A stretch of DNA of 37,691 nucleotides, from the NCBI GenBank assembly GCA_024279865.1, contig JAJRRC010000084.1, positions 1-37,691 of the forward strand, written 5' to 3'. Below the pieces are notes generated by a model that was not told where the DNA came from, searched no databases, and was given only the letters and a program-made list of their open reading frames with translations. Source of the DNA: Planctomycetota bacterium. Lineage in GTDB: Bacteria; Planctomycetota; Phycisphaerae; Phycisphaerales; Phycisphaeraceae. Below, one piece after another: positions 1 through 37,691 of the stretch (position 1 is its first letter; each line of letters starts with the position of its first letter). Made by a program: the position numbers and the translations under genes.

Positions 1-243
1 AATTTGAAGATCAAATAATCCGGTGAACATAGGATGCATCCTTGCAAAAGGAAGGAGAGAAAAGAGACACATGCCATCCTTGACGGGCCAAGGGGACATT
101 TTATCAAAAAGTGGCGGAATGACTATTTTTCAAAGAACCCTTCAATCGCCAAAGTGATAAACAGACCCTCTGCACAAAGCCGAATGCTGAGGTCTTCCAA
201 AGCGTCGGATTCTTCTGAGTTACTATCGTTACAGGTCGTCCCG

Positions 244-267
244 TGACGCTCTAGGCTAGATGCGTCA
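244..267. promoter_or_regulatory. Near-perfect palindrome over the gcvPB stop codon
   Basis: TGACGC-TCTAG (244-254) pairs with CTAGA-(T)-GCGTCA (256-267), leaving one central base and one bulge. It overlaps the gcvPB stop codon at 251-253. It could form a hairpin at the end of the gcvPB transcript, but no U-tract follows it in that direction, so an intrinsic terminator is not clearly supported. Confidence 0.25.
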
Positions 268-1735
268 GCGTCGGCGTGCGTGCCGCAGCCACTTCATCGA
301 GTCGATTGATAGACGCATGGTGGGGCGCTTGATTGGCAATTTGAGCGTCTTGCTCAATTTCATCTGCAATCAGGTGCATCACATGAACGAACCGGTCAAG
401 CGTTTCTTTGCTTTCGGTTTCCGTGGGCTCAATCATCAAACAATCATGAACAGGCCAGTGCATGGTGGGGGGATGGATGCCAAAGTCGATCATGCGTTTG
501 GCAATGTCGATAAGTGTGATCCCCTGAGCAAGTAGGTCCTTGGGCACGGTGATAAATTCATGGGCACAGTACTGTTTGTTGGCGGTGCTGAAGTAAGGCA
601 TCGCAAAGCGTTTTTCCAAACAAGCCGCCAGATAGTTGGCGTTGAGGACGGCCGTCTGTCCAATGTTGCGAATGCCCTGAGGACCAGCCGCCGCGATATA
701 AGCCCAACAGCGAAGCAGGATACCTGTTTGGCCAAAGAAGCTACGGACCTTGCCGATGGACTTGGGGTAGCTTTCAGAATCCAGAGCATAGGAGCCGTCG
801 TCTTTTTGAATGACCTGTGGCACCGGCAAGTAAGGAGCGAGGAAGTCACGGACGGCAATGGGTCCCGAACCCGGTCCGCCGCAGCCGTGAGGGGTGCTGA
901 AGGTCTTGTGGGTGTTGTAGTGCATGACATCGACGCCGAAGTCGCTCGGCCTCGCCACGCCGGTGATGGCGTTCATATTCGCGCCGTCGAGATAGAGTAA
1001 CGCGCCAGCTTCGTGAAGGATGTCTGCGATTTCACCGATTTGGCCGTCAAAGAGGCCTGAGGTATTGGGATTGGTAATCATCATGGCAGCGGTTTCATCG
1101 TTGACCATGCTTTGCAGGGCCTTGAGGTCCACGTGGCCATCACGGCTAGGCACGCTGACCACGCCCGCTCCGCACATGGCGCAGCTGGCAGGGTTGGTTC
1201 CATGGGCGGTGTCCGGAGCCAGAACGGTTCGTCGTTGTGGGGCGTTGCCGCCTTGGGGATCGTTGAAGTACGCGCGGATGACTTTGATGGCTGCGAATTC
1301 CCCATGAGCGCCTGCTGCTGGTTGAAGACAGACTTCATCAAGACCTGCAATTTCCGCGAGCCAGGTCCGCACTTCATAGAGCATTTTCAAAGTTCCCTGA
1401 GCATCGACATCATCCTGTAACGGATGTACATCGTTGAGCCCGCTCATTGCCGCCGCTGCTTCATTGATCGGCGGGTTGAACTTCATGGTGCATGAACCCA
1501 GCGGATAAAAGTTCGCATCAACTGAAAAGTTGCGACCCGCCAGAGCTGTGTAATGTCGTACCACATTCATTTGGCCCACCTGAGGCAAGTTCAGCGGTTG
1601 TTCGTTCATCAATGCCGCAGGCAAGTCTGCTGTGGGGACATCCAATGCCGGCAAGTCCACACCAATGCAGGTGGAGTTTGTCTGAGGGTCATGTTCAAAA
1701 ATTAAGGGGGGCGATTGTTTGGGATCCAAAGTCAT
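251..1735 (-). CDS. gcvPB: Glycine dehydrogenase (decarboxylating) subunit 2, P-protein beta
   Basis: This is the PLP-binding subunit of the glycine cleavage P-protein. With GcvPA it decarboxylates glycine and passes the aminomethyl group to lipoyl-GcvH in the cytoplasm. The 494-residue length fits the split-type subunit. Visible motifs are PLGSCTMKFNP (about 78-88), HGTNPAS (178-184), a YLDGANMNA strand (about 248-256) and the PLP-lysine segment NTHKTFSTPHGCGGPG, with the Schiff-base lysine at about K277. The usual PHGGGGPG reads PHGCGGPG here, a small departure. The start codon lies one base after the gcvPA stop (TAAGATG), and a very strong ribosome binding site sits inside the end of gcvPA. 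The two genes are clearly one operon. gcvT and gcvH are not in the window. Confidence 0.96.
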   Translation of the reverse strand: MTLDPKQSPPLIFEHDPQTNSTCIGVDLPALDVPTADLPAALMNEQPLNLPQVGQMNVVRHYTALAGRNFSVDANFYPLGSCTMKFNPPINEAAAAMSGLNDVHPLQDDVDAQGTLKMLYEVRTWLAEIAGLDEVCLQPAAGAHGEFAAIKVIRAYFNDPQGGNAPQRRTVLAPDTAHGTNPASCAMCGAGVVSVPSRDGHVDLKALQSMVNDETAAMMITNPNTSGLFDGQIGEIADILHEAGALLYLDGANMNAITGVARPSDFGVDVMHYNTHKTFSTPHGCGGPGSGPIAVRDFLAPYLPVPQVIQKDDGSYALDSESYPKSIGKVRSFFGQTGILLRCWAYIAAAGPQGIRNIGQTAVLNANYLAACLEKRFAMPYFSTANKQYCAHEFITVPKDLLAQGITLIDIAKRMIDFGIHPPTMHWPVHDCLMIEPTETESKETLDRFVHVMHLIADEIEQDAQIANQAPHHASINRLDEVAAARTPTLTHLA

Positions 1736-1736
1736 C

Positions 1737-3080
1737 TTAGATCACCTCCTTGAGCAAATTTACCAATTCATCTAATTGGGAAGCGGTGCGTTTTTCAGTA
1801 ACCGCAATTAAAAGCTGATTGTCCTGGCCGATACCAAGTTCATCGCAGGCTAGGCCCGCAAGGATGTTTTTCTGTTTGCCCGCTTCGATCACGGTTCTTG
1901 CTGAGACAGGGCAATCGATCATAAATTCATGGAAGAACGGCCGATCAAATGCTAGCTTATATCCGTCGAGTTGTTGAATTTTGTCCACCAACGCATGGGC
2001 TTTGTGGTAACACTGACTGGCGATTTCTCGCAGGCCTAGTTTGCCCATCGCACTCATATAGACGGTGGCGCGAATGGCGAGTAGTCCTTGGTTGGTGCAG
2101 ATATTGCTGGTTGCTTTGGCGCCGCGAATATGTTGTTCGCGGGTTTGGAGTGTGAGGCAAAAGCCCCTTCGTCCTTGGGAATCGGTGGTTTGTCCGATGA
2201 GCCTGCCTGGCATTTTTCGCATCAATTTTTTACGAGCAGCAAACAGTCCCAGATAGGGACCGCCGTATTGCATGGGGATGCCAAGAGGTTGGCCTTCACC
2301 TGCAGCAATATCAGCACCACACTGGCCGGGCTGTTTGAGAAGGCTCGACGCAATGGGATTGAACACCGCGACGGCTTGGGTCTTGGCCTTGGCGTGAGCT
2401 TGTTCAAATAGGCCTGACCAATCTTCGATACAACCAAAAACATTGGGCGACTGAATTACCACGCAAGCGGTATCGTCATCCAATGCCTTGTTCAGTGTGT
2501 CCGAAGCAATCACCCCGTCTGTGGCAGGCAATTCAATCAACTCAACGGCGAGGTCGTTTAAATAGGTTTTTAACACGCTGCGATACTGCGGATTGAGCGT
2601 GCTGGCGACGAGGACGCGGCGTTTGCCACTGACATTGAGGGACATCAAAACCCCTTCGACCACTGCCGAGGCCCCTTCGTACATCGAGGCATTGGAAACA
2701 TCCAATCCGGTCAGCCGGCAAATCTGCGTTTGAAATTCAAAAAACGCTTGAAGCGATCCCTGTGAAGCTTCGGCTTGATAAGGCGTGTATGCGGTGACGA
2801 ATTCGCCCTTGGCGGCCATGGCATTGACAACCGTTGGGATGAAGTGGTCATAACAGCCGCCGCCGAGAAAGCAGTTTTGGCTTGCAGCAGTGTGATTATC
2901 CGCTGCCATGGTCCCCAGATCACGTTGAAGTTCCAACTCGCTACGGGCCGGCGGCAAATCCAAGTCTCTTTTTAAACGAATCTCAGGCGTTAAATTCGCG
3001 TAGAGGTCTTCCACGCAGTCTGCTCCAATGGTTTGAAGCATGGCCTGGCGATCCGCATCCGTAATTTGTACATAATCCAT
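1737..3080 (-). CDS. gcvPA: Glycine dehydrogenase (decarboxylating) subunit 1, P-protein alpha
   Basis: This is the partner subunit of GcvPB in the glycine cleavage system; the split P-protein works as an alpha/beta heterotetramer. The protein begins MDYVQITDADRQAML and contains the family segments EIRLKRDLDLPPARSE, NCFLGGGCYDHFIP and YTPYQAEASQGSLQAFFEFQ, all typical of the GcvPA N-terminal half. The reading frame stays open upstream to 3188, but the ATG at 3078-3080 has AGGAG 10 bases before it and gives 447 residues, the normal family length. The upstream 36 codons are therefore left out. It is first in a two-gene operon, followed one base later by gcvPB. Confidence 0.95.
   Translation of the reverse strand: MDYVQITDADRQAMLQTIGADCVEDLYANLTPEIRLKRDLDLPPARSELELQRDLGTMAADNHTAASQNCFLGGGCYDHFIPTVVNAMAAKGEFVTAYTPYQAEASQGSLQAFFEFQTQICRLTGLDVSNASMYEGASAVVEGVLMSLNVSGKRRVLVASTLNPQYRSVLKTYLNDLAVELIELPATDGVIASDTLNKALDDDTACVVIQSPNVFGCIEDWSGLFEQAHAKAKTQAVAVFNPIASSLLKQPGQCGADIAAGEGQPLGIPMQYGGPYLGLFAARKKLMRKMPGRLIGQTTDSQGRRGFCLTLQTREQHIRGAKATSNICTNQGLLAIRATVYMSAMGKLGLREIASQCYHKAHALVDKIQQLDGYKLAFDRPFFHEFMIDCPVSARTVIEAGKQKNILAGLACDELGIGQDNQLLIAVTEKRTASQLDELVNLLKEVI
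1740..1751 (-). promoter_or_regulatory. Full-length Shine-Dalgarno sequence for gcvPB
   Basis: On the minus strand this reads AAGGAGGTGATC, complementary to nearly the whole anti-SD tail of 16S rRNA. The AGGAGG core lies 9 bases before the gcvPB ATG. It lies within the last codons of gcvPA and fixes the gcvPB start. Most other genes here have much weaker sites, so gcvPB is probably translated strongly and independently. Confidence 0.8.
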
Positions 3081-3187
3081 CGGGTATTGACTCCTAAGAG
3101 GGGCCAAAGTGTAAAGGAGGGACCCCTTTTGAGCAAAATTCTTGTCTTTATACCCAAGAGTTTTTTGTGTGCAAGATGATATTCGCA

Positions 3188-3213
3188 CTTGTGCATTTTA
3201 AGGCTTGTGCATT
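3188..3213. promoter_or_regulatory. Direct repeat CTTGTGCATT x2 in a divergent promoter region
   Basis: The 10-base sequence CTTGTGCATT occurs at 3188-3197 and again at 3204-3213, a 16-base period. It lies between the divergent gcvPA and the small membrane-protein gene. Tandem half-sites in such a place suggest a regulator site, but I recognise no specific regulator and the promoter elements are not clear. Confidence 0.3.
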
Positions 3214-3266
3214 ACAATGTTGGCATACATTTCTTGACCGATAAGCTGATAATAGAAAGGTTTGTA

Positions 3267-3686
3267 ATGGTAGGAGCAGTTATTCTTTTTGGAATTGCGT
3301 TGCTGACGGGAGCTAGCGGTCTTTACTTATGGGTCTCCGGCGGCAGTGACGCTGAAACATTGCGAGGCTTGGTGCTTTGCTTGATTGGGGCAGTGGCCTT
3401 GTCAGGCGCATTGATTATCGATGGACTGCGGTTTTACGCAGGGATCGTGTCCAAGCAGATTGACTGGATGGTCAAACGGATGAACTATCGGCCGAGCATG
3501 GATATCGAACCAAGTGCGACGGCTTCGCTGGCGGGTAAAAATATGATGCGCTATCAGGTCATCGGAATTGATCAGCAAACAGGCTTGCAAACAGAATTGA
3601 TGGTTCAGGCCACCGATCAAACATCCGCACTTCGAACCGGCGAAAAAGCAGGTATGGAAGTCAAACGGGTGCAAAAAGTATCTTGA
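3267..3686 (+). CDS. Small two-TM membrane protein with a short C-terminal soluble domain
   Basis: Function unknown. From the ATG at 3267, with GAAAGG 6 bases upstream, the protein is 139 residues. The frame is open 26 codons further, to a TTG, but that extension looks non-coding. Two hydrophobic segments (about residues 1-22 and 33-55) are followed by a polar region ending in a beta-rich stretch, YQVIGIDQQTGLQTELMV then DQTSALRTGEKAGMEVKRV. This resembles small domains of planctomycetal membrane proteins of the form Y-x-V-x-G-I-D...A...GxxV. It is divergent from gcvPA and convergent with the methyltransferase downstream. I infer an inner-membrane location from the two helices only. Confidence 0.7.
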   Translation: MVGAVILFGIALLTGASGLYLWVSGGSDAETLRGLVLCLIGAVALSGALIIDGLRFYAGIVSKQIDWMVKRMNYRPSMDIEPSATASLAGKNMMRYQVIGIDQQTGLQTELMVQATDQTSALRTGEKAGMEVKRVQKVS

Positions 3687-3830
3687 ACAGGATTCAAAAG
3701 AAGGATCGCCTCAGAGCCTGCTCGCTTATACCAATCCTACAAAAAAAAATCGTGTGAATGGTTATTCGCGGAGACGGAATTGATAAGCCTTTATGCAAAT
3801 CTCAACGCGTACATCATAATACGATGCGTA

Positions 3831-4619
3831 TTATTTGTCGCGATACAAGGCAAAAACGCTGACCGAAGCAAACCGTCGCATCCAGGGAAGCTTCAATAGA
3901 TAGCTATCGAGCTTGTGCAACCCAACCACCAAAGACCACATCTGGGGAAAGGCTGGCCAAATGCGGCTGGTCAATTGGAAATCTCGTCGTTCGATCCGGT
4001 CAAACGGCTCAGCAAACAGAGCAATGTCCGTATCGTTGAGTGGTACTTCATCTTCCGTGGGATCAAAAAATGAGTAAGGCACACATTGACGCAATCGATC
4101 TAACATCTTGCTGTTCACCACAGGTTCAGCAAACACCGCACATCCGCCGGGCTTGAGTCGGTCGTAGATCTGCTGGGCTAAATCTAAAAATGGCAGATGG
4201 TGTAGCGTCGCATAGCCGAGAATGTGATCAAAGGTTTCGCCTTCGAAGGCTTGGTCAAAATGGCCTGTGACTTGGGTCTGGACCTGATCAATCACGCCGT
4301 TGACCGTGGCTCGTTGGCGTACCATTTTAATGGATTCGCTGCTGAGATCATAAGCATGGACTTCGGCGCCGTTGTGGGCACAGAGACTGGCATCGATGCC
4401 GTTGCCTGCTGCAATTTCCAGGATTTTCTTGCCTTGGAGCGGGGCCAGCAGGTGATAGTAATACTCACGCGGGAAGATGGTATTCGCTGGCGGGGCGGTG
4501 TAACGCGCTCGGTCATATTCCGATAACGGTTCAATGCCTGCTGCAAATTCCTGTGCGTAGTGTTCTTCAAAAAACTCGATTTCACGAGCCAATCGCTGGT
4601 CAGCAGTGACTTGGGACAT
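3831..4619 (-). CDS. Class I SAM-dependent methyltransferase
   Basis: A 262-residue Rossmann-fold methyltransferase. Motif I is ILEIAAGNGID (about 66-76), followed by the acidic residue ending strand 2 in AYDLS (about D91). Further on are GYATLHHLPFLD and the post-motif LKPGGCAVFAEPV, typical of Methyltransf_11/25-type enzymes that act on small molecules or lipids. The substrate cannot be told from the sequence. The ATG at 4617-4619 has GGAG 8 bases upstream. The gene stands alone: it converges on the small membrane protein and diverges from the M16 peptidase. No signal peptide is visible, so it is cytoplasmic. Confidence 0.85.
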   Translation of the reverse strand: MSQVTADQRLAREIEFFEEHYAQEFAAGIEPLSEYDRARYTAPPANTIFPREYYYHLLAPLQGKKILEIAAGNGIDASLCAHNGAEVHAYDLSSESIKMVRQRATVNGVIDQVQTQVTGHFDQAFEGETFDHILGYATLHHLPFLDLAQQIYDRLKPGGCAVFAEPVVNSKMLDRLRQCVPYSFFDPTEDEVPLNDTDIALFAEPFDRIERRDFQLTSRIWPAFPQMWSLVVGLHKLDSYLLKLPWMRRFASVSVFALYRDK

Positions 4620-4793
4620 ACATCAATCTCCGAAAATACGAACGAACTGCCGTTTGTATCGGTCGTATCGGTTGGGAAGTTAACCTGAGCAGGGCTCAAA
4701 GGCCCAGAAAAAGCGAGTACAATACTGCTTCGGGCTTTTATACCCATCGGGTATGAGAATGTCCGCGATGAAAACCGTTTGAACGCTTAAAAC

Positions 4794-4919
4794 AAGTAGC
4801 CGCGTACACAAGCGAAGGGGAAAACTCAATCGCGATTGGTATAATACCGGTTGGCTGAAGCTTTGGAGGGCTTTGGGGAAAGTTGGAGGGAATCGGGGGC
4901 TTCCGGGGCTTCCGGGGGG
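4794..4919 (+). repeat. Intergenic G-rich repeat with G-quadruplex potential and two CTTCCGGGG units
   Basis: This lies in the 324-base gap between the divergent methyltransferase and the M16 peptidase. It starts with AAGTAGCCGCG (4794-4804), shared exactly with 14115-14125. Six G-runs follow at 4868-4870, 4875-4878, 4888-4890, 4895-4899, 4905-4908 and 4914-4919. The last ones are joined by CTTCC, giving CTTCCGGGG at 4900-4908 and again, with GGGGGG, at 4909-4919. The spacing allows a G-quadruplex on the plus (coding) strand just before the M16 ribosome binding site. The gap also holds ATACCC-atc-GGGTAT (4740-4754). Confidence 0.6.
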
Positions 4920-4943
4920 TATTGATAAAAGGAATTTCTTGTG

Positions 4944-7700
4944 ATGACTAAATACATTTTGCTGCTCTCGCTTTTGTTTTTAACCCTACCTGCTGAAGGG
5001 AAGCCGTTGGCCTATCAGATTTTGCATGACCGTTCGGACCGTCTGGTGGTGGCGTTGCCCAATCGTATGATTGTGGTGGCACAGGAATTACATGCTGCCC
5101 CGGTGGTTTCCGCTCAGGTCTGGGTCAACACCGGGTCCATTTATGAACAGGAACACACGGGCGCGGGCTTGTCCCATTTTCTCGAACATCTCCTGTCCGG
5201 CGGCAGTACCAAAAATCGTACCGAAGCCCAGTCCAACATCCTGCTCGGCCAGATCGGTGCCAAAACCAATGCTGCCACTGGACTTGATACCGTGCGGTAC
5301 TACATTGACACCACCAGCGATCACACGGAAACCGTGATTGATCTGTTGTCTGACTGGATGCAGAACGCGACGATTGATCAGGCAGAGTACGAGCGTGAAC
5401 GTCAAGTGATTCAGCGGGAGTTTGAGCATGGCATGGGCAGCCCGGGCCGTGTGCTGTGGAAGTTGACCCAGCAGGCTCGTTACACTTCCCATCCAGCTCG
5501 CTATCCGACGATTGGTTACCTCGACGATTTTCTGGCAGTGACGCGTGACCAGATCAATGATTTTTATCATCGCATGTATGTGCCGAACAACATGGTCTTC
5601 GTCGTGGCGGGGGACATTGATAAGCAACAGGTCATTGATCAGATCACCCGCCTCTGGGCCAGCGTGCCAGCCAAGGAATTGCCTGACTTATCCTTTCCCG
5701 TAGAGCCTGAATTGACCGAGCCTCGTCAGGTAAGCGGTCAGGCCACGGTGAAGCGTCCTCGCTTGCGATTGGCTTGGCCGGGGACCCGTTTGGGTGGCCC
5801 TCACGATCATGCTTTGGATTTGCTGGGCATTATTCTGGGCCAAGGCGAGTCCAGTCGCTTGACCCAGACACTTCGCAACAAGCAACGACTCGTCAATACC
5901 ATCAGTGCGTACAACCTGAGTTTTAACTGGGGACAGGGCTTTTTTGCAGTGGATTGTGAAATGGCCAGCAACCATACCGTCGCCGAGGTGAAAGCTGCGG
6001 TTCTCGCTCAAGTGCAACTCTTGTTAGATCAAGGGGTCACCGCAGCAGAACTCGCAAAAGCCAAACGCAAAACCATTGCTTCAGTGGCGTACGATGGCCA
6101 ATCTGCCCATGCGCTTGCGGATCAACTGGGACGAGATCTCTGTGGCATGGCAGACCCTGACTACATGACCCATTACGCTCATGCCATCGAATCACTCACG
6201 CAGGAAGACTTACAGATTGCCGCCAAGGCAATTCTTGTCAATCAACGTTTGATTGAAGTACAACTTCTGCCAGGCGAAAAACCTCAGCCCATCACACGGC
6301 CCACAGAAGTGGTCGCCAAGGTCGCCACCTCGAACAAAATCGTTTTAGACAATACGCGACGCATCGACCGTATTCAACAGAAAATGGCAGCTTCGACCCG
6401 CACCGTCACGCCCATTACCATTGACCCAATCGAAACTTTTACACTGGACAACGGGCTTCGCGTATTGGTGCAGCGGAGCACCTTGGTCCCCGCAGTGTCG
6501 GTGCAGATGTACAGCCTCGGCGGACTGCTAGCAGACACCCCAGGCAAAGAAGGACTCGCCAATGCGACCGCGTCGATGTTGACCAAAGGGACCGCCCGTC
6601 GTTCAGCTTTACAAATTGCAGCAACGCAGGAAAACATCGGCGCTCACCTGACCAGTCACTGTGGCAATAACACCTCTTATCTTCGGGCAATCTGTCTGAA
6701 GGATGATTTGACGACTATTTTGGATCTGATGGCAGATGTGGTCTTAAATCCTGCTTTCCCCGCAGACGAATGGGACAAGCTTCAGCCACGGCTACTGGCT
6801 GCCATTGACCGTCAAACCGATCAATGGCAAGGCGAATTGCAACTTCGTTTTCGTCAATCTTATTTCGGCAAAAATCACCCGTGGGGTAGCCTCATCTCAG
6901 GTCATGCAGACGTGGTGAAAAATCTGACCGCAGACCAATTACGCACCCACTATCAAGATTCCCTTGATGCCTCACAAACGACTCTCGCGGTGTTTGGGGA
7001 TGTGGACCTCAAGGAAGTCCGCAAGCAAATTACCAAACTCTTCGCATCTATGCCCGCCAAGGCAAAAGTTCCATTCGTGCTTCCCAAAGCCACCGCCATG
7101 AATCCTGGTATCCATCAGTTTCAAACCAGTAAGCCACTGGCTGCTGTGCAGATTGGCTTGGGACCGGGCGTGAAGCGAACAGACCCGGATTTTCCGAAGC
7201 TATCGGTGTTGTGTCGGGTGTTGAGTGATTTTCCATCAGGTTGGCTTGAAGCCCAGTTGCGAGGCAAAGGGCCCGGCCTAGCCTATGCGATCTGGGCCTA
7301 TCAGGTTTCAGGCATGGCCAAGGGCTATGTGGCTGTGGGTTTTAACACGCAACCCAAGACCGCGCAGGAAGCGATCAATCGGACGCAAACGATTTTGGAT
7401 CGAGCCAGAGAGCAACCCATTTCCGCCCAAGACCTCGGCCGCGCCAAGGCTGCGGTCTTGACCAGTGAAATGCTAGGCAAACAATCCAACGGCGATCGCG
7501 CGACCCAAGCAGCCCTCAACGTTCTCTACGGCGTCGGGCTCAACGACAGCGAACAATTTATAAAAACCGTGAAGTCAATCACCCCCGAAGGCTTTGGCGA
7601 AATTGCCAAGCAGTACCTGCAAAACTCCGTGATTGTGGTCATTACCCCCGAAAAAGAAAAAATCACCCCGCCATCAGCCCCAGATCAGTTGCCCAAATAG
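4944..7700 (+). CDS. Exported two-domain M16 zinc peptidase
   Basis: A pitrilysin/processing-peptidase-like protease of about 918 residues, with an N-terminal signal peptide (MTKYILLLSLLFLTLP...), so probably periplasmic. The N-terminal M16 domain has the inverted zinc motif HxxEH as HFLEH (about H79-E82-H83, counting the GTG as residue 1). The third zinc ligand is probably E160 in ERERQVIQRE, 81 residues after H79 as in pitrilysin. The second half (from about residue 470, FTLDNGLRVLVQRS) is another M16 unit whose motif position reads GLANATASML, so it is catalytically dead, as is normal for the family. GTG (4941) and ATG (4944) adjoin; ATG is preferred, with AAAAGGA upstream. A G-rich repeat lies just upstream and the alpha-2-macroglobulin gene follows on the same strand. 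Confidence 0.92.
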   Translation: MTKYILLLSLLFLTLPAEGKPLAYQILHDRSDRLVVALPNRMIVVAQELHAAPVVSAQVWVNTGSIYEQEHTGAGLSHFLEHLLSGGSTKNRTEAQSNILLGQIGAKTNAATGLDTVRYYIDTTSDHTETVIDLLSDWMQNATIDQAEYERERQVIQREFEHGMGSPGRVLWKLTQQARYTSHPARYPTIGYLDDFLAVTRDQINDFYHRMYVPNNMVFVVAGDIDKQQVIDQITRLWASVPAKELPDLSFPVEPELTEPRQVSGQATVKRPRLRLAWPGTRLGGPHDHALDLLGIILGQGESSRLTQTLRNKQRLVNTISAYNLSFNWGQGFFAVDCEMASNHTVAEVKAAVLAQVQLLLDQGVTAAELAKAKRKTIASVAYDGQSAHALADQLGRDLCGMADPDYMTHYAHAIESLTQEDLQIAAKAILVNQRLIEVQLLPGEKPQPITRPTEVVAKVATSNKIVLDNTRRIDRIQQKMAASTRTVTPITIDPIETFTLDNGLRVLVQRSTLVPAVSVQMYSLGGLLADTPGKEGLANATASMLTKGTARRSALQIAATQENIGAHLTSHCGNNTSYLRAICLKDDLTTILDLMADVVLNPAFPADEWDKLQPRLLAAIDRQTDQWQGELQLRFRQSYFGKNHPWGSLISGHADVVKNLTADQLRTHYQDSLDASQTTLAVFGDVDLKEVRKQITKLFASMPAKAKVPFVLPKATAMNPGIHQFQTSKPLAAVQIGLGPGVKRTDPDFPKLSVLCRVLSDFPSGWLEAQLRGKGPGLAYAIWAYQVSGMAKGYVAVGFNTQPKTAQEAINRTQTILDRAREQPISAQDLGRAKAAVLTSEMLGKQSNGDRATQAALNVLYGVGLNDSEQFIKTVKSITPEGFGEIAKQYLQNSVIVVITPEKEKITPPSAPDQLPK

Positions 7701-7764
7701 TGGCCGAAAAAGTAAAGACAAAGAACCGCCAGAAGGTCCAGTATTTGAGTGCTTTGCCATAGGT

Positions 7765-7780
7765 TTACAAAAATTTGTAA
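7765..7780 (+). terminator. AT-rich inverted repeat followed by a T-run
   Basis: TTACAAA-AA-TTTGTAA is a perfect 7-bp inverted repeat and is followed by a seven-T run ending at 7791. It sits 65 bases after the M16 stop codon. It could be a weak intrinsic terminator between M16 and the macroglobulin, though the stem is AT-only. The half-site TTTGTAA also occurs in the inverted repeat at 19664-19691, so a regulator site is an alternative. Confidence 0.3.
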
Positions 7781-7896
7781 CGTATTTTTTTGTGGCAATT
7801 GTTTTCTCGTTTTAACAAAAGATAGACCTGCCTAGGAACTTCTTGCTTCGTGATGCGTCTGACCGGAGCAATGACACGCATACGGAAATAGATCCC

Positions 7897-10800
7897 ATGA
7901 AACAAAAAACTCTCCTTGGCGTTACGCTTTTTTTAATCTTTGGCGCGATGCTTGCTGCAACGCGGTTTCCTGACGCGGAGGCTTTGTTCAATGCAAAAAA
8001 TTATAAGCAGGCAGCAGAGGCTTATGCCCGTGAGGTGAAGACCAACCCTCACAAAGCCAGCCAACGAGAAATTCTTTGCTATTTGAGATTGCAAGATTTT
8101 GATGAAGCATTAAAGGCTGCCCATCGTTACCTCAAACGAACCGCCAATACTGTCGATGAAGCCGCGGCTCAGCGATTGGTTGGGAATCTTTACCTAGCCT
8201 TGCCCCATTGGGGGACACGCACCGGAGGCCAATTTTATCGAGGCCAATACAAGCAAGGCATTCGCCTACAATCCCATCGCCATGATCGGGCCTTGGCCTT
8301 GAAACACTTGCAAAAAGCACGTGAACTGTATGCAACGCAAAAGGGCGATCTTCAGGAACGCATGGATTGCCTCTTTGATCTGGCATCGGCTTGTACAAGG
8401 TTTGGCATCTTTGAAAATGAACCTCACTATTGGTTCGGATACTGGGGGCAACGTGACGATACACTCGCCCAGACGGCGGGTGAAGAAGATTTTGATGAAC
8501 AACAAAATCAATGGCAATGGCAACGCAAACGCCCCATTGGTTTGCGGGTTGATGACGCAGGTGAGCCGATGTTCCCACCGATGCCCAAGGCTTGGGCTGA
8601 TGATCTGGCGGTCGATCAAAAAGCACTTTTTTTGCTGGCTGAAATTCGCACGCTGGATACCACGTCCAAGCAAACTTTTGCCAAGCTCAGTTGGTATCGA
8701 CAAGCCATGCTCGCACGCAGCCGTTTTGGGATGGACCGTGCCAATCGTTATCGAAGCATGTTAGGCGAGACGGATGGGAAAGGTTTTGGGCCATGGCAAT
8801 TGGATCATGACGAAGCATTGATTCTCGCAGGCGGCCGTTTGCGTTCAGTGACTTTGCCGACTCAGTGGAATGTGTTGTCGTTATTGGAAAAAGCCAAGAC
8901 CGATCAAGCACTTTATGCAGCAGGTCTTTACCATCAGTCCCGTCAACAATACAGTCGGGCTTTGGCTTCTTACGAAGCTTTGAAACGAAATGATCCACGA
9001 AGTCAGTGGGCCAGCCGGGCTTCAAGCAATGCGTCGCTCATCCGTCAGCCACAGGTGCATTTGCAATCTTCAGGCGTGCAGTTGGCCGGGCAAGACGCTG
9101 CCTTGCAAGTGAGCTATCGCAATGCCACCAAAATTTGGTTCGTCGCTCGAAAAATCAACGTGGTAGGATTTCTTCAAGATATTCGCCATCAGCCTTTGGA
9201 TTCAGCCAAAGGGATGCGTGAAATAGGGGCGTTGCAAAATTGGCATTACTACTTCACACGCAATCATGGGGCAGATGCCTGGCTACGCACATTGATGGAC
9301 AAACATCTGGGGGAAGAAGTTGCCCGATGGTCGGTGGATCTAAAACCCAGTGAAGATTTTCGGCATGCAAAAGCAATATGCCAAACACCTCTTCGTGGGC
9401 AGGGGGGCATCTTGGTTTATGCTTTTCTGAAAGAGCCTCCTGTGACGTTGCCCAAACGTTACCAGGGGGATAGCCGAGCGGTGGTGCTGCTCAGTGATTT
9501 GGCTGTTGTGGAAAAACAGACAGACCAAGGGAGGCTCTATTTTTTGAGTGATGCTCGGACGGGGAAACCTGTTGCCGGGGCTGATTTGTCGATCATGGAA
9601 ACATGGAACGTCTGGCATCGTCAAAAAAGACAAAGCACCCATCACCGCAAGTTTTATCAGCTTAAAACCGATGCGCAAGGTCTCGCGTTATTCAATCAAA
9701 AACGAAACCAAGGCAGTCGTCTGTACCTGCTCACTCAAGTGAAAAATGAACAAGGCAACCGATTTGCCTATACAGGCATGGCATACTGGTATCGTGCGTT
9801 ATCAAGCTCTCAGAGAAACCACAGCCAAGCTTATTGCATGACAGACCGGCCGGTGTATCGGCCGGGCCAGAAGATGCAATTTAAAATTTGGCTTCGACAA
9901 TGGCGCGAAGGGCAATGGCACAACCTGCCTCAGCAAGCCGTCAGTCTGGCGATCCATGATCCGCGTGGCAATAAAATCAAATCACTATCTTTGCGAACCG
10001 ATCCGTATGGCGCGATTCATGCTCAGTTACCTCTCAATAAAGAAGCAACGCTGGGTCTGTACCGGATTCAAATTCATGGCTACAACCAGGTCACAGGCAA
10101 CACCTTTCGCGTCGAAGAATACAAAAAACCTGAGTTTGAAGTCACCGTCAAACCCAATACCACCCACGCCCAATTGGGGCAAACCCTCAAAGCCACCATT
10201 CATGGTCAATACTTCTTTGGACAGCCCGTGACCCATGCGACAGTCCAATACAAAATCTATCGTCAAACCTATCAACATCGTCAATATCCCCAAGGCCGAT
10301 GGAATTGGCTCTATGGGCAAGGCTATGGGCTGACGTGGTATGAATCCCCTTGGTTTGACTGGTGGCCTAGAGCAAGGCACTGTTTCATCGCGCCAAACTG
10401 GTGGTATGGTTTCACCAAACCTGTCCGTGAACTGGTACGCCAAGGGACGGGCCAACTCGATGACAAGGGAAACCTGACCGTCTCGATCAACACCGCTGCA
10501 GCGTTGAGGGACCATCCGGACCAAGATCATCAATACACCATCGAAGCGGAAGTTCGGGATCAATCCCGACGGGTCATTGTCGGTCAAGGACAAATCAAGG
10601 TCACCCGTCAAGCGTTTTTCGCATTCGTTCAGCCCGATCAGGGCTACTATCGGCCTGGTCAACAGATGAATCTCACGCTGCAATGTGTCAGCCCCGACGG
10701 CAAGCCTGTGCAAACCCAAGGCATTTTATCGATCAAAGCAGTCACATGGGGTGGTCCCAACAATGCCGATCTTGATGCGACGTTGTTGGAAACGCGCACG

Positions 10801-13800
10801 ATTCAAACCGACGCACAAGGACGAGCGACGATTGTGTATCGTTATGAAAAAAGTGGGCAGCTTCAGTTTACGTTTGTCACGCCAGACGCTTGGGGGAAGG
10901 CCGTGGAGGGGTATGCGCTTGTATGGGTTTGCGGAGAAGATTTTGATGGCAAGCTGCATCGTTTTAATGATCTGGAAATCATTGCAGACCAGCGAACCTA
11001 TGAGCCCGGCGACGTGGCTCATGTGCTGATCAATACCAAGCAGACAGATAGCTATGTCCTTCTTAGCACCGATGCACAGAATGGCGTTTTACACAATTGG
11101 CAGGTGATCCATGTGCCCGGGCGTAGCCGTATGGTTGAGGTGCCGATTGATGCCACGCAGCGGCCGAACTTTTTTATCGAAGCGACCACCATCGCCAATG
11201 CCCGTGTGTATCAACAGCAGCGGCAACTTTGCGTGCCGCCCGTCAAGGCAGTGCTGGACGTGACCGTGCAGACGGACAAGCCCAATTATCAGCCCGGCGA
11301 AGAGGCCACGGTTTCGGTGACGACCCGTGGGCCTGATGGCAAGCCTGTTTCTGCGCAGTTAACGGTGGGGGCGTTTGACCAATCTCTTCTTTATATTCAA
11401 GGTCAAACCCAATCGCCCATCGCGCGTTTTTTCCACGGCCGCGTCAATCACCATCGACAGCGTTTGACGACCAATTTGTTTGAACAATTTTCAACATGGG
11501 GCGATCTCACACGCCCATTTGAATCGCTTGGCAATATTCCACCTAGCTGGCATGGTTACTGGGGGCCGGCTGTCAGTGATTGGCGTCTGATCAAAGACGT
11601 TCAACTCGGACAGCTACTGGGTCGTCGTCATCACGCGATGGCTTCGGGCCAGATGCGTGTGCGAAAGAGTCTGTCTTCCATGCCCGCCAGTACGCCGATA
11701 CTTGAAATGGCTGCGGATTCGGTGAAGTCAGAAAAAAAAGTAAAACGTCAGAGCAAAAATGAGGCAGATATCTCAGCCAATTCGCCTCCAGCAGCCCCAA
11801 CGCAGGTGCGTGAACATTTTGCCGACACGGCACTGTGGTTAACCACACTCACCACCGATGCTGCCGGCCAGGCGAAGGCCACCTTTGTGGTGCCTGAAAA
11901 CTTGACCACCTGGCAGATTAATACCTGGGCCATGACACAAAAAACCCAAGTCGGCGAAGCGAAGACTTCAACCGTCAGCACCAAAAAATTACTCGTCCGT
12001 TTGCAAACACCACGCTTTTTTACCGAGCGTGATGAAGTCGTTCTCTCTGCCAATATTCATAACAATCTCGACACGCAGCAAACGGTCACCGTGAGTTTAG
12101 AATTGCCCGCCGAGAGGATCACCTTGTTGGACCGGACCACCCAACGTCGGCAAATTGTTTTAGAAGCCCACCATGAAGCACGCGTCGATTGGCGTGTGAA
12201 GGTCAAGCGAGAAGGTGATGTACGTATTGTGGTGAAAGCGTTGGCAGGGGATGCTTCAGATGCGATGGCCATGACGATTCCTGTTTTGGTGCATGGGATC
12301 ATGCGTCAGATCACGACCACCGGTTCGATGCTCCCGGAAGTTATGAACAAGACGATCACGGTGCAGCTGGACGTTCCCAAAGAGCGTCGTCCGGAACTGA
12401 CGACGCTGGAAGTTCGCTTTGCTCCGAGTTTGGTCGGGGCGATGCTCGATGCGTTGCCTTACTGTTTGGATTATCCCTATGGCTGTACCGAGCAGACGGT
12501 GAGCCGTTTTCTCCCGGCCGTCCTGACACGCAAGACACTGCAAAACATGGGAATTAAACTTGAAGACCTCAAGGGGATTGGAGGTCATCAAGATGAAGCC
12601 AAGCGTGCTGGCCATACCTATTTACAGTCCCCGGTTTTTGACCAGAAAGAATTGGATAAAATTGTTGCCACGGGCCTGACCCGAATCAGCTCAATGCAAA
12701 ACAGTGATGGCGGTTGGGGTTGGTGGAAAGACAACCAATCAAATGCTTACCTGACCAGTTATGTCCTCTATGCTCTGATCAGCGCCCAAGAAGCAGGCGT
12801 GCAAATCCATGGCAACCCAATTACCCGAGGCAGTGTCTGGCTCTTTAATCATCTTACACAGGCAATGAATGATAAAACATGGTCACCTCATGCTCAGACT
12901 GCTTTTGTGGCGTATGTGTTGTCCATGTCGAAAAAATCGGGGCCTTGGGTTGAAAAACTTTGGGTCGGTCGGGATCAGCTCAACCTCTATGGCAAAGCGT
13001 TGTTGTGTTTGACGCTGGCGAATCTGGATCAATCGGACAAGGCCACCACCGTCCTGCAAAACATCATGCAGTACCGTCAGGACAATGACCAGACTCAGAT
13101 TACCTGGTTCAAAACACCTCAGAAGGGCTGGTGGTATTGGTGGAACAGTGACATTGAAACCCATGCGTGGATTTTACGGGCCATGGTCAAAGTTGATCCC
13201 AAGCATCAGGCCGCCCCCCGCGTGGTGAAATGGCTCCTGAACAATCGCCGCAACGGCTACTATTGGCAATCCACCCGTGATACCACCTTATGTATTGCTG
13301 CGATAAGTGATTTTGTGAACGCCACGGGCGAAGCAGACCCTGATTTTACTTTGACATTGGATTTTGATGACGGCCAAGTGACCAAAACCGTGCGGATTCA
13401 CCGTGAGAACTTTTTTCATTTTGATAACAAGTTTATCCTCAAAGGTTCTGTCCTGACCAGTGGAAAGCATACGCTTAAAATGACCAAGTCCGGGCGTGGC
13501 GCATTGTATTTCAATACCTATCTAAGCTATTTTGATATGCGTGAACCCATTGCCGCAGCAGGCCACGAATTGCATGTTCAACGAACCTATTACCGTCTGG
13601 AACAAATTCCCTTTGGGGTCGATGTGGATGGCGCCAAGGGACAGGCCGTGGCTGAAAAACGGTTGCGATATCGCAGGATAAAACTGGCTGATGGCGATAC
13701 CATTGCCAGTGGCGACTTGCTACAAGTGGAATTGCGTCTTGAAAGTGACAACGATTACACCTATTTGGCGGTGGAAGATCCCAAGCCTGCTGGCTGTGAG

Positions 13801-14046
13801 CCGGTGGCGTTGCGTAGTGGCGGGAAAGGCCAGGAAGGTTTTCATAGCTACATGGAATTGCGTGATGAAAAAGTCGTCTTTTTCCTCAATAATTTAGGAC
13901 GTGGCGAGCATTTGATGCGTTATCGTTTGCGTGCCCAAACGCCTGGCGTTTTCCATGCTTTGCCCGCGAGGTTATTTGCCATGTACGCACCGAGGCTACG
14001 CGCCAACAGTCATGAGCAGCGGATTCGGATCATTGATGCCGAGTAG
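7897..14046 (+). CDS. Alpha-2-macroglobulin family protein with N-terminal TPR-like region
   Basis: A giant (2049-residue) bacterial macroglobulin that in this family traps proteases at the cell envelope. It starts with a hydrophobic export or anchor segment (MKQKTLLGVTLFLIFGAML), then TPR-like helices (about 25-110 and around 340-370). MG-domain signatures recur: TDRPVYRPGQKMQFK, GYYRPGQQMNLTLQ, KPNYQPGEEATVSV. A low-complexity, Ser/Lys/Ala-rich stretch just before VREHFADTALW (about 1304) is a likely bait region. The thioester motif is present as GCTEQ (C1530-Q1533), followed by the alpha-helical thioester domain (NSDGGWGWWKDNQ). The ATG at 7897 is chosen over an upstream TTG (7843) because it opens directly on the signal-like segment; its ribosome site is weak. 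It lies 196 bases after the M16 gene, on the same strand. Confidence 0.93.
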   Translation: MKQKTLLGVTLFLIFGAMLAATRFPDAEALFNAKNYKQAAEAYAREVKTNPHKASQREILCYLRLQDFDEALKAAHRYLKRTANTVDEAAAQRLVGNLYLALPHWGTRTGGQFYRGQYKQGIRLQSHRHDRALALKHLQKARELYATQKGDLQERMDCLFDLASACTRFGIFENEPHYWFGYWGQRDDTLAQTAGEEDFDEQQNQWQWQRKRPIGLRVDDAGEPMFPPMPKAWADDLAVDQKALFLLAEIRTLDTTSKQTFAKLSWYRQAMLARSRFGMDRANRYRSMLGETDGKGFGPWQLDHDEALILAGGRLRSVTLPTQWNVLSLLEKAKTDQALYAAGLYHQSRQQYSRALASYEALKRNDPRSQWASRASSNASLIRQPQVHLQSSGVQLAGQDAALQVSYRNATKIWFVARKINVVGFLQDIRHQPLDSAKGMREIGALQNWHYYFTRNHGADAWLRTLMDKHLGEEVARWSVDLKPSEDFRHAKAICQTPLRGQGGILVYAFLKEPPVTLPKRYQGDSRAVVLLSDLAVVEKQTDQGRLYFLSDARTGKPVAGADLSIMETWNVWHRQKRQSTHHRKFYQLKTDAQGLALFNQKRNQGSRLYLLTQVKNEQGNRFAYTGMAYWYRALSSSQRNHSQAYCMTDRPVYRPGQKMQFKIWLRQWREGQWHNLPQQAVSLAIHDPRGNKIKSLSLRTDPYGAIHAQLPLNKEATLGLYRIQIHGYNQVTGNTFRVEEYKKPEFEVTVKPNTTHAQLGQTLKATIHGQYFFGQPVTHATVQYKIYRQTYQHRQYPQGRWNWLYGQGYGLTWYESPWFDWWPRARHCFIAPNWWYGFTKPVRELVRQGTGQLDDKGNLTVSINTAAALRDHPDQDHQYTIEAEVRDQSRRVIVGQGQIKVTRQAFFAFVQPDQGYYRPGQQMNLTLQCVSPDGKPVQTQGILSIKAVTWGGPNNADLDATLLETRTIQTDAQGRATIVYRYEKSGQLQFTFVTPDAWGKAVEGYALVWVCGEDFDGKLHRFNDLEIIADQRTYEPGDVAHVLINTKQTDSYVLLSTDAQNGVLHNWQVIHVPGRSRMVEVPIDATQRPNFFIEATTIANARVYQQQRQLCVPPVKAVLDVTVQTDKPNYQPGEEATVSVTTRGPDGKPVSAQLTVGAFDQSLLYIQGQTQSPIARFFHGRVNHHRQRLTTNLFEQFSTWGDLTRPFESLGNIPPSWHGYWGPAVSDWRLIKDVQLGQLLGRRHHAMASGQMRVRKSLSSMPASTPILEMAADSVKSEKKVKRQSKNEADISANSPPAAPTQVREHFADTALWLTTLTTDAAGQAKATFVVPENLTTWQINTWAMTQKTQVGEAKTSTVSTKKLLVRLQTPRFFTERDEVVLSANIHNNLDTQQTVTVSLELPAERITLLDRTTQRRQIVLEAHHEARVDWRVKVKREGDVRIVVKALAGDASDAMAMTIPVLVHGIMRQITTTGSMLPEVMNKTITVQLDVPKERRPELTTLEVRFAPSLVGAMLDALPYCLDYPYGCTEQTVSRFLPAVLTRKTLQNMGIKLEDLKGIGGHQDEAKRAGHTYLQSPVFDQKELDKIVATGLTRISSMQNSDGGWGWWKDNQSNAYLTSYVLYALISAQEAGVQIHGNPITRGSVWLFNHLTQAMNDKTWSPHAQTAFVAYVLSMSKKSGPWVEKLWVGRDQLNLYGKALLCLTLANLDQSDKATTVLQNIMQYRQDNDQTQITWFKTPQKGWWYWWNSDIETHAWILRAMVKVDPKHQAAPRVVKWLLNNRRNGYYWQSTRDTTLCIAAISDFVNATGEADPDFTLTLDFDDGQVTKTVRIHRENFFHFDNKFILKGSVLTSGKHTLKMTKSGRGALYFNTYLSYFDMREPIAAAGHELHVQRTYYRLEQIPFGVDVDGAKGQAVAEKRLRYRRIKLADGDTIASGDLLQVELRLESDNDYTYLAVEDPKPAGCEPVALRSGGKGQEGFHSYMELRDEKVVFFLNNLGRGEHLMRYRLRAQTPGVFHALPARLFAMYAPRLRANSHEQRIRIIDAE

Positions 14047-14060
14047 CTGCGTGCGTGGGG

Positions 14061-14230
14061 CGTAGAGCGTTTTGCATAAATACTTACCACCTCTGACTAG
14101 GTGAGTCGTATAAAAAGTAGCCGCGCGCTAACAGCGTGGCGTCTGGGCGGGGCGGGCGCATCCGGGGCGCATCCGGGGCGCATCCGGGGGCGCATCCGGG
14201 GGCAAGAAATGATGTAGGATACGCTCTACG
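14061..14230. repeat. Putative miniature element: 10-bp inverted repeat around G-rich tandem array
   Basis: CGTAGAGCGT (14061-14070) is repeated inverted as ACGCTCTACG (14221-14230). The right arm overlaps the stop codon of the minus-strand methyltransferase. Between the arms lie a small hairpin (CACCT-ctgact-AGGTG), the box AAGTAGCCGCG (14115-14125) also found at 4794-4804, and the tandem array. The layout resembles a small non-autonomous element, but no target-site duplication is obvious. Confidence 0.4.
14158..14203 (+). repeat. Four tandem GCATCCGGGG(G)C units
   Basis: Units are 14158-14168, 14169-14179, 14180-14191 and 14192-14203; two have four Gs and two have five. The core CATCCGGGG differs by one base from the CTTCCGGGG micro-repeat found elsewhere in the window. 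The preceding GGGCGGGGCGGGC adds more G-runs, so the plus strand can form a G-quadruplex between the two convergent genes. Confidence 0.85.
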
Positions 14231-14852
14231 ATGGTTTTTGCATCACAATTGTCGCGTCATGGCCTAGATCAAAATAATCTTGCCGAAAGACGACTTGCCA
14301 TGTTTGTTGCATTGCCCAGTCCAAGAGTTTGAAGGTGGGTAAGCGGCGGGCAAAGTGATCCTGTAAAGGCGCATCACGGTGACAGGTGTCTGCCAAAAAG
14401 TTGAAGATGAGTGTTTGCTCCGTAGCATCCCACGCGTTGGCCAAGAGGGTGAAAGCTTGTTGGTCGGTCATGGTGTTGAGCGTGCCGCTGAGGCAGATAA
14501 TTTGCGGATTGTCTGTGCGCAGTAGCTGTGGGTTGGCCAGAAAATCGCCACAGGTAAAAGAGGCTCGTGGCAATTGACGGGTCTTGGCAAAATCGATGGC
14601 CTCGGGCAGCCCGTCGATTCCTGTGTATTGAGCGTAGGCCAAGCCTTGTTCAAGAAGCCAGGCAGCCAGATCCCCGCGGCTGGCACCTGCATCTAAAACA
14701 CGCTTGTCTTGGAAATAAACGAGTTCTGAAAAAACGCGAAACCGTCGAAATTGACTATCACGGTTGGCCCACAATGTCACGCCAAAACCCGGGCCATGTT
14801 CCGAGGCCCATTGGTGGTAAGGCGTTAAATAATGGTTCGCTGACTCGTCCAT
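14226..14852 (-). CDS. Class I SAM-dependent methyltransferase
   Basis: A 208-residue methyltransferase. Motif I is RVLDAGASRGD (about 51-61), strand 2 ends at TGIDGLPEAI (D80), and the middle strand reads DNPQIICLSGTLNTM. The rest shows the usual alternating helices and strands. It shows no clear similarity to the methyltransferase at 3831-4619 beyond the fold. The substrate is unknown. No convincing Shine-Dalgarno is seen before the ATG at 14852. It is the last gene of a minus-strand run and starts 31 bases after the permease stop, so it is probably co-transcribed with the ABC transporter genes. Its stop codon overlaps the inverted repeat at 14221-14230. Confidence 0.8.
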   Translation of the reverse strand: MDESANHYLTPYHQWASEHGPGFGVTLWANRDSQFRRFRVFSELVYFQDKRVLDAGASRGDLAAWLLEQGLAYAQYTGIDGLPEAIDFAKTRQLPRASFTCGDFLANPQLLRTDNPQIICLSGTLNTMTDQQAFTLLANAWDATEQTLIFNFLADTCHRDAPLQDHFARRLPTFKLLDWAMQQTWQVVFRQDYFDLGHDATIVMQKPS

Positions 14853-14882
14853 GTCCCAGATGATAGCAAAGTTGACGCTGGA

Positions 14883-16793
14883 TTATTTTTCCACCGGAAC
14901 CACGATGCCTCGCATGATGATGTTTTGAGCGAAAGCAAAAACCAAGAAGGTCGGCAACGCTGCGATCAGTAGCGACGCAAACACCACGCCAGGACCACTT
15001 CGCATTTGAAGCTGGTATAGCCAAACCATCAACGTCCACATTTTTTCGTCCTGACAGATCAGAAGTGCGAACATGAAGTTGGTATAAGCATAATTGAACG
15101 CACTCAACGCAATCACCGCCAAAATAGGCTTCGATAAATTCATCGTGATCTGCCAGAAGAGAACCCATTCATTTGCTCCATCGAGACACGCACTCTCATA
15201 GAGCTCTTTGGGCAGCGAATCAAAAAAGCCCTTGAGCAGGAAGATCGAATACCCATTGGCCAGGCCAGGCAAAATCAATGCCCAGAACGTATTGAGCAAG
15301 TTCAACTCTCGCAACATCAAAAAGTTTGGAATCTGCGTGACCATCGGCGGGAATGCCATGGTCATCATTAAGAACAAGAGAATTTTATAGGTCGAAGGCA
15401 TCGAATAACGACTCATCGCATAGGCTGCCATCGGGTTAACGATCAAGGCAGACAGAATTGCCAGTGAACAGTAGATCACCGTATTAAAGACGCCTCGGCC
15501 ATGCAGCACCATGTAGTTGATAACGGTGATGTAATTTCGAATCGTAAATTCCCATTTTAAGTCGCTTTTGATTTTTTGGAATTCACGATAATGCCACTGA
15601 ATCTGTGGCATTTGAATATCAAGGAATTGCTGATAGTTTGTTCCCAGTGCCGCATTGATTTGCGTGAGGTTGCCATATTTTGCGGTGAGAAAATCTCGGA
15701 ACATAAAATCGAGACTATGGATACGCAAAGACTCGATGGGAAGCATGAACATGTGCTGGGTGTCTGGGTCTTTCCAGCCTTCAATGACAGAGGCCCAGTC
15801 TGCCGTTTGCAGGCTAGTTACATCAGTCCTTGTAACCAGTGGAATATCATCAATGCTCTTATAGCTGGTTTCGTATCTATGATTGATCGTTGCAAGGTTT
15901 TTATATTTGGCTTTGAGAAAGGCATGGTAGCTAGGCAAGGATTTTTGATCTGCTCTGATCCATAGCAAGTTGATCGTGCTGCGAACAAACAGTTCCCAGT
16001 CTTTTTTCTCTGCATCGGTTCCGTGGTTGGGGAAGGTTCGTGTTAAGTGTATGTCTTGATAAGAAGCGTAATTGGTTTGATGGGAGTTGTTATAGAATTC
16101 GATCTGATTGGAATATTGAGGTTGCAGGAAGACGGTTTTGTAGTAGCCTTCAATGCTTGGGATATATTGGTTGTTTAAGGATTGTTTGCTGGCAAAATCT
16201 CGAACCATCAGGCTAAATGGATCATGAGCCGGAACGCTGCGTCGTCCCTGATATTTGGTGGGGAATAAATAAAACGCACTCCAGTTGGCAAACTCAGATC
16301 CCAACTCTTTATTGATCGCGCGAATATCTCCGTTGAATTCTTCGCTTAATTGCGACATTAATTTTCGTTGGAGGTGAGGTTGCATGCCCCTAGAGGAATA
16401 GGCTTCCATAAACCCGGTGGTCTTGGCGTAGTATGGGAGGTCTGTTGTTTCAATGAATTGGCTCCATACATCAGCAAGTTGATTGTTGACATGTGTTGGA
16501 GGGTTGATGTATTCAAAAGAGAGGTCGTCTGTTTGGTACGTGATCTTGAATTCTTCAAGGCGTTCATTGAATAGGCCTTCGATATATTTTCGGTAGAGCA
16601 GTGTATCATCGGTCAGATAGCCTGGGATGATCCGAAGTTCCTTGATATCGACGGTGCTTTTGGTGCTGCCTGCCATCATAAGTAAGAAGGGATAGACCAT
16701 GCTGATTGAACCGAGGATCAGCATGGTATAAATGATTCCGATGAGGCATCGGGTTTTAAAGTGTCGCCGACCGATTTGAGAAATAATAGGCAT
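14883..16793 (-). CDS. MalG-like ABC transporter permease with large extracytoplasmic insertion
   Basis: This is the second permease of a carbohydrate-type (CUT1-like) importer. TM1 is at about residues 17-40. The remaining helices lie at about 436-636 and carry the ATPase-contacting EAA loop ELYESACLDGANEWVLFWQI (about 530-549, conserved Gly at 539). Ordinary MalG proteins are about 280 residues. This one has 636 because roughly 390 residues are inserted after TM1, where the chain should be outside the membrane. The insertion has 3-4 related segments: FLKAKYKNLATIN...TSYKSIDDI (about 292-317), FLTAKYGNLTQIN...TNYQQFLDI (about 368-393), IEFYNNSHQTNYASYQDI (about 231-248) and LSEEFNGDIRAIN...ANWSAF (about 149-174). 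It follows the binding-protein/permease fusion by 33 bases, so they form one operon. Confidence 0.9.
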   Translation of the reverse strand: MPIISQIGRRHFKTRCLIGIIYTMLILGSISMVYPFLLMMAGSTKSTVDIKELRIIPGYLTDDTLLYRKYIEGLFNERLEEFKITYQTDDLSFEYINPPTHVNNQLADVWSQFIETTDLPYYAKTTGFMEAYSSRGMQPHLQRKLMSQLSEEFNGDIRAINKELGSEFANWSAFYLFPTKYQGRRSVPAHDPFSLMVRDFASKQSLNNQYIPSIEGYYKTVFLQPQYSNQIEFYNNSHQTNYASYQDIHLTRTFPNHGTDAEKKDWELFVRSTINLLWIRADQKSLPSYHAFLKAKYKNLATINHRYETSYKSIDDIPLVTRTDVTSLQTADWASVIEGWKDPDTQHMFMLPIESLRIHSLDFMFRDFLTAKYGNLTQINAALGTNYQQFLDIQMPQIQWHYREFQKIKSDLKWEFTIRNYITVINYMVLHGRGVFNTVIYCSLAILSALIVNPMAAYAMSRYSMPSTYKILLFLMMTMAFPPMVTQIPNFLMLRELNLLNTFWALILPGLANGYSIFLLKGFFDSLPKELYESACLDGANEWVLFWQITMNLSKPILAVIALSAFNYAYTNFMFALLICQDEKMWTLMVWLYQLQMRSGPGVVFASLLIAALPTFLVFAFAQNIIMRGIVVPVEK

Positions 16794-16826
16794 CTGATTT
16801 TTCTTCTTGTTCTGGGGAGACGATTA

Positions 16827-19592
16827 TTATTTGTCGCCTGTGGTTTTGAATTCAAGGCGAGAAAGAATACGCAGTTGATGAACGGTAAAGCCGATCATCA
16901 GGAAGCCCAATAGCCATGCCATGGCTGTGGCGGGCCCCATTCTCAGATAGGTGAATGCTTCGTAGAAGATTTTCAAGCCAGCAACCTCGGTATTCGCGCC
17001 GCCGCCCGTCATCGCCAGGATATTTGCCGAGGCCATCCATGTAGCGATAAAGACGCCTACAAAGTTGATGAGGATCAGTGGTTTGAGGATTGGGAAAACC
17101 ACAAATAAAATTTTGTCGATAAAGTTTGCCCCATCAATATCCGCTGCTTCATAGAAGTCATCAGCAATGCCTTTGAGGGCTGCAAGGTAGATTAGACACC
17201 CCGGTCCCATGCCTGCCCATACCATCGGAATGACACAGGCGATCATGGCTGTCCGAGTATCACTGAGCCATTTATAAGGCTCAGAAAGACACGTGAAAAG
17301 CCGTGGGATAAATTGTGCGGCAGTGGTGCCAAAGGCCTCTTTTCCTGGAAAGAGGATCGGGCTCGCCAGTGAAATACAAGCATAAAAAATGACCAAGCCG
17401 CCCACCACAAAACCAATCGCGGGTAATTTTGCTTCATGAAAAAGCAACCGTTTGGCAAAGGTCAAAAACAGATACAGCATCACCAAGCCCATCACGACAT
17501 AGGCGACGGCAGGGATATTCATTAAAACCCGGTTAAGAGAACCAAATTCTGTTGGGGTATAGAACATCTTCCACAAGAGTAAAGTCACCAAGCCGGTGAT
17601 GACGGCCGGTAGATAAAACAGGGTTCTAAAAAGAAGCTTGCCACGAGGGACTTCCTGAAGCAAAATTGCCAGAATAATCGGGGGGAGAAAGGTCAACGAG
17701 ATGACCAGCGTGCTGTATCGCATGGAGTTCCACAGAGCTTGCCACCAACTGGCATCCCATAACACGTTGCCGAAGTTTTCCAGCCCGGTCCATTTGGAAT
17801 TGCCCATGACGTTGTAGTCCATGAAGGCCATGAACGAACCGCGTACCAGTGGGGCATAATGCCAAAGTAAAATTGTGAGAGCTGCTGGGATCAGTAGTAA
17901 ATAAGCACTCCAGTATTTTCGCCATTCCCAGCCACCTCCTTTTTTGCCGGTGGCTGTGGCGGGAGGGGTGAAAATTTTAAAAATGTTTCGAAAAACCAGC
18001 GTAAAGGCAATTCCGATGGCCATTAAAGCCAAGGCTGCGGTGATTTTTCGCCACTTGCGTTGCTGGGGAGTGAGGATGCCGATCATGACTTCGTTGGCTT
18101 TTTTGGTGGCCTCGATCAGTAATTGGTGCATGACTTTGAGGCGTTCTGCGTCATCTGTGGGAAGTTCTTCGCGGAGCATCAATTGCTCAGCCTGCTGCAT
18201 CGGGATGGTCATCATCTGATAGGCAAAATTACTGTTTTTCCCGTAAGGCTCAGGACGCCCGGTTTCCACTGCAATTTTAAAAATATCAGACCAGCCTTTG
18301 GGGGAGAGGCGTTTAATTTCAGGGTAGCCATAGCGGTCAAGGTCATCAGGGTTAAGGAAGCGTCCCAGTCCACCTTCGACCATGATTTTTGTTTTAGCCC
18401 TTAAGGCTTCATCGCTGTCATAAAACCACATGTACTCAAAAGCAGCATCGCGTACGGCAGCATCTTTGACCCCGCCAAAGATGCCCATCATGCGGCTATT
18501 GAGTTCGCCGCCTCGTATACGAACACCTTGGGCATTGGGAGGGCCCAAGGGAACAGGGACCATGCCCGTGATATCAGGATTGATGTTTGCAAAGAGCTTT
18601 TCATCAATGTAGTCCACTTTCATACCAATTTTGCCTTCGGCCCATTTACGATGGGAATCAGACGCATCTTTGCTGCTGTAGCCTCGGCGGACTTTGCCAG
18701 CCGAATCGATCCATTTCTCCGCACTGAGTCTGGTATAAAAATCCAATGCCTTGGCTGCTTCGAGGGTGTCGAATACACATCGCCACTCATCGGTTTCTTT
18801 GTTGTAGGTCATGACCTCGCCGCCGGCGGACCAGAGGAACGTACACCAGTACCATGATTCATGACGGCCACGTCCCAGTCGCAGGCCGTAGCGGTCTAAT
18901 TCAGGACGGGTGATGATTTTGCACGCATCAAGCATCTGTTCCCATGTCCAATGGATGTCTGGATACGGGATTTTGTATTCATCAAAGAGATCTTTTCTGA
19001 ACAGCAGAACGCGGCCCAAAGCACCACCATAAGGAAGCGACCAAGTACGCTCAACGCCGCCTGGCCCTTTGCGTTTGATCACAGGCCAAATTTTAGGATG
19101 GATGCGACGGTCTTTGTCCTTTTGTGGAAGCTTGTCCATCCATTCATCCAATGGATATAAAAACCCATTGCGGATGTAGTTGTCACTTTTACGGAAGTTG
19201 ATGTAGAGAATGTCCGCGGACATGTTGCCTGCAATGGCCAGCAAATCATTCTCAACACCTTCGACTACAATGCCAGAGAAGGGCTCAAGTTCTATTTCAA
19301 CATGGTCCCAGTTGTAATGGCCGTATTTTTTGGGATTGGCTTTATAGATGTCTCGGTATTTTTCCCGAAAAATTTCGGGGAATCGTTTTTTGAATAGTTT
19401 CACACCCGCGGCATTGGCACGGCTGGCAGTATCCGTCTGGGTGGGGTCGGGTAGCCTGAAGACTTTGACGTGGATAATGGTCTTGCCGTCTTTTTCTTCA
19501 ATGTAACCCGCCCGGGCCGTTGAAGTGTAAAAACTGACAAGGCACGCGAATGTTGCCAAAAAAAGTGACAGGCGAATCAACGATCTACTCAT
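16827..19592 (-). CDS. Fusion of family-1 solute-binding protein and MalF-like permease
   Basis: A 921-residue chain joining two importer parts. A signal peptide (to about residue 28, ...TSTARA) is followed by a solute-binding domain (about 30-500) with the DILYINFRKSD and WSLPYGGALGRVLLFRKDLF segments of extracellular family 1 binding proteins. A membrane helix at about 514-533 leads into the permease, whose EAA loop is DDFYEAADIDGANFIDKIL (about 809-827). The binding domain is thus tethered to the channel instead of being a lipoprotein. A GTG at 19607 extends the frame, but the ATG at 19592 has GGAG 9 bases upstream and is chosen. No ATPase is encoded nearby; a shared MalK/MsmK-like subunit is presumed. 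Substrate unknown, probably an oligosaccharide. Confidence 0.9.
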   Translation of the reverse strand: MSRSLIRLSLFLATFACLVSFYTSTARAGYIEEKDGKTIIHVKVFRLPDPTQTDTASRANAAGVKLFKKRFPEIFREKYRDIYKANPKKYGHYNWDHVEIELEPFSGIVVEGVENDLLAIAGNMSADILYINFRKSDNYIRNGFLYPLDEWMDKLPQKDKDRRIHPKIWPVIKRKGPGGVERTWSLPYGGALGRVLLFRKDLFDEYKIPYPDIHWTWEQMLDACKIITRPELDRYGLRLGRGRHESWYWCTFLWSAGGEVMTYNKETDEWRCVFDTLEAAKALDFYTRLSAEKWIDSAGKVRRGYSSKDASDSHRKWAEGKIGMKVDYIDEKLFANINPDITGMVPVPLGPPNAQGVRIRGGELNSRMMGIFGGVKDAAVRDAAFEYMWFYDSDEALRAKTKIMVEGGLGRFLNPDDLDRYGYPEIKRLSPKGWSDIFKIAVETGRPEPYGKNSNFAYQMMTIPMQQAEQLMLREELPTDDAERLKVMHQLLIEATKKANEVMIGILTPQQRKWRKITAALALMAIGIAFTLVFRNIFKIFTPPATATGKKGGGWEWRKYWSAYLLLIPAALTILLWHYAPLVRGSFMAFMDYNVMGNSKWTGLENFGNVLWDASWWQALWNSMRYSTLVISLTFLPPIILAILLQEVPRGKLLFRTLFYLPAVITGLVTLLLWKMFYTPTEFGSLNRVLMNIPAVAYVVMGLVMLYLFLTFAKRLLFHEAKLPAIGFVVGGLVIFYACISLASPILFPGKEAFGTTAAQFIPRLFTCLSEPYKWLSDTRTAMIACVIPMVWAGMGPGCLIYLAALKGIADDFYEAADIDGANFIDKILFVVFPILKPLILINFVGVFIATWMASANILAMTGGGANTEVAGLKIFYEAFTYLRMGPATAMAWLLGFLMIGFTVHQLRILSRLEFKTTGDK

Positions 19593-19663
19593 ATGAGGGA
19601 TCTCCACAAGATCATTAAAATGGGTATTCGAATCGGTACGAATGATAACAGATTATTAGGGAT

Positions 19664-19691
19664 TTTGTAAAACGATAACTCATTTTACAAA
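19664..19691 (-). promoter_or_regulatory. Candidate operator: TTTGTAAAA-N10-TTTTACAAA
   Basis: A perfect 9-bp inverted repeat (arms 19664-19672 and 19683-19691) lies in the leader of the ABC transporter operon, downstream of the predicted -10. Its position fits a repressor site for substrate-responsive control. I do not recognise the regulator. Confidence 0.4.
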
Positions 19692-19715
19692 GCAATATGA
19701 TCGTATTTTTTTGTT

Positions 19716-19743
19716 AGTATAGTATTACCGTAATAATGTGCAA
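19716..19743 (-). promoter_or_regulatory. Predicted promoter of the ABC transporter operon
   Basis: On the minus strand TTGCAC (19743-19738) and TATACT (19721-19716) are separated by 16 bases, a plausible sigma-70 pair (-10 matches 5 of 6). The spacer contains the 13-base palindrome TATTACCGTAATA (19723-19735), a second possible operator. The pair lies between the ligA stop and the transporter start, so the transporter need not depend on ligA transcription. Confidence 0.4.
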
Positions 19744-19770
19744 CATGTTTCAGTTGGAATATTTTATACG

Positions 19771-21930
<2,160 letters not shown>

Positions 21931-22062
21931 TCAATTTGAACGTTTCACGCATGATGCTGCGCACATCAGTGATCGAACAAATTCAATCGTGAGGGGTCTC
22001 CCTTGGCATGGCGCAGAGGCGAATATCCCGCTGAAGCTTGCCGGGGGGAGCGTGGTTCCTGT

Positions 22063-22080
22063 CCATCATGCGCATGATGG
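22063..22080. promoter_or_regulatory. 18-bp perfect palindrome between rfbB and ligA
   Basis: CCATCATGCGCATGATGG is fully self-complementary and lies 48 bases past the rfbB stop, in the 299-base gap before ligA. It lacks a T-run in either direction. A dimeric regulator site for ligA, or a stem at the end of the rfb transcript, are both possible. Nothing else gene-like is visible in this gap. Confidence 0.35.
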
Positions 22081-22127
22081 ATCGGGTGGGGGTTTTGTGC
22101 AGGATTGCCGTTACGTTGGACGGGGCG

Positions 22128-23144
22128 TTATCCGTATTGTTTTTGATAGTAGGTTCGATATTCGCCGGTTTTGACGCGTTGCCACCAAGTGGCATGGGTG
22201 ATGTACCATTGAACGGTTTGTTCCAGTGCTTGGGGCCAGGCAGACCGGGTGGGTTCCCATCCGAGTTGGGTTTTGATTTTGCTGGCATCAATAGCATAGC
22301 GTCGATCATGGCCGAGTCGATCTTCGACGGGGCGGATCATATCTTTGCCTTTGCCCATGGCATCGAGGATGGCACCGGTGAGTTCGAGGTTGGATCGTTC
22401 GTTGTTGCCGCTGATGTTATAGACTTCGCCGGAGGTCCCCTTTTCAAAGACAGCTAAAATGGCTTCGCAGTGATCGATCACATGGAGCCAGTCGCGGATA
22501 TTGCTGCCGTCGCCGTAGAGTGGAACTTTTTCATTTTCGATGAGGTTGGTGACGAATAGGGGGATCACTTTTTCGGGGAACTGGTAGGGGCCGAAGTTGT
22601 TGGAGCATCGGGTGATGTTCATGTTCAGGCCGAAGGTATGGTGATAAGCTCCGACGAGTAGGTCCGAGGCTGCTTTGGACGCGGAGTAAGGGCTATGCGT
22701 ACAGATGGGGGAATCTTCGGTGAAGAGCAGGTCCGGTCGGTCTAGCGGCAGGTCTCCGTAGACTTCATCGGTGCTGATGTGGATGAAGCGGTAGTCTTCT
22801 TTGCGTCGAGCTGCATCTAAGAGCACCTGGGTTCCCAGCACATTGCTTTCGATGAACGGCTTGCTATCAAGGATGGATCGGTCGACGTGACTTTCAGCGG
22901 CAAAGTGGATGATGGCATCGGTTTTTTCAATGAGCTGTTTGACCAACTCGTCGTCCCGAATGTCGCCATGCACAAAATGATATTGGTCCAGGTCCGCCAC
23001 GTCAGCAAGGTTTTCACCATTGCCTGAATAGGTCAGGCTATCGAGATTGGTGATCTGCCAATCGGGTCGTTGTTCAAGGACAAATCGAATAAAGTTTGAG
23101 CCGATAAAGCCGCATCCGCCGGTGACGAGAAGGTGTTGACTCAT
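22128..23144 (-). CDS. rfbB: dTDP-glucose 4,6-dehydratase
   Basis: This converts dTDP-glucose to dTDP-4-keto-6-deoxyglucose, the second step of dTDP-L-rhamnose synthesis. It is a 338-residue extended SDR enzyme with the NAD+ fingerprint TGGCGFIG (8-15), the catalytic triplet T125-D126-E127 in STDEVYG, and YxxxK as Y153SASK157. SNNFGPYQFPEKVIPLF and GDGSNIRDWLHVIDHC are diagnostic of RmlB. It is third in a minus-strand set after the RmlC-like gene and rfbD, separated from rfbD by 120 bases that contain a heptamer repeat. rfbA, the thymidylyltransferase, is not in the window. Confidence 0.95.
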   Translation of the reverse strand: MSQHLLVTGGCGFIGSNFIRFVLEQRPDWQITNLDSLTYSGNGENLADVADLDQYHFVHGDIRDDELVKQLIEKTDAIIHFAAESHVDRSILDSKPFIESNVLGTQVLLDAARRKEDYRFIHISTDEVYGDLPLDRPDLLFTEDSPICTHSPYSASKAASDLLVGAYHHTFGLNMNITRCSNNFGPYQFPEKVIPLFVTNLIENEKVPLYGDGSNIRDWLHVIDHCEAILAVFEKGTSGEVYNISGNNERSNLELTGAILDAMGKGKDMIRPVEDRLGHDRRYAIDASKIKTQLGWEPTRSAWPQALEQTVQWYITHATWWQRVKTGEYRTYYQKQYG

Positions 23145-23172
23145 GGTTTTAATGCTTTCTTTTTTAAGCTTT

Positions 23173-23204
23173 CAGTTATCAGTTATCAGTTATCAGTTAT
23201 CAGT
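23173..23204 (+). repeat. Heptanucleotide tandem repeat (CAGTTAT)x4
   Basis: Four exact 7-base units at 23173-23200 are followed by a partial CAGT. They lie in the leader of rfbB, between rfbD and rfbB. Heptameric repeats of this type change copy number by slippage. Here that would alter spacing in a leader, not a reading frame. Confidence 0.85.
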
Positions 23205-23264
23205 CAGAGAAGATATTTGAGAGTGGATGGTTGGAGCGTATGGGGTCATATTTTAAACGTTGTT

Positions 23265-24137
23265 TTATATTTTACTGAAGGCTGCGAGTTGGCCGCAGAC
23301 TGCTTTGAGATTTTGTTTCCAGTGGGTCAGTGGGCCGACGGTGTTTTGGGTTTGGGTCAGGTTGAGCACGCTATAGGCCGGGCGTGTGGCGGGGCGGGGG
23401 AACGCGTCTGTTGAGCAGGGGGTGACTTCACAGTTTGCGGCGGTGAGGCTGACGATTTCTTGGGCGAATTCATACCAGGTGCATTGCCCATCATCACAGA
23501 CGTGGTAGATACCCATGGCCTGTTTTTGTAGCAGTTGCTGGGTCACTTCCACAAGCGTCTGGCAACTGGTCGGGCGGCCGAGCTGGTCATTGACCACGGC
23601 CAATGTTTCGCGTTCTTGAGCAAGTTTTGCAATGGTGCGGACAAAGTTGTTTCCCCAGGGTGCGTACAGCCAACTGGTACGAATGATGAGGTGTTTGCAG
23701 CCTGCTTGTTGGATTTGTTCTTCGCCGACAGCTTTGCTTTGGCCATAGGCATTGATAGGTTGTCGGGGGGTATCCGTGGGATAGGGCGTTTGAGCTTGGC
23801 CGTCAAAGACATAGTCGGTGCTGTAATGCACGAGCGTGGCATTGATTTGTTTGCAACGGCGAGCGAGGTTTCCGACGGCATGGCCGTTGAGTGCGGTTGC
23901 TTGAGCTTGTTCTTTTTCTGCGTCGTCGACTGCGGTGTAGGCAGCGCAGTTGATGACGGTTTGGACGGAAGGATCAAGGTAGCGTTCAATGGCATCGGGG
24001 TCAGTGAGGTCTAGCTCTTTGCTTGAGGGGGCTGCAAAGGCGAGTCCTTGGTCTTGGAGACATTGCTGCCAAGCGCGCCCGAGCATGCCAGTTGCGCCGA
24101 TGAGGAGAATGGGTTGGTGTGACAGAGATTGGGTCAT
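23265..24137 (-). CDS. rfbD: dTDP-4-dehydrorhamnose reductase
   Basis: This reduces dTDP-4-keto-L-rhamnose to dTDP-L-rhamnose, the last step of the pathway. The 290-residue extended SDR protein has GATGMLG (14-20) for NAD(P)H binding, INCAAYTAVDDAE, STDYVFDG (106-113) and Y131GQSK135, all characteristic of RmlD. Its ATG overlaps the stop of the upstream RmlC-like gene by four bases (ATGA), so the two are translationally coupled. rfbB follows after 120 bases on the same strand. Confidence 0.94.
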   Translation of the reverse strand: MTQSLSHQPILLIGATGMLGRAWQQCLQDQGLAFAAPSSKELDLTDPDAIERYLDPSVQTVINCAAYTAVDDAEKEQAQATALNGHAVGNLARRCKQINATLVHYSTDYVFDGQAQTPYPTDTPRQPINAYGQSKAVGEEQIQQAGCKHLIIRTSWLYAPWGNNFVRTIAKLAQERETLAVVNDQLGRPTSCQTLVEVTQQLLQKQAMGIYHVCDDGQCTWYEFAQEIVSLTAANCEVTPCSTDAFPRPATRPAYSVLNLTQTQNTVGPLTHWKQNLKAVCGQLAAFSKI

Positions 24138-24625
24138 TTGTGATCAACGCCCCAAGAAAAACCTTCTACGCTATCAATCTCACGGCGTTGTTCGTCTGGG
24201 TTTTGTGGGTTGTACGCATGGGTCACGTAATACATCATCAGAGCGGAGTCTGGTCCCACGGTGGTCATGCCATGCCACAGAGTCGGGGGGATGATGACGA
24301 TCCCAGGATTTTTTTCGCCGATGACGATTTGCCAAGTTTTACCATCATCGCGGTGTAGGCCGACTTTGATGTGGCCCAGTGGGCAAATCCAAAAGTCGGT
24401 TTGACACTGATGGCGATGCCACGCTTTGATGACGTTGGGATAGACTTGTGAGATATTGATTTGGCCTTGCTCGTTCATGATGCCTTGCATGAGATTCATG
24501 TGTGACCAGCCTCGGTCATCTGCATAAACATCAAAGGGAACGAACAATGGTTCATGGCTCTCAAGTGCTTGTTGATGCGCTTGGGCAAGTGGTTGTTGGC
24601 ATACGGTGGGTTTAAGGATATTCAA
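24134..24625 (-). CDS. RmlC-like cupin, probable dTDP-4-dehydrorhamnose 3,5-epimerase family
   Basis: A 163-residue cupin directly upstream of rfbD. The order DDRGW (36-40), QVYPNVIKAWHRHQCQTDFW (60-79), GHIKVGLHRDDGKTW and PPTLWHGM matches the RmlC fold. However, the central segment is the AWHRH variant and not the classical RGLHxQ. It may be a divergent 3,5-epimerase or a related sugar-nucleotide isomerase; the operon with rfbD and rfbB favours the former. The likely start is TTG (24625), with CGGAG 7 bases before it. The nearby ATG at 24632 runs into a stop after six codons. It opens the minus-strand sugar operon. Confidence 0.75.
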   Translation of the reverse strand: MNILKPTVCQQPLAQAHQQALESHEPLFVPFDVYADDRGWSHMNLMQGIMNEQGQINISQVYPNVIKAWHRHQCQTDFWICPLGHIKVGLHRDDGKTWQIVIGEKNPGIVIIPPTLWHGMTTVGPDSALMMYYVTHAYNPQNPDEQRREIDSVEGFSWGVDHK

Positions 24626-25109
24626 CGGTCATCTCCGCGAGTGATTGGGGGTTGGTATGAAGTTTAGATTATAGCATTCATACCACTACTCTCCCCGTTC
24701 ACAACCCTTTTCGAATTTTTTCTCTGAAATCGCATTTGAGAAATCATCGTTCTCTCGCTATTAACCAGATTTTAAATTGCTTATTATTAATAAGTTGCGA
24801 TTTGGCCGGATGGTGCCGTTTTGGCCTCGGCCAAAGATTTTTCCGGCCTTGTTTGCCATGGCCATGCCATCTGTGTTCTCTCGAAAATTCTCTTGCCTGT
24901 TAACCAGCGGGTTAAAAAGTTCGAAGTGGGTCATTTTGCGACACTGGGTTAACAGATTCAGAGAATTTTTGAGTGCTTTGGCGTGCTCGAATCGCATCAT
25001 AAACATGGCCAGCCCCAATCGGCTCGTTTTGGCTATACTTCAGTCGATTGGCTGTGTTCGAAAATATCGCCTTCCCCTGTAGAGTACTCGAGTTACCGAA
25101 AAAGCTGTT
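24626..25109. other. Intergenic region between the sugar operon and the IS; structured, no gene seen
   Basis: No convincing coding sequence in this 484-base gap. It holds a 15-base palindrome CTTATTATTAATAAG (24780-24794), paired GGCC-rich words around 24796-24835 and a large imperfect hairpin at 24884-24969. It is probably the promoter region of the sugar operon on the left and the left end of the IS on the right. I could not find terminal inverted repeats. Confidence 0.5.
24884..24969. ncRNA. Large imperfect hairpin upstream of the transposase (possible structured leader)
   Basis: AAAATTCTC (24884-24892) and CTGTTAACC (24897-24905) pair with GGTTAACAG (24947-24955) and GAGAATTTT (24961-24969): two 9-bp stems, a 4/5-base internal loop and a 41-base terminal loop. 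It lies 140 bases before the transposase start. It could be an attenuator, a small RNA or a DNA structure at the IS end. Transcription is not shown. Confidence 0.3.
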
Positions 25110-26176
25110 ATGACCCGCCTGTTGCATTCATTTTTCCTTATTCTGGCTCAAAGTACCCACGATGAGCTTATCCAGAAAGTCCAATATCTCAAAATAGAAA
25201 ACCAAATCCTGCGAGACAAGTTGCCCAAGAAGATCAGTATTACGCCAGCTGAGCGAAGGCGACTTCTCAAGTTCGGCAAACTCGTGGGTTCTGCCATCAC
25301 AGAATTGATATCCATCGTACACCCCCGCCCCCGGGACCTTTGCAAGATGGTTGTCTGACGAAAAGAAAAGCAAGACCCTTGTGAGAAGAGGGCGGCCTAG
25401 AACCCGGTTGGATGTTCGGCAATTCGTTCTTCGCCTAGCAGCAGAAACTGGATGGGGGGACTTCCGGGGGTAGCCGTATTCTGGGCGAGTTGAAGAAGCT
25501 GGGGCTGGGCAAGATTGGACGCACCACCATCCAGAATATCCTCAAAGAGGAGGGCTACGACCCAGGACCGAAGCGGGGCGTTGGCACATGGGATGAGTTC
25601 ATTAAGCGACACGCAAAAACCTTGTACGCCTGCGATTTCCTGTCCAAGAAAATCTGGACCAAACGTGGCCTCGTTGAGTACTTTATCTTGGCCTTTATTC
25701 ATGTCGATAGCCGACGGGTTTGGGTCTCTTCTGCCACAGCGCATCCCACGGGCCAATGGGTGGCTCAACAAGCTCGAAATTTTTGTATTTGTCTTGATGA
25801 ACAAGGCTTGTCCATCACGCATCTGATCCGAGATCGTGACGGTAAATTTGTCAGCAAGTTCGATCTGATTCTTAAAGCCCAAGGCTCGGCAATCATCCGA
25901 TTGCCCATCCGAAGTCCGAATTTGAACGCTTATTGCGAGCGATTTGTACAAACGCTCAAACACGAATGCTTGAACCATTTTGTGGTGTTGGGCGAGAAGC
26001 ATTTGAATTACCTTGTCTACGAATTCGTTGCCTATTATCACGCTCATTGGCCACATCAAAGCAAAGGAAATTTGCCATTGACTGGCTCGGATTTTCCCAC
26101 GCTCACCGAAGGCGATATCCATTGCGATGAACGGCTTGGCGGGTTGGTGAAGCATTATTATCGCAAGGCTGCATAA
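25110..26176 (+). pseudogene. Integrase-type (DDE) transposase broken by two G/C-rich micro-insertions
   Basis: A transposase of an integrase-core family spread over three frames. Frame 1 (25110 to about 25325) has THDELIQKVQYLKIENQILR, a coiled-coil/helix-turn-helix start, and ends at HPR. Frame 2 (25336 to about 25458) reads TFARWLSDEKKSK, RRGRPRT and LRLAAETGWG. Frame 3 (25472-26176) reads SRILGELKKLG onward and holds the catalytic core with D (ACDF), D (IRDRDGKF) and E (NAYCERFVQT), ending LGGLVKHYYRKAA. At the first junction CCCCCGCCCCCGGGA replaces a shorter codon stretch (about +7). At the second, GACTTCCGGGGGT stands where one Tyr codon is expected (+10). With both removed the protein would be about 350 residues and continuous. 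No terminal repeats found. Confidence 0.85.
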
Positions 26177-26255
26177 TCGCTTCGACTCTTTTCCTGTCAT
26201 CCTGCCTGACCACTAAAGCAAAGCAAAAAATTGATACGGTTGAATTGCGCCCATC

Positions 26256-29200
26256 GTGAATTGCCGTGGCTGCTCCCTCCAATATTCATCGAAATCTGTG
26301 ACAACGCTGGTTGATTATTCGTTAGGCAAGGTCCGATCCGGTCTGGATTTACCGAGGGCATCTTTTTCGAACAGGACGCCTGATGGCCGTCAATCGACGA
26401 TTACAGACCTGCGGACCCAGACCGCTGGTAACACGGTTTATACCTACAACGATGCAGACCAGATCGTCGCTGTCACAACGGTAGACCCAGATGCTGCCCC
26501 CGGAAGCAATGGTCCCTTAACTGCTCAAACTACCCGATTCACCTACGACAGCATGGGCCGTCAAACGCGCATCGAACAGCCCGACGGCACCTTGCAGCAT
26601 CGTGAATATAACTACCGCGGCCAACTCGCCAAATCCTATGGCACAACTGGCTACCCCGTGCAATACACCTATGACACCCAAGGTCGTCGCAAAACCCTGA
26701 TCACCTGGAAAGATTTCAACCAGGACACCGGGACCCCCGGGATCGGCGTCTCCGGCAAGGCCACCACCACGTGGCACTACAATCCCTATCGCGGCTTCCT
26801 CGACAGCAAAATCTACGACGACGGCAAAGGTACTGCATATACCTACACCAATGCCGGTCGCTTACAAACCCGCACCTGGCAACGGGGCGTCACAACGACC
26901 TACGCTTATGATCCCGCAGGCCAACTGCTCAGTGTGGACTACTCCGATACCACGCAAGATATAGCCTACGTCTATGATCGCCTTGGCCGCCGCCAAAGCA
27001 CCATCGACGCAGCCGGGTTGACCAGCTACGCCTATCTCGACGGTGCCAATAACCTCGTAACTTCTATGACTGTCACCCCTGGAAGCACGGTTTCAGGCAC
27101 CCCCGGAAGTTCGGACACTCTCACAGGCACACAGCTCAGCTACGCCTATGATGCCCAGCTTCGCCGTCAAAGTGTGACTGCTTCCCGCCTCGTCAATAGC
27201 GTGATGACTTCCTATCACACGACTGGCTACACCTACGACGCAGCCTCTCGCCTGAGCACCGTCACCGATGGCACCAACTTTGCCACCTACAATTACCTTG
27301 CCAATTCAGGCAACATGATCGACAATGTGGTTTATGCAGTGGATACGAATTTGACCGATGGCCAACAATTACCAACGACAAACATGTTCACCACAACCAA
27401 AACCTACGATCAACTCGGCCGCTTCGTTAGCCACCAGTCTGTCCGCACGTCAGATAGTGCGGTCCTCTCAAGCTACGGCTACACCTACAACAAGCAAGGC
27501 CAACGCGCCCAAGCTCAAATGACCGACGGCAGCTATTGGGATTATCAATATGACCCGTTAGGTCAGCTATCCGGTGCGGCCAAGTTTGCTCCCGGGGGCG
27601 GGGGCAAAATCCTTCCCGGCTATCAATACAACTACCAATACGACCAGATTGGCAACCGCACCAAAGTATCCACTGGCGGCGATCCCTTCGGCCTCAACCA
27701 ACGTGATACCACCTATCAATCCAATACGCTCAACCAATACACCCAGATCAACAATCATCCCTACGTGAGCGTCCTTGGGCAATCCCAACAGGACGCGACG
27801 GTAACTGTGCAACTCGATAACACGCAGCCCATCAAGTCGGGCAGTACCCAGCAGACCACCGCTGGCACATTCATCGCTCAAACGACCCGAACCGCTATTC
27901 CCAACACGACTGACGCTGCCTTCTATGCAGAATTGGAAGTAGATACAGGTTCCGGGGCCGGGGGAACTTCCGGGGGGCGGGCTGAATTGGACCTAGCCGT
28001 CACAGGCGTTCGCAATGCCCAAGGCCCCAACGGCGAAGATGCCATCGACACCAAAACCATCACCCGCCAAACGCCTGCGCTATTGGTTACACCCACCTAT
28101 GACGACGATGGTAATCTATTAAGCGATGACCGCTGGACCTACGTCTACAATGGCGAAAATAGATTGGTAGAGTTAATCCCTCAACCTGTTTACCATGCTG
28201 ATAGCCAGATATTAATGAAGCGATTGACGTTTATCTACGATAGCACGGGCCGTCGCATTGAAAAACGTGTGTACAGTTACAACACAGTGACGTTGCAGCA
28301 CGACACGCTCGAAGCCGTGACTCGCTATGTTTATGATGGCTGGTTACTCATTGTCGAGCTAACTCCTGCCGCGATTGTTGCCAACGAACCCACTGGCGAT
28401 TTGTCTCCGCTACGAACCTACACCAGTGGCCTCGATATCTCCGGCACGCCCGAAGGAGCAGGTGGCATCGCAGGCCTGCTCTTCACCCGCACCATCAACC
28501 CAACCAGCGACGATGATGTGTACGCCTACTGCTACGATGGCAATGGCAACGTGACTGATTTAATCAACATCCCCACCCCAACAGCCATCACCGCAGGCAC
28601 ACAAGTCGAGGTAAATGCAACCTATGAATACTCCCCCTTTGGCCAGCTAATCCGCGTCACGGGTGCTGCCGCCGATGCCAATCTTTTCCGCTTCAGCACC
28701 AAGTACACCGATGCGGAAACAGGATTCTGTTACTACGGGTATCGGTACTATGATTCCGTGTGGGGCAGGTGGCTGAATCGGGATCCGATTGAGGAAGATG
28801 GAGGGGTGAACGTTTATGGTCACTCTATAAACAATCCAAACAATAATTATGATGTGTTAGGGTTGAGTCTAATAACTCTTGATGTTCCCGCGACACAGAC
28901 TAAGTGTCAACTTGCATTGCAATGGATTTCTATGATGGCTAAGGGATCAACTATTGGTCTTTTGACCACTACGAATTCATTGCTTTGGCATCATTATTTG
29001 TATGGGAATGGTGCTCCAATGACTTTAGATATGAGTAGATTTGATCGCTTTAGTGCGACTAGAAATGGTATTGCAAGAGATATTTGGGAAATGGAGAACA
29101 ATTCTATTAAACTTGGAATACAGAATTTGCCATGTTCGCAAAGAAAAATGCTGTTCAGTGGGTATGGAACATGGCAGGGCTTGGCCTTGCCAAGTTATAT

Positions 29201-29294
29201 GATTCTTAATTATCAAATGAAGGCAAATTACTTGATTCAGGCAAAAAAGAATGTGGTAAAAAAGGTTGCTGTACGCGGATTTTTGTACGTCTAA
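26256..29294 (+). CDS. 5'-truncated Rhs/YD-repeat protein with variable C-terminal tip (copy 1)
   Basis: A 1012-residue frame. Only the part from about 26393 is Rhs; the first 45 codons are unrelated, so the annotated start is uncertain and this is probably a displaced 3' fragment. The core has many YD repeats (YTYDTQGRRKTL, YAYDPAGQLLS, YVYDRLGRRQS) and ends with the hallmark FSTKYTDAETGFCYYGYRYYD and GRWLNRDPIEE. After that the sequence becomes AT-rich and unrelated to copy 2: a tip of about 150 residues with NNYDVLGLS, then WHHYLYGNGAPMTLDMSRFD and six-A runs. This is the standard polymorphic-toxin layout, a shared shell and a swapped effector tip. The tip's activity is not recognised. A small membrane protein follows, a candidate immunity gene. 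Confidence 0.8.
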   Translation: MNCRGCSLQYSSKSVTTLVDYSLGKVRSGLDLPRASFSNRTPDGRQSTITDLRTQTAGNTVYTYNDADQIVAVTTVDPDAAPGSNGPLTAQTTRFTYDSMGRQTRIEQPDGTLQHREYNYRGQLAKSYGTTGYPVQYTYDTQGRRKTLITWKDFNQDTGTPGIGVSGKATTTWHYNPYRGFLDSKIYDDGKGTAYTYTNAGRLQTRTWQRGVTTTYAYDPAGQLLSVDYSDTTQDIAYVYDRLGRRQSTIDAAGLTSYAYLDGANNLVTSMTVTPGSTVSGTPGSSDTLTGTQLSYAYDAQLRRQSVTASRLVNSVMTSYHTTGYTYDAASRLSTVTDGTNFATYNYLANSGNMIDNVVYAVDTNLTDGQQLPTTNMFTTTKTYDQLGRFVSHQSVRTSDSAVLSSYGYTYNKQGQRAQAQMTDGSYWDYQYDPLGQLSGAAKFAPGGGGKILPGYQYNYQYDQIGNRTKVSTGGDPFGLNQRDTTYQSNTLNQYTQINNHPYVSVLGQSQQDATVTVQLDNTQPIKSGSTQQTTAGTFIAQTTRTAIPNTTDAAFYAELEVDTGSGAGGTSGGRAELDLAVTGVRNAQGPNGEDAIDTKTITRQTPALLVTPTYDDDGNLLSDDRWTYVYNGENRLVELIPQPVYHADSQILMKRLTFIYDSTGRRIEKRVYSYNTVTLQHDTLEAVTRYVYDGWLLIVELTPAAIVANEPTGDLSPLRTYTSGLDISGTPEGAGGIAGLLFTRTINPTSDDDVYAYCYDGNGNVTDLINIPTPTAITAGTQVEVNATYEYSPFGQLIRVTGAAADANLFRFSTKYTDAETGFCYYGYRYYDSVWGRWLNRDPIEEDGGVNVYGHSINNPNNNYDVLGLSLITLDVPATQTKCQLALQWISMMAKGSTIGLLTTTNSLLWHHYLYGNGAPMTLDMSRFDRFSATRNGIARDIWEMENNSIKLGIQNLPCSQRKMLFSGYGTWQGLALPSYMILNYQMKANYLIQAKKNVVKKVAVRGFLYV
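26393..28796 (+). repeat. Long direct repeat, Rhs core copy 1
   Basis: Closely similar at base level to 31558-33932, from ATGGCCGTCAATCGACG to the codons for DPIEE. This copy is 29 bases longer. The differences cluster at G/C-rich tracts (26497, 26734, 27592) and at one non-G-rich site (28362-28410). A substrate for recombination, deletion and tip exchange. Confidence 0.9.
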
Positions 29295-29463
29295 ATATTC
29301 ATTTTAGTGCCTCTGATATTACGAATTTTGATAATGGAAAAAGTTTTAATTACCTAGGAATGACAATTACAGACGATTTGGTTAACGCCTGTGGGCTTGG
29401 TGTTGATTTTTCAATCACAGCAACAAGCAATGAAAATAGCGATAGAATTTTTCCATGTAAGTA
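29241..29463 (+). other. Out-of-frame continuation of the copy-1 Rhs tip
   Basis: After the stop at 29292-29294, the -1 frame stays open to TAA at 29461-29463. It reads NIHFSASDITNFDNG, NYLGMTITDDLVNACGLGVD and ends SDRIFPCK, a protein-like composition. Two A_AAA_AAG heptamers in the zero frame (29243-29249 and 29258-29264) lie just before the stop and would allow a -1 shift into this frame. Either the tip is normally longer and has a one-base indel in a six-A run, or it is made by slippage. Confidence 0.5.
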
Positions 29464-29493
29464 ATTTACATAAAATTTAATTTGGATTAGAAT

Positions 29494-29787
29494 ATGAAAA
29501 AAGTTCTATGTGTAACATTATTGATGTATTTAATTAATATATTTTTTATGGCATTAGACGTCAAAAATCTTCCCGTGAGTTTTATGGCCTATGCTGACTA
29601 TGTGGCCTATGTGGGATGTTTTTTTGTGATCATGGGATGGCTGTTTAGTATAATTCTTTTATTTGTTTCAACGATAAAAACAGGCAATGGCAAAAATGTG
29701 AAAATACGCAATGTTTCGGCCGTAGTTGCGATATGTTGGTTTCTATTTCAATTTGTGATTCTAAATATTAGTGCGTTTCAGCGGTGA
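29494..29787 (+). CDS. Small membrane protein, candidate immunity to Rhs tip 1
   Basis: A 97-residue hydrophobic protein with three predicted membrane segments (about 3-20, 31-56, 75-93) and a basic loop (TIKTGNGKNVKIRN). It starts 30 bases after the end of the extended tip frame and shares its AT-rich composition. Its position directly after a variable Rhs tip is where cognate immunity genes lie, and membrane immunity often goes with pore-forming or membrane-acting toxins. The function is inferred from position only. The Shine-Dalgarno is weak. Confidence 0.6.
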   Translation: MKKVLCVTLLMYLINIFFMALDVKNLPVSFMAYADYVAYVGCFFVIMGWLFSIILLFVSTIKTGNGKNVKIRNVSAVVAICWFLFQFVILNISAFQR

Positions 29788-29810
29788 AGGAGCGGAGGAG
29801 CGGAGAAATA

Positions 29811-29870
29811 GAAAGGGGGAAGAAAAGGGGGAACAGAAAAGGGGGAACAGAAAAGGGGGAACAGAAAAGA
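29811..29870 (+). repeat. Purine-rich tandem repeat (AGAAAAGGGGGAAC)x3
   Basis: Three exact 14-base units (29821-29834, 29835-29848, 29849-29862) are preceded by GAAAGGGGGA and followed by a partial unit. Four G5 runs separated by 7-9 bases could fold as a G-quadruplex. They lie between the small membrane gene and the second Rhs gene. Confidence 0.85.
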
Positions 29871-29956
29871 AACTATGAAAGCCGTGTCTCCCGGTGAGCG
29901 GTGATTTTTGGGATCATATATCCCGTCAGTTATCGCGGGCTTCAAGCTTGTTGCTT

Positions 29957-29982
29957 GGCAGAGGAAAAGGGCAGAGGAAAAG
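29957..29982 (+). repeat. Tandem 13-mer GGCAGAGGAAAAG x2
   Basis: Exact copies at 29957-29969 and 29970-29982. The second runs into the left arm of the hairpin at 29978-30041. It belongs to the same purine-rich repeat cluster. Confidence 0.8.
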
Positions 29983-30041
29983 GGGACATTCTACTTTAAT
30001 GGAGCGAAAAAAAGATGAAAACAAGTAGAATGTCCCCTTTT
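29978..30041. repeat. REP-like hairpin: 19-bp perfect inverted repeat around the Rhs start codon
   Basis: AAAAGGGGACATTCTACTT (29978-29996) pairs exactly with its complement at 30023-30041, with a 26-base loop. The sequence type resembles palindromes linked to REP-associated (IS200-like) transposases. The ATG that opens the second Rhs frame (30015) is in the loop, and the right arm encodes residues 4-9. The element thus seems to have replaced the true 5' end of the Rhs gene. Confidence 0.8.
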
Positions 30042-33000
30042 CTTGACCCGACCAATCTGGTAACCACCACCAAAGTGTATTACGGCGGAGCCAAAGATGG
30101 CGAAGTTCACAGTATCACCTATCCCGACGGTCGTGTGTATGTGAGTCTGTCCAGTGAAACCCTAAACCCTTACGGCAACGGCGGCACGCTGACCACTTCT
30201 TATTCCGGCGTCCCCAATGATGCTGCCAATCCCACCTCCGTCATCAAAGGCACGAAAAATGAAGTCTATGAAGATGCTCAAGGACGCACTGCCTGGTACA
30301 AGACGTATGACGTCGAAACCGGTGTGTTGCTTTCTCATACCCAAAACACCACATTCGATTCCGCTGGGCGAGCGATACGCAGCGATGATCTTGTGCGTGG
30401 CACCTACACCACCAGTTCCTATGGCTGCTGTCAGCTTGACGCAACAACCGACGAATTGGGTATCGCCACCAGCTTTGGCTACGACGCACTGGATCGTCGT
30501 GAAACAGTCACCCGCAACGGCATCACCTTTTACACCACTTATGACGTGGCAAATCGTCCTTTGACCCAATCTCGCATTGATACCAATAGCCAAGCGGTTC
30601 TTCAGAGAACCATGACCTATAATTTATCAGGCCGTCTGCTTAGCAGTACCGATGCCTTGGGGAATATAACAACTTACACAGAAAGCCGTGATCCCCAAGG
30701 ACGTCGTGTTGAAACCGTTACAAACCCCGACGGCTCGACCGTGGTTAATACTTACAACCAGGACGACACGCTTTACAAGACTTCGGGTAGTGCCACTGCA
30801 ACCACGTTCTACGAATATGGCGTAGCCGTCGCTCCGATTGAAAACGCGCCCACGCTCCAATACGCCAAAGTCATTTCCATGGGCGATAATGGTGTTCAGA
30901 CCCAATGGGAGATGACCTTCACGGACATGCTTGGCCGCACGGTTTGCACGGTCTATGCAGATGCCACCCCCGCTGATCTAACAGACAATCCCATGGCACG
31001 TCTTTATTATGATGATACTTCGGGCCCCGGGGGCGGGGGTGGCCGCTTGCTTAAACAGGTCGATCCTGATGGCGTGACCACGCTCTACGGCTACAATGCT
31101 GACGGCGAACAGGACATCACTGCCATCGACCTCAACAGCAACGGCATCATCGACTACGGCATCGACCGCATCACCAAATCTGCCTCACTGCTCCTCGCTC
31201 AAGGCACATTGGATAACACCGTGGCCGTCCGTCGTAGCGAATCCTACGTTTGGACGGATAGCGATCTGGTCTCTACCGCTGGCACACTGACGAGCTACAC
31301 CGAATCTTCAATTGATGGCTACCAAACGTGGTCTGTGACGGTTGCTGCTGGGGCGACTTCCGGGGGTGCTTCCGGGGGGCTTGTTTCGCACACTCAAACC
31401 GTGCTTGATCGAGCTGCGCAGACTCAAACTACCACTTCCACCAATCCTGATGGAAGCTATACCGTCTCCATCACGACCAATGGCTACCTTCAGTCTTCTA
31501 CTTCTTATGATGCTAATGCTGTGATTCTCACGCAGCAGACTTACGCTTACGACGCGCATGGCCGTCAATCGACGATTACAGACCTGCGGACCCAGACCGC
31601 TGGCAACACGATTTATACGTATAACGATGCAGATCAGATCGTCGCGGTTACAACGGTGGATCCGGATGATGCCGGTCCTTTAACTGCCCAAACCACGCGG
31701 TTCACCTACGACAACATGGGACGCCAGACGCGCATCGAACAGCCCGACGGAACCTTGCAGCATCGTGAATATAACTACCGAGGCCAACTCGCCAAGTCTT
31801 GGTCTTCCGGGGGCGGCTACCCTGTGGAATACACCTACGACACCCAAGGTCGTCGAAAAACCTTGGTCACTTGGAAAGATTTCAACCAAGCCACCGGCAC
31901 CGGCGTCTCCGGCAAGGCCACCACCACATGGCACTACAATCCCTATCGCGGCTTCCTCGACAGCAAAATCTACGACGACGGCAAAGGGACTTCGTACACC
32001 TACACCAATGCGGGCCGCTTACAAACCCGCACCTGGCAACGGGGCGTCACAACGACCTACGCTTATGATCCCGCAGGCCAACTGCTCAGCGTGGACTATT
32101 CCGATACCACGCAAGATATAGCCTACGTCTATGATCGCCTTGGCCGCCGCCAAAGCACCATCGACGCAGCAGGGTTGACCAGCTACGCCTATCTCGACGG
32201 GGCGAATAATCTTGTTACGTCCATGACCGTGACCCCCGCCCCCGGGGGGGGGGCCGGAACCCCCGGAAGTACCGATACCCTGGCAGGCACACAGCTCAGC
32301 TACGCTTATGATGCCCAGCTTCGCCGCCAAAGTGTCACCGCTTCCCGCATGGTCACTGGTGTGATGACCTCCTATCACACGACTGGCTACACCTACGATG
32401 CAGCCTCTCGCCTGAGCACCGTCACCGATGGCACCAACTTTGCCACGTACAATTACCTTGCCAATTCAGGCAACATGATCGACAATGTTGTTTATGCAGT
32501 GGATACGAATTTGACCGATGGCCAACAATTACCAACGACCAACATGTTCACGACAAGCAAAACCTACGATCAACTCGGCCGTTTTACCCATCATCAGTCC
32601 GTGCGTGCTTCAGACGCTGCCGTGCTGTCGAGCTACGGCTACACCTACAACAAGCAAGGCCAACGCGCCCAAGCTCAAATGACCGACGGCAGCTATTGGG
32701 ATTATCAATATGACGCGTTAGGTCAGCTATCGGGTGCAGCCAAGTTCACATCAGCAGGCACGATTTTGCCTGGCTATCAATACAACTACCAATACGACCA
32801 GATCGGCAACCGCACCAAGGTTTCCACCGGCGGTGATCAGTTCGGCCTAAACCAGCGTAATACCACCTATCAATCCAACCTACTTAACCAGTACACCCAG
32901 ATCAACAATCATCCCTACGTGAGCGTGCTGGGCCAATCGCAACAGGACGCGACGGTGACCGTGCAACTCGACAGCACACAACCGATAAAACCCGGTAGTA

Positions 33001-34532
33001 CCCATCAAACCGCTGCCGGTACACACATCGCTCAAACGACCCGAACAGCGATTCCCAACACGACCGATGCAGCCTTCTATGCAGAATTAGAAGTTGATAC
33101 CACTTCCGGGGGCGGGGGAACTTCCGGCAACCGTGCGGAAATCGACGCCACCGTCACTGGCGTTCGCAATGCTCAAGGCCCCAACGGTGAAGATGCCATC
33201 GATACCAAAATCATCACCCGCCAAACCCCTGCATTACTGGTCACGCCGACCTATGACGACGATGGCAATCTGACCAGTGATGACCGTTGGACCTATGTTT
33301 ACAATGGCGAAAATAGATTGATCGAACTGCTACCTAAACCGGTCTACCGGGCTGATGGCCAGATACTAATGAAGCGTTTGACGTTTATCTACGATAGCAC
33401 CGGCCGTCGTATTGAAAAACGGGTGTACAGTTACAATACCACCACGTTGCAGCACGATACCTTGGAGGCCGTGACTCGTTATGTTTATGATGGCTGGTTA
33501 CTCGTTGCCGAGCTAACTCCCGAACCAAGCGGCGACCTGACCCCGCTCCGCACCTACACCCACGGCACCGACCTCTCCGGCACACCCGAAGGAGCTGGCG
33601 GCATCGCAGGCCTACTCTTCGCCCGCACCGTCAATCCGTCCAGTGACGATGAGGTACACGCCTACTGCTACGATGGCAATGGCAACGTGACTGATTTAGT
33701 CCACATCCCCACGCCCGCAGCCATCACCGCAGGCACACTTCCGGGGGTGGCGGCCAATTACGAATACTCCCCCTTTGGCCAGCTAATTCGCGTCACCGGC
33801 ACAGCTGCTGATGCGAACCCCTTCCGCTTCAGCACCAAGTACACCGATGCCGAGACAGGATTCTGTTACTACGGGTATCGGTACTATGATACCGTATGGG
33901 GCAGATGGCTGAATCGCGATCCGATTGAAGAAAAGGGCGGAGCTGGACTCTATGTTTTTGTTAATAATTTGCCTGTCTTTAAAGTTGATTATTTGGGGCT
34001 CTTTTTGGGTCCAGATCCAAATAACACGATAAATGCAAACCTGTCAAGTTGCAGAGTTCGTTTTAATCGATGCCGAACAAGAGGGGGGACTAAAGCTATG
34101 TGCCAAAATCGATTGAAAATTTGCTTTTCGACGTTTATTGGAGGTATTACGCCTGCATCTAATGCTTCTTGTTGCTATCCCAAATCCTATACTTATGCGT
34201 TCTCAAATGCTAATTGCTTTTGCAAATGTGCAGGTAATACTCTTTGGTCTATGGTTGTTCGCAGTTGCTTGAGGAAATCATATGTATCCGGTGCGACTCC
34301 GTCCGGAGGGCATCTGAACTGCTATAAATATGCAAGTCTGATGGGATATCGTATGCCATTTACAAAACTTGGGGCCTGTTATTCTAAATGCAATTTGGCA
34401 CCGGGACTGATTAAGTTGCCATGGCAAATACTTAAAGCTCAGTTACAGGCAATAAGCCAGAGTCTCCGAACATGGAATGTGTCTAAATCACCTGTGAATA
34501 AACGGAATCCAATTCTACGGTCATCGCCGTGA
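30015..34532 (+). CDS. Rhs/YD-repeat protein with cysteine-rich C-terminal tip (copy 2)
   Basis: A 1505-residue YD-repeat protein. Repeats run from about residue 85 to 1290 (SFGYDALDRRETV, YAYDAHGRQSTI, YAYDPAGQLLS). The Rhs hallmark FSTKYTDAETGFCYYGYRYYD then GRWLNRDPIEE comes at about 1275-1310. The remaining ~190 residues are AT-rich, unrelated to copy 1, and contain more than a dozen cysteines (CRVRFNRCRTRG, SCCYPKS, NCFCKCAGN), suggesting a disulphide-rich or metal-binding effector. No signal peptide or N-terminal delivery domain is present. The start lies in a REP-like hairpin loop, so the gene looks 5'-truncated. Several G-rich micro-repeats are read as Ser/Gly or Pro/Gly stretches. 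Two related membrane proteins follow. Confidence 0.85.
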   Translation: MKTSRMSPFLDPTNLVTTTKVYYGGAKDGEVHSITYPDGRVYVSLSSETLNPYGNGGTLTTSYSGVPNDAANPTSVIKGTKNEVYEDAQGRTAWYKTYDVETGVLLSHTQNTTFDSAGRAIRSDDLVRGTYTTSSYGCCQLDATTDELGIATSFGYDALDRRETVTRNGITFYTTYDVANRPLTQSRIDTNSQAVLQRTMTYNLSGRLLSSTDALGNITTYTESRDPQGRRVETVTNPDGSTVVNTYNQDDTLYKTSGSATATTFYEYGVAVAPIENAPTLQYAKVISMGDNGVQTQWEMTFTDMLGRTVCTVYADATPADLTDNPMARLYYDDTSGPGGGGGRLLKQVDPDGVTTLYGYNADGEQDITAIDLNSNGIIDYGIDRITKSASLLLAQGTLDNTVAVRRSESYVWTDSDLVSTAGTLTSYTESSIDGYQTWSVTVAAGATSGGASGGLVSHTQTVLDRAAQTQTTTSTNPDGSYTVSITTNGYLQSSTSYDANAVILTQQTYAYDAHGRQSTITDLRTQTAGNTIYTYNDADQIVAVTTVDPDDAGPLTAQTTRFTYDNMGRQTRIEQPDGTLQHREYNYRGQLAKSWSSGGGYPVEYTYDTQGRRKTLVTWKDFNQATGTGVSGKATTTWHYNPYRGFLDSKIYDDGKGTSYTYTNAGRLQTRTWQRGVTTTYAYDPAGQLLSVDYSDTTQDIAYVYDRLGRRQSTIDAAGLTSYAYLDGANNLVTSMTVTPAPGGGAGTPGSTDTLAGTQLSYAYDAQLRRQSVTASRMVTGVMTSYHTTGYTYDAASRLSTVTDGTNFATYNYLANSGNMIDNVVYAVDTNLTDGQQLPTTNMFTTSKTYDQLGRFTHHQSVRASDAAVLSSYGYTYNKQGQRAQAQMTDGSYWDYQYDALGQLSGAAKFTSAGTILPGYQYNYQYDQIGNRTKVSTGGDQFGLNQRNTTYQSNLLNQYTQINNHPYVSVLGQSQQDATVTVQLDSTQPIKPGSTHQTAAGTHIAQTTRTAIPNTTDAAFYAELEVDTTSGGGGTSGNRAEIDATVTGVRNAQGPNGEDAIDTKIITRQTPALLVTPTYDDDGNLTSDDRWTYVYNGENRLIELLPKPVYRADGQILMKRLTFIYDSTGRRIEKRVYSYNTTTLQHDTLEAVTRYVYDGWLLVAELTPEPSGDLTPLRTYTHGTDLSGTPEGAGGIAGLLFARTVNPSSDDEVHAYCYDGNGNVTDLVHIPTPAAITAGTLPGVAANYEYSPFGQLIRVTGTAADANPFRFSTKYTDAETGFCYYGYRYYDTVWGRWLNRDPIEEKGGAGLYVFVNNLPVFKVDYLGLFLGPDPNNTINANLSSCRVRFNRCRTRGGTKAMCQNRLKICFSTFIGGITPASNASCCYPKSYTYAFSNANCFCKCAGNTLWSMVVRSCLRKSYVSGATPSGGHLNCYKYASLMGYRMPFTKLGACYSKCNLAPGLIKLPWQILKAQLQAISQSLRTWNVSKSPVNKRNPILRSSP
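31558..33932 (+). repeat. Long direct repeat, Rhs core copy 2
   Basis: Counterpart of 26393-28796, about 5.2 kb away in the same orientation. Local changes include CTTCCGGGGG at 31804 and 33738 and a ten-G run at 32244-32253, where copy 1 has other sequence. Confidence 0.9.
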
Positions 34533-34577
34533 TGTTGAAGGTCTGATTGTGTGAAATTGTTTAGAGGAGATAGGCAC

Positions 34578-34979
34578 ATGAATGTAGTTTCCATGAAAAC
34601 AAAAGTTTTAATATTTAAAATTTTGTTGTATGGTTCTTTGTTTTGTGGATCCGGTCCATGTCTTGTGGCCTTGGACTCAGGTTTTGTGGGGAATCCCCAA
34701 AAAAAACGAGGTGGTTTTTGGTTGGATACAGGAGTGTTTTTTTCGCTGTGTTTTGTAATGCTTGCATTTGTGGTTGTTGCATGGTACTTCATGTCCTTTC
34801 CCGGGATATTAAAAAAAATTAGCTTGCTGGATAATGTCGTTTTTGCCATCATTCTCGCATTCTGGATTCCATATGCGTTTGGAGCAGGCGTAATGGTGTT
34901 GGGAGGTACTATTTTTTATGCGATTTTTGTTTTCATGGCTTGTCAATTAGTGTGTCGCCTAGAGATTTTGCCGCCATAA
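34578..34979 (+). CDS. Membrane protein A, candidate immunity to Rhs tip 2
   Basis: A 133-residue protein starting at the ATG at 34578, with AGAGGAGA 8 bases upstream; the frame is open 9 codons further but that start has no ribosome site. Four hydrophobic segments. The central FVVVAWYFMSFPGILKKISLLDNVVF is nearly the same as in the gene at 35123, so the two are tandem paralogues. It begins 45 bases after the Rhs stop and shares its low GC. Placement suggests immunity against the copy-2 tip; no known family is recognised. Confidence 0.65.
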   Translation: MNVVSMKTKVLIFKILLYGSLFCGSGPCLVALDSGFVGNPQKKRGGFWLDTGVFFSLCFVMLAFVVVAWYFMSFPGILKKISLLDNVVFAIILAFWIPYAFGAGVMVLGGTIFYAIFVFMACQLVCRLEILPP

Positions 34980-35122
34980 AAATAGTTTTAGGAGGGGATG
35001 GCTTGGTTGTTGCAGTTTTGGATGCGGGAATCATGCTCCTTGTTGCGATTGATTTTTTTAATAAAGTCTGCAACGCGTTATCGAAGGAATAAATATGAAA
35101 ATTAGAATTTAGGATATGTAGT

Positions 35123-35563
35123 ATGAATGCAATTTCTGTGGATAAAAAAGTTTTAATATTTCAAATTTTTCTATACGTCTCTTTGTTTTGTGAGGTGGCT
35201 TTGCGTGTTCTTTCATTTCTCTTTGTGGATTTGGGAAATTCAGAAGAGTCATTAGGTGATTTTTTGTGGGATATAAGAAGCTTTTTTTTATTGTATTTTT
35301 TGATAGTTTCATTTTTAGTTGTAGCGTGGTATTTCATGTCCTTTCCCGGTATTTTTAAACGAATTGGATTTTTAAATAATATAATTTTTGTGATAGTTTT
35401 TGTGGGTTTTGTTCTAGTTGTTTTTGGTGAAAGCGTGATGGGTTTGGGTGGTGATGCTTTTGTGGTTGTTTTTGTTTTTTTCGTGTGCTTAGCAATGTGC
35501 CATTTGGGTCAGATAGGAGGGGGAAAAGGAAAAGGGAAAAGGGGGTCAGGACTCATTGATTGA
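35123..35563 (+). CDS. Membrane protein B, paralogue of A, with repeat-derived C-terminus
   Basis: A 146-residue hydrophobic protein with AGGAT 7 bases before its ATG. It aligns with the upstream protein over its length: KVLIFQIFLYVSLFC matches KVLIFKILLYGSLFC, and VVAWYFMSFPGIFKRIGFLNN matches the second core. A tandem duplication of an immunity-like gene is the likely origin. The last ~15 residues (GGGKGKGKRGSGLID) are encoded by a purine-rich repeat and have no match in the paralogue, so the original stop was probably lost. Base composition is strongly T-rich, unlike the genes on either side of the island. Confidence 0.6.
   Translation: MNAISVDKKVLIFQIFLYVSLFCEVALRVLSFLFVDLGNSEESLGDFLWDIRSFFLLYFLIVSFLVVAWYFMSFPGIFKRIGFLNNIIFVIVFVGFVLVVFGESVMGLGGDAFVVVFVFFVCLAMCHLGQIGGGKGKGKRGSGLID
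35517..35560 (+). repeat. Purine-rich repeat / half REP-like sequence in a gene end
   Basis: GAAAAGG-type units followed by GGGGGTCAGGACTCATTGAT. It resembles the GGAAAAGGGGACATT cluster at 29957-29990. It forms the 3' end of the coding frame of membrane protein B. Confidence 0.55.
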
Positions 35564-35639
35564 AATCCGTGGGAAGGGGGATTGATTTTTTATTGTGTTG
35601 CCTTGTGCTTTGTGAAGCATTCATGAAAGAGATTTTTTT

Positions 35640-36899
35640 ATGTTGATTCGTCGTTTTTCTTTATTGTTTTTTGTCGTAGCGATGTTCTTGATGCCCACGA
35701 CTTCGTTTGGTTGGGTGAAGTTCTATGAAAGTGAACATCGCATTGATGCCAAGCCTGAGGATACGCAGATTCACGTGGAATATCGGTTTGCCAACAAGGG
35801 TGACAAGCCGGTAAAAATCCTATCCTTGGAATCTTCCTGCGGCTGCACCACGCCCAAACTAGACAAAAAAATCTATGAGCCAGGCGAACGAGGCAGGATC
35901 AAAGTGACCTTCGATATTGGAACCCGCGAAGGTTGGCAGCAAAAGACGATCACCGTAAAGACCGATGATCCCAAGACGCCGTTGAAAGTGCTCAAGCTGA
36001 CGGTGAACATTCCCGTGATTGCCCGGTTTGGCCCCAAAACATTGCAGTGGACCACCGACAAAAAAAGTGGCCCACGCATCCTGCGATTCTCCGGCAAGCC
36101 TGATTTAGAGATCAAAGTGGTCGAGCTGGATTACGATCATGCTGTATTACAGGTCAAGGAATTACCCACGGAAAGAGAAAATGACCGCACGTGGGCTGTG
36201 CTACCTAAGGATCTGAGCAAGGCCACGCAAAGCACCCTGCGCATCAAGACCAACTTCCCCGCAACAGCTCCCAAAGAATATATCGTGGTGGTCAAAGTGA
36301 CCAAGAAAACCCCCGTCCCCGGAAGTGCCCATGGCAACGCTACTACCCAGCCTGCCCCCGGTACCCCCGGCTCCCCCGGTTCCCCCCGTGCCGCCAAGAA
36401 AGCTTTAAAATCTCAAAACCCGATGGCACAATGGATGCACAAGGTTTTCACTGGCAGCGACGAAATACCCTTGCGCCTAGATCAACGCATGGTAATGTTC
36501 GCTCCCTATGCAGGCCCTCAAATTCGTTACGTCAGTGGCGTGGTACAAACAGCCGATCCCATTGAAATTCAGCGTGTGGAAGTCAAGGGTCTTGACTACT
36601 GCAAAGCCGAACTGATGCCCCTGGACTGGGATGGCTATTTCCTGATCAAATTCACCATGCAAGAAAAACCCAAAGAGACCAAGGCCGACAAAACTGCCGA
36701 GGGAAAGGCAACCCCGTCTCAGGCAGCGTCTTCACAGCCAGCCAAAAAGAATGCCAAGCAAGTGATGCCCAAGCGTGGGAAAATCCTGATCTACACCAAC
36801 CCTCCCGCACCGGTGCCAACCCCAGTCTATGGCTTCGTGCATCAACCACAATTCCCCATGCATCAGCAACATAAACATGAAACACAAAATTCCCCTTAA
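35640..36899 (+). CDS. Exported DUF1573-domain protein with Pro/Gly linker
   Basis: A 419-residue protein with a signal peptide (MLIRRFSLLFFVVAMFLMPTTSFG, about 1-24) and a DUF1573 immunoglobulin-like domain (about 28-125). The domain carries its signature ANKGDKPVKILSLESSCGCT (about 51-70) and YEPGERGRIKVTFD. Domains of this kind are common in exported planctomycetal proteins. A second, related beta-rich part spans about 260-345. Between them is a linker at about 224-253 (TPVPGSAHGN, then PGTPGSPGSP), encoded by CCCCGGAAG and repeated CCCCCGG words, the same micro-repeat seen in the Rhs genes. A Lys/Ala-rich stretch and a His/Pro/Gln-rich tail follow. Role unknown; envelope location inferred from the signal peptide. 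Confidence 0.85.
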   Translation: MLIRRFSLLFFVVAMFLMPTTSFGWVKFYESEHRIDAKPEDTQIHVEYRFANKGDKPVKILSLESSCGCTTPKLDKKIYEPGERGRIKVTFDIGTREGWQQKTITVKTDDPKTPLKVLKLTVNIPVIARFGPKTLQWTTDKKSGPRILRFSGKPDLEIKVVELDYDHAVLQVKELPTERENDRTWAVLPKDLSKATQSTLRIKTNFPATAPKEYIVVVKVTKKTPVPGSAHGNATTQPAPGTPGSPGSPRAAKKALKSQNPMAQWMHKVFTGSDEIPLRLDQRMVMFAPYAGPQIRYVSGVVQTADPIEIQRVEVKGLDYCKAELMPLDWDGYFLIKFTMQEKPKETKADKTAEGKATPSQAASSQPAKKNAKQVMPKRGKILIYTNPPAPVPTPVYGFVHQPQFPMHQQHKHETQNSP

Positions 36900-36958
36900 G
36901 TAGGCCAACCAACTGTCCAAACCAGGGGGATACCCTTAAATTCAAGGAAAAAAAAATA

Positions 36959-37561
36959 ATGTCACGCAAAGGACAATCATTCTATATTGATTCACACGGG
37001 CCAGACGAAGAATCGTTAATTGCGGGAACCAAATGCCTCATGTCAGCTGCCTCAAAGTGTAACAATGTTGGTGTAATTGCTGTGCATTCTAAGCAGAATC
37101 TAAACAACCTTCACGGGTCAAAATTCGGAACACTTTTTGCCGACCTTGCAAAACACAACACGCTTGATATTAGCGGTATAACCTTGCGATTATTTACCAT
37201 GCGAATGTCCGGTATATCTTCGTGCAATGATCCAATCCTAGCGCTTTATGGATATCAGAAATTATTAGATGCTATTGACGCATTGGACGGACAAGCTGAT
37301 GTCTTATTTGTCCCATGGAATCGAGAAGAGGCACAGGATTGGATCGACACATGGGATGCAAAAGAGCTTAGTGGAACGGGTGAAATAGTTATTTCCCCAG
37401 ACAAAACAATAGAACCCCCCAAACTCTGGCACATTGCTCTTGATCGATTAACTGCCTTGCTCAATTTGAGCACTGGTATAATCCATTCATCAGATAAGCT
37501 GCACGCCATCACAACTCTTGAAACACTTTATCACAAGAATGAGATGCCTGTCGTGCGGTAG
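36959..37561 (+). CDS. Hypothetical protein, unrecognised family
   Basis: A 200-residue protein, soluble by composition, with AAGG about 10 bases before the ATG. Visible features: an early NVGVIAVHSKQNLNNLHG strand-loop segment, a central ILALYGYQKLLDAIDALDG helix followed by ADVLFVPWNREEAQDWIDTW, and a helical end (LWHIALDRLTALLNLSTG). The alternating strand/helix pattern suggests an alpha/beta fold, but I do not recognise the family. The next gene starts 59 bases later on the same strand, so the two may form an operon. Confidence 0.7.
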   Translation: MSRKGQSFYIDSHGPDEESLIAGTKCLMSAASKCNNVGVIAVHSKQNLNNLHGSKFGTLFADLAKHNTLDISGITLRLFTMRMSGISSCNDPILALYGYQKLLDAIDALDGQADVLFVPWNREEAQDWIDTWDAKELSGTGEIVISPDKTIEPPKLWHIALDRLTALLNLSTGIIHSSDKLHAITTLETLYHKNEMPVVR

Positions 37562-37620
37562 CCCACGAATAGCGGATTCCAAACCGAACCGGGATAATGC
37601 CCGGCAGAAAGGAATCCATT

Positions 37621-37691
37621 ATGACCGAATCAACTTCTAATTCATCCCAGGCCTCCCGCAACTTGTCGCCTCCTGAGGCACCACGTCGCCG
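37621..37691 (+). CDS. Start of a gene cut by the window edge
   Basis: ATG at 37621 with AAAGGA 7 bases upstream opens a frame that runs off the end of the window (23 codons: MTESTSNSSQ..., Ser/Pro/Arg-rich). A small hairpin CCGGG-ataatg-CCCGG (37589-37604) precedes the ribosome site. Nothing can be said of its function. Confidence 0.55.
   Translation, partial: MTESTSNSSQASRNLSPPEAPRR

Follow-up and report, generated by a model that had tools for sequence, protein, structure and literature searches.

Hyper-iterated uptake sequences have been described from the Neisseriaceae and the Pasteurellaceae, and the papers on them debate whether such words arise by drive, selection or copying. The core genome carries more than its share of neisserial uptake sequences. 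In Rickettsia, palindromic elements of 100-150 bases occur as in-frame insertions in protein genes. As far as the excerpts of the cited reports go, the Neisseriaceae DUS (e.g., GCCGTCTGAA) is 10-12 bases long and is present in hundreds to thousands of copies in coding and spacer DNA (PMC2397512, PMC3630211), part of which face gaps in other genomes (PMC2397512). The Pasteurellaceae USS (e.g., AAGTGCGGT) has a sharp 9-10 base core with a steep drop in excess from zero to one mismatch (PMC1939737), and its copies are reported as non-insertions in the excerpt of PMC1626085. Cyanobacterial HIP1 (GCGATCGC) is hyper-iterated, lineage-specific and patchy, and is a palindrome linked to methyltransferases, with no insertions mentioned in the excerpted text (PMC4390886). 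The G-quadruplex heptamers GGGNATC of Xanthomonas and Nostoc are short, G-rich and genome-wide; they form tandem arrays, preferably of four units, and are under-represented in coding regions according to the same kind of excerpt (PMC4692102).

Here we describe a decamer, CTTCCGGGGG, surrounded by variants such as GGGGGCGGGGG, that resembles each of these systems in part. It is like the DUS in length, copy number, presence in both coding and spacer DNA, and the gaps faced by part of its copies; it differs in sequence, phylum, tandem and insertion mode, and patchiness within genera. In addition, the G000 sample showed none of the inverted terminator pairs known for the DUS, and inverted pairs spaced by at most 20 bases numbered 0 in G000, 0 in G015 and 1 in G006. 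With the USS it shares the sharp core, the mismatch drop and, in one genome (G026), substitution gains in conserved proteins; unlike the USS, about half of its comparable sites lie in gaps. It is as hyper-iterated, lineage-specific and patchy as HIP1, and it enters genes in frame as the Rickettsia elements do, but it is a non-palindromic 10-mer. It is short, G-rich, genome-wide and at times tandem, as the heptamers are, whereas its clusters are mostly single copies (38/51 in G015, 45/46 in G006, 26/26 in G026 and 12/12 in G030) and genes hold most copies in three genomes (G000, G006 and G026). A full-text literature search with CTTCCGGGGG and its complement returned, among the papers listed, no title on planctomycetes or on a repeated word, broader searches gave among their listed titles no such repeated word in planctomycetes, and no paper was found joining DNA uptake sequence with Planctomycet, or Phycisphaer with natural transformation.

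The observed core is that the decamer is hyper-iterated, nearly exact, free of strand preference in the segments tested, in excess within genes beyond protein and codon usage, gained both by substitution and by short in-frame insertion, and different in abundance between close relatives. The source genome (G000, 3.42 Mb) contained 660 copies, against 2 of the reversed control. K-mer and frame statistics were obtained from a sample of 791,032 of its 3,422,653 letters, window included, and from samples of 60-329 kb of each other genome. When candidate 10-mers were ranked by exact-over-near-miss excess, CTTCCGGGGG was first of 20,359 in G000, of 5,457 in G026 and of 5,091 in G006, second of 1,534 in G015, and third of 109 in G030. 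Relative to a first-order Markov expectation, the excess at 0, 1 and 2 mismatches was 72, 1.6 and -0.1 in G000, and 45-83, 0.9-2.8 and -0.3 to 0 in the other four; single-mismatch forms were enriched only 1.9-3.8-fold, and two-mismatch forms were not enriched. In the Pasteurellaceae, exact uptake sequences are said to outnumber single-mismatch copies, whereas the raw exact counts found here were not above the one-mismatch counts: 131 and 137 (52 expected with one mismatch) in G000, 77 and 77 (28) in G006, 65 and 77 (40) in G026, 68 and 85 (36) in G015, and 12 and 29 (8) in G030. After correction for chance, the exact form was higher in four of the five genomes. The profile resembles in shape, for 0 and 1 mismatch, those of Haemophilus (183, 2.0 and 0.2) and gonococcus (392, 4.8 and 0.65) given in the excerpt of PMC1939737.

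Among relatives, 21 of 37 family genomes carried 51-1180 copies, and some genomes elsewhere in the order had high counts as well; a sample of 143 genomes from the rest of the phylum showed no comparable excess. Counts were patchy even within genera: 109 in G252 and 0 in G263 of genus g201, and 80 in G009 and 3 in G036 of genus g10. A search for an alternative hyper-iterated word, or dialect, in seven few-copy samples (G046, G052, G047, G005, G003, G057 and G034) gave no clear candidate. Copy number did not track the presence of ComEC (PF03772), which was rejected as its explanation: the gene was found in 54 of 61 genomes, the source genome among them, and most low-copy genomes also carry it, while the seven genomes without a match had 80 (G009), 62 (G010), 5 (G019), 479 (G028), 4 (G031), 51 (G035) and 3 (G051) copies. 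Regular expressions applied to the 791 kb sample of G000 recovered one PilB/PilT-type ATPase and ten prepilin-like ORFs, and those for DprA and ComEA had no match there.

Within genes, the copies exceeded the summed means of synonymous shuffles in every genome compared (88 vs 2.9 in G000, 35 vs 2.0 in G006, 27 vs 1.1 in G015, and 21 vs 1.5 in G026), and the maximum of 50 shuffles was surpassed in 5/6, 4/6, 3/6 and 3/6 frames of G000, G006, G015 and G026, respectively. This shuffle ruled out plain codon usage as the origin of the decamer. The in-gene share of copies was 88/142 in G000, 35/47 in G006, 21/26 in G026, 27/68 in G015 and 3/12 in G030, and the SGG and PGS frames together accounted for 63 of the 88 in-gene copies of G000.

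The window, the whole stretch of 37,691 nucleotides that was analysed, shows gains of copies. It holds two Rhs cores on the plus strand, both matching RHS_repeat (PF05593): copy 1 at 26385-28796, within the ORF 26256-29294 (1012 aa), and copy 2 at 31560-33932, within the ORF 30015-34532 (1505 aa). The preliminary description had called them near-identical; this wording was generous, because DNA identity is 87-88% (protein identity, 90%). It had also proposed extending the comparison to other Rhs copies of the genome. The assembly (95.7% complete) contained the two cores and, on contig C61, a decayed fragment of 224 bases (80%), the six remaining matches being short matches to the G-rich unit; since there were no further copies, the Rhs from a named MAG (L009, 67% protein identity) was used as the outgroup. 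Base-level alignment under three gap schemes, together with a codon alignment including L009, recovered every difference listed previously. Five of the six net gaps overlapped a G5/C5 tract, against a random mean of 0.37, and none of 20,000 random gap placements gave five overlaps, so that the association of indels with G/C-rich micro-repeats was upheld and an even spread was not seen. Four tract-associated indels were polarized by L009 as gains. The sixth net indel, 18 bases long and located at 28367 in copy 1, is free of G/C tracts and did not figure in the earlier list. The tracts proved to be one decamer with its variants rather than generic G/C runs. All six net sizes were divisible by three, as had been proposed, and selection on the frame accounts for these sizes, but not for the accumulation of the sequence on both strands, in and outside genes. 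Because the copies of G000 occupy spacers and the loops or linkers of proteins, gains in the two Rhs cores take the form of in-frame indels.

In copy 1, a minus-strand decamer at 26497-26506 (CCCCCGGAAG on the plus strand) lies at a four-codon, +12 insertion at 26499 (APGSN), and the minus-strand variant unit CCCCCGGGAT at 26734-26743 lies at a three-codon, +9 insertion at 26735 (CCCCCGG); both are absent from copy 2 and L009. The minus-strand decamer at 27100-27109 (TPGSS) is common to copy 2 and lies beside or within a stretch missing from L009, its placement varying between alignments. The plus-strand variant CCGGGGGCGGGGG at 27592-27604 comes with a two-codon gain relative to copy 2 and L009 (+6 at 27591-27593, CCCGGGGGCGGGGG). 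Where copy 1 has the plus-strand decamer 27967-27976 (TSGG), no more than CTTCCGG stands in copy 2 and L009, whose full decamer lies 15-18 bases further upstream. In the second Rhs ORF, CCGGGGGCGGGGG recurs on the plus strand upstream of the shared core (31027-31039), and a 12-base tandem pair of plus-strand decamers (31357-31366 and 31369-31378; TSGGASGG) has its first member within a gap of L009. Within copy 2, the plus-strand decamer at 31804-31813 comes with one extra codon that copy 1 and L009 lack. A minus-strand composite at 32233-32269 joins CCCCCGCCCCC, a ten-G run (32244-32253) with one extra codon relative to copy 1, and a decamer (32260-32269). The plus-strand decamer at 33103-33112 (TSGG) occupies a site common to L009, and that at 33738-33747, in codon position 1 (LPG), is an equal-length replacement relative to copy 1 and L009. 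Rhs is usually an accessory gene type, and 9 of the 11 decamers of the window are in Rhs genes, in contrast to the core-genome preference of the neisserial sequences.

Our leading, though tentative, explanation is that CTTCCGGGGG may be a recognition sequence of the uptake type that biased uptake and recombination have spread, often as insertions in loops and spacers. Some cellular DNA-binding factor, most likely belonging to the uptake machinery (e.g., a pilin-like receptor), would favour fragments bearing the decamer, and biased uptake with homologous recombination would then spread each new copy. Both the receptor and uptake as the drive are postulated, and the insertions might arise by slippage or by recombination at existing units. 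In favour of this reading count the abundance, exactness and mismatch profile of the decamer, the lack of strand preference in the segments tested, the excess in genes over synonymous shuffles, the gains by substitution and by insertion, the gaps that neisserial uptake sequences often face, and the presence of ComEC in most genomes. Against it count copy numbers that do not follow ComEC, the missing DprA and ComEA matches in the G000 sample, the raw mismatch counts and the two-mismatch forms, the patchiness within genera, the non-insertion origin reported for the USS, the concentration in Rhs genes, the scarcity of inverted pairs, and a clustering of copies below 1.5 kb in G030 (12 gaps vs 4.8 expected). 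It is conceivable, if doubtful, that Planctomycetota harbour a third independent lineage driven by uptake sequences, in which very short in-frame insertions into essential proteins would be the main way for the signal to spread, reshaping loops of proteins such as DnaA, MiaB, HypD and Rhs. A similar word in a different phylum, present in some sister species and absent from others, would offer an independent case for testing how such words originate, and the insertion mode suggests a DNA-level process that adds peptides to housekeeping proteins.

The main rival, which we consider rather unlikely, is a selfish micro-element, an enzyme that would copy and insert a unit of about 10-12 bases, often in tandem, with selection keeping the copies that are in frame or in spacers. 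Such an element agrees with the strong consensus, the patchiness within genera and the prevalence of 12-base tandem spacing in G000, where it accounts for 18 of the 34 direct spacings no longer than 60 bases, and also with the finding that 30 of 63 comparable decamer sites lay in alignment gaps, against a baseline of 5-7%. This count kept the best ORF per place, merged copies within 60 bases and included some distant homologues; a first pass over 89 site-by-ORF rows, which took in antisense shadow ORFs and counted tandem copies apart, gave 41 insertions, 38 without gap and 10 mixed. Insertion gains were found in Rhs, HypD, RibE and MiaB, and none of 29 other orthologues carried the unit in the MiaB loop where it was inserted. 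However, 33 of the 63 sites lay outside gaps, and the decamer is gained by substitution within conserved proteins as well as by short in-frame insertion. One DapL-like gene of G026 had four copies without local gaps against 6oxm (the site count placed one of these in a gap when the comparison was with a G000 protein of 24% identity), and a substitution gain between G014 and G244 retained the peptide TPGR. Moreover, no target-site duplication was seen at the Rhs gains when the codon alignment with L009 was inspected by eye, and the flanks of CTTCCGGGGG copies showed weak preferences only. The insertion share was 18/30 in G000 and G015 and 12/33 in G006 and G026, a difference that is only suggestive (Fisher P 0.08).

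A site bound by a recombination or nucleoid protein, Chi-like or architectural and kept by selection on chromosome function, is improbable. The decamer is short, sharp, G-rich, hyper-abundant and conserved across genera, as such a site would be. Chi is co-oriented with replication, but no strand preference was detected in the parts of two chromosomes tested: in G030, 41 plus and 40 minus copies followed a random order over 1.86 Mb (runs z -0.33), and in G009, 25 plus and 40 minus among the copies listed gave a runs z of -0.2, with 19/25 across the first 2 Mb and 6/15 from 2.0 to 3.1 Mb (P 0.08). Near-absence in sister species would also be odd for a core function.

Mutation alone, with slippage at G tracts and tandem duplication screened by the reading frame and by how well Gly/Ser/Pro linkers are tolerated, is already disfavoured and has a slim chance of being correct. 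It fits the long G runs that adjoin TTCC in G000, the tandem copies, the inserts in loops and the preferred SGG and PGS frames. Against it stand the recurrence of one decamer, its G-run length peaking at five G, across five genomes sampled whose G+C is 51-62%, the substitution gains in conserved codons, and the dispersal as single copies in G006 (45/46 clusters) and G026 (26/26).

Very improbable, too, is a HIP1-like process, in which a modification system targeting the decamer would create and preserve exact copies together with mismatch repair; HIP sequences are likewise hyper-iterated and patchy and track methyltransferases in the excerpt of PMC4390886, but they are palindromic, and insertions of 9-12 bases would not be expected from repair-driven conversion. 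Selection for the encoded peptide as a flexible linker, which the SGG and PGS frames might recommend, deserves next to no credence and is already contradicted, because copies exist outside genes (54 of the 142 sampled in G000, 38%, outside called genes), and for five of the six G000 frames none of the 50 synonymous shuffles reached the in-gene count.

Searching the window against Rfam (gathering threshold) and for tRNAs gave no matches. Beyond the Rhs genes, it carries a plus-strand decamer in the spacer preceding the ORF 4941-7700 (4909-4918) and another (25461-25470) just upstream of an integrase-like ORF (25490-26176) and also within a doubtful minus-strand ORF (25397-26200). The plus-strand variant tandem CCGGGGGCGCATCCGGGGG occupies 14184-14202, in the spacer between the ORFs 7843-14046 and 14226-14852, and a 9-base tandem of the CCCCCGGTA type, on the minus strand at 36355-36387, encodes PGTPGSPGSP in a DUF1573 protein.

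The two Rhs cores of the window, copy 1 (26385-28796) and copy 2 (31560-33932), were aligned with three gap schemes and by codon, the latter including, as outgroup, the Rhs of a Phycisphaeraceae MAG (L009). The in-frame differences placed at G/C-rich micro-repeats by the preliminary description were all found again, and their association with G/C tracts held: five of the six net gaps lay on a G5/C5 tract, whereas 20,000 random placements averaged 0.37 overlaps and never gave five. The sixth net gap, of 18 bases at 28367, had no such tract. The extra codons of copy 1 at 26499 (four), 26736 (three), and 27591 (two), and the single extra codon of copy 2 at 31809, were absent from the outgroup and are, therefore, gains, while no polarity could be given to the fifth net gap (27084/32241) because the outgroup is itself gapped at this place. 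Copy 2 also differed at 33738, with no change in length, and the decamer at 33103 was common to copy 2 and the outgroup and is, thus, older. The unit common to the Rhs differences was CTTCCGGGGG, found 11 times in the window, with nine copies inside the two Rhs ORFs.

Other features were observed around these genes. Copy 1 had no upstream part of the ORF, its match to copy 2 beginning at 26385, and an integrase-core ORF (rve_3; region 25490-26385) lay shortly upstream of this point. The C-terminal parts diverged past 28796 and 33932, as in Rhs tip polymorphism. A perfect 20-base inverted repeat, GAAAAGGGGACATTCTACTT, with arms 26 bases apart (29977-30042), spanned the start of the second Rhs ORF and was preceded by a 14-base tandem repeat (29816-29872); the former resembles transposase-associated repeats. 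A decayed fragment of the same core, with 80% DNA identity and two internal stops, was present in another contig of this genome (C61:31751-31974).

The whole genome holding the window (G000) contained 660 copies of CTTCCGGGGG (352 on one strand, 308 on the other) vs. 2 of the pattern read backwards. A 791 kb sample of it had 142 copies, 88 in called genes, which made up 83% of the DNA, and 54 outside them. In this sample, the flanks were G-rich, with A favoured immediately before the word, and single-base variants were about as frequent as expected, save for those at the first and a few other positions. Across five genomes, single-mismatch forms overall showed an excess of 0.9-2.8 (1.9-3.8-fold), and two-mismatch forms were not enriched. 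The raw counts of exact copies were equal to or lower than those of single-mismatch forms (131/137, 77/77, 65/77, 68/85, and 12/29); after subtracting chance, exact copies exceeded them in four of the five. When words were ranked by exact-over-near-miss excess, CTTCCGGGGG came first in G000 (n = 20,359), G026 (n = 5457), and G006 (n = 5091), second in G015 (n = 1534), and third in G030 (n = 109). The length of the G-run after TTCC peaked again at exactly five in these same genomes, five of the seven sampled; the peak was weaker in G057, and none was seen in G034. There is good support for the decamer as a genuine DNA signal, specific in sequence, across much of the family.

Of 61 genomes counted, 37 belonged to this family, G000 included, and these 37 had 3 to 1180 copies, with at least 51 in 21 of them. 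In the order-wide set of 201 genomes, families f6 (e.g., 267 in G210 and 135 in G204) and f2 (143 in G205 and 109 in G252) were also high. Outside the order, 143 genomes of the phylum were sampled, and none of those with at least 20 copies exceeded four times its own reversed control.

Synonymous codons were permuted inside genes for 50 rounds as the null for in-gene counts. The observed copies far exceeded the summed shuffle means in G000 (88/2.9), G006 (35/2.0), G015 (27/1.1), and G026 (21/1.5), and the count was above the largest shuffle in five, four, three, and three of six frames, respectively; the other frames held one to three copies apiece, and the G030 sample just 3 in-gene copies. 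Gains inside conserved codons were clear in G026: a diaminopimelate aminotransferase-like gene carried four copies in four frames, gapless against 6oxm at all four, and the LigA copy (QLDPRK) had no local gap against 2owo. The favoured level, as seen in the synonymous shuffle and the conserved-codon gains, is the DNA rather than the protein. Between G014 and G244, two species of one genus whose aligned pieces were 68-82% identical, three unpolarised polymorphic sites were found: two substitutions, one keeping TPGR and the other VPKEV/VPPEV, and one insertion, apparently directly behind a stop codon. Two more G014 copies, outside these sites, had no aligned partner.

Insertions were also found in housekeeping genes of G000. 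Compared with 2z1d, HypD had an insert of 9 residues that contained the decamer. The decamer also lay at a 3-residue insert in riboflavin synthase, inside an insert preceding the C-terminal end of DapF, in an unaligned stretch separating two domains of DnaA, and in a loop of MiaB that carries no copy of the unit in any of 29 other orthologues. MiaB of G006 and G014 had copies at a different loop, with a few extra residues, and the MiaB genes of G014 and G026 both had a gap-free copy at the conserved LPG(A/V)ELATDIICGF site. In the sampled proteins, with each place counted once and the best ORF kept, testable sites fell in alignment gaps in 14/24 cases for G000, 4/6 for G015, 4/13 for G006, and 8/20 for G026, relative to a limited homologue set with some distant members; the baseline, from positions drawn at random in these alignments, was 5-7%.

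By its resemblance to known uptake sequences, the decamer would best be explained as one of them. According to the portions of PMC1939737 that treat them, Haemophilus and gonococcal uptake sequences show a drop in excess from exact to single-mismatch forms of the same shape, but the decamer had no enrichment of two-mismatch forms. In Pasteurellaceae, exact copies are said to be more numerous than those with one mismatch, unlike the raw counts obtained here. ComEC was almost universal in the order, its presence being unrelated to decamer counts. As for insertion, neisserial uptake sequences are described in part of PMC2397512 as often lying opposite gaps in other genomes, and a section of PMC1626085 judges those of Pasteurellaceae not to be insertions. 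A copied micro-element agrees almost as well as an uptake sequence with gain by insertion, with the tandem copies, and with the patchy distribution inside genera; in genus g201, G252 had 109 copies and G263 had 0, and in genus g10, G009 had 80 and G036 had 3. The two could be combined. The orientation of a Chi-type site was not seen in G030, with 41 plus and 40 minus copies to about 1.86 Mb, where the site list was taken as complete for both strands from its order; among the sites listed for G009, the 25 plus and 40 minus copies were randomly ordered, with 6 plus and 15 minus in the 2.0-3.1 Mb part (P 0.08). The G030 copies of this stretch were clustered at short range.

In the G000 samples and the window, CCAAGGG-type stretches (e.g., CCCAAGGGAAA) sometimes stood immediately before the decamer, and 10 of 57 such matches had TTCCGGGG or a G5 run at most 25 bases downstream, which suggests a longer composite element in some copies. 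A DUF1573 protein of the window contained PGTPGSPGSP, encoded by a decamer variant in 9-base tandem (36355-36387). Other over-represented words were CTGATAGCT/TCAGCTATCAG in the G000 sample, ACTGATAGGAAA/AATTTCCTAT in G026, CGCTAATCACAC in G034, and GGTGCCACACA in G015. Finally, a repeat of about 0.42 kb (G014:C9:1990-2415) had matches at over 30 further positions in that genome, in a search in which 40 of 850 candidates were scored.
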